From assembly GCF_000159035.1 (NCBI RefSeq), contig NZ_DS999574.1:800160-864159 (forward strand): DNA of 64,000 bases, in the 5' to 3' direction. The notes under the pieces were generated by a model. The model saw only the letters and a program-made list of their open reading frames with translations, was not told where the DNA came from and did not search any database. Both the position numbers and the translations under genes were made by a program. Positions 1 to 64,000 of the stretch are shown here, piece after piece. This DNA is from Actinomyces urogenitalis DSM 15434. GTDB taxonomy: Bacteria > Actinomycetota > Actinomycetes > Actinomycetales > Actinomycetaceae. Position 1 is the first letter of the stretch. The number at the start of each line of letters is the position of its first letter.

Positions 1-2
1 GG

Positions 3-182
3 CGAGCCAGGAGGCCGGCGACGCCGTCCGCCAGCGCGCAGGCGACGGAGCCCGCCAGTCACCAGCCCACTGCGCTCAGCGTCAGCGGCGGCGGCTCGTA
101 CGCGACGGCTGGGACCTACCAGCTTCGCCTCCAGCTCGCTGGGCAGGACCTGGGGCCCCAGCTCCTTCTGGTCATCACCTAA
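3..182 (+). CDS. C-terminal fragment of an unknown protein (5' end outside the window)
   Basis: An open frame enters from the left edge and ends at TAA 180-182. The visible 59 residues begin with an Ala/Pro/Arg-rich stretch and finish with a beta-strand-like segment (GGGSYATAGTYQLRLQL, then LLLVIT). That tail could be the last strands of an immunoglobulin-like or secreted domain, but I do not recognise a family. The gene converges on disA. Between the two stops (183-262) short GC-rich inverted repeats such as GAGCCTG at 192-198 against CAGGCTC at 232-238 could form a terminator. Confidence 0.4.
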   Translation, partial: RARRPATPSASAQATEPASHQPTALSVSGGGSYATAGTYQLRLQLAGQDLGPQLLLVIT

Positions 183-262
183 GGCTCGTGGAGCCTGAGG
201 CGAGCCGGTGCACGGCCTCCAGGCCGGGTGGCAGGCTCCCCCAGGCTGGTGAGCCGGCGGGC

Positions 263-1333
263 TCAGGAGTAGCGGTCGACCAGGGAGATCTCAGCCAGTC
301 GGGACAGGCCGTCACGCAGGGTGCGTGCCCGGCGTGGGCCGACGCCGTCGAGGGCCTCCAGCTCCTCCAGGCTCACGCCCAGCACGGCCTGCAGGGAACC
401 CCAGTGCTCGACGACGGCGCGCGCAGTGACCAGGGGGAGCCGCGGGATCTTGGACAGGATGCGCAGTCCCCGGGAGGCCAGGGAGGCGTCAAGGTCCTGC
501 CCGTCCGGGCCGCCCAGGCCCATCGAGCGCGCTACCATCGCCAGGTCCAGCAGGGCGGGGGACCCCACCCACTTCAGACGCGCCTCGACGGTGGTGGTGT
601 CCAGGCCGTCGGGCAGGTAATCGGCTAGGAGGAAGTCACGCTCGGCCATGAGCCCGCGGGTGAGCTCCTCGTGCTGGAGAGCCAGCAGCCGTCCATCAGT
701 TCCCAGCTCGACGACGTATCCGTCCACGTCGAAGGCGATGCGGCGCACCATCTCCAGCAGCTGGACGGCGGTGGCCACGTCTCGCACGGTGACCAGGTCC
801 TCGATCTCCAGGGCGTCTAGGCTCGCCGAGGTCTGGGCTAGGCGGGTGGTATAGCGCTCCAGCGTGGCTAGCGCCTGGTTGGCGCGAGCCAGAATCGCCT
901 CGCTGGGCTCGATGACGTGACGCTTGCCGTCGACGTACAGGGAGATGATCTGCATCGACTGGCTCACGGAGATGACTGGGTAGCCGGTCTGCCGGGCGAC
1001 GCGTTCGGCGGTGCGGTGACGCATCCCGGACTCGACCGTCTCGACCGAGGAGTCGGGCAGGAGCTGGACGTTGGCCCGCCGGATCCGTCCTGCGGCACGG
1101 TCCACGATGACGGCCCCGTCCATCTTGGACAGCTCGCGCAGGCGTGCGGCTGACAGCTCGACGTCGAGCTCGAAGCCGCCGGAGGAGATGGCCTCGACCG
1201 TGGAGTCGAAGCCGAGGACGATGATCGCACCGGTCCGCCCGCGCAGGATCCGCTCCAGACCGTCACGCAGCACGGTCCCCGGCGCGATGAGAGCCAGGGT
1301 GTCGCGCAGGGTGGGGGAGTGGGGATCGGTCAT
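263..1333 (-). CDS. disA: DNA integrity scanning protein DisA (diadenylate cyclase)
   Basis: Makes the second messenger c-di-AMP from two ATP and scans DNA for branched intermediates. The 356-residue length is normal for DisA. The N-terminal DAC domain carries the catalytic motifs DGA (in MDGAVIVD) and RHRTA (in GMRHRTAERVA). A helical spine follows, and a C-terminal helix-hairpin-helix DNA-binding region is visible (LDGVGPRRARTL near the end). The frame is open far upstream, but that extension would run into radA; the ATG at 1333 (MTDPHSPT) matches the family start. It lies downstream of radA in the same direction with a gap of about 120 bp, the usual actinobacterial pairing. Confidence 0.95.
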   Translation of the reverse strand: MTDPHSPTLRDTLALIAPGTVLRDGLERILRGRTGAIIVLGFDSTVEAISSGGFELDVELSAARLRELSKMDGAVIVDRAAGRIRRANVQLLPDSSVETVESGMRHRTAERVARQTGYPVISVSQSMQIISLYVDGKRHVIEPSEAILARANQALATLERYTTRLAQTSASLDALEIEDLVTVRDVATAVQLLEMVRRIAFDVDGYVVELGTDGRLLALQHEELTRGLMAERDFLLADYLPDGLDTTTVEARLKWVGSPALLDLAMVARSMGLGGPDGQDLDASLASRGLRILSKIPRLPLVTARAVVEHWGSLQAVLGVSLEELEALDGVGPRRARTLRDGLSRLAEISLVDRYS

Positions 1334-1451
1334 GACTGGGGCTCCTGGGAAGGACAGGGCGAGGCGAGAGCCACGTGGCGGCTTTGCGTGCGAATCGTAT
1401 CGGGGACCTGTCAGGGGCGCCGTGACCTGCGTCGCTCTGAGATGGGCGGGC

Positions 1452-2882
1452 TCAGCCCCGCGGCAACGCGGCTCCCACCGCCTCCCCGACATGTGAGACG
1501 GGCAGGACCTGCAGGCCCGGAACGGCCCGCAGCTCCTGGGAGCCGGCCAGGGGCACGATCGCTCGGTCAAAGCCGAGGCGGGCGGCCTCCGCCAGGCGCC
1601 GTTGGATGCCGACGGTCGCGCGCACCTCACCGGTCAGTCCGACCTCTCCGAAGGCGACCAGCCCCGGGGGAGTGGGGAGGTTCTGCGCGGCCGAGACCAC
1701 GGCGATGGCGACTGCCAGGTCTGTGGCGGGCTCAACGGCCCTCGCCCCGCCCACGGTGGAGACGTAGACGTCCGAGGAGGAGGTGTCCACCCGCAACCGC
1801 GCCGTGAGGACGGCCAGCGCCATGGCCACGCGCGAGTGGTCCACGCCTGAGGTGGTACGCCGTGGCGAGCCAGCTGCCGTCTGCGCCACAAGGGCCTGGA
1901 CCTCGACGGGCATAGGGCGGCGCCCCTCCAGGGTGACGGTGGCACAGGTGCCGGGAACCTCGCTGCGCGCTGCGGACAGGAACAGGCCGCTGGGGTCCGC
2001 CAGTCCCACGATCCCGCGCTCTCCCAGGTCGAAGCATCCGACCTCGTCCGTTGGCCCGTAGCGGTTCTTCACCGCTCGCAGCAGTCGCAGCCGGGCGTGC
2101 CGGTCTCCCTCGAACTGGCAGACCACGTCCACCAGGTGCTCCAGCACGCGGGGCCCAGCGATCCCGCCGTCCTTGGTGACGTGACCGACCAGCAGGACGG
2201 GGATGGCGCGTTCCTTGGCTACGGCGATGAGGGCGCCGGCCACGGCCCGGACCTGGGTGACCCCGCCTGCCGACCCCTCGACCTGGGCGGAGGCGATGGT
2301 CTGCACGGAATCGACGATGAGGAGCGAGGGGCTGGCGGCCTCGACGTGCCCGAGGAGGGCACCGAGCTCGGTCTCGCTGGCGAGAAGCAGGGCGGGGTCG
2401 ATCGCGTCGATCCGCTCGGCGCGCAGGCGGACCTGGCTGGCCGACTCCTCTCCCGTGACATAGAGGACAGGACCCTCACCCCGCTCGCGGGACATCGCAG
2501 CGGCCTTGGCTGCGACGTCGAGCAGGAGGGTGGACTTGCCGACTCCCGGCTCCCCTGCCAGCAGGACCACGGCGCCTGGCACGATCCCGCCGCCGAGCAC
2601 GCGATCGAGCTCGCCGACCCCGGTGGAGCGTGCCCGCGCCTCCTCTGCGCTGACCTCGCCGATGGGGCGTGCAGGTGTGGACGGCCGGACCACGGACTGC
2701 TGCGCCAGCGCCGTGCCCTTGGTGGTGCCGGCCTCGGTGAACTCCTCCAAGGTGCCCCACTCGCGGCACTCGCGGCACTGGCCCAGCCACTTCGGGCTGG
2801 TCCAACCGCACTCGGTGCACACGTAGGACACGCGGTTCTTACGGGAACCGCGGGCTGTGCCGGAAGTCGTGGTCGAAGGCAT
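1452..2882 (-). CDS. radA: DNA repair protein RadA (Sms)
   Basis: RecA-like ATPase that promotes branch migration during recombinational repair in the cytoplasm. The N-terminus has a four-cysteine zinc finger (CTEC near residue 21, then CREC). It is followed by a Walker A motif (GEPGVGKST), a Walker B-like segment (LLIVDSVQT) and the RadA-specific KNRYG motif. The C-terminal third is the Lon-protease-like domain. The 476-residue length is slightly above the usual 455-460. It precedes disA on the same strand, consistent with a DNA-repair transcription unit. Confidence 0.96.
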   Translation of the reverse strand: MPSTTTSGTARGSRKNRVSYVCTECGWTSPKWLGQCRECREWGTLEEFTEAGTTKGTALAQQSVVRPSTPARPIGEVSAEEARARSTGVGELDRVLGGGIVPGAVVLLAGEPGVGKSTLLLDVAAKAAAMSRERGEGPVLYVTGEESASQVRLRAERIDAIDPALLLASETELGALLGHVEAASPSLLIVDSVQTIASAQVEGSAGGVTQVRAVAGALIAVAKERAIPVLLVGHVTKDGGIAGPRVLEHLVDVVCQFEGDRHARLRLLRAVKNRYGPTDEVGCFDLGERGIVGLADPSGLFLSAARSEVPGTCATVTLEGRRPMPVEVQALVAQTAAGSPRRTTSGVDHSRVAMALAVLTARLRVDTSSSDVYVSTVGGARAVEPATDLAVAIAVVSAAQNLPTPPGLVAFGEVGLTGEVRATVGIQRRLAEAARLGFDRAIVPLAGSQELRAVPGLQVLPVSHVGEAVGAALPRG

Positions 2883-2925
2883 GGCAGCAGGCTAGCGCTG
2901 CATGGCGGGCCCCCGCCCCTAGCCA

Positions 2926-3660
2926 TCAGTGCTGGCCGTAGACGTTCTGGTAGCGGTCGTTAAGGCGGTCAACGAGGTCCTGCGGGATGAGGTGGATCTC
3001 GCCTCCCTGGCGCGCCACGTGGACGGTCTTGGCGACCTCCTCGCACATGACGGCGGCCTTGACGGCGGCGCGTGCGTCCTTGCCGATCGTGAAGGGACCG
3101 TGGTTGGCCATGAGGACCGCGGGGGACTTGGAGTCGCGCAGGGTCTCAACGATGCCGCGGCCGATCGAGTCGTCGCCGATGAGGGCGAAGGGGCCGATCG
3201 GGATCTCGCCGCCGAACTCGTCCCCCATCATGGTCAGGGCGCAGGGGATGGGCTCGCGCCGTGCGGCCCAGGCGGTGGCGTAGGTGGAGTGCGTGTGGAC
3301 CACGCCGCCCACGCCCTCCATGTGGCGGTAGACGTAGGCGTGAGCCGCCGTGTCCGAGGACGGGACAAGGTGCTCGGGCGTGCCGTCCGCGATCTTGGTG
3401 CCCTCCAGGGTGCACACCACCATGTTCTCCGCGCTCAGCTCGTCGTAGGAGACGCCGGAGGGCTTGATGACGAACAGGTCGGTGGGCTCGGGGCCGTTGC
3501 CGCGGTCCACGGTGACCCTCTCGGAGACGTTCCCGGCGGTCCACACCACCAGCCCCCAGCGGGGCAGCTCGGCGTGCAGGGCCGCCACGCGCTCACGGGT
3601 AGCGGCGACGGCGGCCTGGAGCGCGTCGTCGAGCTCGGCTAGGACGGGGACGGTGGTCAT
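2926..3660 (-). CDS. araD: L-ribulose-5-phosphate 4-epimerase
   Basis: Converts L-ribulose 5-phosphate to D-xylulose 5-phosphate, the last step of bacterial L-arabinose breakdown. This is a class II aldolase/epimerase fold. The zinc-binding histidines are in HTHSTYATAWA, and a further conserved NHGPFTIG is near residue 180. The 244 residues compare with about 231 in enteric AraD. It has its own upstream region with a perfect palindrome (3714-3725) that recurs before araA about 39 kb away. Neither araA nor araB is adjacent, so the arabinose genes are dispersed here. Confidence 0.93.
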   Translation of the reverse strand: MTTVPVLAELDDALQAAVAATRERVAALHAELPRWGLVVWTAGNVSERVTVDRGNGPEPTDLFVIKPSGVSYDELSAENMVVCTLEGTKIADGTPEHLVPSSDTAAHAYVYRHMEGVGGVVHTHSTYATAWAARREPIPCALTMMGDEFGGEIPIGPFALIGDDSIGRGIVETLRDSKSPAVLMANHGPFTIGKDARAAVKAAVMCEEVAKTVHVARQGGEIHLIPQDLVDRLNDRYQNVYGQH

Positions 3661-3713
3661 ACAGGCTCCTGTGAGACGGGGCGGGGCTCCAACGGTGGAG
3701 CCGGACCGCCGAT

Positions 3714-3725
3714 GTGAACGTTCAC
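3714..3725. promoter_or_regulatory. Putative arabinose-regulator operator, GTGAACGTTCAC
   Basis: A perfect 12-bp palindrome about 55 bp upstream of the araD start. The identical 12-mer occurs upstream of araA (43118-43129), and a one-mismatch copy lies before the aldose 1-epimerase (54063-54074). The odds of the same site standing in front of two arabinose genes by chance are low. The central CG and the size fit a LacI-family operator. Which regulator binds it is unknown. Confidence 0.7.
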
Positions 3726-3782
3726 TTAGGTGTCATGGTAGCGGCTCCCGCCCGCAAAGTCGCCCGGAGGGGGGTGGAAAAT

Positions 3783-3826
3783 GCGTTCGTGCCCGAGCCA
3801 GGACCTCCTGGCTCGGGCACGAACGC
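3783..3826 (-). terminator. Transketolase terminator hairpin
   Basis: Twenty-one perfectly paired bases (arm 3783-3803 against 3806-3826) around a two-base centre, immediately after the tkt stop. There is no clear T tract, as in the other long hairpins of this window. It separates tkt from araD, so araD needs its own promoter. Confidence 0.75.
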
Positions 3827-3844
3827 GGCGTCAGGTCTGCGGGA

Positions 3845-5929
3845 TCAGGCCTTGTTCAGTGCCTGGGTCGCGACCTCGGCCACGTGCTCGGGCGTGAAGC
3901 CGTACTCCTTGAACAGCAGCGAGCCCGGGGCGGAGGCGCCGTAGTGCTCGAGCGAGACGATCGCGCCGTCGTCGCCCACGTACTCGCGCCAGCCCATGGC
4001 GATGCCGGCCTCGATGGCCACCTTGGTGGCGTCCTTGGGCAGGACGGAGGCGCGGTAGGCCTCGTCCTGGGCGTTGAACCACTCCAGGCAGGGGGCCGAG
4101 ACCACGCGCGTGGGCGTCCCGGCCTTCTGCAGCAGCTCACGGGCGCCCAGCGCCACGCCCACCTCGGAGCCAGTGGCCACGAGGACGACGGCGGGGCTCG
4201 CCTCGGCGCCGGAGGCGTCAGTGGCCTCAGCCAGGACGTAGGCGCCCTTGCGCAGCCCCTCGCGAGCGGCCTGCGGGGTCGCAGCGACCTGGAGGTTCTG
4301 GCGGCTGAGGATGAGGCCGGCCGGACCGCGCTGCTCCAGGATCGCCAGCCAGGCGGCCGCGGTCTCGTTGGCATCGGCCGGGCGCACGACGGCGAGACCG
4401 GGGATGGCGCGCAGGGAGGCCAGGTGCTCGATCGGCTGGTGGGTGGGGCCGTCCTCACCCACACCGATCGAGTCGTGCGACCACACGAAGGTCGAGGGCA
4501 GGCCCATGAGCGCGGCCAGACGGACGGCCGGGCGCATGTAGTCGCTGAAGACCAGGAAGGTGCCGCCGTAGGGGCGGGTCAGGCCGTCCAGGGCAATGCC
4601 GTTGAGGATGCCACCCATGGCGTGCTCGCGGATACCGAAGTGCAGGGTGCGGCCGTAAGGCCCGTCGCCGTCGTTCTGAGCGAGGCTGGCCGGCAGGAAG
4701 GAGGGCTCGCCAGCCATCGAGGTGTTGTTCGAGCCGGCGAGGTCGGCCGAGCCTCCCCACAGCTCCGGCATGACCGGGGCCAGGGCGGTGAGCGTCTTGC
4801 CGGAGGCGGCGCGGGTGGCCACGGACTCGCCGAGCTCCCAGGTGGGCAGGGCGCCGGCCAGGTCCTTAGGCAGGGTGTGGGCCTCCAGGCGCTCCAGCAG
4901 GGCAGCGCCCTCGGTGTTAGCGGACTTCCATGCCTCGAAGCGTGCGTCCCAGTCCTCGTGGGCGGCCTTGGCGCGCTCGGCAACGTGTCCGCGGGTGTAG
5001 GCCAGCAGCTCGGCGGGGACGTCGAAGCTCTTGGCTGGGTCCAGACCGAGGGCTTCCTTGAGGCTGGCGACCTCGTCGGTGCCGAGCTTGGAGCCATGGG
5101 AGCCGGCCGTACCCTGTTTGGTGGGCGAGGGCCAAGCGATGATGGTGTGCAGGCGGATGAGGGTGGGGCGCGTGGTCTCGGCGCGAGCCTCCTCAAGCGC
5201 GGCGTGGAGGGCCTCAAGGTCCTCGAGGTAGGTGCCGCCCTTCTTCCAGTCCACGTCCAGCACCTGCCAGCCGTAGGCGGCGAAGCGTGCGGAGGGGTCC
5301 TCGGTGAAGGAGATGTCGGTGTCGCCCTCGATGGAGATGTCGTTGTCGTCATAGATGGCGATGAGGTTGCCCAGCTGCTGGGTTCCAGCCAGGGAGGCGG
5401 CCTCGGCGGCCACGCCCTCCTGGAGGCAGCCATCGCCCATGATCGTGTAGACGAAGTGGTCGAAGACGGACTCGCCGGCCGGGGTAGCGGCGTCGAACAG
5501 GCCGTGCTCGCGGCGGGCAGCCATGGCCAGGCCGACGGCGTTGGACAGGCCCGCACCCAGCGGGCCAGTGGTGGTCTCCACGCCCTTGGTGTGGCCGTAC
5601 TCGGGGTGGCCGGGGGTCAGGGAGCCGGCTTGGCGCAGCTGCTCCAGGTCGCTGACCTCCAGGCCGTAGCCAGCCAGGGTCAGCTGGACGTACTGCAGCA
5701 CGGAGGCGTGCCCGGCGGACAGGACAAAGCGGTCGCGACCCAGCCACTGCGGGTTGGCCGGGTCGCAGGCCATCTCGTACTGGTAGAGCAGGTAGGCGAC
5801 GCCGGCCAGGGAGATGGCGGTCCCCGGGTGACCGGATCCGGCCTTCTCGACGGCGTCGGCCGCCAGTGCCTTGGAGACGGCCACGGCCTTGCGGTCGTCG
5901 TCGGTCAGAGAGAAGGGGGCAGGGCTCAT
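3845..5929 (-). CDS. tkt: Transketolase
   Basis: Thiamine-diphosphate enzyme of the non-oxidative pentose phosphate pathway; moves two-carbon units between ketose and aldose phosphates. The 694-residue length is that of a complete TktA-type enzyme. Visible features are the N-terminal substrate loop (GSGHPGTA), the ThDP-binding GDGCLQEG followed by NDISIEGDTD, and the central signature EDGPTHQPIEHLASLR. An AAAGGAG Shine-Dalgarno lies about nine bases before ATG 5929. It follows the decayed operon by about 170 bp and precedes araD. Erythrose 4-phosphate, a likely product of that lost operon, and xylulose 5-phosphate from xylose or arabinose are both its substrates. Confidence 0.95.
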   Translation of the reverse strand: MSPAPFSLTDDDRKAVAVSKALAADAVEKAGSGHPGTAISLAGVAYLLYQYEMACDPANPQWLGRDRFVLSAGHASVLQYVQLTLAGYGLEVSDLEQLRQAGSLTPGHPEYGHTKGVETTTGPLGAGLSNAVGLAMAARREHGLFDAATPAGESVFDHFVYTIMGDGCLQEGVAAEAASLAGTQQLGNLIAIYDDNDISIEGDTDISFTEDPSARFAAYGWQVLDVDWKKGGTYLEDLEALHAALEEARAETTRPTLIRLHTIIAWPSPTKQGTAGSHGSKLGTDEVASLKEALGLDPAKSFDVPAELLAYTRGHVAERAKAAHEDWDARFEAWKSANTEGAALLERLEAHTLPKDLAGALPTWELGESVATRAASGKTLTALAPVMPELWGGSADLAGSNNTSMAGEPSFLPASLAQNDGDGPYGRTLHFGIREHAMGGILNGIALDGLTRPYGGTFLVFSDYMRPAVRLAALMGLPSTFVWSHDSIGVGEDGPTHQPIEHLASLRAIPGLAVVRPADANETAAAWLAILEQRGPAGLILSRQNLQVAATPQAAREGLRKGAYVLAEATDASGAEASPAVVLVATGSEVGVALGARELLQKAGTPTRVVSAPCLEWFNAQDEAYRASVLPKDATKVAIEAGIAMGWREYVGDDGAIVSLEHYGASAPGSLLFKEYGFTPEHVAEVATQALNKA

Positions 5930-6100
5930 CGCTTGAGGCTCCTTTGTCGTGGGTGGGGCGACGATGAGTGTTGCCCCGACTGTGCTGATCCTCCCGCGCG
6001 AGGGTGCGCTGGCTCAACTGCACAGCACGCCCGCGGACGGGAGGTGGTGTTCCCGCCCCAAAAGTATCAGGGGAGAACAAAAGTGGGGAGGGACGTATGG

Positions 6101-6331
6101 TCAGGCCTGGCTGCGCTCGAACTCGCAGATGCGCTCAACCTTGGGGCCGGAGCGGCCGTTGGGGTCGAACTGGCCGGCCAGGTACTCGCGCAGGAAGACC
6201 TTGGCGCTCTCGGGGCCCACGACCTGGGAGCCCATGGAGATGAGGTTGGCGTTGTTGGACAGGCTGGCGCGCTGAGCCTGGTAGACGTCGGCCACGCAGG
6301 CGCAGTAGGCGCCGGGGACCTTGTTGGCGGC
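6101..6331 (-). pseudogene. C-terminal half of an RpiB/LacAB-family sugar-phosphate isomerase
   Basis: The last 76 residues of the chimeric frame are typical of RpiB: AANKVPGAYCACVADVYQA, SLSNNANLISMGSQVVGPE, then FDPNGRSGPKVERIC. The N-terminal half, with the nucleotide-like fold start and the catalytic Cys-containing loop, is gone. It is joined in frame to the truncated MFS carrier, most simply by a deletion that removed the end of the MFS gene and the start of rpiB. Actinobacterial RpiB paralogues next to DhaK-type kinases act as erythrulose-phosphate isomerases (DerI), but the exact substrate here is inference. Confidence 0.8.
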
Positions 6332-7392
6332 GATGGACAGCAGGATGAGAGCCGGCACCGGGCTGTGCAGGAAGAAGGCGGAGCCCCCAATGCCGATGCC
6401 GGAGAAGGCCAGCATGAGCGCAGCCAGACCAGCGTGGTTCTGACGGCGGTCCGCGACCTTGGGCAGGATGATGACGCCGATCAGGGCCACGGCCCACGGA
6501 ATGGCCGTGATGAGGGGGGCCTTGAGGCCGGCCTCGCCGTTGGTCATGTTGACGACCTGCTTGGGCAGGAAGAAGGTCAGGCCGTAGACCGAGGCCTGGA
6601 TGCACAGGTAGATGAGGCAGAAGTAGAGGATGCGCGGGTCAAGCATGGCCTGCTTCCACGAGATCGGCTTGGCCTCGTGCTTAGCGGCCTCCTCGTGGGC
6701 GATTTGCTCGCTGAGGTGCTCCTTCTCGTCCTGGGTCAGCCAGCGGGCGTTGGCGGGGCGGTCAACCAGGACGAAGGGGCAGATGAAGCCGGCGACGACG
6801 GCCAGGAGGCTCTCGACCAGGAACATCCAGTGGATGCCGTCCATGCCCAGCAGGCCGTCAAGCTCCAGCAGACCGCCGGACAGCGGGTTGCCGAACATGT
6901 TGGCGATGGGCAGGCCCATGTAGAACAGACCCGTGGCCCAGGAACGGCGCGCTGCCGGGTACCAGTAGGTCAGGTAGAGCATGACGCCGGGGAAGAAGCC
7001 GGCCTCGGTGATACCCAGCAGGAAGCGGAGGGTGTAGAAGCTCATCGGCCCCTGGACGAACATGAAGCAGGCGGCGACTCAGCCCCAGCTGATCATGATT
7101 CGGGTCATCCACCACCGTGCACCGACCCGGTGCATGATGAGGTTCGAGGGGACCTCGAAGACGGCGTAACCGATGAAGAAGAGCGTGGCGCCGAAGGTGT
7201 AGGCGGCAGTAGAGACGCCGTAGTCGGCCTCCCAGGCCTGCTGGGCCCAACCGAGGTTGGTGCGGTCAACGAAGGCGATGACGTACATCAGCAGCAGGAA
7301 CGGGATGAGGCGCTTGGTCACCTTGGACAGAGCGGACTCAACGATGGCGGGCTTGGGTGTGAAGCCCGTACGCAGAGGGGGTGGTGGGTCAT
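6101..7392 (-). pseudogene. Broken MFS sugar/acid transporter fused to an RpiB remnant
   Basis: An MFS carrier of the anion:cation symporter type (N-terminus LIPFLLLMYVIAFVDRTNLGW, then RFLLGITEAGFFPGVMLYL), with three lesions. The ATG at 7392, preceded by a perfect AAGGAGG, is one base out of frame with the transporter; a single added base near codon 2 would restore PPPPLRTGFTPKP and the conserved ALSKVTKRLIPF. An in-frame TGA (7079-7081) interrupts the frame after RIMISWG. After about ten membrane segments the frame changes family: residues from AANKVPG (6331) to the end belong to an RpiB-type isomerase. The last membrane helices are missing. A truncated product could start at GTG 7321 but would stop after 80 residues. 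Not expected to be functional. Confidence 0.85.
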
Positions 7393-7484
7393 GCGTGACC
7401 TCCTTGTCACGTCTGACGGGATGGTAGGTGGTAGGCGACGTGAGGTCGCCGCGGGGTGTTGAGGGCGCACCCTCCCTGTGCGGG

Positions 7485-7514
7485 GGAGGCGAGTACGTGC
7501 GTCCCCCGCACAGG
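7485..7514 (-). terminator. Hairpin between the isomerase and MFS pseudogenes
   Basis: Thirteen paired bases (7485-7497 with 7502-7514), as CCTGTGCGGGGGA and its complement around a four-base loop. It lies about 40 bp past the end of the isomerase gene and more than 90 bp before the old MFS start, so the MFS gene once had its own transcript or was read through. Confidence 0.55.
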
Positions 7515-7550
7515 TGTGGCCGTGGAAGGCCTGGTGAGACGGCGTCGTCC

Positions 7551-8474
7551 TTACTTGTTGTTGAGGTAGGAGCGGATGACGTCGCGGATGTACTCGGCGT
7601 TCTCGACGCCTACGCCGAGCCAGTCCGAGCCGTAGTGCTCGACCATGAAGGGGCCGGTGTAACCGAGCTTGAGAGCCTTGCGGATCACGGCGCGGTAGTT
7701 GATCGTCCCGTACTTGAGCGGGACAGGCGCGGACATGTAGGAGCCGGTGGCCGGGTCCTCGTCACGGATGTAGTTCTTGATGTGTCAGTAGTTGGCGTAG
7801 GGCAGCACGATGTCGTACATGTCCTCGCCCTTGGGCATGGGACGGTGCAGGCGGATGAGGTTGCCGATGTCCGGGTTGATGCCGACGGCGGCGTGGTCGA
7901 TGTCCTTGAGGAACTGGACTGCGCCCTCGGGGGTGCCGAGGAACGTGTCCTCGTACATCTCCAGGCTGATCTGCATGCCCAGGCTCTGTGCGTGCTCGCC
8001 CAGCTCGCGCACGCGCTCTACAGCCTTGTCATACAGCGCTGGGTCGTCATGGTGGCCGTCAGCCAGCCAGAACCACAGGGCCTCCTTCTGGGCGGGGTAG
8101 AGCTCCTGGAGGAAACCGACGTTAACGAACTTGGCGCCCAGCTCGGCGCCACGGTCGATGGTGCGGTGGACCATTGCCAGGTTCTCGTCGCCACGCTCGG
8201 TGTCGATGACCGAGTTGCGCCCGATCGAGATGGCGATGATGCGCAGGTCGAGGTCGTCCAGGACCTCCTTGAGCTCAGCGAAGCGCTCGTCGCTGATGTC
8301 GCCGATCGGCACCCAGTCGTCCATGGGGTCGATGTAGCGGTAGCCCAGCTCGGCCACCTGGGTGAGTTGCTCGCGCCAGACGCTCGCGGGTGCCTGCGCG
8401 GCGAGCTGGCCGTCCTCGGTGTAGGGGCCGTAGCTGATCTTGGCCGCGATGGGCCAGCCGTCTGCTGTGTACAC
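7551..8474 (-). pseudogene. TIM-barrel sugar isomerase/epimerase with an in-frame TGA
   Basis: Xylose-isomerase-like TIM barrel (AP_endonuc_2 family) of about 307 codons. It starts at GTG 8474 five bases after AAGGAGG. Metal-ligand-type segments are visible (SLEMYEDTF, GINPDIGNL). The frame is broken by TGA at 7785-7787, directly after PYANY and before HIKNYIRDEDP. Related enzymes read YWH(I/V)KNY here, so the lesion is very probably a Trp TGG to TGA change. The frame continues intact to the natural end (VIRSYLNNK). The UGA is followed by C, a relatively leaky context, so some read-through cannot be excluded. Possible substrates include tetroses, pentuloses or apiose-like sugars; I cannot choose between them. 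Confidence 0.82.
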
Positions 8475-8580
8475 GTCATCCTCCTTGATGTCGTTCCTTG
8501 GGGGTGTGTCAGGGTGTGTTGGTCCTGGCCTGGCACGCTGGAGGGCGGGCCCGGCTTGAGGGCAAGTGGTGGGGCGGGTG

Positions 8581-10302
8581 TCAGGAGCGGGTTGCCAGCT
8601 CCTGGGAGATAGCGGTGACGATCTGCGAGAAGGAGACCGCGCCGGGGTCGGGGTGTCCCAGAGAGGCGTCGCCGTGGGTCTTGGCGCGTCCCTTGCGGGC
8701 GGCCATGTCTGCAGTGGAGGCCGCAGCCTGGGTGGCGATCTCGGCCGCGTCTCGGAAGGCGGAGGCCAGGTCAGTGCCGGCCTCGCTCATGGCTTGGACA
8801 AAGGGCTCGGTGGCGTCGACCATCGTCTTGTCACCGACCTCGGCCCCGCCGAACTCGGCCACGGCGCGAGCCCCGGCTGCGACCGCCTGGACCAGGTCGC
8901 CGTCGTCGGTCTGGGTCTCGTCGCTCAGGCGTGAGGCGATCGTCTCCAGCGCGCGACCCCACAGGGCGCCGGACGTTCCGCCAGCGCCCTCTGCCCAGGC
9001 CTGGCCGGCCAGGGTCAGCAGCGTGGCTGCTCCGACCTTGGCCTCCAGCGCGGTGTGCGCGGCACTGGCGGCAGCCGTAGCGCCCAGGACCATGCCCTGA
9101 CCGTGGTCGCCGTCCCTGGCGATGGAGCCGAGCTGGCCGAGGGACTCGGCGTTGGCCTTGCAGGTGCGGGCCACGAGGTCAAGCAGCTCGGTCACCCGCC
9201 GTGCCTGAGCCACGGAGGATTCGGCGCCCGGGGTGATCTGGGCGGCGGCGGCGTCCTTGACCTCACGGCGGGCTCCGCTGAGAGAGGCGCCGTCAACCTG
9301 GCCGCGAGTGAAGGCGGGGGTGTAGGCCGGGGCGGTCCACAGCTCCTCCAGCTCCTCGTCCAGGAAGCACACCGTCAGGGAGACTCCGGCCATGTCCAGG
9401 CTCGTGACGGCCTCGTCAACGACGGGGGCCACGATGGTGAGCCCCGCCTGCTCCAGCAGCTCGGCGATGTCCCCGTACAGGACGAAGAGCTCCTCGTACT
9501 TGGCTGCGCCCAGGCCGTTGACGATGACGGCCACGCGGCCGTGGTAGCCGTCCTTGCCGCGCTCGGGCTCCTCAGCCAGCACACCGGAGACCAGGCGCTG
9601 GGCGACCTCGGTGGCTCCCACCAGCTGGTGACTGGACAGGCCGGGCTCACCGTGGATCCCGAGCCCCAGCTCGTAGGTGCCGTCAGCCACCTCGAAGAGG
9701 GGCTCGGTGGCGCCCGGCAGGGTCGGCCCGGAGAAGGCGATGCCGAGGGAACGGGTGAGGTCGTCGGAGCGCCAGGCCAGGGCCTCGACCTGGTCAAGGT
9801 TGTCCCCGCGTGCGGCAGCCGCACCGGCGACCTTGGCCACGATGAGGTCCCCGGCGATACCGCGGCGCTCGTGGTGCTTGTCCGGCTTGCCCGAGGCGAC
9901 GTCGTCGGAGATGGTCACGATGCGAGCATCAATGCCCTCCTCGGCCAGAGCCTTGGCTCCCTGGCCGAACTGGAGGCAGTCGCCGGCATAGTTGCCGAAG
10001 AGCAGGAGCGTGCCGGCTCCGTTGTCCGCCGAGCGGGTCACGGAGATGACCTGCGAGGCAGAGGGGGAGGCGAAGATGTTGCCGCACACGGCACCGTGGG
10101 CGATGCCGGGGCCCACCCAGCCGGCGAAGGCCGGGTAGTGCCCGCTGCCGCCACCGACGACGACGGCGACCTCGCCCTCGGGGGAGGTCGCCGCGCGCAC
10201 GACGCCGCCGTGGACGGGCTGGACCAGGTCAGCGTGGGCGGCGACGAAGCCACGCAGGCTGTCGGCAGCAAAGGTCAGTGGGTCGTTGACCAGGAATGTC
10301 GC
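8581..10302 (-). CDS. DhaK-DhaL fused kinase (dihydroxyacetone/erythrulose kinase type), start codon apparently lost
   Basis: ATP-dependent kinase for dihydroxyacetone or a tetrulose such as erythrulose. The DhaK domain carries VVGGGSGHYPAF and the substrate-binding histidine in LGIHGEPG. The DhaL domain has DGDHGQGM, then the Gly-rich GAGGTSGALWG. The body, about 573 codons, is intact. The start is not: AAGGAG followed by six bases leads to GCG (10300-10302) where ATG or GTG is expected, and no ATG, GTG or TTG lies in frame between the upstream stop (10175-10177) and GTG 10200. That GTG would delete about 34 conserved residues and has no Shine-Dalgarno. The gene probably lost its start by point mutation, in line with the broken genes downstream of it. 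Confidence 0.75.
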   Translation of the reverse strand, partial: ATFLVNDPLTFAADSLRGFVAAHADLVQPVHGGVVRAATSPEGEVAVVVGGGSGHYPAFAGWVGPGIAHGAVCGNIFASPSASQVISVTRSADNGAGTLLLFGNYAGDCLQFGQGAKALAEEGIDARIVTISDDVASGKPDKHHERRGIAGDLIVAKVAGAAAARGDNLDQVEALAWRSDDLTRSLGIAFSGPTLPGATEPLFEVADGTYELGLGIHGEPGLSSHQLVGATEVAQRLVSGVLAEEPERGKDGYHGRVAVIVNGLGAAKYEELFVLYGDIAELLEQAGLTIVAPVVDEAVTSLDMAGVSLTVCFLDEELEELWTAPAYTPAFTRGQVDGASLSGARREVKDAAAAQITPGAESSVAQARRVTELLDLVARTCKANAESLGQLGSIARDGDHGQGMVLGATAAASAAHTALEAKVGAATLLTLAGQAWAEGAGGTSGALWGRALETIASRLSDETQTDDGDLVQAVAAGARAVAEFGGAEVGDKTMVDATEPFVQAMSEAGTDLASAFRDAAEIATQAAASTADMAARKGRAKTHGDASLGHPDPGAVSFSQIVTAISQELATRS

Positions 10303-10371
10303 GGTGAACTCCTTGATGGGCTCCGTCGCATCCTTGCGACGTGCTGCAGGTGTGTCCTGCGTTACGTAAAG

Positions 10372-10383
10372 ATCCTATAGGAT
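10372..10383. promoter_or_regulatory. Palindromic operator ATCCTATAGGAT
   Basis: A perfect 12-bp palindrome in the divergent region between the kinase gene and the GntR regulator. Its position, size and symmetry fit an operator for a GntR/FadR-type dimer controlling both directions. Confidence 0.65.
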
Positions 10384-10474
10384 ATGGAGTGTGGGGTGTC
10401 AAGGGGTGGGATACCCCGTTCCTGATCCCGCTTCCTTGCCGTGTGCAGGTGTGTGCTCCCTTTAAGGTTTTCTC

Positions 10475-11242
10475 ATGTCTCCCACCCCTGTCCCGCAGCC
10501 TGCCTTTGAGCCGATTCCGGCGCGGGGCCTGACCGATGACGTCTATGACACGCTCCTCGACATGCTCACTTCGGGTGTCTTTGAGCCTGATGCTCCGCTC
10601 TACATTGATCGACTGGCTAGGAGCCTGCAGGTCTCTCCGACTCCGGTCAGGGAGGCGCTGGCTCGGCTGGAGTCAACCGGGCTGATCAGCCGCACGACTC
10701 GTCGTGGTTACCGGGTGGCGCCTCCGATGTCAGCGGAGCAGATGCGAGAGCTGGTGGAGGCGCGGCTTGTGCTGGAAGCCGGTGCGCTAGAACGTGCGCT
10801 AGAAGATAAGGAAGCCCTCGTCGCCGATCTTCGCTCAGCGTGGGAGCGGCACAGGGCTGAGGCAGAGAAATTCTCTGACCCCACACTGGTCTTCGACGTT
10901 CAGGCAGTGCACGAGTACTTCGAGATCGACTGGTCTTTTCACCAGGCGATCCTCGATCACTGTGGGAACCGGTACATCAACCGGTCGGTCAACGCTCTTT
11001 CCTTCTCGGTTCACCGCATGCGTCAGACGATCGGGGCTGGCGCCACTGACGCACCAATTGCTGTGGCGGAGCACGCTGCGATCCTGCGGGCTCTGGAGGA
11101 AGGGCGCGATGAGGACGCTCTAGACGCCTTGGCTAGTCACCTGCGCAATGTAGCCGCGCGCTCGACGCAGAAGGACGAAGGCGTGGATGAGGGAGTTGGC
11201 GACGTGCGGAAGGACGGCAGAAGCGGGAGACGGACTGTCTAA
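10475..11242 (+). CDS. GntR-family transcriptional regulator (FCD/FadR subfamily)
   Basis: The N-terminal winged helix-turn-helix (about residues 15-80) contains LARSLQVSPTPVREALARLE and the wing RGYRV. The C-terminal FCD ligand domain shows the metal-binding type signature in EIDWSFHQAILDH. Length is 255 residues, normal for the subfamily. It is divergent from the kinase of the decayed operon with a palindrome in between, so it was probably that operon's sugar- or acid-responsive repressor. The gene itself is intact. Its stop overlaps the stop of the convergent LacI gene by four bases, leaving no room for a terminator. Confidence 0.9.
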   Translation: MSPTPVPQPAFEPIPARGLTDDVYDTLLDMLTSGVFEPDAPLYIDRLARSLQVSPTPVREALARLESTGLISRTTRRGYRVAPPMSAEQMRELVEARLVLEAGALERALEDKEALVADLRSAWERHRAEAEKFSDPTLVFDVQAVHEYFEIDWSFHQAILDHCGNRYINRSVNALSFSVHRMRQTIGAGATDAPIAVAEHAAILRALEEGRDEDALDALASHLRNVAARSTQKDEGVDEGVGDVRKDGRSGRRTV

Positions 11243-12255
11243 CTGATTGGGCGCAGTGAGGCTCCTGCATGGAACAAGGGGGAGATGGTCTGTAGGCCCT
11301 GGTTGAGGTTGCGGGGGCTTCCCTCAAGCGTGTTGATGAGGATCTCGATCGCGGTGGAGACCACTGTAGGTACGTCCGCATCGAAGTAGGTGTAGTCGAT
11401 CTCCGTGTGGGGCGAGTCTGCCGGGTGCGCGGCTGCCACGAGTGAGACGTCCTCGCCGGGAGTCAGGCCGAGGGCGAGCAGGGCGTTGGCGGCGTCGTCG
11501 GCGCACAGCGTCGGGCCTGTGATGACGGCGGACAGGTGGGGGTGGGACTGAAGAGCCGTGCTGATCGCTTCTCGCATCGGGGCAAGACCTCGTTGGACCT
11601 GTGCCGGTATGAGATCGCAGCCGCGGCGTGCGGCCTGAGCCGTCAGTGTGTGGTCAAAGCGGTGCGAGAATCCCATGGCGCACACGTGCTCCGAGGCGCT
11701 GGTCAGAATCAGGGTCTCGGTGTGCCCACGATCAGCAATGAGGTCGATGCAGCGCTCAGCGATCTCCTCGAAGCTGGTGTCGACCGCTGTCACGTCGGAG
11801 TCGTGGCTGGTACCGATGAAGATCGACGGGATGCGCGCCTCGTGGGCCTGGAGCACGCGAGGGTCAGAGTCGAGCACGTCCATAATCACCAGCCCGTCGC
11901 ACTGGGCGGAGTCGATGAGACGGCGCATTCCCTCGATGCCCTCCTCTGAGGAGGCCATGAGGAGCTCGTAGTCGTACTTGCGGCAGGCGGCGGCGATCGA
12001 GACGACGTAGCGGTACTGGTTCGCGGTGTCCGTGAGTGCGTGGTAGGGCACGACGGTGCCGATGATGCCGCTGCGCCGACTCCTTAAGGCGCGGGCGCTG
12101 ACGTGGGGTCGGTAGCCCAGCTCGTCCATGGCCGCCAGGACACGCGCCTCGGTGTCTGGTGCGACGAACCGCTTGCCGCTCAGGACGTAGGAGACCGTCG
12201 ACTGCGAGACGCCGGCGGCCTCGGCAACATCGCGGCTGGTGACGGAAGTGGCCAT
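11239..12255 (-). CDS. LacI-family regulator, probably of the alpha-xylosidase operon
   Basis: The helix-turn-helix starts at residue 5 (TSRDVAEAAGVSQSTVSYVL), followed by the hinge LRSRRSGIIGTVVP and a periplasmic-binding-protein-like sensor domain. The frame is open upstream, but ATG 12255 (MATSVTSRD) puts the HTH in the standard place and gives 338 residues. It is divergent from an ABC importer plus GH31 operon, with a perfect 20-bp palindrome in the gap (12412-12431). The likely role is substrate-relieved repression of that operon. Confidence 0.9.
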   Translation of the reverse strand: MATSVTSRDVAEAAGVSQSTVSYVLSGKRFVAPDTEARVLAAMDELGYRPHVSARALRSRRSGIIGTVVPYHALTDTANQYRYVVSIAAACRKYDYELLMASSEEGIEGMRRLIDSAQCDGLVIMDVLDSDPRVLQAHEARIPSIFIGTSHDSDVTAVDTSFEEIAERCIDLIADRGHTETLILTSASEHVCAMGFSHRFDHTLTAQAARRGCDLIPAQVQRGLAPMREAISTALQSHPHLSAVITGPTLCADDAANALLALGLTPGEDVSLVAAAHPADSPHTEIDYTYFDADVPTVVSTAIEILINTLEGSPRNLNQGLQTISPLFHAGASLRPIS

Positions 12256-12411
12256 CTGTGTCTCCGGGGCGTGTGGTGGGGTCGAAAGGGAAGCGCAAGA
12301 TTGTCTTGCGGTCAACTTATTCTCACGATACATCCGTGACACGGAGCACGGCGACGAGGCTGTGCCCAACCCCATTAAATCATCGTCCGAGGCACTGAAG
12401 GATCAGATTCA

Positions 12412-12431
12412 ATACGTATGCGCATACGTAT
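12412..12431. promoter_or_regulatory. Perfect 20-bp palindromic operator before the GH31 importer operon
   Basis: ATACGTATGCGCATACGTAT reads the same on both strands. It sits about 45 bp before the start of the binding-protein gene and about 155 bp from the divergent LacI gene. Size, central CG and location fit a LacI-family operator for the regulator at 11239-12255. Confidence 0.75.
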
Positions 12432-12475
12432 GCGGCTGAGATTTCAGCGTTTTGACGAGGAGGAAGGATCCACTC

Positions 12476-13729
12476 ATGTCTGCAACGATGCCCATGACCT
12501 CGATCGCCCGTCGCCGTCTCCTCCAGGGCACCGCCCTTGCACTGGCCGCCGTGCCGCTGGCCGCCTGTGGCGGAGGCGGTGGTACCAAGTCCGGCTCTGG
12601 CGACGTCACCACCCTGAAGATCCTTGACTACTACGCCGACGACCCCGACAACGGCATCTTCGCTGAGACGCTGGAGGCGGCGGCCAAGAAGGTTGGCGTC
12701 ACGATTGAGCGTGAGACTGTCAACGGTACGAGCCTGATCCAGAAGGTCCTGCAGATGAGCTCCTCACGGACTCTGCCTGACCTGCTCATGCTGGACAACC
12801 CTGACCTGCAGCAGATCGCGGCGACCGGCGCGCTGACGCCTCTGGGTGATCTCGGTTTCAAGGCGGACGGTTTCATTGACGGGTTCGTGGGTGCTGGTAC
12901 CTATGACGGTGAGCTCTACGGCATGGGTCCGTGTGCCAACACCCTCGGTCTGTACTACAACAAGGACCTGCTTGACGCGGCGGGCGTTGCCGTGCCGACC
13001 ACCTGGGACGAGCTCAAGGCCGCCGCGAAGACGCTGACGAGTGGCGACACCTACGGCATCGCCTTCTGCGCGAAGGCGTCCTATGAGGGCTCTTGGCAGT
13101 TCCTGCCCTTCTTCTGGTCAGCCGGCGCGGACGAGACTGACATTGCTACTCCCGAGGCTGCCAGTGCTCTCCAGCTGTGGGTTGATCTCGTGCGGGAGGG
13201 GTCGGCGTCGGAGTCCGTTCTCAACTGGTCCGAGACCGAGCTTGGTGAGCAGTTCACCTCCGCCAAGGCCGCCATGGTCATTGACGGCCCATGGCTGACG
13301 ACGACCTTTGACAAGTCTGACGTCAACTGGGCGGTGGCTGAGATCCCGGTTCCGGCTGCGGGTGACACGGCGGTCGCACCGCTGGGCGGTGAGCTGTGGA
13401 CGATCCCCCAGACCGGTGACCAGGCCAAGCAGGCCAAGGCCATGGAGCTGCTGCAGGCTCTCCTGGACGACGACACGGTTCTGGATCTCAACACCACCCG
13501 CTTCACCATCCCCACGAAGGAAGCTGTCGACGCCGCCTACATCGAGGCGCTGCCTCAGATGGAGTCGCTGGTCACCGCCGTGAACAACGGCCGCTCGCGC
13601 ACTGCCCAGCTTGGTGAGGCGTGGCCCAAGACCGCCGAGGCGCTCTACAACGCGATCCAGTCGGCGCTGACGGGCAAGGAAGAGCCTCTGGCCGCACTAG
13701 AGACAGCCAAGTCTGACTTCCTGTCCTGA
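12476..13729 (+). CDS. ABC sugar-binding lipoprotein (family 1 solute-binding protein)
   Basis: Extracellular substrate receptor of the importer encoded by the next two genes. The signal peptide has an RRR twin-arginine-like region and the lipobox LAAC (about residues 10-30), so it should be a membrane-anchored lipoprotein. The rest, about 390 residues, is a maltose-binding-protein-like fold (MYNKDL-type segment YYNKDLLDAAGVAVPTTWDEL). ATG 12476 is chosen over an upstream in-frame ATG because AGGAGGAAGG stands at the right distance. The alpha-xylosidase at the end of the operon suggests a xylosylated glucan oligosaccharide as cargo. Confidence 0.9.
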   Translation: MSATMPMTSIARRRLLQGTALALAAVPLAACGGGGGTKSGSGDVTTLKILDYYADDPDNGIFAETLEAAAKKVGVTIERETVNGTSLIQKVLQMSSSRTLPDLLMLDNPDLQQIAATGALTPLGDLGFKADGFIDGFVGAGTYDGELYGMGPCANTLGLYYNKDLLDAAGVAVPTTWDELKAAAKTLTSGDTYGIAFCAKASYEGSWQFLPFFWSAGADETDIATPEAASALQLWVDLVREGSASESVLNWSETELGEQFTSAKAAMVIDGPWLTTTFDKSDVNWAVAEIPVPAAGDTAVAPLGGELWTIPQTGDQAKQAKAMELLQALLDDDTVLDLNTTRFTIPTKEAVDAAYIEALPQMESLVTAVNNGRSRTAQLGEAWPKTAEALYNAIQSALTGKEEPLAALETAKSDFLS

Positions 13730-13735
13730 CAGCGA

Positions 13736-13762
13736 GGCCGGGGCCGCAGGCGGGCCCCGGCC
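13736..13762 (+). terminator. Hairpin between the binding-protein and permease genes
   Basis: GGCCGGGGCC (13736-13745) pairs with GGCCCCGGCC (13753-13762), ten perfect pairs with a seven-base loop, directly after the binding-protein stop. Without a T tract it is more likely an attenuator or 3'-end stabiliser that raises binding-protein over permease expression. Confidence 0.6.
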
Positions 13763-13789
13763 CGCGACTGACGAGAAAGGAGCGCAACG

Positions 13790-14704
13790 GTGCCGTCTGA
13801 AACGATCCGACCAGCACGCCGTCGTCAGCAACGACGCGAGGAGCTGGCGAAATGGGCCTTCCTGACCCCCGCAATTGCCTTCCTGCTGTTGTTCTTCGGC
13901 TATCCGATCATCAAGAACGTCACGATGAGCCTGCAGGAGTACACGACCAAGACCTTCTACACCGGTGAGGCACCCTTCGTTGGGCTGGACAACTACATCG
14001 CGGTCATCCGGTCCTCGGTCTTCACCACTGCCCTGCTGAACACGGTTCTGTTCACCGTCGGATCCATCATCGGGCAGTTCACCATCGGTCTGGCGTTGGC
14101 AGTCTTTTTCAAGAAGCGTTTTCCGCTCAGCGGCGTCATGCGCTCGCTCCTGCTGCTGCCCTGGCTGCTTCCGATGATTGTCTCCAGCGCCATCTGGAAG
14201 TGGATGCTGGACAAGGACAGTGGCGTCATCAACCAGCTCCTCGGCTTACTCCACATCGACGCTGTGCCGTGGTTGACGAGCACCTCTGTAGCGCTGATTG
14301 CCGTCATCATGGTCAATATCTGGCTCGGTATCCCCTTCAACATGACCATCCTCTACTCCGGGCTCCAAGACATCCCGGACGAGCTGTACGAGGCCGCGGC
14401 ACTGGACGGAGCCGTGGGATGGAAGGCCTTCCGCAACGTCACCTGGCCTCTGCTGCGCCCGGTGGTCTCGGTGGTCCTCATTCTTGGCGTGGTCTACACC
14501 CTCAAGGTTCTTGACATCATCCTGGGCCTGACTGGAGGCGGACCCTCTAACGCCACGGAGACGCTGGCGACGCAGTCCTACAAGCTCTCCTTCGCCAACT
14601 TCGAGTTCGGTCAGGGAGCGGCACTGGGCAACATCCTCGTGATCATCGCCCTCGTCTTCGCACTGGTCTACCTGCGGGTCACCCGCTCCAGCAACCAGGA
14701 CTGA
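13790..14704 (+). CDS. ABC sugar permease, MalF/UgpA type
   Basis: Inner-membrane permease of about 304 residues with six predicted membrane helices (first around residues 23-42). The cytoplasmic EAA loop that docks the ATPase is visible near residue 200 (ELYEAAALDGA). It starts at GTG 13790 after AAAGGAG. It sits between the binding protein and a second permease; no ATPase gene is in the operon. Confidence 0.9.
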   Translation: MPSETIRPARRRQQRREELAKWAFLTPAIAFLLLFFGYPIIKNVTMSLQEYTTKTFYTGEAPFVGLDNYIAVIRSSVFTTALLNTVLFTVGSIIGQFTIGLALAVFFKKRFPLSGVMRSLLLLPWLLPMIVSSAIWKWMLDKDSGVINQLLGLLHIDAVPWLTSTSVALIAVIMVNIWLGIPFNMTILYSGLQDIPDELYEAAALDGAVGWKAFRNVTWPLLRPVVSVVLILGVVYTLKVLDIILGLTGGGPSNATETLATQSYKLSFANFEFGQGAALGNILVIIALVFALVYLRVTRSSNQD

Positions 14705-14717
14705 GAGGCAGCAACGA

Positions 14718-15536
14718 ATGCGACACTCAAGCAACCGCACCTGGTTCCACGTGGTGCTGGGCCTGTTCTTCCTGGCCCTCATGCTCTTCCCCGTCTACTG
14801 GATGGTCAACGCCTCCTTGCAGCCGGGCGTGGCCACCGTTGACCTCAGCTGGTTCCCGGTCCGTCCGAGCCTGGACGGCTACCGTTCAGCCTTTGCCAGT
14901 CAGGGAGCCAACCTGGTGACCAGCCTCGTGGTCGCTGTCGGAGCCACGGTGCTCAGCCTGGTGATTTCGACTCCTGCGGCCTACGCGCTCTCGCTGTATC
15001 GCGTGCGCGGGTCCGCACTGGTCATGTTCGCCTTGCTCATCAGCCAGATGATCCCGGGCATCGTCATCGCCAACGCCCTGTACTCGGCCTACAACGACCT
15101 GGGCATCCTCAACACCACGCTGGGCCTCATTCTTGCTGACTCCGCCCTGGGCGTTCCCTTCTCCATCCTGATCATCCAGGCTTTCATGCGGGCGATCCCG
15201 ATGTCCGTGCTGGAGGCCGCCAGGGTCGACGGTGCCGGGCGCTTCCGTACCTTCTTCTCCATCGTGCTGCCGCTGAGCACCAACGCCGTCATTACGGCGG
15301 CGCTGTTCAGCTTCCTGTTCGCGTGGAGCGACTTCCTCTTCGCCCTGGCCCTGAACTCCAACTCCGCGGCTCGCCCAGTCACCTTGGGTATTTACCAGTT
15401 CATCGGTGGCTACGTCGCTGACTGGGGCTCGGTTATGGTGACGGCGACCATGGCCTCGCTCCCTGCTGCCGTCCTGCTCGTGGTGGCACAGAAGTACGTG
15501 GCCGCAGGAGCGACCGGAGGGGCGGTGAAGGCCTGA
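14718..15536 (+). CDS. ABC sugar permease, MalG/UgpE type
   Basis: The partner permease, 272 residues, six membrane helices starting near residue 12 (VVLGLFFLALMLFPVYWMV). The EAA loop is SVLEAARVDGAGRFRTFF. The C-terminal end GATGGAVKA is typical of MalG-like subunits. Its start is 13 bp after the first permease, so the two are probably translationally linked. Confidence 0.9.
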   Translation: MRHSSNRTWFHVVLGLFFLALMLFPVYWMVNASLQPGVATVDLSWFPVRPSLDGYRSAFASQGANLVTSLVVAVGATVLSLVISTPAAYALSLYRVRGSALVMFALLISQMIPGIVIANALYSAYNDLGILNTTLGLILADSALGVPFSILIIQAFMRAIPMSVLEAARVDGAGRFRTFFSIVLPLSTNAVITAALFSFLFAWSDFLFALALNSNSAARPVTLGIYQFIGGYVADWGSVMVTATMASLPAAVLLVVAQKYVAAGATGGAVKA

Positions 15537-15629
15537 CGTCCCTGACACCCCTGGCGCTGGGGCCGGTATGACTGCCCAGACCATGTCCACTCATCATCAT
15601 CTTTGACCCTAGGAGCGAAGGAGCTTCAT

Positions 15630-17633
15630 ATGCTGGAGTACACAGCAATCCAGGACGGCTTTGAGGTTCGGCACGAGCACGAGGTGCTGCGTGTGGAACA
15701 GTGGGGGCCGGATTCTGTACGTGTTCGCGCCGCGCAGCACCAGATCCCTGCCAGTGACGTCGGCGCGCTGGAGGAACGGCCACAGGGTCTGCCTGCAGTC
15801 AGTGCTGCGCAGGAGGAGGACGGAAGTGTCCGCTTCGTCGTCGGCAAGCTGACTGTGCGTGCCCGCCTGGACTCGGGCGACGGCAAGCCTGCTGTCATGC
15901 TGGAGTTCTTGCGCAGCTCGGACGGCACTGAGCTGCTGGCCGAGAAGCGCGAGCACTTCTGGTGGCCCGGTTCCCACGTGTTCTACGGACAGCGCTCGGG
16001 CCTGTACGAGATCCACCAGCAGTTCAAGGCCTACGAGGGAGAGCGCGTCTACGGCCTGGGCCAGCACCAGCACGGGCGACTGGACCACAAGGGCCTGGTC
16101 ATCGACCTGGTCCAGCGCAACACCGAGGTCAACATCCCCTTCTACCTGTCCAACCGCGGCTATGGCTTCCTGTGGAACAACCCCGCCGTCGGGCGCGTGG
16201 AGTTCTCCGACGACGCCACGCGCTGGGTTGCGGATGCCGCGCCGGGCCTGGACTACTGGGTGACGGCCGGTGAGAACCCGGCGGAGATCATGTCTCACTA
16301 CGCTGACGCCGTCGGGCACGCCCCGCAGCTGCCGGAGTGGGCCTCGGGCTTCTGGCAGTGCAAGCTGCGCTACCTCAGCCAGCAGGAGATTCTTGATGTT
16401 GCCCGCGAGCACAAGCGCCGTGGTCTGCCGCTGTCCGTGATCGTGACGGACTTCTTCCACTGGACAGCGATGGGCGACTACAAGTTCGACCCCGAGGAGT
16501 ACCCGGACCCTGAGGCCATGATCCGCGAGCTGGACGAGATGGGTGTCAAGCTCATGGTCTCCATCTGGCCGACGATCTCGCCGCTGTCCGAGAACTATGA
16601 CGAGATGCACGCACGTGGCCTGCTCGTGGGGGCGGACCAGGGGGTGGAGTTCCACCAGGACATCCACGACAAGAAGATGCCGCGCTCGCTGCCGGTGTCC
16701 TTCTACGACCCGACCAACCCGCGCTCGCGCAAGTTCCTGTGGGACACCGTCAAGCGCAACTACTTCGACCTGGGCGTGCGCGTGTGGTGGCTGGACGCCT
16801 GCGAGCCCGAGCTCAACCCTGGCCACCCGAAGAACCTGTCCTTCTACGCTGGTCCTGGTGCCGCGGTGGCCAACATCTACCCGCGTGACAACGCGCGCAC
16901 CTTCTACGAGGGCAACCGCGAGGCGGGGGAGGAGCCGACTGTCCTGCTGTGCCGTTCGGCTTGGGCTGGCCAGGCGAAGTTCGGAGCGGCGGTGTGGTCC
17001 GGGGACATCCCGCCGACCTGGGACTCTCTGGCTCGTCAGATCCGGGCAGGACTGAGCATCGGAATGTCCGGGATCCCGTGGTGGACCACGGATATTGGTG
17101 GCTTCCATGGAGGTGACCCCTCCGACCCGGACTACCAGGAGCTGTACGCCCGCTGGTTCGCCTTCGGTACCTTCTGCCCGCTCTTCCGCCTGCACGGTCA
17201 CCGCGAGCCTCGCGGGGAGCTCGAGTCGCCCATGAGCGGTGGCCCCAACGAGGTGTGGAGCTATGGCGAGCGCTGCCTGGAGATCTCGCGCGAGCACATG
17301 GAGCTGCGCGAGAAGCTGCGGCCTTACATCGCCACGGTCATGACCGAGGCTGCCGAGCAGGGGACGCCGGCCATGCGCACGCTCTTCCTGCAGTTCCCCG
17401 AGGACGAGGCTGCCTGGGAGATCGACGACGAGTTCATGCTTGGCTCAGACCTGCTCGTGGCTCCCGTGCTGGAGGCTGGGGTCAGCGAGCGTGAGGTCTA
17501 CCTGCCGGCTGGTGCGCGCTGGGTCGAGATTCACTCCGGTGAGACCTTCGACGGCGGTCAGCGGGTGACGGTGGCCGCACCGTATGAGTACATTCCGGTC
17601 TTCCGCCGCGAGGGCGCGGAGATCGGGATCTGA
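15630..17633 (+). CDS. GH31 alpha-xylosidase (possibly alpha-glucosidase)
   Basis: Retaining glycosidase that removes alpha-linked xylose (or glucose) from the non-reducing end of oligosaccharides. The nucleophile Asp389 lies in WWLDACEPE, a form common in xylosidase-type GH31. The acid/base Asp459 is in WSGDIPPTW. The protein has 667 residues with an N-terminal beta-sandwich, a TIM barrel and C-terminal beta domains. ATG 15630 follows AAGGAG by six bases; the frame also opens 27 bases earlier without a good site. No signal peptide is seen, so it acts on imported sugars. Operon context and motif favour xyloglucan or isoprimeverose units; substrate is inference. Confidence 0.88.
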   Translation: MLEYTAIQDGFEVRHEHEVLRVEQWGPDSVRVRAAQHQIPASDVGALEERPQGLPAVSAAQEEDGSVRFVVGKLTVRARLDSGDGKPAVMLEFLRSSDGTELLAEKREHFWWPGSHVFYGQRSGLYEIHQQFKAYEGERVYGLGQHQHGRLDHKGLVIDLVQRNTEVNIPFYLSNRGYGFLWNNPAVGRVEFSDDATRWVADAAPGLDYWVTAGENPAEIMSHYADAVGHAPQLPEWASGFWQCKLRYLSQQEILDVAREHKRRGLPLSVIVTDFFHWTAMGDYKFDPEEYPDPEAMIRELDEMGVKLMVSIWPTISPLSENYDEMHARGLLVGADQGVEFHQDIHDKKMPRSLPVSFYDPTNPRSRKFLWDTVKRNYFDLGVRVWWLDACEPELNPGHPKNLSFYAGPGAAVANIYPRDNARTFYEGNREAGEEPTVLLCRSAWAGQAKFGAAVWSGDIPPTWDSLARQIRAGLSIGMSGIPWWTTDIGGFHGGDPSDPDYQELYARWFAFGTFCPLFRLHGHREPRGELESPMSGGPNEVWSYGERCLEISREHMELREKLRPYIATVMTEAAEQGTPAMRTLFLQFPEDEAAWEIDDEFMLGSDLLVAPVLEAGVSEREVYLPAGARWVEIHSGETFDGGQRVTVAAPYEYIPVFRREGAEIGI

Positions 17634-17667
17634 CTGACTGCTGCTTAACCGATCGCTGAGCGGTAAT

Positions 17668-17710
17668 CGGGCGGACGTTCTTCCTGTGTGTCAGGAGGAG
17701 CGTCCGCCCG
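17668..17710 (+). terminator. Rho-independent-type terminator after the GH31 operon
   Basis: CGGGCGGACG (17668-17677) pairs with CGTCCGCCCG (17701-17710). The next seven bases also pair, with a few G-U pairs, giving about 17 pairs around a nine-base loop. A T-containing tail (TCATTCGCTCTTT) follows. It isolates the operon from the next importer. Confidence 0.8.
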
Positions 17711-17836
17711 TCATTCGCTCTTTAGGAGGTTTGGATCACAGCAGGCGAGGCCAGTTTTTTCTACAGACCCTAGGGCGGGCAGGTTCCTAACCTTGGCGAC
17801 ACGGACAAGGAAGTCTCACGGAAAGGGCAGATCCCC

Positions 17837-19138
17837 ATGCTCATCTCACGTCGCCACGCGCTAACCGCTGCCGGCCTCGCCGCTGTCGCTGCCTCCCTGG
17901 CAGCGTGTGGCTCTGGTTCCTCTGGCAAGACCTCGGACGGTAAGGACGTCATCCACGCGATGTTCGTCAACTCCACCTCTGACGTCGCTGTCTGGGAGAT
18001 CATCCAGGACATCACTAAACGCTTCAACGAGTCCAACACCTTCAACGTGGAGATGCAGGTTGAGGGGTACGAGAACGAGCAGTACAAGACCAAGCTCGCC
18101 TCCCTCATGGCGTCTAGCTCTCAGCCGGACGTCTTCTTTACCTGGAGCTCGGGGTACCTCAAGCCCTTTGTCGAAGGGGGCAAGATCTACGAGATCGGGC
18201 AGCTTCTCGACGCGGACGAGGAGTGGAAGGCTCGCTTTAACGAGAGCGTCTTCGGCCCGGTCAGTTTTGACGACAAGATCTACGCCGTTCCCAACGGCCA
18301 GGTCGTGGCCGTGATGTTCTACAACACTGAGATCTTCGATCAGGTCGGTGTGCAGGTGCCGACGACGTACGAGGAATTCGTTGACGTCGTCACCAAGATC
18401 AAGGCAGCCGGTATCACCCCGATCTCGGCACCGGTCAAGGACGCCTGGATCGCGGGGCAGCTGCTCCAGCAGCTGGCCAACGCCCATGGAGGTCAGGAGC
18501 TCTTCGACGGGACTGTGGACGGCTCGCGAAAGTGGAATGACGAGAAGTACGTCCAAGCAGGTGAGAAGCTCAAGGAGCTCGTGGAGCTGGGCGCCTTCCC
18601 GGATGGCTACCTCGGCATGACCAATGATGAGGGACGCAACCTCTTCACTGCGGGCGAGTGTGCCATGTACTACATGGGTTCCTGGGATACCGGAGTCCTG
18701 TCCGACGAGTCCCTCGCCATCGCAGGCAAAGTCAGTGCCTTCAACATCCCGGCGGCCAAGGGGCTGGAGGAGAACGTCGCGGTCGGGGACATCGACCTGG
18801 CCTACGCGGTGAGCTCCACCTCCAAGCACCCGGAAGCTGCCGCTGAGTTCATCAAGATGTTCTCCGATCCTGAGGTGCAGGCAAAGCTGGCGTCAGGGGC
18901 CAACTACCTCCCCTCAACCTCGGTGCCCTTGGATGAGTCTGCGCTGTCCCCGCTGTTCGTCACGGTCTCTGGCATCCAGGAAGAGCTGACGGCAACAACA
19001 CCGTGGTTCGACCGAGTCTTTGGCGCCGGTGAGGGCGTGGAGTTCAACAACGCTGCTCAGGCGATCATCGCTGGAGAGGATCCCCAGCAGCACATGGACA
19101 GCCTGCAGTCCTTCGCACAGTCCAACGCACAGCGCTAA
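17837..19138 (+). CDS. ABC sugar-binding lipoprotein of the two-component-regulated operon
   Basis: Solute receptor of 433 residues. Signal peptide with SRRHAL and lipobox LAAC near residues 20-30. A family 1 binding-protein fold follows (FYNTEIFDQVGVQVPTTYEEF). First gene of a run that continues through two permeases, a response regulator, a sensor kinase and a GH42 beta-galactosidase. Galactose-containing oligosaccharides are therefore the likely cargo. Confidence 0.9.
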   Translation: MLISRRHALTAAGLAAVAASLAACGSGSSGKTSDGKDVIHAMFVNSTSDVAVWEIIQDITKRFNESNTFNVEMQVEGYENEQYKTKLASLMASSSQPDVFFTWSSGYLKPFVEGGKIYEIGQLLDADEEWKARFNESVFGPVSFDDKIYAVPNGQVVAVMFYNTEIFDQVGVQVPTTYEEFVDVVTKIKAAGITPISAPVKDAWIAGQLLQQLANAHGGQELFDGTVDGSRKWNDEKYVQAGEKLKELVELGAFPDGYLGMTNDEGRNLFTAGECAMYYMGSWDTGVLSDESLAIAGKVSAFNIPAAKGLEENVAVGDIDLAYAVSSTSKHPEAAAEFIKMFSDPEVQAKLASGANYLPSTSVPLDESALSPLFVTVSGIQEELTATTPWFDRVFGAGEGVEFNNAAQAIIAGEDPQQHMDSLQSFAQSNAQR

Positions 19139-19151
19139 TCCATCCGTCGAT

Positions 19152-19183
19152 GGGGTGGGGGTCGGCCTCGCGGCTCCCACCCC
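19152..19183 (+). terminator. Hairpin between the binding-protein and permease genes
   Basis: GGGGTGGG (19152-19159) pairs with CCCACCCC (19176-19183), 14 bp past the binding-protein stop. Same placement as in two other importer operons of the window, so probably partial termination or mRNA protection. Confidence 0.55.
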
Positions 19184-19213
19184 TCGCATCGGCATGCTCA
19201 AAGGAGAGCACCC

Positions 19214-20095
19214 ATGAATCAGCTGTTGAGCAGAAAACGTTACATTCTCGGCTTCGTCGGCCCGGCCTTTCTTCTCTTCTTTGCCTTTGCTCTGTTCCCG
19301 ATCGCTTACAACGTCTGGATGAGCCTGTTCAGGACAGACCTCATGAGCCCGTCTCAGTGGGTCGGGCTGGAGAACTATAAGAACCTCTTCGAGGACCGGA
19401 TCTTCCTCACTTCTCTGAAGAACAACCTACTCATGGTGGTGGGCTCGCTGCTCGCTCACCTGCCGCTCGCCCTGCTGCTGGGCAACTTCCTGTTCCACAA
19501 GGTCAGGGGAAGTCAGTTCTTCCAGTCGGTCTTCTTCCTGCCCTGCGTCGTGTGCGGTGTGGCGGTTGGCCTGACCTGGACCTTTATCTACAACTCGCAG
19601 TTCGGTCTCGTGAACTCCATCCTGGATGGCCTGCGGGCCGCTGGGCTCAAGCGAGAGTGGCTCTCGGACGAGAAGACCGTCATGCTGGCCATCATCGTGG
19701 TGGTGATGTGGCAGTTCGTCGGTTACCACATGGTCATCCAGCTGGCGGCCATGCGCTCGATTCCTGCCGAGATGTTTGAGGCCGCCACCGTAGACGGCGC
19801 CTCCTCCTGGCAGCAGTTCAAGATGATCACGTTGCCAATGATCCGTCCCATGATCAAAGTGGATGCGATCCTCATCATCACCGGTTCACTGAAGTACTTC
19901 GACCTGGTCATGGCCATGACCAAGGGTGGACCGAACCACGCCTCTGAGGTCATGTCCACCTACATGTACACCTCCGCGTTCCGTACCTTGAAGTTCGGGT
20001 ACGCCAGCGCTATCGCCAACATCCTCTTGATCCTGTGCGTGGTGGCGATTCTGCTGAGCAACTTCGTCTTCAAGTCCGAGAAGATCGAGTACTGA
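19214..20095 (+). CDS. ABC sugar permease, MalF/UgpA type
   Basis: A 293-residue inner-membrane permease. The first helix is near residues 12-32 (FVGPAFLLFFAFALFPIAYNV) and the EAA loop is EMFEAATVDGASSWQQF. It begins just after GGAGAGCACCC. It follows its binding protein and precedes its MalG partner by 12 bp. Confidence 0.9.
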   Translation: MNQLLSRKRYILGFVGPAFLLFFAFALFPIAYNVWMSLFRTDLMSPSQWVGLENYKNLFEDRIFLTSLKNNLLMVVGSLLAHLPLALLLGNFLFHKVRGSQFFQSVFFLPCVVCGVAVGLTWTFIYNSQFGLVNSILDGLRAAGLKREWLSDEKTVMLAIIVVVMWQFVGYHMVIQLAAMRSIPAEMFEAATVDGASSWQQFKMITLPMIRPMIKVDAILIITGSLKYFDLVMAMTKGGPNHASEVMSTYMYTSAFRTLKFGYASAIANILLILCVVAILLSNFVFKSEKIEY

Positions 20096-20107
20096 GAGGA
20101 AGCGGAG

Positions 20108-20941
20108 ATGAATCAGAAATTCTCCCCCAAGGTTGCACCGCTGGTTTACGGCGTTCTCATCCTGTTCGCGGTCCTGTTCCTGTACCCGATCCTGTGGCTG
20201 GTCATTAACTCCTTCAAGACCAATGCCGAGCTCTTTGCCTCTCCCTGGTCCCTACCTGGCAGCCTCAGTCTGGAGAACTACTACAAGGCCTTCACCGAGG
20301 GCAATATTGGCCGCTACTTCGTCAACTCAGTGATCGTGACAGGTGCGGTGGTGATCGTGGCCACGGTCCTGTCAGCGATGGCCGCTTACGGGCTGACGCG
20401 GCTGCGCTGGAGGCTGTCCAAGCTCGTCCTGGCACTCTTCCTGCTGGGGCTGTCCATCCCGATGCATGCCGCCGTGGTGCCGTTGTTCGCAATGTTCAAC
20501 AAGCTCCAGATCGTCAACACCTACTTGGCCGTCATCATCCCGCACGTCGTCTTTGCGATGCCGATCGCCATCCTCATTCTCACCAGCTTCTTCAGTACGA
20601 TCCCGCATGAGGTTGAAGAGGCGGCCGTCATGGACGGGTGCTCGATCTGGGGAGTGTTCTTCAAGATCATCTGCCCGATGGCAGTTCCCTCGCTCGTCAC
20701 CGTGGCGGTCATTACCTTCATCAACGCCTGGAACGACCTTCTTCTCCCACAGATCTTCCTGTCTGACCCAGAGATGATGACGCTGCCGGTGGGGCTGACA
20801 GCATTCCAGGGGCGCTACTCCACAGACTACGTTGCCATGATTGCGGCCGTCGTGATCACGATCATCCCGACCATCGTGGTCTACTCGCTGCTGCACAAGA
20901 AGATCATCAGCGGGATGACAGCCGGGGCAGTCAAGGGGTGA
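20108..20941 (+). CDS. ABC sugar permease, MalG/UgpE type
   Basis: A 277-residue partner permease. The first helix covers about residues 11-32. The EAA loop is atypical in ending EEAAVMDGCSIWGVFF, with Cys after DG. The C-terminus GMTAGAVKG is characteristic. A strong GAGAGGAAGCGGAG precedes the ATG. The response-regulator gene starts only 4 bp after its stop. Confidence 0.9.
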   Translation: MNQKFSPKVAPLVYGVLILFAVLFLYPILWLVINSFKTNAELFASPWSLPGSLSLENYYKAFTEGNIGRYFVNSVIVTGAVVIVATVLSAMAAYGLTRLRWRLSKLVLALFLLGLSIPMHAAVVPLFAMFNKLQIVNTYLAVIIPHVVFAMPIAILILTSFFSTIPHEVEEAAVMDGCSIWGVFFKIICPMAVPSLVTVAVITFINAWNDLLLPQIFLSDPEMMTLPVGLTAFQGRYSTDYVAMIAAVVITIIPTIVVYSLLHKKIISGMTAGAVKG

Positions 20942-20945
20942 AGGT

Positions 20946-21797
20946 GTGCACACGCTCTGCATCGTTGATGACGAGCCCATTATTCGCGAGGGCTTGGCAT
21001 CACTGCCCTGGGCCGAGGCACAGATCAAGGTGGCAGCCTGCCTGAGCAACGGTTTAGAAGCGGTCGAGACTCTCCAGTCCGAGGTCATTGACGTCATCCT
21101 GGCGGACATCCGGATGCCGGCGTTGGACGGGCTAGGCCTGTGCCGCTTCGTGGCAGAGGGCTCGCTCAATACGGCGGTGGTGCTCCTCTCGGGACACAGC
21201 GATTTCGCTTATGCACAGGAGGCGATCTCTCTGGGGGTCAGTGCCTACCTCCTCAAGCCCTCGACCCCTGAGGAGATCATCGAGGCGGTCAGCGCAGGAG
21301 CTCGGCAGGTTGCTGCCCGTCGCGAGACTGATACTCGGCTGCGACTCCTAGAGTCCGAGCTCGGGCGCCAGCGGCTGGCTGACCAGGACGGCGAGCTCGT
21401 CCTGGGCGCCAAGCCGCACGGTGACGCCTGCGAGGCGGCGCTGGCGTATCTGCGAGAGCGGTATACCGAGCCGATCTCGCTGGGAACGATGTCTGAGGCC
21501 CTGCACTTCAGCACGATCTATCTTAGTCGTGTCCTCAAACGGGCCACGGGACATACCTTCTTGGAGCTTCTCAACGCGCTCAGGCTCCAGCATGCGGCTC
21601 GACTGCTGAGGGAAACAGACCAGTCCTTTACGGAGATCGCCGCGGCGGTGGGAGCCAATGACGCTCGTTACTTTGGCCAGGTCTTCAGAAAGGCCTATTC
21701 CGTCACTCCCATGGCCTATCGGCGTTGCCCGGTGCTTCCAGGCGACGAGGAGCTCCATCTCTTCGCCTCGCGCCTGGAGGCGGGGGAGGTCTCGTGA
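20946..21797 (+). CDS. Response regulator with AraC-type DNA-binding domain (YesN-like)
   Basis: Receiver domain at residues 1-120 with acidic pocket DDE, the phospho-acceptor Asp in LADIRMP, a Ser in LLSGHSD and the conserved Lys in LLKPS. The C-terminal AraC helix-turn-helix pair runs from about residue 165 (ISLGTMSEALHFSTIYLSRVLK to the end of FTEIAAAVG). GTG 20946 is the start. Its stop overlaps the sensor kinase start by four bases. It probably activates this same operon, 3 kb upstream, when its kinase senses sugar or ligand-loaded binding protein. Confidence 0.92.
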   Translation: MHTLCIVDDEPIIREGLASLPWAEAQIKVAACLSNGLEAVETLQSEVIDVILADIRMPALDGLGLCRFVAEGSLNTAVVLLSGHSDFAYAQEAISLGVSAYLLKPSTPEEIIEAVSAGARQVAARRETDTRLRLLESELGRQRLADQDGELVLGAKPHGDACEAALAYLRERYTEPISLGTMSEALHFSTIYLSRVLKRATGHTFLELLNALRLQHAARLLRETDQSFTEIAAAVGANDARYFGQVFRKAYSVTPMAYRRCPVLPGDEELHLFASRLEAGEVS

Positions 21798-23572
21798 GGC
21801 GTTTCCTCCAGTCGATCCACGGACGGATGCTGCTGGCCCTCACTGCCGTTGGTCTGGTTCCGGTACTGGTCCTCGGGATGGTCTGCTACGCCGTCGCGGT
21901 CAATGCGTTGGACCGTCGTACAGCGGCCTACAGTCATGACATTCTCGAGCAGGCGGCCATCAACCTGGACGGACGCGCGGACCAGATCGAGGCCACCTCC
22001 TTCACGATCGCGATGCACGACGTCGTGCAGGATGGCCTCCTTACGGCCAGCACTGCCGGATCGGAGAGCTACGACCCCATCGAGCTGGAGGAGCACGTCA
22101 GCTCCCAGATCTCGGCAGCGATCCTGTACGAGGATGCCATCGTGTGGGCCAGCCTCATTGACGTCACGGCGGAGCACACCTTCCAGGTTAAGAAGCAGGT
22201 TCGCAACACTGATGTCAGTGCCTCCATGATCGCAGCGGCTGAGGAAGGTGATGGCGGGGCGATCTGGGCGCAGGATCCCCAGGACCCGCAGACCGTGCTC
22301 ATGCTTCGTGAGGTGAAAAGCGTCAAGACTCTGCAGACTCTGGGATACCTGGTCCTGGGGATTCGTCAGAGCGTGTTCGCTCGGACCCTGGGCAATACCC
22401 AGCTGATGCTGGGAGGCAGCGTCGTCATCGTGGACAGCAATGGGTTGGTGCTCAGCTCCCCGGACACGGACAGCCTGCGCTCGCGTCCTGACATCGCCAC
22501 CCAGGCCCTGCGAGGCGAGCCCGGCGACTTCTCCGTGGTCAACGTGGACGGTGTACGCCAGTACGTGGCTGTGGGCCCGGAGCTAGCGACGGGCTGGCGG
22601 CCTGTCATGACGGTGCCGGTCTCGGTGTACCTGCGGGACGTGTCTGTGGTCCGCTGGACGATCATGGGGACCATGGCCACTTTGCTGATGGTCGGAGTGA
22701 TATTAGCCTGGGTAATGTCCACGCGGATGGCTCGTCCCATCAGGGTGCTAGCGCGAGACTTGCGTCGCTTCGGTAACGGTGAGCTGAGCCGACGCTCACG
22801 ACTGGTCCGCTCAGATGAGATCGGTGAGCTTGCTACCGCCTTCAACGGTCTGGCTGACAACGTCGTCGCCCTGCTCAAGCAGACCCAGGAGGATGAGCGC
22901 ACCAAGCGAGACTACGAGATGCGCATGCTGCGGATGCAGATCAACCCGCACTTCCTCTACAACACCTTGGAGACCATCAACTGGATGGGGCAACGTCACG
23001 GGGCAGACGACGTCGTCGAGGTCTCGACCTCGCTTGGCTCGCTTCTTCGGTCCACGATCGACGCTCCGAGCCTGGTCTTTTTGAAGCAGGAGCTGGAGTC
23101 ACTGCGTCATTACGCACGGATTCAGCACTACCGCTTCGGGGACGGCGTCGAGATCCGTGAGGAGATCGACCCGGACTCCCTGGCCTGCCGGATCCCGCCT
23201 TTCACCCTCCAGCCTTTGGTAGAGAACGCGCTGGTTCATGGCATCGCCCCCATGGGAGGGCAAGGCCTGGTCATGATCTCGGCTCGCCTGGACGGGGCCT
23301 ATCTTGTGCTCTCCGTTAGTGACGATGGCGCTGGTATGTCACCAGAGCGCTGCGGCGAGATCCTGGCACGCTCACGGCAACCTGATGAGCAGGAGCACGG
23401 CTCGATCGGGCTAGCCAACGTGATCCGGAGAGTCCGCGGCTTTTATCCGCAGGCTCCGCAGATTCGGCTGACCTCGGAGATCGGCGAGGGCACCACAGTG
23501 ACGATCTGGGTGCCAGCCGACTCTGACTCAGAGTCCACCGCACACACCACATCACAAGGAGAATCGCAATGA
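21794..23572 (+). CDS. Sensor histidine kinase (YesM family)
   Basis: Membrane sensor of 592 residues. A first helix at about residues 13-35 is followed by an extracytoplasmic sensing domain of about 260 residues, a second helix near 300, and a HAMP linker (MSTRMARPIRVLARDLRRF). Then comes the His_kinase domain with phospho-acceptor His in QINPHFLYNTLE, and an HATPase with DDGAGMSPE. GTG 21794 overlaps the regulator stop and fits the helix position; the frame opens further upstream inside the regulator. Its stop overlaps the GH42 ATG, so kinase and enzyme are translationally coupled. Confidence 0.93.
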   Translation: MRRFLQSIHGRMLLALTAVGLVPVLVLGMVCYAVAVNALDRRTAAYSHDILEQAAINLDGRADQIEATSFTIAMHDVVQDGLLTASTAGSESYDPIELEEHVSSQISAAILYEDAIVWASLIDVTAEHTFQVKKQVRNTDVSASMIAAAEEGDGGAIWAQDPQDPQTVLMLREVKSVKTLQTLGYLVLGIRQSVFARTLGNTQLMLGGSVVIVDSNGLVLSSPDTDSLRSRPDIATQALRGEPGDFSVVNVDGVRQYVAVGPELATGWRPVMTVPVSVYLRDVSVVRWTIMGTMATLLMVGVILAWVMSTRMARPIRVLARDLRRFGNGELSRRSRLVRSDEIGELATAFNGLADNVVALLKQTQEDERTKRDYEMRMLRMQINPHFLYNTLETINWMGQRHGADDVVEVSTSLGSLLRSTIDAPSLVFLKQELESLRHYARIQHYRFGDGVEIREEIDPDSLACRIPPFTLQPLVENALVHGIAPMGGQGLVMISARLDGAYLVLSVSDDGAGMSPERCGEILARSRQPDEQEHGSIGLANVIRRVRGFYPQAPQIRLTSEIGEGTTVTIWVPADSDSESTAHTTSQGESQ

Positions 23573-25605
23573 CGCGTCACGTCGACCCCGGCCTTGGGGT
23601 CTGCTACTACCCAGAGCACTGGCCCAGTGAGCTGTGGGCCGATGACCTGGACCGGATGAAGGAGGCAGGTCTCGCTACGGTTCGGATTGCAGAGTTTGCC
23701 TGGTCCCTGATGGAGCCCACTAACGGGGACTTCTCGTCGATCGGGTGGTTCGATGACTTCCTAGATCTATGCGCCGAGCGCTCGATGCGGGTGATCTTTG
23801 GGACTCCCACCGCCACGCCACCGGTCTGGCTGCAGCGAGCTCATCCTGAGATTCTCAACGCGGACCGCTCCGGTCAGACCTATGACGGGCCACGGCGGAA
23901 CTACAACTACAACGCCCCTGCCTATCGCTACTACGCTGACCGCGTCGTGGAACAGATTGCTCGCCACTATGGCAGTCACCTCGCGATTGTGGGCTGGCAG
24001 ATTGACAACGAGATCAACTGTGAGATCGACGAGTTCTACTCCGAGGGTGACCACCTGGCTTACCGTGAGTTTTTACGCGCCGAGCTCGGCACCCTGGAGG
24101 AGGTCAACCGGGCCCTGGGGCTGACGTTCTGGAGCCGCCAGTACTCGGATTGGTCGCAGGTGCGTCTGTCGGGCCGGGGTCTGCACGACGCCGTCAACCC
24201 TCACTCGCTGTTGTGGGAGAAGCGCTTCTTCTCCCACTCGGCCGTGCGCTTCGCACGCAAGCAGGTTGAGATCCTGCGCTCCCACGTGCCCGACTCTCAC
24301 TTCATCACCACCAACGGGCTGTTCGGCAACCTTAACTACACCGAGCTGATGAAGGCTGGCCTGGACTTCATCACCTTTGACTCCTATCCCAACTTCGCCT
24401 TCGACGTCGACCGAGACCTGGCGGCGGACCGTCTGCGAGACCGGCGTTGGAGCTGGAGCCTGACTCGGACCCGCTCGATCAGCCGGTGCTTCGGCATCAT
24501 GGAGCAGCAGTCCGGTGCTCATGGCTGGACCTCACGCATGATGGGCCCGGCTCCAAAGCCTGGCCAGATGCGTCTGTGGACCATGCAGTCGGTGGCGCAC
24601 GGGGCGGACTTCGTCTCCTACTTCCGTTGGCGCACGGCCCCGATGGGCACTGAGATCTACTGGCACGGCCTCAATGACTACTCCAACGAGCCGGGTCGCA
24701 AGATGCAGGAGGTGACTCGGATCGGTCAGGAGTGGGCCGCTCTGGATGACCTGTGGGGCGCTGACTACCAGGCGCAGGTTGCCGTCGTGCGCACCTATGA
24801 CAACGTCTACGACTCTGAGCTGGACACCTGGCACGGGCGGATCGAGCGCCCGAGTGACGACGCGGTCTTCGCGGCCTGCCAGCTCAGCCACACACCGCTG
24901 GACTTCGTCTACCTCGATGCCCGTAGCAGCCTGGAGGACCTGGAGCGCTACCGACTGCTCCTCGTCCCCCACCTGGCCATGATGGACGAGGCGATGTCCG
25001 AGCTTCTGCGAGCCTTCGTCGAGGCCGGTGGCACGGTCGTCTTCGGGGCTCGTACTGGCTACAAGGACAGCAACGGTCTGTGCCCCATGCGCCCGATGCC
25101 GGGCCTGGTGGGGCAGTGGGCCGGAGTTAAGGTCACCGACTTCACCAACCTGGGGCAGCGTGAGGAAGGGCTGACGGCTACCTGGGACGAGCAGCGCCTG
25201 CCAGTTCCGGTCTTCTCCGAGGTCCTGGAGGCCCGGGCCGACGACGTCGAGGTGCTGGCGCGCTTTGACGCCGACTACTACGCCGGGGAGCCCGCCCTGA
25301 CGCGTCGTACGGTGGGCAAGGGGCAGGTCTACTACCTCGGTGCCTGCTTCAGTGAGGAGATGGTGCGCCGTCTGCTGACCGAGACCGGTCTGGTCTCGCC
25401 GCTAGCCGGGCTCATCGAGGCGCCTGAGGGAGTCGAGCTCGCGGTACGTCGCAAGGGCGAGCGGCAGTGGCTCTTTGTTCTCAACTACCAGGATGAGCCG
25501 CAGGTCCTTCGGCTGCCGACGGCGTACACGGATCTGCTCAGCGGCACCAGCGAGCAGGGCGAAGTTGAGGTCGAGCCCTACGGCGTGAGGGTCTACGCGG
25601 TCTGA
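23569..25605 (+). CDS. GH42 beta-galactosidase
   Basis: Retaining enzyme that frees terminal beta-galactose from oligosaccharides. The acid/base Glu148 is in WQIDNEIN and the nucleophile Glu312 in GIMEQQSG. Domain order is TIM barrel (to about 390), trimerisation domain (to about 600) and a small C-terminal domain; the 678 residues match the family. There is no signal peptide, so it is intracellular. It is the last gene of the importer/two-component operon, which suggests plant galactan or galacto-oligosaccharides. In the same family some members prefer alpha-L-arabinopyranosides. Confidence 0.93.
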   Translation: MTRHVDPGLGVCYYPEHWPSELWADDLDRMKEAGLATVRIAEFAWSLMEPTNGDFSSIGWFDDFLDLCAERSMRVIFGTPTATPPVWLQRAHPEILNADRSGQTYDGPRRNYNYNAPAYRYYADRVVEQIARHYGSHLAIVGWQIDNEINCEIDEFYSEGDHLAYREFLRAELGTLEEVNRALGLTFWSRQYSDWSQVRLSGRGLHDAVNPHSLLWEKRFFSHSAVRFARKQVEILRSHVPDSHFITTNGLFGNLNYTELMKAGLDFITFDSYPNFAFDVDRDLAADRLRDRRWSWSLTRTRSISRCFGIMEQQSGAHGWTSRMMGPAPKPGQMRLWTMQSVAHGADFVSYFRWRTAPMGTEIYWHGLNDYSNEPGRKMQEVTRIGQEWAALDDLWGADYQAQVAVVRTYDNVYDSELDTWHGRIERPSDDAVFAACQLSHTPLDFVYLDARSSLEDLERYRLLLVPHLAMMDEAMSELLRAFVEAGGTVVFGARTGYKDSNGLCPMRPMPGLVGQWAGVKVTDFTNLGQREEGLTATWDEQRLPVPVFSEVLEARADDVEVLARFDADYYAGEPALTRRTVGKGQVYYLGACFSEEMVRRLLTETGLVSPLAGLIEAPEGVELAVRRKGERQWLFVLNYQDEPQVLRLPTAYTDLLSGTSEQGEVEVEPYGVRVYAV

Positions 25606-25624
25606 GCCAGGTCGGCGTGATGTT

Positions 25625-25659
25625 GGTGTGCCCCGCTATACCCCGTAGCGGGGCACACC
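25625..25659. terminator. Bidirectional terminator between GH42 and hipA
   Basis: GGTGTGCCCCGCTA (25625-25638) pairs with TAGCGGGGCACACC (25646-25659). The hairpin includes the last codons of hipA, so it can serve both convergent genes. Confidence 0.75.
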
Positions 25660-26853
25660 GCCGTCGAGCACCGTGGAGAAGTCGCAGGACTGCGCGACTA
25701 CGTGTTGGCAGGCCCGGGCAACCTCCAGATCAAGTCCCCACTTTTGTGGGGCAGTGTCCCAGACTGAACGTGTACAGGCGGCGATACGGGCCGTCATGGC
25801 CGCAACCTCGTGTCGTGGCAGGCCCCAGTCGGTGTCGAGCAGCTGCTCCAGGCTACGCGAGGAGCTGCCTGCAGTGAGTGGGGTCCCCTCCTGCTCATCT
25901 GGATAGGGGACGACGTCGAACAGGGGAGCGATCTCCCAGCCGTCGCCACGGTGGACAAAACCAAGGTTGCGGGCATGGTCATCGATGTTGTGCACGCACA
26001 TTGCCAGGGCCGCGGCCTGAACGACCTGCCTGACCGCTCGGACACCCACGAGATAGCGTGCTGTCTCGGCGGCCACCTGGTAGGTCATTGAGTCGTACGG
26101 GCCGAGCATTGCTGCAGTGCGCATTGACTGATAGCCGTAACGACCTTCGACACACCGATCGAATCGGTCCAGGAGGAGGATTGCGCGGGTCTCGTCGAGC
26201 CGGATGAGACGGAAGTCGGGGACGGCAAGCCCGGCATCCCGTGCTGCGCTGAGAGCGATCGCCTCGCAGGTGAGAACGTCGTAGCTGTCTTCCTGGGAGG
26301 GAAACTTGGCAAGCACCAGGGATCCGTCCGCTCGTCGTAGCGTGGACTTCGGGCGAGCCCCGCCCTGGCTGGAGGAACCGAGATAGATGTGGCGTAGCGC
26401 GCGAGTGTCCGCCTCGCCACGGGTGAAGGCCTCGACGTCGGCCAGGACGGTAGCCAGCTCCTCGACGTGCGCTACCTGACCCGAGGTAAGCCAGTCGCCT
26501 GCCCCGGTGCTAAGACGTAGGGCTCCTTGCCGGGACTCATCGGCAACGGCTGCCAACATGCCGAGACTTGTGCTGACCTCTTCCAACGGTCGGCTGCGGC
26601 TGATGACGCGGCGTCCCCAGGAGTCCGGTCCGGCGTCATCCAGGGCGCCGAAGGTCGACATGCCTCCAGGTGGGCTCAAAGGGCCGGTCTGGAGGGGCAG
26701 ACCTACTCCGATCTCGAAGCCTGACGCCAGCCAGGTGGGAGCGTAGGTGAATGACTGGATCTGTGCGTGACCGGCCAGCGAGAGAGTTCCAACCCATGAG
26801 GTCGTACCGTCTGGGTGGGTCCAGTGCGCCTGGAGCGGGACGGCGGAGCTCAT
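25636..26853 (-). CDS. hipA: HipA-family Ser/Thr kinase toxin
   Basis: Toxin kinase of a type II toxin-antitoxin pair; E. coli HipA phosphorylates glutamyl-tRNA synthetase. The flexible autophosphorylation loop is SSSQGGARPKSTL, followed by the nucleotide-binding Lys in LAKFPS. The catalytic loop is NIDDHARNLGF and the metal-binding Asp is in LFDVVPYP. The 405 residues are somewhat shorter than the 440 of E. coli HipA. The ATG overlaps the hipB stop by four bases. Complete motifs argue for an active kinase; the natural target is unknown. Confidence 0.9.
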   Translation of the reverse strand: MSSAVPLQAHWTHPDGTTSWVGTLSLAGHAQIQSFTYAPTWLASGFEIGVGLPLQTGPLSPPGGMSTFGALDDAGPDSWGRRVISRSRPLEEVSTSLGMLAAVADESRQGALRLSTGAGDWLTSGQVAHVEELATVLADVEAFTRGEADTRALRHIYLGSSSQGGARPKSTLRRADGSLVLAKFPSQEDSYDVLTCEAIALSAARDAGLAVPDFRLIRLDETRAILLLDRFDRCVEGRYGYQSMRTAAMLGPYDSMTYQVAAETARYLVGVRAVRQVVQAAALAMCVHNIDDHARNLGFVHRGDGWEIAPLFDVVPYPDEQEGTPLTAGSSSRSLEQLLDTDWGLPRHEVAAMTARIAACTRSVWDTAPQKWGLDLEVARACQHVVAQSCDFSTVLDGGVPRYGV

Positions 26854-27146
26854 CGGGCCTTCTTCTCTAGCGCGCTGAGGACGAGCGTCCGGCCGACGAG
26901 GTCCTCAAGAGGATCGACGGCTTGAGCGACCTTGTGGTCAACACCGAGGACGGACAGCACGGCGAAGACGTTTCCGAAGGAGACGCCGGACGGGTCTGTC
27001 TCGATCTGACGCAAGGTGGTGCGTGAGATGCCAGAGCGGTCTGCCACCTCGGTCGCAGACAGGCCGCGCGCGCGTCTCCATGAGCGGATGGACGGTCCGA
27101 TGCTCTCCAGCCTGCGGCGCGTTGCGGGGTGCCAGCTCTTAGCCAT
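26850..27146 (-). CDS. hipB: HipB-family antitoxin (XRE helix-turn-helix)
   Basis: A 98-residue Cro/C1-type repressor. The HTH is in ATEVADRSGISRTTLRQIE. It should neutralise HipA and repress its own operon. ATG 27146 (MAKSWHPATRRR) is chosen; the frame is open upstream but that stretch is the operator region. Unusual for HipB, the C-terminal tail ends Lys/Ala/Arg-rich (ALEKKAR). Confidence 0.88.
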   Translation of the reverse strand: MAKSWHPATRRRLESIGPSIRSWRRARGLSATEVADRSGISRTTLRQIETDPSGVSFGNVFAVLSVLGVDHKVAQAVDPLEDLVGRTLVLSALEKKAR

Positions 27147-27156
27147 GCTCACACTC

Positions 27157-27228
27157 TGGCTATGGTCAAGATACCTGTCAAGAGGTGATGATATGGCCAG
27201 GATTCTGACCATGTGGCCATGGTGGTCA
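27157..27228. promoter_or_regulatory. Probable hipBA operator region with repeated inverted half-sites
   Basis: Upstream of hipB there is ATGGTCA (27162-27168), its inverse TGACCAT (27206-27212), CTGGCTAT (27157-27164) with near-inverse ATATGGCCAG (27191-27200), and TGACCA/TGGTCA arms at 27206-27211 and 27223-27228. Several spaced inverted half-sites are what cooperative HipB binding would need. Confidence 0.5.
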
Positions 27229-27244
27229 GTGTGAGGTGCTGTGT

Positions 27245-28531
27245 CTACATCCAGGCGCTCGGGTCGGCTACCACGGTCTCCAGGAGGGACCAGGCGGCTC
27301 CGGTAGCGCCGGGCATCTGGTCGCTTCCCGCCTGAAGGATCTCCAGCTCGGTCCACCGCGAGGCCAGGACCCGCCTGCCCAGCTCCTCCTCGACTTCAGG
27401 GCGCAGCACCTCAGCCAGTGGCGCAAGGTGCCCTCCCAGCACCACGACGGGGATGTCGAGCAGGTTGACGGCGGCTCCGAGTCCCACGCCCAGCGCGTGG
27501 GCGGCTGACGAGATGGCCTGGCGGGCGCCGTCGTCGCCGGCCTGCCAGGCGGCCACGAGCTCCTCGGGGTGGGCGTCTTCTGCCAGACCGGCTGCCGCCA
27601 GGATCGAACGACGTCCGGCGTAGCGCTCCAGGCACCCGGCGTTACCGCACGAGCACAGCGGGCCGTTGGGGTCGATTTGGACGTGGCCGATCTCGCCGGC
27701 GAATCCGTTGGTACCTTCCAGGGCCTGCCCGTCTCGGACGATGCCGGCGCCAATCCCGTTCTCCCCGGACAGGTAGATGAAGGAGGGCCACTGGGGTGCC
27801 AGGACGGGGCGGCTGCGTCCAACGGTCAGGGCTCCCAGGCTCGCCTCGTTGCCGACCTCCAGGCTCAGCCCGTTGCCCTCCAGGACGCTGGCCAGGTGCT
27901 CGCTCGGGCGGACCCCGGACCAGCCAAGGTTGGGGGCGCGCAGCAGCACGCCGTCGCAGACCAGGCCCGGCAGGGCGATGCCGGCTCCCACCGGCCGCGC
28001 GCCGCGAATCATCGGAAGCGCCAGGACGTCGGCGACCAGCGTGGCCAGGCGCCGAAGCACGACGGCGGGGTCGGAGCCTGAGAAGTCGTCCAGGACCACG
28101 CGCTCGGTCAGGAGCTCGCCTGACAGGTCGATCGCACGCACGGCCATGTGGGCGACGTTGACCTCCAGTCCCAGCGCCACGAAGGTGGCGCGCGGCGGGG
28201 CGAGGGGTACGGCGGGCCGGCCTGGGCCGGAGGACGGGGCGGGGTCGAGCTCGGTGAGGATCCCTGCACCCACGAGGTCATCGGCCAGGCGGGAAGCGGT
28301 GGACCTGGTCATCCCGGTCATGGCGGCCACGTCGGCCCGTGAGATGGGGGTGGGGGAGGACAGCACCTGCCGCGCCACCAGCGCGAGGTTCGCGGTACGC
28401 AGCGTCGACTGGCGTGCCGAGGCGGCGGCGCGGGAGCCTCGGGCAGCGGGGGAAGGTAGACGCCAGGCGCGAGCTGCGGCAGACGCCGTCGTCTGGGATG
28501 TGCTTCGAACCACGCCTTGACCATACCTCAT
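27245..28531 (-). CDS. xylR: ROK-family repressor, XylR type
   Basis: The N-terminal helix-turn-helix (around residues 60-90, [25 protein letters not shown]) is followed by a ROK sugar-kinase-like domain. The latter carries the Zn-binding signature [14 protein letters not shown] and the motif NGFAGEIGH. The kinase site appears vestigial, as usual in repressors. The start is uncertain: ATG 28531 (428 residues) or GTG 28513, both poorly supplied with Shine-Dalgarno. It is divergent from xylA with a very short gap, and the predicted xylA promoter overlaps this gene's 5' end. It is probably the xylose-responsive repressor of xylA and xylB. Confidence 0.88.
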
Positions 28532-28545
28532 CTGCGTGCCATAGT
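28517..28545 (+). promoter_or_regulatory. Predicted xylA promoter
   Basis: A TTGACC -35 element (28517-28522) and a CATAGT -10 element (28540-28545) are separated by 17 bp, about 40 bp before the xylA start. The spacer contains the first ATG of the divergent ROK gene, so a bound repressor would affect both. Confidence 0.55.
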
Positions 28546-28582
28546 TGCGTCAATGAACAAATACCGGCTCGAGGAGGAGACC

Positions 28583-29764
28583 ATGGTTCGCAAGCCCACC
28601 AAGGAAGACAAGTTCTCATTCGGTCTGTGGACCGTCGGCTGGCTCGCCGCCGACCCCTTCGGTGACAAGACCCGTGCCGCCCTGCGTCCCTGGGAGTACA
28701 CCGAGAAGCTCGCCGAGCTGGGCGCCTGGGGCATCACCTTCCACGACAACGACGTCTTCCCCTTCGACGCCACCGACGCCGAGCGTGACGAGATCGTCCG
28801 CAAGCTCAAGGACACCGTGGACGCCACGGGCCTGACCATCGAGATGGTCACCACCAACACCTTCACCCACCCGATCTTCAAGGACGGCGGCCTGACCAAC
28901 AACGACCGCTCGATCCGCCGCTTCGGCCTGCGCAAGATCCTGCGCAACGTCGATCTCGCCGCCGAGCTGGGCGCCAAGACCTTTGTCATGTGGGGTGGTC
29001 GTGAGGGCGCTGAGTACGACTCCTCCAAGGACCTCAACGCGGCCTTCGACCGCTACAAGGAGGGCCTGGACACCGTCGCCCAGTACATCAAGGACAAGGG
29101 CTACGACCTCAAGATCGGCCTGGAGCCCAAGCCGAACGAGCCCCGCGGTGACATCTTCCTGCCCACCGTCGGCCACGCCCTGGCCCTCATTGCCCAGCTG
29201 GACAACGGCGACATCGTGGGCCTGAACCCCGAGGTCGGCCACGAGCAGATGGCGAACCTCAACTACACCCACGGCATCGCCCAGGCCCTCAACCACGGCA
29301 AGCTCTTCCACATCGACCTCAACGGCCAGAAGGGCCTGAAGTACGACCAGGACCTGGTCTTCGGCCACGGCGACCTGCTGTCCGCCTTCTTCACCGTGGA
29401 CCTCATCGTCAACGGCTTCCCGAACGGCGGCCCGCGCTACGACGGCCCGATCCACTTCGACTACAAGCCCTCGCGCACCGATGGCATGGAGGGCGTGTGG
29501 GAGTCCGCTGCCGCCAACATGGAGATGTGGCTGCAGCTCAAGGAAAAGGCCCAGGCCTTCCGCGCCGACCCCGAGGTCCAGGAGGCTCTCAAGCTCTCCG
29601 GCATCTACGAGCTCGGCGAGCCCACCCTGGCCGAGGGTGAGTCCCTGGAGGACTTCATCGCTGACCGCTCTGCCTACGAGGACTTTGACGCTGAGGCTGC
29701 CGCCGCGCGCGACTACCACTTCGTCAACCTCTACCAGAAGGCCGTCATGCACCTGATCGGCTGA
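28583..29764 (+). CDS. xylA: Xylose isomerase
   Basis: Interconverts D-xylose and D-xylulose. The 393-residue length is the short, class I actinobacterial form. Catalytic and metal segments are seen: [11 protein letters not shown] with the active-site His, [12 protein letters not shown] with metal Glu, [11 protein letters not shown] and [11 protein letters not shown] 28583 is nine bases after GAGGAGGAGA; the frame opens further upstream inside the promoter. It is the first gene of the xylose set, divergent from a ROK regulator. Confidence 0.96.
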
Positions 29765-29827
29765 GGCCGGTCTAGTCGGAGCGCCTGCACGTCAAGCCGC
29801 AGCAGGCAGGTGCCCCGCACAAGGTGA

Positions 29828-29866
29828 GTGGAGGGACGACGGCGAGCACCGCCGTCGTCCCTCCAC
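29828..29866 (+). terminator. Strong hairpin between xylA and xylB
   Basis: A 17-bp perfect stem (29828-29844 with 29850-29866) and a five-base loop, followed by CGCTACCTTTTCTG. This is close to a complete intrinsic terminator, so xylB expression must come from read-through or a promoter in the 70 bp before it. Confidence 0.8.
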
Positions 29867-29936
29867 CGCTACCTTTTCTGTCACACCCGTCCGATACCCT
29901 CTCGATATCGCCACCTTCACCGTGGAAGGAACCTTC

Positions 29937-31397
29937 ATGGCACTCGTCGCCGGCGTCGACTCCTCGACGCAGTCCTGCAAGATCGTCATCCGCGACGCCG
30001 CGAGCGGCGCGCTGGTGCGTGAGGCCAAGGCCTCTCACCCCGACGGCACCGAGATCCACCCTGACGAGTGGTGGCGAGCGCTGGGTGAGGTGGTTGACGC
30101 CGTCGGCGGCCTTGCCGACGTCGACGCCCTGTCCGTGGGTGGTCAGCAGCACGGCATGGTCGTGCTCGACGCCGACGGTGAGGTCATCCGCCCCGCCCTG
30201 CTGTGGAACGACACCCGCTCGGCCGGCGCCGCTCGCGACCTCATCGCTGAGCTGGGTAAGGGAGACGAGGAGGCCGGTCGCAAGGCCTGGGCGGACGCCG
30301 TGGGCAGCGTGCTCGTGGCCTCGCTGACTATCACCAAGCTGCGCTGGCTGGCAGACAACGAGCCCGAGAACGCCGCGCGTATTGCCGCTGTCTGTCTGCC
30401 CCATGACTGGCTGACCTGGAAGCTCTCGGGCGCCACGAGCCTGGACACCCTGACCACCGACCGCTCGGACGCCTCGGGTACCGGCTACTTCGACTCGGTG
30501 ACGAACGAGTACCGCCGTGACCTGCTCGCCCTGGCGCTGCACCGCAGCGAGGAGGAGGTTGCTGGCATCGTCCTGCCGCGCGTCGTGGGCCCGAACGAGG
30601 TTGCCGGTCATGGCGGAGACGACGTGCTCGGCGCAGACCTCAGTCACCTGGCGCTCGGCCCAGGTTGTGGTGACAACGCCGGTGCGGCTCTTGGCCTGGG
30701 TCTGCGGCCCGGGCAGACCTCGGTGTCCCTGGGAACCTCCGGTGTGGTTGCGGCGGTCTCCTCGACCCCGACCCATGACCCCTCTGGCCTGGTGACCGGC
30801 TTCGCTGACGCCACCGGTGCCTTCCTACCGCTGGCTTGCACCCTCAACGGCGCTCGGATCCTCGACGCGGCCAAGAAGGTCCTGGGGGTCAGTTACGACG
30901 AGTTCGACGAGCTGGCTCTGTCTGCTGAGCCGGGCGCGGGCGGCCTGGTTCACGTGCCCTACCTGGAGGGCGAGCGCACGCCGAACCTTCCTGAGGCCAC
31001 GGGCATGCTCACGGGCATGACGCTGTCCAGCCTCACGCCTGCCAACTACGCACGTGCGGCTGTGGAGGGCCTGCTGTGCCTCATGGGAGCCTGCCTGGAC
31101 GCCGTGCGCGCCCAGGGCGTGGACATCAGCGAGGTCGCGATCGTCGGTGGCGGTGTCAAGTGGCGCAGCGCCAAGGAGCTGAGCCCGGCCGTGCTGGGTG
31201 TGCCGGTGGACGTGCCGCCGGCTGGCGAGTACGTGGCAATCGGTGCGGCCAAGCAGGCGGCGTGGATTCTCGACGGCGGTGCCGAGCCCCCGGCCTGGGA
31301 GCTCGCCGGAGCCGAGCACCTGACCGCTCCTGCGCAGCCGGAGGTCCGGGCTGCGTACGACAAGGCGGCTGCCGTGGTCGCCGGTACGCAGGGCTGA
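29937..31397 (+). CDS. xylB: Xylulokinase
   Basis: FGGY-family kinase, D-xylulose to D-xylulose 5-phosphate. Family features are [13 protein letters not shown] at the N-terminus, [13 protein letters not shown] with the catalytic-type segment, LLWNDTRS, and the C-terminal ATP motif [12 protein letters not shown]. Length is 486 residues. ATG 29937 follows GGAAGGAACCTTC. Its surroundings (xylA upstream, polyol dehydrogenase downstream) support xylulose over ribulose as substrate. Confidence 0.94.
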
Positions 31398-31420
31398 GAA
31401 CCGAGTAAGAACGAAGAACC

Positions 31421-32458
31421 ATGACTGACAACCTCTCTACCGTCCCGCAGACCATGCGCGCCCAGGTGCTCCTGCGCGAGCACGAGGTCGAAATCCAGCA
31501 GCGCCCGGTCCCGGTCCCGGACCCGGACCAGGTGCTCGTCAAGATCGAGTCCGTGGGCGTGTGCGGCTCGGACGTGCACTACTACCAGCACGGGCGCATC
31601 GGTGACTTCATCGTCAAGGAGCCCATGATCCTGGGGCATGAGGCCTCCGGCACCATCGTGGCTGTGGGTGAGCAGGTGGACCCCGGACGCATCGGCCAGC
31701 GCGTGTCCATCGAGCCCCAGCGCTCGTGCCGCGTGTGCGAGTACTGCAAGCGCGGGGAGTACAACCTCTGCCCGCACATCGAGTTCTACGCGACCCCGCC
31801 GATTGACGGCTGCTTCAGCGAGTACGCGCTCATCCAGGACGACTTCGCCTACGAGATCCCGGAGTCGGTGTCCTGGGACGCCGGTGCGCTGCTGGAGCCC
31901 CTGAGCGTGGGTATCGCGGCCGCCCGCAAGGCCCACCTGAGCCTCGGGGACACCGTCCTGGTGGCCGGAGCCGGTCCGATCGGCGCCATCGTTGCCCAGG
32001 TGGCCAAGGCTTACGGTGCCCGCGAGGTCGTGGTGACGGACATGGTGGCGGGTCGCCGTGAGACCGTGCTGGAGCTCGGCGCGACCGAGGCCTACGAGCC
32101 TGGTGCGCCTGAGCTGGAGGGCCGCAGCTTCGACGCCTTCTTTGACGCCACCGGCGTGACCGCAGCCGTGGTGGACGGCATCAAGCACGTCAAGGCTGGA
32201 GGCTCGGCCATCATCATCGGCATGGGGGATGACGACATGCTCCTGCCGGTCTCCTACATCACCAGTCACGAGGTCAACGTCACCGGCATCTTCCGGTACA
32301 ACAACACCTGGACCACGGCCATCGAGCTTGTGGCCTCGGGCAAGGTCAACCTTGACCGCCTGGCGACCGACCACTACGGCCTGGACGAGGCCGAGACCCC
32401 GCTCAAGGTCAAGCCTGCGCCCACGACCCTGAAGTCCATGGTCCACCCGGGACGCTGA
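31421..32458 (+). CDS. Zinc polyol dehydrogenase (xylitol/sorbitol/L-iditol type)
   Basis: Medium-chain dehydrogenase of 345 residues. It would oxidise a polyol such as xylitol to D-xylulose, which xylB next door could phosphorylate. Catalytic zinc ligands are in CGSDVHYY and GHEASG. The structural-zinc cysteines are in CRVCEYCKRGEYNLC, and the Rossmann motif is VAGAGPIGA. The QHGRIGDF stretch is typical of sorbitol/xylitol dehydrogenases. It starts 23 bp after xylB. Whether the natural substrate is xylitol, arabinitol or sorbitol cannot be decided from sequence. Confidence 0.88.
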   Translation: MTDNLSTVPQTMRAQVLLREHEVEIQQRPVPVPDPDQVLVKIESVGVCGSDVHYYQHGRIGDFIVKEPMILGHEASGTIVAVGEQVDPGRIGQRVSIEPQRSCRVCEYCKRGEYNLCPHIEFYATPPIDGCFSEYALIQDDFAYEIPESVSWDAGALLEPLSVGIAAARKAHLSLGDTVLVAGAGPIGAIVAQVAKAYGAREVVVTDMVAGRRETVLELGATEAYEPGAPELEGRSFDAFFDATGVTAAVVDGIKHVKAGGSAIIIGMGDDDMLLPVSYITSHEVNVTGIFRYNNTWTTAIELVASGKVNLDRLATDHYGLDEAETPLKVKPAPTTLKSMVHPGR

Positions 32459-32478
32459 GCCAGGGCACGTCCGTAACG

Positions 32479-32522
32479 CGGCGGTCGTGCGGGTTCCTTG
32501 ACGGGAGCCTGTACGACCGCCG
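32479..32522. terminator. Bidirectional terminator after the xylose operon
   Basis: CGGCGGTCGT (32479-32488) pairs with ACGACCGCCG (32513-32522); a further inner run pairs partially. It is placed between convergent genes. Confidence 0.7.
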
Positions 32523-32562
32523 TCGTCGTGCCAGAGGGCAGGTCGCGCGTGAGACGACGCCG

Positions 32563-33651
32563 TCATCGCGAGCCCGGCGGCGCCGTCGACCCACGCTGGA
32601 CGAGCGTGGTCTGCAGCTCGACGGGACGGCCTGGAACGTATCCGCCCTCAATCTCGCGCTTGATGAGCTCCAGGGCCTCGCGCCCCATGTCCTCAAGCGG
32701 CTGGTGGACGGAGGCCAGGGCGGGGGAGACCAGCCGGGCCGGGTCGGTGTCATCAAAGCCGATGACGGAGAGCTGCTCGGGTACTGTCAGACCGTGTGCG
32801 TGGGCGTAGGCCATGACGCCGAAGGCGATGGAGTCAGCCAGGGCGAAGACGGCCGTCGGCGGGTCGGCGAGCTCGAGGAGCTGGGAGGCACCGGCCAGGC
32901 CCGCCTCGTAGGTGTAGCGACCACTGACGACGAGCTCAGGGGTGAAGGCGATCCCAGCCTCAGCCAGCGCTGAGCGGTACCCGGCAAGGCGCTCGATGCT
33001 CGGAACGGAGGTTGAGGGGCCGCAGACCACGCCGATGCGTTCGTGCCCGAGCGCCAGCAGGTGCTCAGTGGCCTGGACCCCGCCCCGCCAGTTGCTGGCC
33101 GACAGCGCGATGAGTCCCTCGGGTGGTGCACTGGCAGGGTCGATGGAGATGACCGGGATGCCTCGGGTACTGCACAGGCGCGCCAGCTCGACCGAGCAGG
33201 GGGTGGTGGCCAGGATCAGGCCGTCCGCGCTCTCGATCGCACGGGCGGCCACCTCCATGGTGCGATCGGGAGAACGAGGGCCGGACTGGTGAGTCGGCGC
33301 GCCAATCTGGTCGATGTGGACGACCATGTCCAGCTCGGCCGCCGCCGTGAGCATCCCCGCCAGGACCTTGGGGGTGTAGGCGTTGTCGACAGTCTCGAAG
33401 AGGACGGCGATATGCGGCTGCCGGGGACCAGGCGCGGGATCGGCCGTCGCCCCCTCGCGGGGTGAGGAGGACAGCGCCGTGCTGGGACGGACCGGGTAAC
33501 CGGCCTGGCGGGCTGCGGCCAGGACGCGCTCGCGGGTCCTGGCGGAGATCGTGGGGTCTGCCCGCAGCGCCTTGGAGACTGTTGGCACGGAGACCCCGGC
33601 CGCGGCAGCGACGGCGGCCTGGGTTGGCGCGTTGGAACGTGGCCGTGGCAT
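32563..33651 (-). CDS. LacI-family regulator, copy 1 of a duplicated regulator/binding-protein unit
   Basis: The 362-residue protein has its HTH at residues 10-35 (TQAAVAAAAGVSVPTVSKAL) and a sensor domain ending in GFDDTDPARLVSPALASVHQP. It has the SVPTVSKALR recognition helix common in xylose/xyloside regulators. It is a clear paralogue of the gene at 35298-36356: both begin MPR-R and share VSVPTVSKALRAD or close. It is divergent from a binding-protein gene that is itself duplicated. Confidence 0.9.
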   Translation of the reverse strand: MPRPRSNAPTQAAVAAAAGVSVPTVSKALRADPTISARTRERVLAAARQAGYPVRPSTALSSSPREGATADPAPGPRQPHIAVLFETVDNAYTPKVLAGMLTAAAELDMVVHIDQIGAPTHQSGPRSPDRTMEVAARAIESADGLILATTPCSVELARLCSTRGIPVISIDPASAPPEGLIALSASNWRGGVQATEHLLALGHERIGVVCGPSTSVPSIERLAGYRSALAEAGIAFTPELVVSGRYTYEAGLAGASQLLELADPPTAVFALADSIAFGVMAYAHAHGLTVPEQLSVIGFDDTDPARLVSPALASVHQPLEDMGREALELIKREIEGGYVPGRPVELQTTLVQRGSTAPPGSR

Positions 33652-33891
33652 GGGGGTCCTTCCGGGCGGCGATAACTTTCATTATTTTGCGACAGATTCC
33701 CATCAAAATGAGCAATGTTATGAAATTGTGACAGCCGAAGGGTTGTCGGTCACACCCCTTCGGCTTGCGGTTTGTATGTCAGTGAAACGAACACTGTGTT
33801 TCGCGACCTGCGCCGTCACTGTTGATGGCGCATTCGGACCCGACAACGTCGTCGGAGGGCCCTGCACGGCCCGGATCTGGGAGGAAGCACC
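33652..33891. promoter_or_regulatory. Divergent control region of the orphan binding-protein gene
   Basis: This 240-bp AT-richer stretch holds GATAACTTTC (33671-33680), a ten-pair stem AGCCGAAGGG/CCCTTCGGCT (33733-33742 with 33756-33765), and TGAAACGAAC (33783-33792) before an imperfect inverse GTTTCG. The TGAAACGAAC word recurs at the same relative place before the second binding protein (36564-36573), marking it as a likely operator half-site. Confidence 0.5.
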
Positions 33892-35196
33892 ATGAACAAG
33901 CTCGTGATCTCACGTCGTCAGGCCTGCGTGGGGGCGCTCGTCGCAGGAGTCGCGGCCACGCTGGCGGCCTGCGGCGGCTCCAAGCCTGGCGGGGCCGCAG
34001 GAGACGGCGCCACCTGCTGGTTCCTGACCGGTGGATCGGAGAAGACCTTCCGCGACTCCTTTGAGCGCTGGAACTCCGAGCACGCCGATCAGAAGATCAC
34101 CTACGAGGTCTTCGCCAACGACGCGTACAAGGAGAAGATCCGCACCGCGGTGGGTTCTGGCAACGCCCCGACGCTGCTCTACAGCTGGGCCGGGGGCACG
34201 CTGGTGGACTACGTCAACAACGACCAGGTCATTGACCTGACTGACCTGACCACTGACGTGCAGAAGCGCCTCATCCCCTCCATCCTGTACATCGGCAAGG
34301 TGGACGGCAAGATCTACGCCCTGCCCAACAACAACACCCAGCCTGTCCTCATCTACTACAACAAGGAGGTCTTCGAGAAGGTGGGTGCGCAGCCTCCTCA
34401 GACCTGGGACGAGCTCATGGCGCTCATCCCCACGTTCAAGGATGCTGGCTACATCCCCTTTGCTGAGGCGGGCGCCTCGCTGTGGCCTTACCTCATGTGG
34501 ATCCAGTACCTGACGGATCGTGTGGGAGGCCACGAGGTCTTTGACCGGGTCCTGGCTGGCGAGTCGGGAGCGTGGTCCGACCCTGCCTTCATTGAGGCCC
34601 TGACCAAGATCCAGGACATGGTCAAGGCCGGAGGCCTGGGCGATGCCTATGGCTCGGTGGACGCAGATGCCAACGCTGACATCGCGCTGGTGCACACCGG
34701 CAAGGCCGCGATGATCCTTCAGGGCTCCTGGGTCTATGCCAACTTCCTGGCTGATGCGCCGGAGATGGTCTCCTCGGGCAAGCTCGGTTACATCACCTTC
34801 CCGACTGTTGAGGGAGGCAAGGGTGACCCGAGCAACCTCACCGGAAACCCGGCGAATTTCTGGTCCGTGACGACGACGGCCAGTGAGGACGCCCGCAAGG
34901 CGGCGCTGGACTACCTCAACACCGAGATGCTCTCCGAGCCCTATATCGCCAAGTGTGTTGAGCAGGGGCTCATCCCAGGTGCGCTGGATGCTGAGTCAGT
35001 GATCGAGAAGTCCGAGCACGCAGAGTACCTGTCCTTCGGCTATGACCTGGCGAAGAACGCTGCTCACTTCCAGATGTCCTGGGACCAGGCGCTGCCCTCG
35101 GCTCAGGCTCAGGAGTTGCTGACCAACCTCTCGCAGATCTTCCTCCTGCAGATCACGCCGGAGGAGTTCGTCGAGAAGATGAACGCGACGCTGTGA
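33892..35196 (+). CDS. ABC sugar-binding lipoprotein, orphan copy
   Basis: Family 1 binding protein of 434 residues. The RR-type signal peptide (SRRQACVG) and lipobox LAAC are within the first 25 residues. It is very similar throughout to the protein at 36679-37986, including the first ten residues and the C-terminal QIFLLQITPEEFV. No permease follows; a strong terminator (35205-35244) closes the unit. It could feed the permeases at 37983-39724 with a different sugar. The GH120 and CE7 neighbours suggest xylo-oligosaccharides. Confidence 0.9.
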   Translation: MNKLVISRRQACVGALVAGVAATLAACGGSKPGGAAGDGATCWFLTGGSEKTFRDSFERWNSEHADQKITYEVFANDAYKEKIRTAVGSGNAPTLLYSWAGGTLVDYVNNDQVIDLTDLTTDVQKRLIPSILYIGKVDGKIYALPNNNTQPVLIYYNKEVFEKVGAQPPQTWDELMALIPTFKDAGYIPFAEAGASLWPYLMWIQYLTDRVGGHEVFDRVLAGESGAWSDPAFIEALTKIQDMVKAGGLGDAYGSVDADANADIALVHTGKAAMILQGSWVYANFLADAPEMVSSGKLGYITFPTVEGGKGDPSNLTGNPANFWSVTTTASEDARKAALDYLNTEMLSEPYIAKCVEQGLIPGALDAESVIEKSEHAEYLSFGYDLAKNAAHFQMSWDQALPSAQAQELLTNLSQIFLLQITPEEFVEKMNATL

Positions 35197-35204
35197 CGGT
35201 CGGT

Positions 35205-35244
35205 GCCTTGCCCGGTGGCGGCCACAGTCGCCGTCGGGCAAGGC
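35205..35244. terminator. Bidirectional terminator after the orphan binding protein
   Basis: Sixteen pairs, two of them G-U (35205-35220 with 35229-35244), around an eight-base loop, just after the stop and before the convergent LacI end. Confidence 0.75.
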
Positions 35245-35297
35245 GTCTGCCGCGAGCGGGCTGGCGGCGCGAGCGGAGGCTAGCGCGACGGACAGCC

Positions 35298-36356
35298 TCA
35301 GCGGGCTGGGGCCGCCGTCGAGCCACGTACGACCAGGGTGGTCTGTAGCTCGACGGGGCTGCCGAGGCTGCGCCCCTCATTGAGGGCGTTCATGACGGTG
35401 CGGATCGCTTCAGCGCCGATCTCCTGCAGCGGCTGGCGGATGACGGTGACCTGGGGCGAGCACAGCGAGGCGATCGAGGTGTCGTCAAAGCCGATGACGG
35501 ACAGGCCCTCTGGCACGCGAATTCCGTGACGGCGTGCGGCCTCCAGGATTCCTCCCGCGATGGCGTCGTTGAGGGCAAAGACTGCTGTGGGCGGGTTCTC
35601 GGACTCCAGAAGGAAAGAGCCATGAACCACGCCGGTGGAGTACAGGTAGGGGCCGTGGGTCAGCAGGCTCTCGTCAACCTCGATGCCGGCGCGTGAGCAG
35701 GCGAACCGAAAACCTGCCAGCCTCTCGATCGTTGGCGTGGAGGAATCAGGACCGGCCACGATGCCGATCCGACGGTGACCGAGGCTGATGAGGTGCTCGG
35801 CTGCCTGGACTCCTCCGCGCCAGTTCGTCGCGGACAGCGTCACCATGCCGGGTGGGGGCGGTGTAGCCGGATCGATCGACAGCAGTAGAAGGTCGTGCTC
35901 GTGGGCAAAGGTGACGATGTCCGCACTGACGGGGGTGGTCACCAGGATGAGGGCGTCGGCGCCGTCTGCGGTTCGGGCGGCGAGCTCGCGGGTGAGCAAC
36001 GTGGCGTCTGGCCCCATCTGGTCGGCCGAGACGCCGATGTGGCGCACCTGGAGCGTGGCGCCGAGCTCGTCAACCGTGCGCAGCATGCCGCCGAGGATCT
36101 CAGTGGCGTAGGCATTGTTGACCGTGTCGAAGAGAACGGCGATTCGCTTGAAGGGGGAAGCTCCCTCCTCGGCGGCGGGGTCCTGGGTGGAAGGCAGTGG
36201 GTAGCCGAGGTCGGCAGCCGCTGCCAGGACGATGTCCTGGGTCTTGCGCGAGATGGAGGAGTCGGCGCGCAGGGCCTTGGACACGGTGGGTACGGAGAAG
36301 CCGGTGGCGGCAGCGATGGTGGCCTGCGTCGGGCGGGATGAGCGGGTTCGCGGCAT
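35298..36356 (-). CDS. LacI-family regulator, copy 2 of the duplicated unit
   Basis: A 352-residue regulator; HTH PTQATIAAATGFSVPTVSK, sensor domain with TNWRGGVQAAEHL and GFDDTSIASLCSP. The frame is open 27 codons upstream, but ATG 36356 gives MPRTRSSRPT, aligned with the paralogue at 32563-33651. It is divergent from the second binding-protein gene and probably represses that transporter operon. Confidence 0.9.
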   Translation of the reverse strand: MPRTRSSRPTQATIAAATGFSVPTVSKALRADSSISRKTQDIVLAAAADLGYPLPSTQDPAAEEGASPFKRIAVLFDTVNNAYATEILGGMLRTVDELGATLQVRHIGVSADQMGPDATLLTRELAARTADGADALILVTTPVSADIVTFAHEHDLLLLSIDPATPPPPGMVTLSATNWRGGVQAAEHLISLGHRRIGIVAGPDSSTPTIERLAGFRFACSRAGIEVDESLLTHGPYLYSTGVVHGSFLLESENPPTAVFALNDAIAGGILEAARRHGIRVPEGLSVIGFDDTSIASLCSPQVTVIRQPLQEIGAEAIRTVMNALNEGRSLGSPVELQTTLVVRGSTAAPAR

Positions 36357-36678
36357 CGTTCCTCCTCGACGGCGGTGGTCGCCGTCGTTCCTGCGTGCCA
36401 GTGACGATGAGGGCTGCGGTGCGCCTGTGGCAACCATAGCGGAGAACCTGCTCCGCCGCGAAAAAATTGCGCAAAAAACGGAGCAAAAGCGAGAAAAGTT
36501 ATCTGATCGTTACAAACAGGCGTGGTTAGTTCCGCAAGAGGGGTGTATTCTTCTGTTCGTCGGTGAAACGAACGAAAATTTTCACCACGGTTTCTGCCGC
36601 GGACGCGGTCATCAACGAACTTCTGACGAGGACGTCAGAAGGGGTCCGATGAGGGGCCCAGATCTGAGAGGAAGCATC
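36357..36678. promoter_or_regulatory. Divergent control region of the xylo-oligosaccharide-type importer
   Basis: This 322-bp gap carries no gene I can support. It contains GAAAAGTTATC (36493-36503), the inverse of a word in the paralogous region, and a 25-bp inverted repeat with arms GGTGAAA (36562-36568) and TTTCACC (36580-36586) that includes TGAAACGAAC. The latter is the best operator candidate for the divergent LacI. Confidence 0.55.
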
Positions 36679-37986
36679 ATGAACAAGCTCGTCATCTCAC
36701 GTCGTCAGGCCTGCGCCGGTTTCCTTGCTGCGGGCGTGGCCGCCACCCTCGCGGCCTGCGGCGGCTCGAAGCCGGGCGGTGCTGCTGGAAGCGGCGCGAC
36801 GGCGTGGGTGCTCACCGGTGGCCCCGAGCAGACCTTCCGTGACTCCTTCGACCGCTGGAACAAGGCCCATTCTGACGCCCAGTTCTCCACCGAGTGGTTC
36901 GCCAACGACGCCTACAAGGAGAAGATCCGCACCGCCGTCGGCGCCGGCAACGCCCCGACCCTGCTGTACAACTGGGCGGGCGGCACGTTGGCTGACTACG
37001 TCGCCAACGACCAGGTCGTCGACATCACCAGCTCGACGGCGGACGCCCAGTCCCGCATCATTCCGGCCCTGCTGGAGGTCGGCAAGGTCGACGGCAAGGT
37101 CTACGCCCTGCCCAACAACAACACCCAGCCCGTCCTCTTCTACTACTCCAAGCCTGCCTTCGAGGAGGTCGGCGTCGAGGTGCCCACCACCTGGGACGAG
37201 CTCATGGCGCTCATCCCCAAGTTCAAGGACGCCGGTTACATCCCGATCGCTGAGGCGGGTTCCTCCCAGTGGCCTTACCTCATGTGGATCCAGTACCTCA
37301 CTGATCGCATCGGCGGCCCGGAGGCCTTCAACAAGGTCGTCGCCGGTGAGTCTGGTGCCTGGTCCGACCCGGCCTTCACCGAGGCGCTGACCAAGATCCA
37401 GGAGATGGTCAAGGCTGGTGGCCTGGGCGACGCCTACGGCTCGGTGGACGCCGACTCCGGCGCAGACATCGCCCTCATCCACACGGGCAAGGCAGCCATG
37501 CTGCTGCAGGGCTCGTGGGTCTACGCCAACTTCCTCACCGACGCCCCCGACTTCATGGCGGACGGCAAGCTCGGCTACGCCACCTTCCCGGCTGTTGACG
37601 GTGGCAAGGGTGACGCCTCGAACATCACCGGTAACCCCGCCAACTACTGGTCCGTGTCCACCTCGGGCGACGAGACCGTGCAGAAGACCGCGACCGACTA
37701 CCTCAACGAGGAGCTCTACTCCGAGGCCTACGTCAAGGCGCTGGTCGACGGTGGCACGATCCCGGCAGCCCTGGACGCTGAGGCAGTTATCGAGGCCTCG
37801 GACAACGCCGAGTACCTGTCCTTCGGCTACGAGCTGGTCAAGAACGCCGGCAACTTCCAGATGTCCTGGGACCAGGCGCTGCCCTCGGCTCAGGCTCAGG
37901 AGCTGCTGACCAACCTCTCGCAGATCTTCCTGCTGCAGATCACGCCGGAGGAGTTCGTGAAGAACATGAATGCGACCCTGGCATGA
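36679..37986 (+). CDS. ABC sugar-binding lipoprotein
   Basis: A 435-residue paralogue of the orphan at 33892. The signal peptide has SRRQACAG and lipobox LAAC. A binding-protein fold follows (FYYSKPAFEEVGVEVPTTWDE). ATG 36679 follows GAGAGGAAGC, and the frame's upstream extension is the control region. Its TGA overlaps the ATG of the first permease, so it is the dedicated receptor of this transporter. The downstream GH120 beta-xylosidase points to xylo-oligosaccharides. Confidence 0.92.
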   Translation: MNKLVISRRQACAGFLAAGVAATLAACGGSKPGGAAGSGATAWVLTGGPEQTFRDSFDRWNKAHSDAQFSTEWFANDAYKEKIRTAVGAGNAPTLLYNWAGGTLADYVANDQVVDITSSTADAQSRIIPALLEVGKVDGKVYALPNNNTQPVLFYYSKPAFEEVGVEVPTTWDELMALIPKFKDAGYIPIAEAGSSQWPYLMWIQYLTDRIGGPEAFNKVVAGESGAWSDPAFTEALTKIQEMVKAGGLGDAYGSVDADSGADIALIHTGKAAMLLQGSWVYANFLTDAPDFMADGKLGYATFPAVDGGKGDASNITGNPANYWSVSTSGDETVQKTATDYLNEELYSEAYVKALVDGGTIPAALDAEAVIEASDNAEYLSFGYELVKNAGNFQMSWDQALPSAQAQELLTNLSQIFLLQITPEEFVKNMNATLA

Positions 37987-38891
37987 GCGAGTCCACCGCC
38001 CCTAAGAAGGGCAAGAAGCTGCGGACTGGGCCCAGCCCCTGGATCGCGGCGCCTGCTCTGGCCTTCTTCGGATTCTTCGCCCTTATCCCGCTGGTTGGTG
38101 TCTTCGTCCTGTCCTTCATGAGCTGGGACGGGCTGGGGAGCATCACCTTCGCCGGTGTGGACAACTGGAAGGCGATGCTGGGCAACGGAGTCACCCAGCA
38201 CGCGATCCTCCTGACGCTGGGCATGACCATCCTGTGCTGGGTGATCCAGACGCCGATCAGCCTCCTGCTGGGTGTCTTTATGGCCGGCCAGCAGAAGTAC
38301 CGTGCCGTGCTCTCGGTGCTCTACTTCCTGCCGCTGCTCTTCTCGGCAACGGCCGTGGGTATCGCCTTCAACGCCCTGCTCGACCCGAACTTCGGGATGT
38401 CGCGAGCCTTTGGCCTGGACTTCCTCTCGCAGGACTTCCTGGGCAACCCCACGCTCGCCTTCTACACGATCATGTTCGTGATCGCCTGGTGCTTCGTCCC
38501 CTTCCACTCGCTGCTCTACCAGGGTGCCGCTCGGCAGATTCCCAAGAGCGTGATGGAAGCGGCGATGATCGACGGCGCAGGACGCTGGCAGACCTTCTGG
38601 CACATCACGCTGCCCCAGCTGCGCAACACGATCGTCACCTCCTCGACCCTCATGATCGTGGGATCGCTGACCTACTTCGACCTCATCTTCGTGATGACGG
38701 CTGGTGGCCCCGGAAACGCCACCAGGGTGCTTCCGCTGGACATGTACCTCACTGGTTTCCGTTCCTACAACATGGGTGGTGCCGCCGTGATCGGTGTGCT
38801 TCTCGTGGTCGTGGGGCTGACGATCTCTTACCTGCTCAACAAGCTGTCGGGTAGCTCAAAGATGGAGTCGACGATGGAAGGGGCTGTCTGA
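37983..38891 (+). CDS. ABC sugar permease, MalF/UgpA type
   Basis: A 302-residue permease with the first helix at residues 20-42 and the EAA loop SVMEAAMIDGAGRWQTFW. The start ATG overlaps the binding-protein stop by four bases and its own stop overlaps the next ATG by one, so the trio is tightly coupled. Confidence 0.92.
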   Translation: MSESTAPKKGKKLRTGPSPWIAAPALAFFGFFALIPLVGVFVLSFMSWDGLGSITFAGVDNWKAMLGNGVTQHAILLTLGMTILCWVIQTPISLLLGVFMAGQQKYRAVLSVLYFLPLLFSATAVGIAFNALLDPNFGMSRAFGLDFLSQDFLGNPTLAFYTIMFVIAWCFVPFHSLLYQGAARQIPKSVMEAAMIDGAGRWQTFWHITLPQLRNTIVTSSTLMIVGSLTYFDLIFVMTAGGPGNATRVLPLDMYLTGFRSYNMGGAAVIGVLLVVVGLTISYLLNKLSGSSKMESTMEGAV

Positions 38892-39724
38892 TGTTCAAGC
38901 GTCAAGGAGGGCAGCGCCCCAACATCGTGGGCGGGCTGTTCGGCTGGCTGTGGCTGGCGGTCGCCATCGTCCCCATCTACTACATCGTCGTCACCTCGCT
39001 GCGCTCGCAGGCCGACTACTACGTCGAGAACCCACTGTCGCTGCCGAGCAACCCGACGCTGCGCGCCTACGTCTCGGTGTTCCAGAACGACTTCGCCACC
39101 TACTTCATCAACTCCGTGCTGGTGACGCTGGCAACGGTGGCGATCGTCCTGATCATCTCCTTCATGGCCTCCTACGTCATTGTCCGAAGCCGCACCCGCT
39201 TCTCTGACAGGATCTTCTCGCTGTTCCTGCTTGGGATCGCTATCCCGATCCAGGCCACGATCGTCCCGGTCTACTACCTCATCGTGCAGCTCGGGCTGTA
39301 TGACACCCTGTGGGCCCTCATCCTGCCCTCGATCGCCTTCGCGATCCCGATCTCGGTGCTCATCCTGACGAACTTCCTACGTGACGTTCCCAAGGAGCTG
39401 TTCGAGTCGATGCGGGTCGACGGCGCCACTGACTGGCAGATGCTCTGGCGCCTGGCGGCGCCCCTGTCGAAGCCGGCTCTGGTGACCGTTGGTATCTACG
39501 ACGCCCTCAACGTGTGGAACGGTTTCCTGTTCCCACTCATCTTGACCCAGAGCGCGGACAAGCGCGTGCTGCCGCTGTCCCTGTGGAACTTCCAGGGCTC
39601 CTTCAGCTCGGACACGCCCGCGATCCTGGCTGCCGTTGTCCTGTCCGCACTGCCGCTCATCATCGCCTACGCCGTCGGGCGCCGGCAGATGGTGGCCGGT
39701 CTGACGGCCGGCGTCGGCAAGTAG
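38891..39724 (+). CDS. ABC sugar permease, MalG/UgpE type
   Basis: A 277-residue partner permease. The EAA-type loop is ELFESMRVDGATDWQML, with Ser-Met replacing the usual Ala-Ala. The C-terminal GLTAGVGK is family-like. The GH120 gene starts 135 bp later, probably in the same transcript. Confidence 0.9.
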   Translation: MFKRQGGQRPNIVGGLFGWLWLAVAIVPIYYIVVTSLRSQADYYVENPLSLPSNPTLRAYVSVFQNDFATYFINSVLVTLATVAIVLIISFMASYVIVRSRTRFSDRIFSLFLLGIAIPIQATIVPVYYLIVQLGLYDTLWALILPSIAFAIPISVLILTNFLRDVPKELFESMRVDGATDWQMLWRLAAPLSKPALVTVGIYDALNVWNGFLFPLILTQSADKRVLPLSLWNFQGSFSSDTPAILAAVVLSALPLIIAYAVGRRQMVAGLTAGVGK

Positions 39725-39859
39725 ATGCTGCCGCAGTGGGGCGGGGCTGTGCTCCGCAGCGTGGCCCCGCCCCCAACCTTAACGACCCGGTGCGCCCCGC
39801 GTGGCGGCCGGTCACCGAACCCCACGTCCGTCTTCGCATTCATCACGAAAGAGACAACG

Positions 39860-41836
39860 ATGTCCCCTGTTCTCCATGTCTCGCCTTCTGGCTCCGACGC
39901 CGCTGACGGCTCGGCCGAGGCTCCGTTCCGCACGATCAACCGGGCCGTGGCTGCGGCCTACCCGGGTGACACCGTCCAGATTCACGAGGGTGTCTACCGC
40001 GAGTGGGTCAAGCCCACGCGCACCGGCCGCAGTGACGACCGCCGGATCACCTTCGAGGCCGCTCCTGGCGAGCACGCCGTCATCAAGGGCTCCGAGCAGG
40101 TGACTGACTGGGTGCAGGAGGGCGGCTCGGACTCCACGGTGTGGAAGGCCGAGGTTCCCAACACCCTGTTCGGCGAGTTCAACCCCTTCGCGATCGAGGT
40201 CGAGGGCGACTGGACCGTCTACGCCTCGCGAACCGCTCCGCGCAAGCACCTGGGCGAGGTCTACCTCAACGGCAAGAGCTTCTACGAGGTCACCAGCCGT
40301 GAGGAGGTGGATACCGCCGAACGCCGCACCGAGGACTACGACCGCTGGACCGGCGTGGCCGAGCCGGTGCGCGAGCCTGACCAGACTCCCTACGTCTGGT
40401 TCGCTGAGGTGGCAGATGAGACGACGACGATCTGGGCGAACTTCCGGGGCGCGGACCCGCGCAAGGAGCTCGTGGAGATCAACGTGCGCCGCAGCGTCTT
40501 CTACCCCACGGTCCACCACGTCAACTACATCACCGTGCGTGGCCTGGAGCTGGCCCAGGCGGCCACCCCGTGGGCTCCTCCGACGGCGGACCAGCCGGGT
40601 CTGATCGGCCCGAACTGGGCCAAGGGCTGGGTCATTGAGGACTGCGACATCCACGACGCCAAGTGCTCGGCGGTCTCGCTGGGCAAGGAGAACTCCTCCG
40701 GGCACAACTGGGCCACGGAGCGTCTGGACAAGCCCGGCTACCAGTACCAGCTCGAGGCCGTCTACTCCGCCTTCCACATCGGGTGGTCGAAGGACCTCAT
40801 CGGCTCGCACGTGGTGCGTCGCAACCACATTCACGACTGTGGCCAGAACGCCGTGGTGGGGCACCTGGGGTGCGTGTTCTCCACGATCGAGGACAACCAC
40901 ATCCACCACATCGCGACCAAGCACGAGTTCTACGGCTACGAGATCGCGGGTATCAAGCTGCACGCGGCCCTGGACACGGTGATCCGGCACAACCTCATTG
41001 AGGAGTGCACGCTGGGTATCTGGCTGGACTGGGAGGCGCAGGGCACGCGCGTGACCCGCAACGTCTTCAAGGACAACGCCCGCGACCTGTTCATCGAGGT
41101 CAGCCACGGCCCCTACGTGGTGGACCACAACGTCTTCTCCTCGGACGTGTCCCTGGAGGGACACTCCCAGGGTGGCGCCTACGTTAACAACCTCGTGCTC
41201 GGTGTGGTTGCCAACCAGCCGATCATCGAGCGCCCGACGCCCTACCACCTGCCGCACTCCACCCAGCCGGCCGGTTACGCCGCCATCCGTGGTGGGGATG
41301 ACCGCTACATCGGCAACCTGTTCCTCGCCACGGTGGGGGAGGAGTCCTTCGTCAACCCGCCCTCGCACCGCAAGATCTCTAACGGCACCGCGCTGTTCGA
41401 CGGCCACCCGGCCGGAGTCGAGGCCTACCTGGAGCTCGTCAACGACCCCTCCAAGGGTGACCACGAGCGTTTCGAGGGAGCGCCCCTGCCGGTCTTCATC
41501 CGGGACAACGCCTACGGCAACGACGCTCCTGCCTACGAGTCCGAGGAGCGCCCGGTTCACATCGGTCAGGCCAGCGCTCACCTGGAGACCGAGGGCGAGG
41601 CGGTCTACCTCGTTGCCGAGCTGCCTGAGGCCATCGCCTCCACCTCGGTCAAGACTGTTACGGGCAGTGAGCTGGGGCGGGCCTGGTACCCGGACCAGAC
41701 CTTTGAGAACCCGGATGGTAGCGCGTTGTTTGCGGACGTGGACCTGGTGGGTGAGGTCAAGGACCACGAGTCCTCCTACCCGGCTGGTCCGCTCGTCTCG
41801 CTGAAGGCCGGTGCGAGCCGCGTGCGGGTGTGGTGA
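39860..41836 (+). CDS. GH120 beta-xylosidase
   Basis: Right-handed parallel beta-helix glycosidase of 658 residues that releases xylose from xylo-oligosaccharides. It closely follows the Thermoanaerobacterium XylC pattern: VHEGVYREWVKP-like start, ATPWAPPTADQPGLIGPNW and IHDAKCSA. The catalytic Asp390 is in WLDWEAQGTRV and Glu413 in IEVSHGPY, 23 residues apart as in XylC. ATG 39860 gives MSPVLHVSPSGSDAADGS; an in-frame extension to 39725 lacks support. No signal peptide, so intracellular. Its place after the importer suggests hydrolysis of imported xylo-oligosaccharides. Confidence 0.93.
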   Translation: MSPVLHVSPSGSDAADGSAEAPFRTINRAVAAAYPGDTVQIHEGVYREWVKPTRTGRSDDRRITFEAAPGEHAVIKGSEQVTDWVQEGGSDSTVWKAEVPNTLFGEFNPFAIEVEGDWTVYASRTAPRKHLGEVYLNGKSFYEVTSREEVDTAERRTEDYDRWTGVAEPVREPDQTPYVWFAEVADETTTIWANFRGADPRKELVEINVRRSVFYPTVHHVNYITVRGLELAQAATPWAPPTADQPGLIGPNWAKGWVIEDCDIHDAKCSAVSLGKENSSGHNWATERLDKPGYQYQLEAVYSAFHIGWSKDLIGSHVVRRNHIHDCGQNAVVGHLGCVFSTIEDNHIHHIATKHEFYGYEIAGIKLHAALDTVIRHNLIEECTLGIWLDWEAQGTRVTRNVFKDNARDLFIEVSHGPYVVDHNVFSSDVSLEGHSQGGAYVNNLVLGVVANQPIIERPTPYHLPHSTQPAGYAAIRGGDDRYIGNLFLATVGEESFVNPPSHRKISNGTALFDGHPAGVEAYLELVNDPSKGDHERFEGAPLPVFIRDNAYGNDAPAYESEERPVHIGQASAHLETEGEAVYLVAELPEAIASTSVKTVTGSELGRAWYPDQTFENPDGSALFADVDLVGEVKDHESSYPAGPLVSLKAGASRVRVW

Positions 41837-41863
41837 TCGCACCGACCCCCAACGCCACGTCTG

Positions 41864-41931
41864 CTACCCCTTGAGGTCTTCGCTGCCCCACTAGCGCGCG
41901 CTATGGGGCAGCGAAAGACCTCAAGGGGTAG
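41864..41931. terminator. Very long bidirectional hairpin between GH120 and the acetyl esterase
   Basis: A 27-base arm (41864-41890) pairs with 41904-41931 with one bulged base. The loop is itself a palindrome (TAGCGCGCGCTA, 41892-41903), so about 33 pairs can form. It separates two convergent genes. Confidence 0.8.
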
Positions 41932-41937
41932 CGAGCG

Positions 41938-42966
41938 TCAGGAAGGGGTAGCGGCGAGCAGGTCTGCGAGCCAGGCCGCCTGCTCGCGCCACTGGTAGGC
42001 CTCGCCGCCCTCGTGACCGTTGTACGGGTAGACCCGGATCTCGGCCACGGGACGGGGCGAGGTGACCGTGCCAGGCGCGGCGACGGCGTCGGCGAGCTCG
42101 CCCCACTTGTTGCGGGCGGCAAAGACGGTTGACGGCGGGCAGGTGGTGTCCATGAGGCCGGTGGAGAACAGAGCGGGGGCCTGTGCCCGGCGCGCCAGTG
42201 CGGCACCGTCGAAGTAGGACAGGGTTCGCATGACCTGCTCGGCCTCGTCGCGGTGAGTGTGCAGGAGGCGCACGACCTCCGGGTAGGGGCCGGCGTCGGT
42301 CAGGCCGACCGCTCGCTGCAGGTGACACATGAAGGGGACGTCAGGCATGGCGGCGATGACACGGTGGTTGAGCGCCGCAGCTGCGATCGTCATGCCGCCG
42401 CCCTGGGAGACGCCGGTGACGGTGATCCTGCTGGCGTCGACCTGGGGGAGCGTCGCGGCTGCCTCGACGGCGTGGTGCGCGTCAGTGAACAGGCGGTGCC
42501 ACAGGTAGCCCTCGGGGTCCTGGATGCCTCGGGTGACGAAGCCGGGGACCATGGGGCCGTTGCCATGGGGGTCGGGCGTCTGGCCGCCTGAGCCCCAGTG
42601 GCCTCCCTCGCCGCGCGTGTCCATGACCAGGTGGGCGTAGCCGGCGCTCGCCCAGCGCAGGTGCTCAAAGGAGAAGCCCCGGCCGCCGCCCATGCCGAGG
42701 AACTCGACGACGGCGGGCAAGGGACCCTGGGTATCGGCAGGCGTAATGAGCCAGGCCTTGATCGGATCATTTGCGTAGCCGCCAAAGGTGACGTCGTGGA
42801 TGACGACGGTGCACAGCGCCGAGTCGACCGGCACCGCCGTCACGCTGGCGGGGTCGAACGCGTTGTCTGCCAGGGTGGTGGCCCAGAAGTCGTCAAGGTC
42901 TGTCGGCTCTGAGATGGCGGGGGAGTAGGACTCCAGCTCCTGCAGTGGCAGGTCAAAGAAGGCCAT
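41938..42966 (-). CDS. CE7 acetyl xylan esterase (cephalosporin-C deacetylase family)
   Basis: Removes acetyl groups from acetylated xylo-oligosaccharides. The alpha/beta-hydrolase triad is visible: nucleophile Ser187 in GVSQGGG, Asp in GLMDTTCPPS and His in NGHEGG near the end. The CE7 signature RGEGGHWGSGG is RGxxG-like. ATG 42966 gives MAFFDLPLQEL, a typical family start, and 342 residues; a GTG 66 bp upstream is possible. No signal peptide is seen. Convergent with the GH120 beta-xylosidase, with which it probably cooperates, since acetyl groups block xylosidases. Confidence 0.92.
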   Translation of the reverse strand: MAFFDLPLQELESYSPAISEPTDLDDFWATTLADNAFDPASVTAVPVDSALCTVVIHDVTFGGYANDPIKAWLITPADTQGPLPAVVEFLGMGGGRGFSFEHLRWASAGYAHLVMDTRGEGGHWGSGGQTPDPHGNGPMVPGFVTRGIQDPEGYLWHRLFTDAHHAVEAAATLPQVDASRITVTGVSQGGGMTIAAAALNHRVIAAMPDVPFMCHLQRAVGLTDAGPYPEVVRLLHTHRDEAEQVMRTLSYFDGAALARRAQAPALFSTGLMDTTCPPSTVFAARNKWGELADAVAAPGTVTSPRPVAEIRVYPYNGHEGGEAYQWREQAAWLADLLAATPS

Positions 42967-43117
42967 GGTGGAAGGGTTCCAATCGGGGTGGATCCAGTCC
43001 GGCTTGGCAGGGGTCGCCGAACGGAGCGGCACGGGACGTCAGTGTCGCCGGCAGGAGCCTACGGCCGTCGGGGTAGGGAGGCCTCGAAGGCGCGAAGGAG
43101 AACTTGACCGAGCGAAA

Positions 43118-43129
43118 GTGAACGTTCAC
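43118..43129. promoter_or_regulatory. Putative arabinose-regulator operator, GTGAACGTTCAC, before araA
   Basis: A perfect palindrome in the 302-bp divergent gap between the esterase and araA, about 140 bp before araA. It is identical to the site before araD (3714-3725). The rest of the gap shows no gene I can support. Confidence 0.7.
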
Positions 43130-43268
43130 AATTGGAGTGTCCGGCATCGGTCGGACCCGCCGCAGCGCTTTGCGGAGCCCAGCGATGTGCCCGCCTCGCC
43201 TCTGCGACGCAACGCCTTCCCGGCGCGAGCCGGACCACACCACGATCAGTCACCAGGAGCGAGACGCG

Positions 43269-44786
43269 ATGGCTACAGCACTGCCCAACCCCTTTGACGG
43301 CAAGGAGATCTGGTTCCTGACCGGTTCTCAGGACCTGTACGGCGAGGCGACCCTCGCCCAGGTCGCCGACCAGTCCCAGCAGGTGGCCCGATGGCTCGAC
43401 GAGGCCGAGTCGATTCCGGTCAAGATCGTGTGGAAGCCGGTCCTGAAGGACCGCGACTCCATCCGCACGGCCATGCTGGAGGCCAACGCGGACGAGTCCT
43501 GCATCGGCATCATCGCCTGGATGCACACCTTCTCGCCCGCCAAGATGTGGATCCTCGGTATCGACGCCCTGGCCAAGCCGCTCCTGCAGCTGCACACCCA
43601 GTACTCCGCCGCCATGCCGTGGGACACCATCGACATGGACTACATGAACCTCAACCAGGCCGCCCACGGAGACCGCGAGTTCGGCTACATCCTCTCGCGC
43701 CTGGGTCAGCCGAGGAAGGTCGTCGTCGGCCACGCCACCCAGCCCGCCACCCAGGCCAAGATCGGCACCTGGGTCCGCGCGGCCGCCGGCTGGGACGCCC
43801 TGCACCACACCCGCCTGGTGCGTTTCGGGGACAACATGCGCAACGTCGCCGTCACCGAGGGTGACAAGACCGAGGCGGAGCTGCGCCTGGGCGTCTCGGT
43901 CAACACCTGGGGCGTCAATGATCTGGTCGCCGTCGTCGACGCCGTCAGCGAGGCCGAGGTTGACGAGCTGATCGCCGAGTACCAGGAGGCCTACGAGATC
44001 GTCCCCGAGCTCCTGCCCGGCGGCGAGCGTCACGAGTCCCTGCGCTACGGTGCCTGTATCGAGGCTGGCATGCGTCGCTTCCTCCAGGAGCACGGCGCGG
44101 CCGCCTTCACCACGAACTTCGAGGACCTCGGCGGTCTGCGCCAGCTGCCGGGCCTGGCCGTCCAGCGCCTCATGGCTGCCGGCTACGGCTTCGGAGCGGA
44201 GGGTGACTGGAAGACAGCCATCCTCGTGCGCGCGGCCAAGGTCATGGGTTACGGCCTGCCCGGTGGCGCCTCCCTCATGGAGGACTACTGCTACGAGATG
44301 CGTGAGGGCAAGGAGAAGATCCTGGGCGCTCACATGCTCGAGGTCTGCCCGTCGCTGACCGAGTCCAAGCCCCGCCTTGAGATCCACCCGCTGGGCATCG
44401 GCGACCGTGAGGACCCGGTGCGCCTGGTCTTCGACGCCGACCGCGGTCCGGGCATCGTCGTCGCCATGTCTGACATGCGCGAGCGTTTCCGCCTGACTGC
44501 CAACGTCGTGGAGGTCGTCGGCCCCGACGAGCCGCTGCCCAAGCTTCCCGTGGCGCGCGCTGTGTGGGAGCCGGCTCCTGACTTCCACACCTCCACCGAG
44601 TGCTGGATGATGTCCGGTGCGGCTCACCACACGGTCATGTCCACCGCCACCACGCTGGAGACCTGGCAGGACCTGGCCGAGATCGCGCAGATGGAGCTGG
44701 CCGTCATTGATGAGTCGACGACGACGCGCAGCTTCACCCAGAACCTGCGCCTCAACCAGGTCTACTACCGCCTGAACCAGGCCTGA
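43269..44786 (+). CDS. araA: L-arabinose isomerase
   Basis: Converts L-arabinose to L-ribulose. Family features: [13 protein letters not shown] at the N-terminus, [12 protein letters not shown]-like [21 protein letters not shown], and [20 protein letters not shown] with active-site Glu. ATG 43269 gives 505 residues, the normal length, after a CAGGAGCGAGAC site. It stands alone between an operator and a strong terminator, and araB is not near. Its product needs an L-ribulokinase encoded elsewhere before araD can act. Confidence 0.96.
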
Positions 44787-44807
44787 GCCGAGCGCGCTCC
44801 TCCCCGC

Positions 44808-44875
44808 GACCGCAAAAGCCACGACCGACCACCGTACTGACGCAAGTGCGGTGGTCGGTCGTGGCTTTCGCGGTC
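44808..44875. terminator. Very long bidirectional hairpin between araA and the GH2 gene
   Basis: The arm 44808-44834 pairs with 44849-44875 with few interruptions, and four more inner pairs leave the loop GACGCA. The AAAAGCC/GGCTTT part gives short A and T runs on both strands. It serves two convergent genes. Confidence 0.8.
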
Positions 44876-44908
44876 AGTCCATGGCGGCGACTGGGCTAGC
44901 CGACTGCG

Positions 44909-46738
44909 CTACTCGGTCGGGTGCGTGCCCACCACGATGTCTCGGATCCGCTCGGCTGGGATCTTCGGGCGTCGCTGGGCGTCTGCCAGGCCGTTGGCCT
45001 CCTGCATCGTGTCCGTGATCTGGGTGTAGCAGAAGCCGCAGAGCACCGGCGAGGCGTGCAGCGCCTCGAAGACCTCAGCCAGCCGCGCCTCAAAGTCCTC
45101 GGGGTCGGAGGCCGTTGTGTAGCCCCAGGAGGTAGCGCCGTCGTCCGTGACGTAGCGGATGCCGCCGAACTCGCTGACCATGACCGGCGCCTGCTCGGGC
45201 GCTGCGTGCCCCGAGGCCATCGTCTTGCGGCCGGAGGGGCCGAAGCCGTCGAGGACCTGGTCCAGGGCCTCGGCGCTGGCGTAGCGCTCGCGCACGGACA
45301 CGTTGTTCGGGTCGTAGTCGTGGATCGTGATGATGTCCGAGCTCGTGTGCTCCCACCCGTCGTTGGAGATCACCGGGCGCGAGGGGTCCAGTGCGCGGGT
45401 GAGGTCACTGATCGCGCGAGAGAAGGCCTGCTGGTCCGCCCGGTTGCCGATGTGCTGGACGCCCCAGGACTCGTTGATCGGCACCCAGGTGACGATGCAC
45501 GGGTGGGCCCGGTCGCGGCGCACCGCCGCGCTCCACTCGGCCACCAGACGCGGCAAGGACTGGATCGTGAACTCGTACGGCGCGGCGATCTCTCCCCAGA
45601 TGAGCAGCCCCAGGCGGTCGGCCCAGTACAGGAAGCGAGGGTCCTCCACCTTCTGGTGGATACGGGCGGCGTTAAAGCCCAGCTCCTTGATCAGCGCCAC
45701 CTCGTCCCGCAGCGCCTGGTCGCTGGGGGCAGCCAGGTGGGAGTCCGGCCAGAAACCCTGCTCCAGGACGCTGCGCACGTAGTAGGGACGGTCGTTGAGC
45801 AGGAAGCGGTCCTTCTCCACCCCCACACTGCGCAGGCCCAGGTAGCTCTCGATACGGTCGGCACTGGCCGGGCCTGCCGGCTCCAGCGTGACGATCGCGT
45901 CGATCAGCCTGGGGTGCTCGGGCGACCACAGCAGCTCCTCGTAGTGCTGGCCGTGGACCATCTCGCGCAGATCCACCGTGAGCCGGGCGGTGCTTGTAGC
46001 GGGAAGCCGGGTGCTGGCAGCCGCGAGCGGGCGTCCGTCCAGGCTCAGCTCGGCACGCAGAGTCGTGCCTGCTGGCGCCATGGCGCTCAGCGAGACCTCC
46101 AAGGTGACTGCGTCGCAGGCCCTCGATGGCGTCCAGGCGATCTCAGTGAGGTGAAGGGCGGGTACGGCCTCCAGCCAAACGGTCTGCCAGATACCGGTGG
46201 TGCGTGAGTACCAGATGCCGTGAGGCTCCTCCTGCCACTCCTGCTTGCCGCGCGGCTGGCCCACGTCCAGCGGCTCGTCCTCAGCGCGCACGACGACCAG
46301 CGCCTCACCCTGGGCGGGCAGGGCGTGCGTGACGTCGAGGGTGAAGGGGACGTGCCCGCCCTCATGGTCGCCCACGTGCTGACCCTGGACCCACACGCTG
46401 GCGCGGTAGTCTACGGCGCCGAAGTGCAGGAGCACACGCCCGGCCTCCCCCGCCTGCTCCCTCAGGCCAGCCAGCTCATGCGCCCCCAGGGTGCGCGAGT
46501 ACCACACCACCGGGTGGTAAGACGTGTCCCCGATGCCGGACAGGGCACTCTCGGGAGGGAAGGGGACCGTGATCGTGCGGTCCGTGACCCCGGTGGCAGG
46601 AAAGCCCTGGCGCACCCCGGTGCGGGCGTCGTCGTAGGCGAAACCCCAGGGGCCGTTGAGGGAGAGCCACGAGGTACGGCGCAGCTGGGGGAAGGGGTGG
46701 CCCAGCGTGGGGTCCTCGTGAAGGGTGGTGGCAGTCAT
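44909..46738 (-). CDS. GH2-family glycoside hydrolase, specificity unknown
   Basis: A 609-residue GH2 enzyme: N-terminal jelly-roll sugar-binding domain (GDTSYHPVVWYSRT, YRASVWVQGQHVGDHEGGHVPF), an immunoglobulin-like domain, then a TIM barrel. The acid/base Glu423 is in VPINESWG and the nucleophile Glu523 in VSEFGG. It is much shorter than LacZ and nearer to the beta-glucuronidase/beta-galactosidase group. ATG 46738 follows GAGAGGACACTC; a long upstream extension overlaps the LacI gene and is rejected. Last gene after two LacI genes; the context suggests arabinan or arabinoxylan side-chains but the substrate is not determined. Confidence 0.85.
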   Translation of the reverse strand: MTATTLHEDPTLGHPFPQLRRTSWLSLNGPWGFAYDDARTGVRQGFPATGVTDRTITVPFPPESALSGIGDTSYHPVVWYSRTLGAHELAGLREQAGEAGRVLLHFGAVDYRASVWVQGQHVGDHEGGHVPFTLDVTHALPAQGEALVVVRAEDEPLDVGQPRGKQEWQEEPHGIWYSRTTGIWQTVWLEAVPALHLTEIAWTPSRACDAVTLEVSLSAMAPAGTTLRAELSLDGRPLAAASTRLPATSTARLTVDLREMVHGQHYEELLWSPEHPRLIDAIVTLEPAGPASADRIESYLGLRSVGVEKDRFLLNDRPYYVRSVLEQGFWPDSHLAAPSDQALRDEVALIKELGFNAARIHQKVEDPRFLYWADRLGLLIWGEIAAPYEFTIQSLPRLVAEWSAAVRRDRAHPCIVTWVPINESWGVQHIGNRADQQAFSRAISDLTRALDPSRPVISNDGWEHTSSDIITIHDYDPNNVSVRERYASAEALDQVLDGFGPSGRKTMASGHAAPEQAPVMVSEFGGIRYVTDDGATSWGYTTASDPEDFEARLAEVFEALHASPVLCGFCYTQITDTMQEANGLADAQRRPKIPAERIRDIVVGTHPTE

Positions 46739-46769
46739 GAGTGTCCTCTCGGAGTAACGGAACAGGGCC

Positions 46770-47831
46770 TCAGCCTCGAGGCTCTGCGGCTGGATAGGAC
46801 CCCGGCAACGAGCTGCGGTCCTCGCGGTCGGGAAGGCTGGAGAGCGAGGAGACCGCGGAGGACTCGCGGATCGCGAGGAGCGGTGCAACCTCAACAGTTT
46901 CAGGCTGGATTGAAGGACTCTTGAGCATCTCGGTGACGACTCTGACGAGCTCACCGGCCAGGGCTTGGGCCCCGCAGGACACGCTCGTGATCCCAGGGGA
47001 GGCGAAGGCGGCGGTCTCAGTGTCGCCCCGCCCAATGACGACGACGTCCTCGGGCAGACGAGCCCCTCGCCGCTGCAGCGTGGCTGCGGCTCCGGAGGCG
47101 ACGGCGTCGTTGTGGCAGACGATCGCCTCCACGCGCGGCCCTTGATGAAGCAGCCTCGTGACAGCCTCAACGCCCCCGCGCACGCTATCGGGCTCGGTCA
47201 GACGAATCACGGCCTCCGGGGGGACGTCGATCCCTGCCGCACGCAGGCCCCGGGCGCAGGTCTCGGTCCATCGGTCGGCTGGCTCGCTGACGCCCAGCAC
47301 CGCCGCGCGGGTGCATCCAAGCTGCTGGAGGTGCCCGGCGACCATCACGGTCTGGGCTGCCACTGGGCAGCTGATGCGGGACAGGTGGGCCGGCCCGTCC
47401 TCGGCCACGAGGACGACTCCCTCAGCCTGCTCGGCCTGCGTGGCCGGGTCGATGGCGCGAGGCAGCAGGATGAGTGCGTCGCACTGACGCCGCCACGATC
47501 CCGCTAGCAGTGCTAGCTCCCGCTCCCGCTCCCCACCGGTCAGCTCCAGGACGACCCTCATATCGCCAGCCGTGCGCATGAGCTGGGAGGCGAGGTCCGC
47601 GAAGATCGGCTGCTGCAAGGTGGGAATGGCCAGGGCGACGGCGCCGTGACGGCCCGAGCGCAGAGCGGCCGCGCCGGAGTTGACCCGGTAGCCCAGCCGC
47701 GTGGCGGTCTCGAGCACGCGTTGGCGGGTGCTCTGTGAAGCGCCACCGGCACCGCGCAGCACGTTGGAGACCGTCTTGGTGGAGACTCCGGCGGCCTGCG
47801 CGACCTCGTGCATCGTTACGCGTGTGCCCAT
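46770..47831 (-). CDS. LacI-family regulator, divergent member
   Basis: A 353-residue protein; HTH VTMHEVAQAAGVSTKTVSNVL. The sensor domain is short of family hallmarks: the usual GFDD is VIGRGDTETAAF. It has a low-complexity Ser/Asp/Arg-rich tail. ATG 47831 overlaps the 3' end of another LacI gene by 16 bp, so the two are cotranscribed, and GH2 follows by 31 bp. It probably controls GH2 or the arabinofuranosidase unit. Confidence 0.85.
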   Translation of the reverse strand: MGTRVTMHEVAQAAGVSTKTVSNVLRGAGGASQSTRQRVLETATRLGYRVNSGAAALRSGRHGAVALAIPTLQQPIFADLASQLMRTAGDMRVVLELTGGERERELALLAGSWRRQCDALILLPRAIDPATQAEQAEGVVLVAEDGPAHLSRISCPVAAQTVMVAGHLQQLGCTRAAVLGVSEPADRWTETCARGLRAAGIDVPPEAVIRLTEPDSVRGGVEAVTRLLHQGPRVEAIVCHNDAVASGAAATLQRRGARLPEDVVVIGRGDTETAAFASPGITSVSCGAQALAGELVRVVTEMLKSPSIQPETVEVAPLLAIRESSAVSSLSSLPDREDRSSLPGSYPAAEPRG

Positions 47832-48841
47832 AGGCCTCGACCTCCAATCGTGGAGTCGCGGGGCAGGAGCGTGACGTCCTCCACCATGGTGCGTGGGGGA
47901 AGCGCGGGATCGGCGAGGCGCTGGAGCAGAAGGTCGACGGCGTCGTCGGCATAGGAGCTCAGGCGCGGGGACACGGTGGTCAAGGAGGGGACGGAGAAGC
48001 GGGAGATCTCCAGGTTGTCGAAGCCAGTCACGGCGACCTCGTCCGGGACATGGACGCCCTGACGGTTGAGCTCGTGCAAGGCTCCGAGCGCCAGGCCGTC
48101 GTTGAACGCCAGGACAGCGTCGAAGCGGCGTCCCTGGTCAAGGAGATAGCGCACCGCTGCCGCTCCCTCGGGACGGCGCCACTCGTCTGAGGCGACGAGG
48201 AGACTCGGGTCAGGCTCCAGGCCCAGCTCGGCGGCTGCGCGGCGAAAGGCTTCGGAGCGTGCGCGGGCGGCACCGTGGCTGGGCGTGCCGGCCTCGGGCA
48301 TACCGATCACGGCGATGCGCTCGCGGCCGAGTGCCAGCAGGTGGGCCAGGGCCAGTCGTACTCCGAGGTCGTTGCCCATGGTGACGCGGTCGACGTCGTC
48401 ATGCTTGTTCTCTCCCAGGATGACGATCGGGCGCCGTCTAGCCTCAGTGCTCAGACGCTGTGGTCCCAGACCCTGCCAGTAGAGGATGACGCCGTCGAGC
48501 TCCACGTGGCGGTTGAGGAAGTCCTCCTCGGCCTCACCATGCTGTCCGGTCACGCCGAGGACCACGGACAGGTGGTGGCGGGCGGCGGTGGTGGCGATGC
48601 GGTCGGCGAGCTCAGCGAAGAAGGGCTGGCCCAGTTCCGGGACCGCCAGGCCGATCACCCCCGAGCGCCCGGTGCGGAGGTAGGTGGCGGCACGATCGGG
48701 GGAGTAGTCCAGGCGGGCCACCGCCTCCAGGACCTTGCGGCGAGTGGATTCGGAGACTCCAGGTTCATCGTTGACCACGCGCGAGACGGTCTTCGCTGAC
48801 ACGCCAGCGAGGGCGGCAACGTCGAGAATCTTGGAGGTCAT
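47816..48841 (-). CDS. LacI-family regulator, probably of the arabinofuranosidase operon
   Basis: A 341-residue regulator; HTH ILDVAALAGVSAKTVSRVVN, hinge YLRTGRSGVIGLAVP, sensor domain with GFDNLEISRFSVPSL. ATG 48841 is chosen because it places the HTH at residue 5; the open extension is promoter DNA. It is divergent from GH51 with two palindromes in the gap, so a local repressor role is likely. Confidence 0.9.
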   Translation of the reverse strand: MTSKILDVAALAGVSAKTVSRVVNDEPGVSESTRRKVLEAVARLDYSPDRAATYLRTGRSGVIGLAVPELGQPFFAELADRIATTAARHHLSVVLGVTGQHGEAEEDFLNRHVELDGVILYWQGLGPQRLSTEARRRPIVILGENKHDDVDRVTMGNDLGVRLALAHLLALGRERIAVIGMPEAGTPSHGAARARSEAFRRAAAELGLEPDPSLLVASDEWRRPEGAAAVRYLLDQGRRFDAVLAFNDGLALGALHELNRQGVHVPDEVAVTGFDNLEISRFSVPSLTTVSPRLSSYADDAVDLLLQRLADPALPPRTMVEDVTLLPRDSTIGGRGLWAHA

Positions 48842-48879
48842 GGCAGCAGTGTACTCACATGCATCGTGAATTGTGGGCG

Positions 48880-48948
48880 ATGACATGTTCAACGATGTCA
48901 TATGGGGTACATCCAGTGATTCGCTGATATTCCTTTCGAAATATCGAA
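48880..48948. promoter_or_regulatory. Two candidate operators before GH51
   Basis: ATGACAT (48880-48886) is inverted as ATGTCAT (48895-48901), and TTCGA (48935-48939) as TCGAA (48944-48948). Both lie in the AT-rich gap between the divergent LacI gene and GH51. Either may bind one of the two LacI proteins encoded next to it. Confidence 0.55.
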
Positions 48949-49080
48949 CTTTGGGGTCTCGTCTGGGCAAATCTGTTGACAACGATGAAGTGTTGCGAGA
49001 ACCTTGCCCTGCCGCCAGGTGCAGGAGTCGTTCGCGCGCCGCTGGCGAGCTTGACGAACCCGGAGCTGAAGGAGGCCCTG

Positions 49081-50589
49081 ATGGCTAAGGCACGTATTGC
49101 TGTTGACGCCTACCGCCCTATCGGACAGATCGACCGCCGCATGTACGGCGTCCTCGTGGAGCACATGGGTCGGTGTGTCTACACCGGCATCTTCGAGCCG
49201 GACCACCCCACCGCTGACGAGCACGGCCTGCGTCAGGACGTCATGGGGCTCGTGCGCGAGCTCGGCATCACGGTGGCCCGGTACCCCGGCGGCAACTTCG
49301 TGTCCAACTACCGCTGGGAGGATGGCATCGGCCCGGTGGCCGAGCGTCCCACCCGCCGCGAGCTGGCCTGGCACTCCACCGAGCCCAACTCCTTCGGGCT
49401 GGACGAGTTCATGGAGTGGTGCCGTCAGGCAGAGGTTGAGCCGATGATGGCGATCAACCTCGGCACCCGTGGCGAGGAGGACGCCGTCAATATCCTCGAC
49501 TACACCAACGGTGAGCTTGGTACCCAGTACTCGGACATGCGCCGGGACAACGGCCACGCCGAGCCCTACAACGTGCGCATGTGGTGCCTGGGCAACGAGA
49601 TGGACGGCCCCTGGCAGGTCGGCCACAAGAACGCCGAGGACTACGCCTACCTTGCTGGTTCCACCGCCCGCGCCATGAAGATGATGGACCAGGACCTGGA
49701 GCTCGTGGCCTGCGGCTCCTCGGCCTGGGAGATGCCCACCTTCGGCGACTGGGAGCGCACCATCCTCGACCTCAACTACGACGAGGTCGACTACATCTCC
49801 ATGCACCGCTACGTCGACCCCGACGTCCAGGACCGCGCCAGCTTCCTGGCTGCCGGTTATGACATGGACCGCTTCATCGACGGCGTCATCGCCACCGCGG
49901 ACGCCGTGGGTGCCAAGAAGCGCTCGGACAAGAAGATCAAGATCAGCGTCGACGAGTGGAACGTGTGGCGCCTGGCGGAGTGGAACTCCATGGAGCACGG
50001 CTTCGCCACCGATGACTGGCCCTTCGCCCCCAAGCGCATTGAGGACGTCTACACCGGTGCTGACGCCCTGGCTCTGGGCGGCATGCTCATCTCCCTGCTG
50101 CGCCACGCCGACCGCGTCAAGGCGGCGTGCATCGCCCAGCTCGTCAACGTCATCGCCCCGATTATGACGGAGAAGGGCGGACGGGCCTGGCGCCAGACCA
50201 CCTTCTACCCCTTCTCCATCGGCTCGCGGATCGCTCGCGGCACGGCCTATGACGCCGTCGTCGAGACCGCCCGCACCAGCACCGAGCGCTACGGCGAGGT
50301 CGACCAGCTCGACGCCGTCGTCACCTGGGACAAGGAGACCGGTACCGGCTCCCTGCTGGCCCTCAACCGCTCGCTGACTGAGCCGGTGGACCTCAGCGCC
50401 GCCCTCGCCAGCCTGGGCGTCAGCCGCGTCGTTAAGGCTCAGATCCTGGCACCTGAGGACCTGGACGCCGTCAACACGGCGGACAACCCTGACGCCGTCG
50501 CTCCCGTGCCCCACGCCGTGGAGCTGTCCGACGGCGTGCTCACCACCACGCTGCCTCCTGCCAGCTGGCTCGCAGTCGAGCTGGCCTGA
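49081..50589 (+). CDS. abfA: GH51 alpha-L-arabinofuranosidase
   Basis: Releases terminal arabinofuranose from arabinan or arabinoxylan oligosaccharides. The acid/base Glu173 is in LGNEMDG and the nucleophile Glu292 in VDEWNVW, the typical GH51 spacing. GGNFVSNYRWEDGIGP is also characteristic. The 502 residues cover a TIM barrel plus a C-terminal beta domain. ATG 49081 after GAAGGAGGCC is clear; the frame's upstream extension is promoter. Without a signal peptide it is intracellular. It heads a unit with the importer that follows. Confidence 0.95.
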   Translation: MAKARIAVDAYRPIGQIDRRMYGVLVEHMGRCVYTGIFEPDHPTADEHGLRQDVMGLVRELGITVARYPGGNFVSNYRWEDGIGPVAERPTRRELAWHSTEPNSFGLDEFMEWCRQAEVEPMMAINLGTRGEEDAVNILDYTNGELGTQYSDMRRDNGHAEPYNVRMWCLGNEMDGPWQVGHKNAEDYAYLAGSTARAMKMMDQDLELVACGSSAWEMPTFGDWERTILDLNYDEVDYISMHRYVDPDVQDRASFLAAGYDMDRFIDGVIATADAVGAKKRSDKKIKISVDEWNVWRLAEWNSMEHGFATDDWPFAPKRIEDVYTGADALALGGMLISLLRHADRVKAACIAQLVNVIAPIMTEKGGRAWRQTTFYPFSIGSRIARGTAYDAVVETARTSTERYGEVDQLDAVVTWDKETGTGSLLALNRSLTEPVDLSAALASLGVSRVVKAQILAPEDLDAVNTADNPDAVAPVPHAVELSDGVLTTTLPPASWLAVELA

Positions 50590-50726
50590 GCGCCCGCTGC
50601 CTGGGGTCGTCAGCCGGTTGGCGGCCCCAGGCAGCGTCCCCACCCCCGACGAGCACCGGCCAGTCGCGCGCAAGAACGCTGCGCGACACACATCCTTATC
50701 AGCACTCATTGACGAGGAGGTCAATG

Positions 50727-52064
50727 ATGAGTCAGCTCTGGGTCCCCGGCCGGGGAATGCCGAGCCGGCGCAGCTTCCTGACCGCTGCCATGCTCGGCGG
50801 CGCCGCTGTCGCGGGAGGAGGGCTGCTGTCGGGCTGCTCCAACGCCTCGGCGCAGGACCGTACCAAGGTCCAGTTGTGGCACCTGTTCACAGGAGGTGAC
50901 GGTGGCGTCTTCCAGGAGATGATGAACACCGTCGGTTCCCAGAACCCTGGGATCGAGATTGATCCGGTGGTACTGACCTGGGGAGGCCCCTACTACACCA
51001 AGCTCGCGATGTCCTCGGTGGGTGGGCGCTCGCCAGACCTCGCCGTCATGCACGCAACGCGTGTGGTGGGCTACGCCCCCGGCGGTCTGCTTGACACCTG
51101 GGATCTGGACCGGCTCGCCGAGCACGGCATCACCCGGGACATGTTCTCCGACGCCTTGTGGGACAAGTGCTTCGTCAACGACAAGCAGTTCGCCGTTCCC
51201 CTGGACTTCCACGCCTTCCTCATGTTCTACAACACCGAGCTGTGCGAGCAGGCTGGGTTGCTGGACGCCAGCGGCAAGCCCAGTGGGCTGGACTCGCCCG
51301 AGGCCTTCTTGGAGGCCGGGCGCGCACTGGCGGCAGTCACCGGTGGGCAGGGCATCTCCTACGGCTACACCGGCGACGGCGCTCAGGTGTGCCGCATGTG
51401 GTGGGGCCTGTACTACCAGACCGGGGCGACGGCGACTCTCACCCCGGGTAAGAAGGCTGACCTGGACCGTGAGGCGGCTGTGGAGGTCACTCAGTTCATC
51501 GCTGACATGCTCGATGGTCAGATCGCCGATCCGGATATGGACTACGGCGGTGCCATCGCCTCCTTCTCGACGGGACGTACCGGAATCACCTTCATGGGTA
51601 ACTGGGAGCTTCCCTCCTTCAAGAAGGCCGAGATCCCCTTTGACGTCATGACGATGCCGACCATCTTCGGCACGCCGGCGACCTTTGGCGACTGCCACAC
51701 CTTCGTGCTGCCGCACCAGGACAAGGTGGATGAGACGCGCCGAGACGCCGCGTACGAGGTGGTTGCCGGGATGCTTAAGAACTCCCTTGACTGGGCTGGC
51801 GGTGGACACACTCCCGCCAACCTGGAGGTTACGGACTCGGCCGAGTACCAGGATCTGGTCCCGCAGTCTCACTACGCCAACGCCATGGACGAGGCGGTCT
51901 TCGAGCCGGCCTCCTGGTTCACCGGTTCCGGAGCTGACTTCCAGGCGCGCGTGGCTGAGGTCATGCAGTCGTGCTGGCTGTCCCACTCCCTGACGGCCGA
52001 GCAGGCCGTGGACGGTCTTATGGATCGCCTCGATGCCATGCTCGCCCAGAATCCGCCCGCCTGA
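50727..52064 (+). CDS. ABC sugar-binding lipoprotein (arabino-oligosaccharide type)
   Basis: A 445-residue receptor. Twin-arginine-like SRRSFLT and lipobox LSGC appear in the first 40 residues. A family 1 fold follows (FYNTELCEQAGLLDASGKPSG). GAGGAGG at 50714-50720 places the start six bases later at ATG 50727 rather than at 50724. The gene follows GH51 by 137 bp and precedes two permeases. Confidence 0.9.
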   Translation: MSQLWVPGRGMPSRRSFLTAAMLGGAAVAGGGLLSGCSNASAQDRTKVQLWHLFTGGDGGVFQEMMNTVGSQNPGIEIDPVVLTWGGPYYTKLAMSSVGGRSPDLAVMHATRVVGYAPGGLLDTWDLDRLAEHGITRDMFSDALWDKCFVNDKQFAVPLDFHAFLMFYNTELCEQAGLLDASGKPSGLDSPEAFLEAGRALAAVTGGQGISYGYTGDGAQVCRMWWGLYYQTGATATLTPGKKADLDREAAVEVTQFIADMLDGQIADPDMDYGGAIASFSTGRTGITFMGNWELPSFKKAEIPFDVMTMPTIFGTPATFGDCHTFVLPHQDKVDETRRDAAYEVVAGMLKNSLDWAGGGHTPANLEVTDSAEYQDLVPQSHYANAMDEAVFEPASWFTGSGADFQARVAEVMQSCWLSHSLTAEQAVDGLMDRLDAMLAQNPPA

Positions 52065-52084
52065 GAGACGAGGAGCAACGCATC

Positions 52085-53029
52085 ATGTCAGTCAGTACCT
52101 CCTCGCGCTCAGCGCGTCACGCTGAGGCTGCAAGGGCCTCTCAGTCCTCCGTCAAGCGGCTGGGCTCAGGCCTGCCTTTCCTCGTGCCCTTCCTCATCGT
52201 TGCGGCCCTCTTCCTTATCCTGCCGATCCTGTACGGGCTGTGGCTGTCCTTCACCGAGCAGTCCCTCATGGGTAACGGTGGATGGGTCGGCCTGGACAAC
52301 TACGTCGAGGCCTTCGGGGACGCCACCATGTGGCAGACCCTGGGGCACACCGTGGCCTTCACCGTCATGAGCACCATCCCGCTGGTCCTCATCGCCTTGG
52401 TCATGGCCCTCCTGGTCTACATCGGTATCCCCGGCCAGTGGTTCTGGCGCCTGGCCTTCTTCGCTCCCTACCTGCTGCCGGTGGCCGTCGTGGTTCAGGT
52501 GTGGACCTGGCTGTTCAACTCTGACGTCGGTTTCATCAACTACTGGATCGAGCAGATGGGCCTGGACAAGGTCGGCTGGCTCACGGATGTCGACGTCGCC
52601 ATGTGGTCCATGGTCATCCTCACCGTGTGGTGGACCGTGGGCTTCAACTTCCTGCTGTACCTGTCCAGTCTCCAGGCCATCCCGGACCTGCTCTACGAGG
52701 CCGCCGAGGTCGACGGCGCAGGATTCTGGCGCAAGCTGTGGTCGGTGACCCTGCCTCAGCTGCGCGGGACCACGGTGCTCGTGGCCACGCTGCAGGTGAT
52801 CGCGTCGCTGAAGATCTTCGACCAGATGTTCATCGCCTTCAACGGCGGCTCCGGGCCTGAGGGCTCGACCCGCCCGATCCTCCAGTACATCTATGACACC
52901 GGCTTCACGAACTATCGGATGGGTTATGCCTCGGCGATGTCCTACATCTTCTTCGCCGTCGTCATCGTCATCACGGTGGTCTTCCAGATGGTGACCCGTT
53001 CGCGGAAGGGCAAGAACAATGAGCGCTGA
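52085..53029 (+). CDS. ABC sugar permease, MalF/UgpA type
   Basis: A 314-residue permease. ATG 52085 after GACGAGGAGCAACGC is used; the frame extends upstream through the binding-protein end without reason. The first helix is about residues 32-52 and the EAA loop LLYEAAEVDGAGFWRKLW. It overlaps the next gene by 11 bp. Confidence 0.9.
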   Translation: MSVSTSSRSARHAEAARASQSSVKRLGSGLPFLVPFLIVAALFLILPILYGLWLSFTEQSLMGNGGWVGLDNYVEAFGDATMWQTLGHTVAFTVMSTIPLVLIALVMALLVYIGIPGQWFWRLAFFAPYLLPVAVVVQVWTWLFNSDVGFINYWIEQMGLDKVGWLTDVDVAMWSMVILTVWWTVGFNFLLYLSSLQAIPDLLYEAAEVDGAGFWRKLWSVTLPQLRGTTVLVATLQVIASLKIFDQMFIAFNGGSGPEGSTRPILQYIYDTGFTNYRMGYASAMSYIFFAVVIVITVVFQMVTRSRKGKNNER

Positions 53030-53960
53030 GACGATCTCCACCTCCGCATCGACCCACCCCTGGCTCGCCCAGATGGCTCGCTCCCGGGCGGAGCGTCGGG
53101 CTGAGACACGTCGTACCCGAGGGCTCCTGCTCGGGCAGTCCAAGGTGGCCAGGGTGGTGGCCTTCGCCATCCTCGCCTTCCTGGCCGCCAGCTGGCTGCT
53201 GCCGCTGGCCTGGGCGATTGACACCTCGCTCAAGACCGAGAACCAGGCGCAGTCCCTGCCGCTGAGGTGGTTCCCCGAAGGCGGGTTCACCCTGGAGAAC
53301 TACCGCGTGGTCTTCGAACGCGGTGAGGTCTTTACCTGGATGGGTAACACCTTCCTCATCGCGGCTGCGGTCACGGTGCTGACGGTCATCATCTGCGCCC
53401 TGGCCGGATATGCCTTCTCCCGGACGGTCTTCGCCGGTCGGCGAGTGCTGTTCCTGCTGACCATCGCGCTGATCATGGTGCCGGGCCAGATCCTCATCGT
53501 CCCCCTGTTCAAGGAGATGGACGCCCTCAACCTGGTGGACACCTTTGCTGGTGTCATCCTGCCCCAGACCATCGCTCCGATGATGGTCTACATCTTCAAG
53601 CAGTACTTTGACCAGGTGCCCCAGGAGGTCGAGGACGCTGCCCGGGTGGATGGTGCTGGCAACTGGCGCCTGTTCTGGAACGTCATCCTGCCGATTTCAC
53701 GGCCCATCGTGACGGCGGTAGCGATCTTCGTGTTCATCGGAGCATGGAACAACTTCATGTGGCCCTTCATCGTCACCAACAACCCTGACCTCATGACCCT
53801 GCCGGTCGGGTTGTCCACGGTGAAGAACGCCTACGGCATCATCTATGCCCAGACCATGGCCTCGGCCATGATCGCGGCGCTGCCGCTGACCCTGTTGTTC
53901 ATGGTCTTCCAGCGCCAGATCATCAAGGCTGTGGCAACCACGGGCTTGGGTGGCCAGTAG
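53019..53960 (+). CDS. ABC sugar permease, MalG/UgpE type
   Basis: A 313-residue permease with a hydrophilic, Arg-rich N-terminal extension of about 40 residues before the first helix (FAILAFLAASWLLPLAW). The EAA-type loop is EVEDAARVDGAGNWRLFW. The overlap with the first permease implies coupled translation. Confidence 0.9.
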   Translation: MSAETISTSASTHPWLAQMARSRAERRAETRRTRGLLLGQSKVARVVAFAILAFLAASWLLPLAWAIDTSLKTENQAQSLPLRWFPEGGFTLENYRVVFERGEVFTWMGNTFLIAAAVTVLTVIICALAGYAFSRTVFAGRRVLFLLTIALIMVPGQILIVPLFKEMDALNLVDTFAGVILPQTIAPMMVYIFKQYFDQVPQEVEDAARVDGAGNWRLFWNVILPISRPIVTAVAIFVFIGAWNNFMWPFIVTNNPDLMTLPVGLSTVKNAYGIIYAQTMASAMIAALPLTLLFMVFQRQIIKAVATTGLGGQ

Positions 53961-53971
53961 GCCCAGCCCAT

Positions 53972-54044
53972 GAGGGCGGGGGCTCATGCCTGGTGCCGGT
54001 GCCTGCGGGCAGGCTCCGGCACCAGCCCATGAGCCCTCGCCCTC
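53972..54044 (+). terminator. Long hairpin after the arabinofuranosidase importer
   Basis: The arm 53972-53999 pairs with 54016-54044 with minor mismatches (GAGGGCG against CGCCCTC at the ends, TGGTGCCGG against CCGGCACCA inside). It separates the importer from the epimerase gene. Confidence 0.75.
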
Positions 54045-54062
54045 GTCGCGCAGACTAGGATC

Positions 54063-54074
54063 GTGAGCGTTCAC
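54063..54074. promoter_or_regulatory. Operator-like GTGAGCGTTCAC before the epimerase gene
   Basis: Differs by one base from the perfect palindrome before araD and araA. It lies about 65 bp upstream of the aldose 1-epimerase, right after a terminator, where a promoter would be needed. Confidence 0.55.
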
Positions 54075-54139
54075 GCGACGTCGCGAGACCCCATACCGAC
54101 CCGGCGCCTGGCGCCATTCCACTGCTAGCGAGGAGCAGC

Positions 54140-55105
54140 ATGATCAACGGAGAGCTCATCGACCTGGTTGCCGACCCCTACGAGGCTCGCATTGCTACCT
54201 CGGGCGCCACGCTCGTCCACCTACGCCGCGAGGGTCGAGACGTCGTCGTCCCCTTCGATGCCGAGCGGACTCTTCCTGCCGCGTGGCAGGGCAAGACTCT
54301 GGTGCCCTGGCCCAACCGCATCAAGGACTCCACCTACACCTACGCCGGCGCAGACTTCCTTGTCCCGTGCAACGAGCCTGACACCGGCTCGGCGCTGCAC
54401 GGGCTCGTGGGGTGGTGTGACTTCCAGGTGGCCTCGGAGACTGGCGAGGATGACGCCGCTGGGCCGCGTAGCGAGGTCACGCTGGAGCTGACGCTCATGC
54501 CCTCCTACGTCTACCCCTGGGCCCTGGAGGTCACGGTCTGCTTCGCCCTGGACGCCGAGCGGGGCCTGACAGTCACCACGACGTCAACGAACCTTGGTGC
54601 CGCTGCCGCACCGGCGGCCAACGTGGCCGGAGCACCGGAGGTCGACGGCGTGCTCGCACCCGCCCCCTACGGCGTCTCCTGCCACCCCTACCTCACCCGT
54701 GGCGTCGCGCTGGATAAGTGCGTGCTGACGGTTCCGGCCGAGCGGGTCCTGGATGTGGAGCCGGACACGATGGCACCGGCCGGCGAGCGCGAGATCGCGG
54801 GAACCGACTGGGACTGGCGTGAGGGGCGTCTCGTGGGACAGACCTCCACGGACAATGCCTACACCGGCCTTCCTGACGGCCAGTGGCAGGTGCGCCTGAC
54901 GGGCGGTGAGGGCGGACATACCGCCGTCATGAGTTCTGACGTGCCGTGGGTGCAGATCTATTCGGGCGAGCACCTGGGACGGTGTGGAGTCGCGGTCGAG
55001 CCCATGACCTGCCCGCCCAACGCCTTCAACTCGGGTACGGACCTGGTGACGCTGGAGGTGGGCCAGTCCCACGAGTTCACCTACCGCCTCTTCGAGGAGG
55101 ACTGA
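54140..55105 (+). CDS. galM: Aldose 1-epimerase (mutarotase)
   Basis: Interconverts alpha and beta anomers of free aldoses. Features: PWPNRIKDSTYTY, ALHGLVGW, the catalytic-type His in SCHPYL near residue 180, and the Glu in AVEPMTCPPNAFN near the C-terminus. Length is 321 residues. The operator resemblance to the araA and araD sites suggests it may serve arabinose, but galactose from the nearby beta-galactosidases is an equal possibility. Confidence 0.9.
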   Translation: MINGELIDLVADPYEARIATSGATLVHLRREGRDVVVPFDAERTLPAAWQGKTLVPWPNRIKDSTYTYAGADFLVPCNEPDTGSALHGLVGWCDFQVASETGEDDAAGPRSEVTLELTLMPSYVYPWALEVTVCFALDAERGLTVTTTSTNLGAAAAPAANVAGAPEVDGVLAPAPYGVSCHPYLTRGVALDKCVLTVPAERVLDVEPDTMAPAGEREIAGTDWDWREGRLVGQTSTDNAYTGLPDGQWQVRLTGGEGGHTAVMSSDVPWVQIYSGEHLGRCGVAVEPMTCPPNAFNSGTDLVTLEVGQSHEFTYRLFEED

Positions 55106-55141
55106 GGCGGGCGCAGCCTCACTGAGACAGACCTGTTGCGG

Positions 55142-55168
55142 GCCACCGAGCTGCTTCGGCTCGGTGGC
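55142..55168 (+). terminator. Terminator after galM
   Basis: GCCACCGAGC (55142-55151) pairs with GCTCGGTGGC (55159-55168) around TGCTTCG, about 35 bp past the stop. Confidence 0.65.
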
Positions 55169-55256
55169 TCGCGGTCTGTCTACGCGGTACCGCCCGGGCT
55201 GGGCGGGGAAAGGCGCGAACACGTGCGGTGGTAAAGGGTGCTGCGCCACGAATAAG

Positions 55257-55272
55257 TAGTATCGTCATACTA
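55257..55272. promoter_or_regulatory. Palindrome TAGTATCGTCATACTA before the dehydrogenase gene
   Basis: Six-base arms around CGTC, 65 bp before the start. The layout resembles GntR-family operators (GTAT/ATAC arms). No GntR gene is adjacent; the nearest is at 10475-11242 with a different palindrome. Confidence 0.55.
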
Positions 55273-55337
55273 ACGGCGTTTCGGCAAGGAAGCGGAACGG
55301 CTGACATACGAGCTCCACAAGGAAGCGGAGAAGCACG

Positions 55338-56228
55338 ATGACGGATGTGACGGTCGCGGTACTCGGACTGGGGGCCATGGGGCTGCCGATGGCCACGCAC
55401 CTGGCTCAGGACTTTTCGGTCAAGGCCTTTGACCCCTTCCAAGCGCGTCGCGACCTGGCGCAGGAGGCCGGCGCACAGGCCTGCGTGAGCGCCGCGGAGG
55501 CCTCCAAGGACGTTGACGTGGCGGTCATCGCCGTTCGTTCCGCGCCCCAGGTTGAGGCGGTCCTCTTCGGAACGGATGGCGCCGCTAAGGCCCTGAAGCA
55601 GGGCAGCGTCGTCGTCGTGACCTCGACGGTCGGTGCCGAGTGCGTCCTGGACATGGAGACTCGGCTGGCTGCCCTCGGTGTCGGGCTGGTGGACGCCCCT
55701 GTGTCCGGCGGGGCGGTGCGAGCCGGCGACGGTGAGCTGCTCATCATGCTGGGAGGCAGTCAGGAGTCGCTCGCGGCGGCGCGTCCGGTGCTCCAGGCGC
55801 TGGGCTCTCACCTCGTGGACATGGGGGAGTGCGGCGCCGGTCAGAACATGAAGGCTGTCAACCAGCTCCTGTGCGGCATCCACACCGCCGCGGCCGCCGA
55901 GGCGCTGGCGATGGCCAAGACCTTAGGCCTGGACCCGATGCGCTGCATCGAGGTCATGGGTACCGGCGCCGCAGCCTCCTTCATGCTGGCTGACCGCGGT
56001 CCGCGCATGGTGGAGCAGATGGAGGGACGTACCCCTGAGCTGCGCTCGCGCCTGGACGTCATTCTCAAGGACATGGGCATCGTCGGAAGTCTTACCCGCG
56101 TGGCCCAGCTGCCAACGCCGGTGGCCAGCGCAGCGGAGAACCTCTACCGGGTGGCCAAGGCGGCCGGCCTGGAGGCGGAGGACGACTCCGCGCTCGCGGC
56201 CTACCTGCTGGGACAGGCTCGGGCCTGA
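55338..56228 (+). CDS. NAD(P)-dependent beta-hydroxyacid dehydrogenase (3-hydroxyisobutyrate/threonate dehydrogenase type)
   Basis: A 296-residue enzyme. Rossmann motif GLGAMGLPMA at the N-terminus, substrate motif VDAPVSGGAVRAGDGEL, and catalytic Lys in GAGQNMKAVNQL. This set is shared by tartronate-semialdehyde reductase, 3-hydroxyisobutyrate dehydrogenase and L-threonate dehydrogenase (LtnD). The neighbours do not identify the substrate. It is transcribed alone after a palindrome, with a LacI gene 59 bp downstream. Confidence 0.88.
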   Translation: MTDVTVAVLGLGAMGLPMATHLAQDFSVKAFDPFQARRDLAQEAGAQACVSAAEASKDVDVAVIAVRSAPQVEAVLFGTDGAAKALKQGSVVVVTSTVGAECVLDMETRLAALGVGLVDAPVSGGAVRAGDGELLIMLGGSQESLAAARPVLQALGSHLVDMGECGAGQNMKAVNQLLCGIHTAAAAEALAMAKTLGLDPMRCIEVMGTGAAASFMLADRGPRMVEQMEGRTPELRSRLDVILKDMGIVGSLTRVAQLPTPVASAAENLYRVAKAAGLEAEDDSALAAYLLGQARA

Positions 56229-56287
56229 GGGCGGGTGACGGTCCTGTCGGTGCCCGGATCGTGCCGTAGCCAGGGCAAGATAGGGCT

Positions 56288-57358
56288 ATGACGGGAGCGA
56301 GACGATCTGGCGGCGGGCGTGGCACTCGTGAGCAGACGCCTGCCGGGACGACGTCGGCGTCTCACGGTCGTCGCCCCGGGATGATGGACGTGGCCCGGGC
56401 TGCGGGTGTCTCGCACCAGACGGTCTCTCGCGTTATCAACCGTCCTGACTCCGTCCGGCCGGAGACGCTGGCACGCGTGCAGGCCGCGATCAAGGAGCTG
56501 GGCTACCGGCCCAACCTCGCGGCGCGTGCGCTGGTGACTGACTCCACCCGGATGATCGGCGTGGTCACCACCGGTTCAGGGTTCCAAGGGCCGGCCTCCA
56601 CCACCTCAGCCATCGAGGGGGCGGCCCGGGCCGCCGGGTACGCCTGCCTCGTTGCCTCTCTGCCAGAGGCGGACCGGGCCGGTCTGGAAGGGGTGCTGCG
56701 CTTCTTCGTCGCCCGGGGGGTTGACGCCGTCATTGCGGTGGCTTCCCAGCACTGGGCCGCAGACGCCCTACGCGAGATTGCGGCGGCGCTGCCCGTTGTC
56801 GTCGTTGCTGACGGCCTGGAGCCGACGGCGCGGATGCACGTGGTCTCAGTCGATCAGGACCTGGGTGCCCGGCTCGCCGTCGGCCACTTGCTGGAAACTG
56901 GCCGCGAGCAGGTGGTCCACCTGGCCGGGCCCCAGGACTGGTACGACGCCGAGGCGCGCGTGCGCGGATGGCGTGGGGCGCTGGAGGACGCAGGGCTGGC
57001 TGTGCCTGAGCTTCTGGTCGGTGACTGGAGCCCCGAGTGTGGCTACGCCCTGGGGCGGCGCCTGGCGGACGAGGGCCTCCCGCACGCCGTCTTCTGCGGC
57101 AACGACCTCATGGCGCTCGGACTGCTCGCGGCTCTGAGGGACGCGGGCGTCCAGGTGCCGGGGAGGGTTGCCGTAGTGGGATTTGATGACATCGAGGGCG
57201 CGGCGTTCCTGCGTCCGGCGCTGACCACCGTGCGCCAGCCTTTTGACGAGCTGGGCCGAGTCTGCCTGGAGGTGGCGCTCAGGGCTCTCGACGGCGAGGC
57301 TGGCTCCGCGCACTCGATCGCACCTCAGCTGCAGGTGCGTGCCTCGAGCGGGCGCTGA
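56288..57358 (+). CDS. LacI-family regulator, target unclear
   Basis: A 356-residue protein with a 30-residue basic N-terminal extension before the HTH (MMDVARAAGVSHQTVSRVI). The sensor domain contains GFDDIEGAAFLRPALTTVRQP. It follows the dehydrogenase gene closely and may share its transcript. It converges on another LacI gene with a 15-bp gap. It has no divergent target, unlike the other LacI genes. Confidence 0.88.
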   Translation: MTGARRSGGGRGTREQTPAGTTSASHGRRPGMMDVARAAGVSHQTVSRVINRPDSVRPETLARVQAAIKELGYRPNLAARALVTDSTRMIGVVTTGSGFQGPASTTSAIEGAARAAGYACLVASLPEADRAGLEGVLRFFVARGVDAVIAVASQHWAADALREIAAALPVVVVADGLEPTARMHVVSVDQDLGARLAVGHLLETGREQVVHLAGPQDWYDAEARVRGWRGALEDAGLAVPELLVGDWSPECGYALGRRLADEGLPHAVFCGNDLMALGLLAALRDAGVQVPGRVAVVGFDDIEGAAFLRPALTTVRQPFDELGRVCLEVALRALDGEAGSAHSIAPQLQVRASSGR

Positions 57359-57373
57359 GGTAGCCGGTCGGGC

Positions 57374-58405
57374 TCAGCTGGTACGCGCCGTCGAGCGCGG
57401 CGGCGCCGTTGAGGCGCGCACGACCAGCGAGGTGGGGATGAGTTGGGTAGCGGTGTCGGACTCGTCAGTGGCGATCATCGTGGCCAGGCGCGTGATACAG
57501 GCACGTCCCATCTCGGTGAAGTCCTGGTGCACGGTTGTCAGAGGTGGAGTGACGTCACCGGCCAGGGGGATGTCATCGAAGCCGACGACGGACAGGTCTC
57601 CGGGCACGCTGCGCCCGGCGTCCTGGGCTGCGTGCATGAGCCCGATGGCCATCTCGTCGTTGGCACAGAAGACGGCTGTGCAACCTGGGTCCTCCAGGAG
57701 GCTCGCGGCCCCGCGGTAGCCGGACAGCGACGTCCAGTCTCCGTAGACCGCGGGCGGGACCTGGAGGTTGTGGCTGAGCAGGACCTGGTGCCAGGAGGCC
57801 TCGCGCTGACGCGCGATGGAGGAGGTGAGCGGGCCGGCGAGGTGGTGCACAGTGGCGTGGCCGAGCTCGATCAGGTGCTCGACCCCCAGCCGGGCTCCTT
57901 CGGTCTGGTTCGTGTCGATCCGAGCGTGGCCGGGCACGACGGTGGAGTCAAGGACCACCAGCGGCAGTGTGCGGGGAAGGCGGTAGGAGGGGCCGTCGTC
58001 GGGGATGGAGTCGATGACGAGGACGAGGCCGTCCACCGCCATCTCCTGCAGGCGCGTGAAAGCGCTGGAAACGGAGGCTGAGGTACGTGAGCGCTCGGTG
58101 ACGAGAGTGACGGTGTACCCCAGCGCCGTGGCGGCGTCGGAGATCGCGGCGAGGGTGGCCACGTTCCCGGTCTTGGTCAGGTCGAACATGACCACACCGA
58201 TGGAGCGGAAGCTGCCGCGCTTGAGCGCCCGGGCGGCGGCGTTGGGGCGGTAGCCCAGGGACCGCATCGCGCTGAGCACCCGCTCGCGCGTGGCTGGGGC
58301 CACGGCGCCGACCCCGTTGGTGACCCGGGACACTGTTTGCGTTGACACTCCAGCCCTCGCGGCGACGTCGGCCATGGATACCGCGCGGTTGCGGCGGCTG
58401 GTCAT
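57374..58405 (-). CDS. LacI-family regulator, probably of the lacZ operon
   Basis: A 343-residue regulator; HTH VSMADVAARAGVSTQTVSRV, hinge ALKRGSFRSIGVVMF, sensor with GFDDIPLAGDVTPPLTTVHQD. It is divergent from an importer followed by lacZ, with an inverted repeat near the transporter start. Confidence 0.9.
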   Translation of the reverse strand: MTSRRNRAVSMADVAARAGVSTQTVSRVTNGVGAVAPATRERVLSAMRSLGYRPNAAARALKRGSFRSIGVVMFDLTKTGNVATLAAISDAATALGYTVTLVTERSRTSASVSSAFTRLQEMAVDGLVLVIDSIPDDGPSYRLPRTLPLVVLDSTVVPGHARIDTNQTEGARLGVEHLIELGHATVHHLAGPLTSSIARQREASWHQVLLSHNLQVPPAVYGDWTSLSGYRGAASLLEDPGCTAVFCANDEMAIGLMHAAQDAGRSVPGDLSVVGFDDIPLAGDVTPPLTTVHQDFTEMGRACITRLATMIATDESDTATQLIPTSLVVRASTAPPRSTARTS

Positions 58406-58550
58406 TGTGGAGCCTCCCTGGTGAGGATATGTCGCTTTTCGCGGAGATTCGGGGTTGGGGAGCGCTTTGTGGCGCTGTCTTCGGCTTGTTGCCGACGGGT
58501 GAAGAACGTCCGGTACTCATCGTAGAAGGTTGCTCGTGGCTGTGTGACGA

Positions 58551-58570
58551 GTTACATTGTGAGCGTAAAC
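58551..58570. promoter_or_regulatory. Candidate operator before the lacZ importer
   Basis: GTTACATTGTGAGCGTAAAC: near-symmetrical arms GTTAC and GTAAAC, containing TTGTGAGCG, which also occurs in the E. coli lac operator. It sits about 60 bp before the binding-protein start. Confidence 0.5.
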
Positions 58571-58631
58571 AGTCTTCCCGCAAAAGAGTGAGGAGGCTGC
58601 CACCACCCCACATCTCAAGGAGGAGATGGAC

Positions 58632-59942
58632 ATGTCTCGACTTCTGACCCGTCGTTCGGTCCTCGTTGGTTCGCTCGCCGTTGCCGGCGCCGCCACTCTT
58701 GCCGCCTGTGGCGGCGGCGACTCCGGATCCGGTGGAGGAAGCGGCTCCTCTGGCAGCACGCTCAAGGTTTGGGCCTGGGATCCGGCCTTCAACATCTACG
58801 CCATGCAGGAGGCGGAGAAGATCTACCAGAAGGACCACCCGGACTTTAAGCTCGAGATCACCGAGATGGCCTGGGATGACGTCCAGCAGAAGCTGACCAC
58901 GCTGGCGCAGTCCCAGGACTTCGACCAGCTGCCTGACATCTTCCTCATGCAGAACATGGCCACGCAGAAGAACATCGAGGGCTACCCCGACATCTTCTCC
59001 GACTACGAGAAGTCAGGCATTGACTTCAGCGAGTTCCCCGAGTCCGTGGTCAACTACTCCCTCTACGAGGACGTTCACTACGGCCTGCCCTTCGACGCCG
59101 GCACCTCGATCGGCGCCTGGCGCACCGACTTCCTCGAGCAGGCCGGGTACACCATCGACGACCTGACGGACATCACCTGGTCGAAGTTCATTGAGATCGG
59201 TAAGGAGGTCAAGGCCAAGGCTGGCAAGCCCATGCTCTCCAGCACGGCCGGTGCCTCCGACTTCATCATGGAGATGATCCAGTCTGCCGGGTCCTCGATC
59301 TTCACTGACTCCGGTGAGGTCAACATCGCCAACAACGAGGTCCTGCTCAAGGCCACCGAGATCTACAAGCAGCTGGTGGACGAGGGCCTGGTCATCGAGG
59401 TCAACTCCTGGGACGAGTACGTGGCCTCCTTCACCAGCGAGCAGGTGGTGGGCACGATCAACGGCGTGTGGATCTCCGGCTCCATCCAGACCGCCACCGA
59501 GCAGTCCGGCAAGTGGGCCGTGACCAACCTGCCCGCGATCGACGGCGTGGACGGGGCGACCAACTACAGCGCCAACGGTGGCTCGTCCTGGATCATCTCC
59601 TCCAACGCCAACTACGACCTGGCCGCTGACTTCCTGAAGTCGACCTTCGCCGGCTCCACCGAGCTCTACGACACGATCCTGTCCTCCTCCGGCGCGATCG
59701 CGAACTGGATTCCGGCCGGTAAGTCCGCCGTCTACAACGAGCCGGTGGAGTTCTACGGCGGCCAGACCGTCTACGCCGACGTCGTCGACTTCGGCAAGAA
59801 GGTTCCCTCGATCAACACCGGGGTCTACTACTACGAGGGCCGTGACGCGATCTCTGCGGCAGTGACCCAGATCGTGGGCGGGGCTGACCCCGCCGAGGCC
59901 CTGAAGTCTGCTGAGGAGACCACCAAGTTCGCCATGGGGTGA
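58632..59942 (+). CDS. ABC sugar-binding lipoprotein (galactoside type)
   Basis: A 436-residue receptor. TRRSVLVG and lipobox LAAC at the N-terminus, then a Gly/Ser linker. The fold is family 1 (AWDPAFNIYAMQEAEKIYQ). AAGGAGGAG favours ATG 58632 over the in-frame ATG 58626, which would touch the Shine-Dalgarno. The downstream lacZ suggests beta-galactosides. Confidence 0.9.
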   Translation: MSRLLTRRSVLVGSLAVAGAATLAACGGGDSGSGGGSGSSGSTLKVWAWDPAFNIYAMQEAEKIYQKDHPDFKLEITEMAWDDVQQKLTTLAQSQDFDQLPDIFLMQNMATQKNIEGYPDIFSDYEKSGIDFSEFPESVVNYSLYEDVHYGLPFDAGTSIGAWRTDFLEQAGYTIDDLTDITWSKFIEIGKEVKAKAGKPMLSSTAGASDFIMEMIQSAGSSIFTDSGEVNIANNEVLLKATEIYKQLVDEGLVIEVNSWDEYVASFTSEQVVGTINGVWISGSIQTATEQSGKWAVTNLPAIDGVDGATNYSANGGSSWIISSNANYDLAADFLKSTFAGSTELYDTILSSSGAIANWIPAGKSAVYNEPVEFYGGQTVYADVVDFGKKVPSINTGVYYYEGRDAISAAVTQIVGGADPAEALKSAEETTKFAMG

Positions 59943-59953
59943 GTGGCGCGCTT

Positions 59954-59986
59954 CAGGGGCGGGGTGGGTACTCCGCCCCGCCCCTG
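59954..59986 (+). terminator. Hairpin between the binding-protein and permease genes
   Basis: CAGGGGCGGGG (59954-59964) pairs with CCCCGCCCCTG (59976-59986), 12 bp after the stop. It is the third example in this window of a hairpin in this position. Confidence 0.6.
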
Positions 59987-60044
59987 AGGCGGTTCCCGTC
60001 CTCCGTGCGCCCAGCGCAACCGTCGTAGAAGAAACGGATTGTCA

Positions 60045-61001
60045 ATGACGACAGCAGTCACGAGTCCGGCAACCGGGCTCAGGCGAGACAAGCACCCCCA
60101 GCCGGTCAAGGTTCGCGCCACGCGCTCTGAGCGCCGTCGCAACCTCACAGGCTGGGTTTTCATCATCCCGGCCGCGGCGCTCATCACCATCATGAGCTTC
60201 TGGCCGATGTTCCAGGCCTTCCTCCTGTCCCTGCAGACCGGGCGCGGCGCGCGTCTGAGTTACGCCGAGCCCCTGTGGAGCAACTACCAGCGTCTGCTCA
60301 CTGATGAGACCTTCATCATGACGCTGAAGACCACCTTCATCTACCTCATCATCCAGGTCCCGATCATGCTCGGGCTGGCCCTGGTGCTGGCGGTCATCCT
60401 CAACGACCCCAAGCTGCGCTGGAAAGGGCTGTGGCGTACCGCGATCTTCCTGCCCTGCGCGGTGTCACTGGTGTCCTACTCGCTGGTTTTCCGCACGCTG
60501 TTCGCCAACGACGGCTTCATGAATGACATGCTCATGGGGCTGCACATCATTGACGACCCGATCAACTGGCTCGGGCAGGCCGGCACCGCCCGCATGGTCA
60601 TCATCCTGGGACTGCTGTGGCGGTGGACCGGCTACAACATGGTCTTCTACCTCGCCGGCCTGCAGAACATCGACATGGCCACCATCGAGGCGGCCAAGAT
60701 CGACGGCGCAAGCTCCTGGCAGGCCTTCTGGCACGTGATCGTCCCCCAACTCAAGCCCATGATCCTGCTGACCGCGATCATGTCCACCAACGGCACGCTC
60801 CAGCTCTTCGACGAGTCCTGGAACCTGACCAAGGGAGGCCCGGCGTACACCTCGATGTCGATGTCGCACTACCTGTACGAGCTCTCCTTCCTCAAGAGCC
60901 CGAACTTCGGGTACGCCTCCGCGATCTCCTACGTCATTCTCATCCTCGTCGCGGTCCTCGCGCTCATCCAGATGAAGGTTGGTGACAAGCGTGATGCGTA
61001 A
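60045..61001 (+). CDS. ABC sugar permease, MalF/UgpA type
   Basis: A 318-residue permease with a charged N-terminus, first helix near residues 35-57 (GWVFIIPAAALITIMSFWPMF) and EAA-like loop DMATIEAAKIDGASSWQAFW. ATG 60045 is preferred to TTG 60039; the Shine-Dalgarno is weak (AGAAGAAACGG). It overlaps the next gene. Confidence 0.88.
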   Translation: MTTAVTSPATGLRRDKHPQPVKVRATRSERRRNLTGWVFIIPAAALITIMSFWPMFQAFLLSLQTGRGARLSYAEPLWSNYQRLLTDETFIMTLKTTFIYLIIQVPIMLGLALVLAVILNDPKLRWKGLWRTAIFLPCAVSLVSYSLVFRTLFANDGFMNDMLMGLHIIDDPINWLGQAGTARMVIILGLLWRWTGYNMVFYLAGLQNIDMATIEAAKIDGASSWQAFWHVIVPQLKPMILLTAIMSTNGTLQLFDESWNLTKGGPAYTSMSMSHYLYELSFLKSPNFGYASAISYVILILVAVLALIQMKVGDKRDA

Positions 61002-61806
61002 GTCCTCACTGCGTCAGGTCCCCAAGTACGTCTTTCTCGTTGTGGCCTCGCTGGCCTCCGTCTTCCCGCTGTATTTCATGGTGGTCTCAGCGACCAACAG
61101 CTCGAACGAGGTGCTGTCCTCCAAGCTCACGCCGGGTAGCCACCTGTTCGACAACTTCGCCAAGATGCAGGAGCTGAGCAATGTCTACCCGGCGCTGGGT
61201 TACTCGGCGGCGATCGCCGTGCTCACCACGGTGCTCGCGCTCCTGGTGTGCTCCATCGCGGGCTACGGCTTTGAGATCTACCACTCCAAGGGCAAGGACG
61301 TCGTCATGGCGATCCTGCTGCTGGCGATGATGATCCCCTTCGCGGCAACGATGATCCCCCTGTTCCAGCTGTTCGGAAAGGTCGGGCTGGTCAACTCCCT
61401 GTGGGCGGTCATCCTGCCCACGGTGTCCACGCCCTTCCTCATCCTGCTCTTCCGCCAGGCCTCGCGATCCTTCCCGCACGAGGTCCTGGAGGCCGCGCGC
61501 CTTGACGGCCTGAGCGAGATCGCGATCTTCGCCCGCATCTACATGCCGACCATGAAGTCCACCTACGCCGCCGCGGCCGTGGTCACCTTCATGGCCGCGT
61601 GGAACAACTTCATGTGGCCCAAGATCATCCTGGTCAACGTCAAGTACCAGACCATGCCCATGCTGGTGTCCAACCTGGCGGCCGGCTACGTCACCGACTA
61701 CGGCGTGCTCATGCTGGCGGTCCTCATCGCCTCCCTGCCGGCCGTCGTCGTCTTCCTGGCGCTTCAGCGCTCCTTCGCCAACGGAATCATGGGGGCAGTC
61801 AAGTGA
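60991..61806 (+). CDS. ABC sugar permease, MalG/UgpE type
   Basis: A permease of about 270 residues. GTG 60991 or ATG 60994 both overlap the upstream stop; which one is used is not clear. The first helix is about residues 12-32, the EAA loop EVLEAARLDGLSEIAIF lacks the usual Gly-Ala after Asp-Gly, and the C-terminus GIMGAVK is family-like. Its stop overlaps the lacZ ATG by one base. Confidence 0.88.
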   Translation: MMRKSSLRQVPKYVFLVVASLASVFPLYFMVVSATNSSNEVLSSKLTPGSHLFDNFAKMQELSNVYPALGYSAAIAVLTTVLALLVCSIAGYGFEIYHSKGKDVVMAILLLAMMIPFAATMIPLFQLFGKVGLVNSLWAVILPTVSTPFLILLFRQASRSFPHEVLEAARLDGLSEIAIFARIYMPTMKSTYAAAAVVTFMAAWNNFMWPKIILVNVKYQTMPMLVSNLAAGYVTDYGVLMLAVLIASLPAVVVFLALQRSFANGIMGAVK

Positions 61807-64000
61807 TGAACCGAGTCGTCGGCTACGAGCAGCTGTCTGACCCGACCTTCTTCGCTGAGCGGCGCCTTCCAGCGCACTCGGACCACCGCTGGTACGCCAG
61901 CCAGGCAGAGGTGGAGCGAGGCGAGTCGAGCTTCGAGACCTGCCTGGACGGGGTGTGGAAGCTGGCCTACAGCGCCAATCTGGCCACTGCGCCCGAGGGC
62001 TTCGAACGCGACGACGTTGACGTCACGATGTGGGATGACGCTCCGGTCCCGGCCCACATCCAGATGCTGGGATACGACCGCCCTCAGTACGCCAACACGC
62101 AGTACCCGTGGGACGGGCACGAGGCCCTTGAGCCTGGAGCGGCTCCGAGGGACTTCAACCCCGTTGCCAGCTACGTGCGTTCCTTCACCCTGGAACGAGG
62201 GTTGGAGGACGGCGAGCGGCTGGTGCTGCGGCTGGAGGGCGCGGAGTCCTGCGTCACCGTCTGGCTCAACGGCAGCTACGTGGGCTACAGCGAGGACTCC
62301 TTCACTCCCTCGGAGTTCGACCTCACGCCCTACCTGCGCGTGGGTGCCAACCGCCTGGCGCTGCGCGTGGTCAAGTGGTGCTCGGGCTCGTGGCTGGAGG
62401 ACCAGGACTTCTACCGCTTCTCGGGCCTGTTCCGCTCGGTCTACCTACGCAGGCTTCCGGCTGCGCACCTGGCGGACCTGCGGACCTCAGTGCGCGTGGC
62501 CCCGGACCTGTCCACGGCGCGCGTGAGCGTGCGCACCGCCGTCGAGGGATCCGCTCGGGTCACTGCCCACCTTGAGGGGGTCGGTGAGCTGGAGAGTGAC
62601 GAGGAAGGGACCCTGTCCATTGAGGTGGACCAGCCTCGGTTGTGGAGTGCCGAGGATCCTCAGCTCTACGACCTCACGCTGCGGGTCTGGGACGCCGAGG
62701 GCAGGCTGAGCGAGGTGGTCCCTCAGAAGGTCGGTCTGCGCCGCTTCGTGCTGGAGAACGGGGTCTTCACGATCAACGGCCAGCGGATCGTCTTCCGTGG
62801 CGTCAATCGTCACGAGTTCGGTGAGCAGGGGCGGGTGATGACCCGCGAGCGCACCGAGGCTGACCTCATTGCCCTCAAGCGCGCCAACGTCAACGCCATC
62901 CGCACCAGTCACTACCCGAACAACAGCTTCCTGTACGAGCTGTGTGACCGCTACGGCTTCTACGTCATTGACGAGACCAACCTGGAGACCCACTCGATGT
63001 GGGACCAGATCCTCCAGGGACAGCTGGAGCTGGCGGACTCGATCCCGGGGGACCAGCCTCAGTGGCTCGAGGCGGTGCTTGACCGTGCCCGCTCGATGTA
63101 CGAGCGCGACAAGAACCACCCCAGCATCCTCATGTGGTCGTGCGGCAATGAGTCCTACGGGGGCGACGGCATCGCGGCGATGGCGGACCTCTTCCGGCAG
63201 CTCGACTCCCGGCCCGTGCACTACGAGGGCGTCCACTGGGACCCACGGCGTCCTGAGACCACTGACGTGGTCAGCCAGATGTACACCCCGGCCGCCACGG
63301 TGGAGCAGTTCCTGGCCACCAACCGCTCCAAGCCCATGATCCTGTGCGAGTACGCCCACGCCATGGGCAACTCCTTCGGCGCGGTGGACAAGTACATGGA
63401 CCTGGCTGAGCGCGAGCCCTTGTTCCAGGGCGCGTTCATCTGGGACTTCGCCGACCAGGCGATCCGGCTGACTGCGCCCGATGGCACGGCCTACTGGGGC
63501 TACGGCGGGGACTGCGGGGAGGCGCCGCACGACGGCGACTTCTGCGGCAACGGCATCTTCTACGCCGACCACACGCCCTCACCCAAGATCCCTGAGGTGG
63601 CCCACGTCTACCAGGGGCTGTCAGCCGAGATCCACGGCAATCTGGTCACGGTGACGAACAGGTACCTGTTCACCGGCTCGCAGGCCTTCGAGTGCCGGGT
63701 GCGCCTGGCCCGCGAGGGAAGGGAGCTGGCCGAGGCCGTCCTGGACACTCAGGTACGTGCGGGCCACAGCGCCACGTATGAGCTGCCGCTGTCAGTGCCC
63801 GAGGATGCCGGTGAGTACACCATCACCGTCTCCTTCCGCCTGCGCCAGGACACCGCCTGGGCACTGGCGGGCCACGAGGTGGCCTGGGACCAGGCGGTGG
63901 TCGAGGTGGCGCCGGGCGGCTCGGCAGGTGCCGTTGCCGAGAGGGGGCGGGGCCCCCTCGTCGTCGACCAGCCGCGGTCCGGGGCGCTGACCCTGGTGGA
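61806..64000 (+). CDS. lacZ: GH2 beta-galactosidase LacZ, 3' end outside the window
   Basis: About 731 codons are visible without a stop, out of roughly 1000 in bifidobacterial LacZ. It begins MNRVVGYEQLSDPTFFAERR, then LPAHSDHRW. The N-terminal jelly roll, immunoglobulin-like domain and TIM barrel are all present. The acid/base Glu449 is in WSCGNESYGG and the nucleophile Glu515 in LCEYAHAMGNS. HYEGVHWDPR is a bifidobacterial-type feature. There is no signal peptide. It is coupled to the importer by a one-base overlap, so it should hydrolyse imported lactose or galacto-oligosaccharides. Confidence 0.93.
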   Translation, partial: MNRVVGYEQLSDPTFFAERRLPAHSDHRWYASQAEVERGESSFETCLDGVWKLAYSANLATAPEGFERDDVDVTMWDDAPVPAHIQMLGYDRPQYANTQYPWDGHEALEPGAAPRDFNPVASYVRSFTLERGLEDGERLVLRLEGAESCVTVWLNGSYVGYSEDSFTPSEFDLTPYLRVGANRLALRVVKWCSGSWLEDQDFYRFSGLFRSVYLRRLPAAHLADLRTSVRVAPDLSTARVSVRTAVEGSARVTAHLEGVGELESDEEGTLSIEVDQPRLWSAEDPQLYDLTLRVWDAEGRLSEVVPQKVGLRRFVLENGVFTINGQRIVFRGVNRHEFGEQGRVMTRERTEADLIALKRANVNAIRTSHYPNNSFLYELCDRYGFYVIDETNLETHSMWDQILQGQLELADSIPGDQPQWLEAVLDRARSMYERDKNHPSILMWSCGNESYGGDGIAAMADLFRQLDSRPVHYEGVHWDPRRPETTDVVSQMYTPAATVEQFLATNRSKPMILCEYAHAMGNSFGAVDKYMDLAEREPLFQGAFIWDFADQAIRLTAPDGTAYWGYGGDCGEAPHDGDFCGNGIFYADHTPSPKIPEVAHVYQGLSAEIHGNLVTVTNRYLFTGSQAFECRVRLAREGRELAEAVLDTQVRAGHSATYELPLSVPEDAGEYTITVSFRLRQDTAWALAGHEVAWDQAVVEVAPGGSAGAVAERGRGPLVVDQPRSGALTLV

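Follow-up and report, generated by a model that had tools for sequence, protein, structure and literature searches.

Remnants of a catabolic island in Actinomyces urogenitalis DSM 15434: a very probable recent loss through one 12-kb deletion and small lesions

D-apionate catabolism uses ApnO, OiaC, and a LerK-type kinase. The tetritol enzymes EltD, LerK, LerI, and DerI are reportedly those of Mycolicibacterium smegmatis, from work of Huang et al. in 2015. A passage of PMC10733421 states that these four enzymes convert tetritols to erythrose 4-phosphate, and an excerpt of PMC12780249 gives the M. smegmatis route with reference to Huang et al. 2015. Loss of metabolic genes, namely those of histidine and tryptophan synthesis, is reported for the Actinomycetaceae of human cavities in an extract of a further study (eLife 2017, PMC5404923).

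The locus analyzed here lies in a 64,000-nucleotide stretch of DNA from A. urogenitalis DSM 15434 (the window; source genome G000). A close relative (G007), which shares 88.7% DNA identity at the locus and has an intact island there, is used as the reference; it aligns syntenically with window positions 6326–14547 at 88.7% and 3845–6339 at 91.9%. In G007, the island comprises 14 genes followed by the transketolase gene tkt. Its first part encodes a kinase, an isomerase, a major facilitator (MFS) transporter, an SDR protein, a second MFS transporter, an amidohydrolase, a PdxA-like protein, and a TPI-like protein. A second DhaK-type kinase, a GntP transporter, a PGDH_C dehydrogenase, and a second TIM barrel are encoded on the opposite strand, and a GntR regulator and rpiB form the end. 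In the window, genes with an intact G007 counterpart carry inactivating lesions (Table 1), and this segment is very probably the pseudogenized rest of such an island, recently lost through one 12-kb deletion and small lesions.

Table 1. Coordinates of the remnants, flanking genes, and other features in the window
Feature	Position	Strand	Basis
DhaK-DhaL fusion kinase (dihydroxyacetone kinase family), start codon lost	8581..10302	-	NCBIfam NF011049, 678 bits
TIM-barrel sugar isomerase (AP_endonuc_2) with in-frame TGA	7551..8474	-	Pfam PF01261 on G007 copy
MFS transporter remnant, 3′ end deleted	6326..7392	-	MFS_1 on G007 copy
RpiB-type isomerase gene, 3′ half, in-frame fusion to MFS remnant	6101..6339	-	PF02502 positions 70-138 only
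Deletion junction: remaining 14-bp direct repeat copy, one base changed	6326..6339	-	Comparison with G007
Transketolase (tkt), intact	3845..5929	-	TIGR00232, 760 bits
GntR/FCD regulator, intact	10475..11242	+	G007 copy with GntR and FCD domains
Palindrome TCCTATAGGA between gntR and kinase	10373..10382	.	Same place in G007

As in the tetritol system, a DhaK-type kinase, a TIM-barrel isomerase, and an RpiB-type isomerase are clustered here, and by family the gene set fits LerK/LerI/DerI-type enzymes. Judged from these assignments, a pathway in which a four-carbon ketose would be phosphorylated and isomerized to erythrose 4-phosphate for transketolase is plausible. Of the 85 fetched loci in which the kinase has a homologue, 32 also contain relatives of the isomerase and RpiB. 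The kinase, RpiB, TPI, and isomerase families occur together in four Mycolicibacterium/Mycobacterium loci (L012, L015, L029, and L030), where the kinase is matched by the second kinase of the island. Unlike in the tetritol system, the genes of the window are broken, and the G007 island adds the second kinase, PGDH_C, PdxA, amidohydrolase, and GntP genes. The RpiB of G007 scores below the cut-off of NF051858 (D-erythrulose-4-phosphate isomerase; 136.7 versus 240 bits), although the protein may still have that activity, as the name of the model points to rhizobial enzymes. The segment deleted from the source genome also resembles the D-apionate genes in its PGDH_C dehydrogenase, second TIM barrel, DhaK-type kinase, and GntP transporter, a likeness at the level of family names. 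The reductive loss of metabolic genes is shared with the same-family case in the PMC5404923 extract; in contrast to the biosynthetic losses given there, a catabolic island is lost here and the lesions are still readable. The two closely related species are predicted to differ in growth on four-carbon sugars.

The largest lesion is the deletion. In G007, two exact 14-bp direct repeats are separated by 12,019 bp (G007 coordinates), and a single copy stands at the junction in the window. This repeat is the longest word common to the last 1,019 bases of the MFS gene and rpiB, which is whole in G007, and ten whole genes of G007 are absent between the two remnants. It is proposed that recombination or slippage between the repeat copies of the MFS gene and rpiB would have removed the 12,019 bp with the ten genes and fused what was left of the two in frame; both remnants now share one open frame, 6101–7063. 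Truncation of the two genes by separate events is ruled out in favor of one deletion between the 14-bp repeats. The original prediction had described a whole operon decayed by several separate lesions, among them a truncated MFS 3′ end and an rpiB without its first half. Decay is borne out, as are the missing ends, but the truncations are the two ends of the same deletion, and the scope was drawn too small by ten further whole genes. The loss thus extends to a 14-gene island and involves fewer events than had been thought.

No remnant of the deleted genes was found elsewhere in the source genome in a search with 9.8 of the 12 kb, for which 40 of 233 first-look candidates were scored; three of its five matches lie in the kinase, and two are shorter than 50 bases. 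A PGDH_C family search of the source genome also found nothing, but it is little informative since its search controls likewise gave no match. The PGDH_C protein of G007 matches the structures 5t57 and 3c24, the second TIM barrel has no solved relative at E 1e-5, and neither protein has an NCBIfam match at E 1e-10. No match was found for plasmid copies of the locus, and nothing among the matches listed in a literature search was recognized as this locus.

The kinase, isomerase, and MFS genes also carry small inactivating lesions, namely a start loss, a Trp-to-stop change, the loss of one C from a run, and a codon altered at all three bases to TGA. The original prediction had named these lesions and proposed alignment with intact homologues from relatives as a check; with G007 intact at the locus, each is upheld. 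The kinase, which is 92% identical to its G007 counterpart, has GCG at its start position (10300–10302, minus strand), where G007 has GTG, and the remainder of its frame is open. Among the fetched loci, the start codon is ATG in 78, GTG in five, and TTG in one (84/85), while the alignment of the 85th stops short of it. The isomerase (97.7% identical to that of G007) has a TGG-to-TGA change at 7785–7787, corresponding to residue 230, which is Trp in 33 of 34 homologues with at least 40% identity and Met in one. In the MFS gene, the ATG (7390–7392) is followed by a C5 run at 7377–7381 that is C6 in G007, such that one C is lost and the frame shifts; at 7079–7081 it has TGA where both G007 and a further genome (G013) have ATC. 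The flanking tkt and gntR, claimed earlier to be intact, have open frames and are 93% and 91% identical to those of G007, respectively.

The genes might still work in part, with the kinase restarting at a GTG at 10200, the TGAs being read through, and the 6101–7063 fusion yielding a protein. From that GTG onward, the kinase frame indeed has 539 open codons, and the MFS-RpiB fusion is in frame. However, the restart would cost the kinase its 34 N-terminal residues, and the fusion contains neither the N-terminus of the MFS protein nor the initial half of RpiB. In addition, the TGAs of the isomerase and MFS genes are, one unclassed gene apart, the only clear deep stops among the source genome genes in the control described below, and with only these two there is no sign of an altered genetic code. 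Residual function is therefore extremely improbable, and pseudogenization remains the preferred reading.

All of the named lesions are confirmed in this assembly, and we infer that the organism itself carries them. The alternative, that they are sequencing or assembly errors of a draft genome and that the organism has an unbroken operon, was weighed against a control in which 244 kb of the source genome (about 9%) was compared with G007 genes. The scaffolded assembly has 12 N gaps within these 244 kb. Close homologues were found for 134 G007 genes, of which 114 are intact and 20 flagged, with a procedure that can miss frameshifts close to the gene start and that missed the C-run lesion. Only four of the 134 are clearly broken, and these are the four adjacent operon remnants; within the 244 kb, decay is local to the operon. 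Of the other 16 flags, eight resemble artefacts of start sites or gene tails, scaffold gaps prevented a verdict on six, and two are unclassed. The only frameshift away from scaffold gaps (a 133-codon ORF, G007 2142748) precedes the ATG that is probably the true start.

A reverse control compared 178 ORFs of the source genome with G007; of the 128 with a close homologue there, 113 are intact and 15 flagged, 11 for stops and four (including the MFS-rpiB fusion ORF) as partial. The stops fall within the first 3–73 codons in nine of the 11 ORFs. Deeper ones occur at codons 85 and 129 of 584 (G000 836391) and at codon 266 of 377 (G000 724186), an ORF of which just a quarter is aligned.

Because only the four operon genes are clearly broken, scattered sequencing error is unlikely, and assembly noise as a general cause is rejected as the main reading. 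Nevertheless, the draft scaffold contains N gaps, the point lesions are somewhat denser than neutral drift predicts, and one lesion sits in a homopolymer run, a C6/C5 difference being an error type made by some sequencing methods. Against this stand the intact state of 114 of the 130 other control genes, the nature of three lesions as substitutions rather than indels, the continuous sequence of the junction, which carries the 14-bp repeat of the relative, and the finding of none of the 9.8 kb tested elsewhere in the genome (40/233 candidates scored). An error origin is thus very unlikely, and true gene loss is favored.

The surroundings of the lost genes are preserved. The palindrome TCCTATAGGA, which is conserved in position in G007 but was not found in the G013 locus, is a candidate operator. 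The tkt gene is the only match in the source genome that spans nearly the whole Transketolase_N profile, two others being partial, and it is probably the housekeeping transketolase of the cell, so its survival is expected. With the frames otherwise clean and the regulator, likely operator, and tkt still present, the loss appears to be recent.

Rates of change point the same way. The dN/dS values of the four remnants are 0.110, 0.045, 0.053, and 0.147, compared with 0.117, 0.079, 0.068, and 0.069 for four flanking genes and 0.038 and 0.051 for the further flanking genes SBP and radA, respectively. Polarized amino-acid changes number 20 on the source-genome branch and 16 on that of G007, with 29 more not polarized and those of tkt, aldolase, and lacI left out as these genes had no outgroup. 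The MFS remnant alone has five such changes versus one, possibly an early sign of relaxed selection. The neutral share of the source-genome branch is 1.7%, with an upper bound of 6.8%. Relaxed selection is not clearly evident in the remnants, which supports a recent loss; this earlier suggestion thus agrees with dN/dS values of 0.05–0.15 and a neutral share of about 2%, whereas old pseudogenes in long neutral decay are not supported by either measure. The event is of an already well-known type, a clear and ordinary gene loss that alters no general view. Owing to the intact syntenic relative, the deletion mechanism, the extent, and the near-absence of neutral decay are all visible, making the locus an unusually readable record of catabolic gene loss.

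At a neutral share of about 2%, 0.27 null point lesions are expected (P = 0.003 for at least three and 0.03 for at least two, assuming equal rates), and the observed number is somewhat above this. At the upper bound, the expectation is 1.07 (P = 0.09 and 0.29, respectively, again with equal rates). The two single-base lesions are the fairer count because ATC to TGA requires three substitutions. Inactivation may instead have been selected, such that after the 12-kb deletion the loss of kinase, isomerase, and transporter was advantageous and nulls outpaced silent changes, for example if the incomplete pathway yielded a toxic intermediate. Almost no excess of amino-acid changes accompanies the deletion and the small lesions, which number three or more, and growth inhibition of model bacteria by D-erythrose and L-erythrulose is given in an excerpt of PMC12780249. 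Yet the lesion number is not unusual at the upper-bound neutral share (P of 0.09 to 0.29), and the case rests on one genome whose data do not give the order of events; selected loss is accordingly regarded as unlikely, and recent loss is retained as the reading.

A hairpin template was also considered for the ATC-to-TGA change, in which the new codon forms a 5-bp stem without mismatches, closed by a 4-base loop (7079–7092), and was set aside as suggestive only. If every base of ATC is changed, 27 codons can result; four of these have an inverted 5-base template no more than 30 bases away, as have eight of all 63 alternative codons.

The catabolic island represented in the window by a sugar operon has been lost nearly completely and recently from Actinomyces urogenitalis DSM 15434 (G000; 2.70 Mb, 67 contigs, 93.6% complete; window at C67:800160-864159), and the loss is real in this assembly. 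The original prediction, an operon decayed by several separate lesions, holds as to decay, but the extent is larger and the events are fewer. A search covering 49 genomes of the genus (G000 counted in) found a 92% identical kinase in G007, a close relative whose locus is colinear with the window. The distribution of the island in the genus is patchy, with an isomerase relative (E ≤ 1e-60) in 4 of the 49 genomes, G000 included. The locus offers a clean example of gene loss; the kind of event is not new, as gene loss in Actinomycetaceae is already described in a published study (PMC5404923).

Features of the window and their state in G007
Feature	Window position	State in G007
Interval between tkt and AraD-like aldolase	3753-3845	~4 kb, absent from window
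Colinear block	3845-6339	91.9% DNA identity
Fused MFS-rpiB frame	6101-7063	
14-bp word, one base altered	6326-6339	two unaltered copies
Colinear block	6326-14547	88.7% DNA identity
gntR ORF, 255 codons	10475-11242	237 codons
~7.7 kb without >300-bp match in the G007 stretch	17634-25383	flanks ~120 bp apart
Open 584-codon ORF (G000:C67:836391-838145)	36232-37986	stops at codons 85 and 129
End of colinearity	57315-64000	~24 kb intervening; next >300-bp match at window-relative 65000

The lesions previously described are all present on the minus strand: the kinase carries GCG at its start codon, the isomerase is interrupted by a TGA, the MFS gene has its ATG out of frame plus a TGA, and half of rpiB is present. 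G007 is intact at each lesion, with a GTG start in the kinase, TGG in the isomerase, six C's and ATC in the MFS gene, and full-length MFS and rpiB. Of the fetched loci, 85 have a kinase homologue, and in 84 of these its start is ATG, GTG, or TTG; the alignment of the 85th stops short of the start codon. Among 34 homologues (≥40% identity), the isomerase codon mutated to TGA encodes Trp in 33, the remaining one having Met. The ATC>TGA change in the MFS gene requires three substitutions, and with TGA in place the sequence forms a hairpin with a perfect 5-bp stem and a 4-base loop. Template switching is therefore a possible source of the change, but such a template exists for 4 of the 27 codons differing at all three bases, TGA among them.

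The MFS and rpiB truncations, formerly counted as separate lesions, are instead the two sides of one deletion. The 14-bp word TGTCCATCGCGGCC is the longest shared by G007 rpiB and the final 1,019 bases of G007 MFS, its copies lying 12,019 bp apart; the window retains a single copy. Both G007 copies translate in the same frame (Ser-Ile-Ala-Ala), and the deletion therefore yields one fused frame. Because truncated genes flank the junction on both sides, the window state is the derived one. The lost segment, as in G007, encodes in order an SDR, a second MFS, an amidohydrolase, a PdxA-like enzyme, a TPI-like enzyme, a second DhaK-type kinase, a GntP transporter, a PGDH_C dehydrogenase, a second TIM barrel, and a GntR regulator. 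When 9.8 kb of this segment was searched against G000 (40 of 233 first-look candidates scored), five matches came up, three within the window's own kinase and two shorter than 50 bases.

As a control for sequencing or assembly error, the 244 kb of G000 that surround the locus were checked gene by gene against 277 kb of G007. Close homologues were found within that G000 stretch for 134 of 212 predicted G007 genes, 114 intact and 20 flagged. Four of the latter belong to the operon. In six others the stops are confined to codons 9-23, in ORFs that are probably over-extended; in one the stop falls 11 codons ahead of the gene end, and in one an indel precedes the probable ATG. Another six lie ≤300 bp from scaffold gaps, and two (G007 2175204 and 2317059) were left unclassified. 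In the opposite direction, 15 of 128 were flagged, including the fusion ORF and two ORFs with deeper stops in the G007 counterpart. The chance of four randomly broken genes adjoining among 134 is ~1 in 100,000, a crude figure in that one deletion struck two of them. The C-run lesion in MFS is the least secure; the control missed it because the alignment started downstream of the C-run, and may therefore overlook frameshifts near gene starts. The 244 kb contain 12 N runs of ≥5, and a 714-base N run ends just before position 1 of the window.

The predicted recency is borne out by substitution patterns. Between G000 and G007, dN/dS is 0.110 for the kinase, 0.045 for the isomerase, 0.053 for the MFS remnant, and 0.147 for the rpiB remnant (74 codons only), against 0.117, 0.079, 0.068, and 0.069 for the flanking tkt, aldolase, gntR, and lacI. 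In the four operon genes, polarisation with outgroups places 20 amino-acid changes on the branch to G000 and 16 on that to G007, with 29 assigned to neither; the MFS remnant alone has 5 vs 1. By likelihood, 1.7% of the G000 branch is estimated to have been neutral (upper bound 6.8%), at which 0.27 (1.07) null point lesions are expected. The number seen is on the high side for so little neutral time, and selected inactivation or a wrongly read base may thus have had some part in it.

The proposed four-carbon-sugar pathway gains support, as an inference, from the gene families, their clustering, and the tetritol route in which EltD, LerK, LerI, and DerI together yield erythrose 4-phosphate (PMC10733421); the window genes are likened to these by family. 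NF011049 (678 bits) places the kinase in the dihydroxyacetone kinase family. The isomerase is classed as AP_endonuc_2 and has 5tnv as a solved relative (E 4e-123), and rpiB (LacAB_rpiB) scores under the cut-off set for the model of D-erythrulose-4-phosphate isomerase. The 85 kinase-homologue loci, mostly but not entirely actinobacterial and some shortened by contig ends, hold relatives of rpiB in 61, TPI in 44, and the isomerase in 35; all four families occur together in 29, and a relative of the first MFS occurs in 8. The window transketolase is probably the housekeeping enzyme, being the sole G000 match to span nearly the whole Transketolase_N profile, and its survival therefore tells little about the operon.

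Other differences from G007 lie outside the operon genes. The ~4 kb beside tkt in G007 encodes a siderophore-type importer (periplasmic binding protein, two FecCD permeases, and ABC ATPase). The ~7.7 kb stretch is either an insertion specific to G000 or a loss in G007. The G007 counterpart of the 584-codon ORF either has a late true start or is a broken gene.
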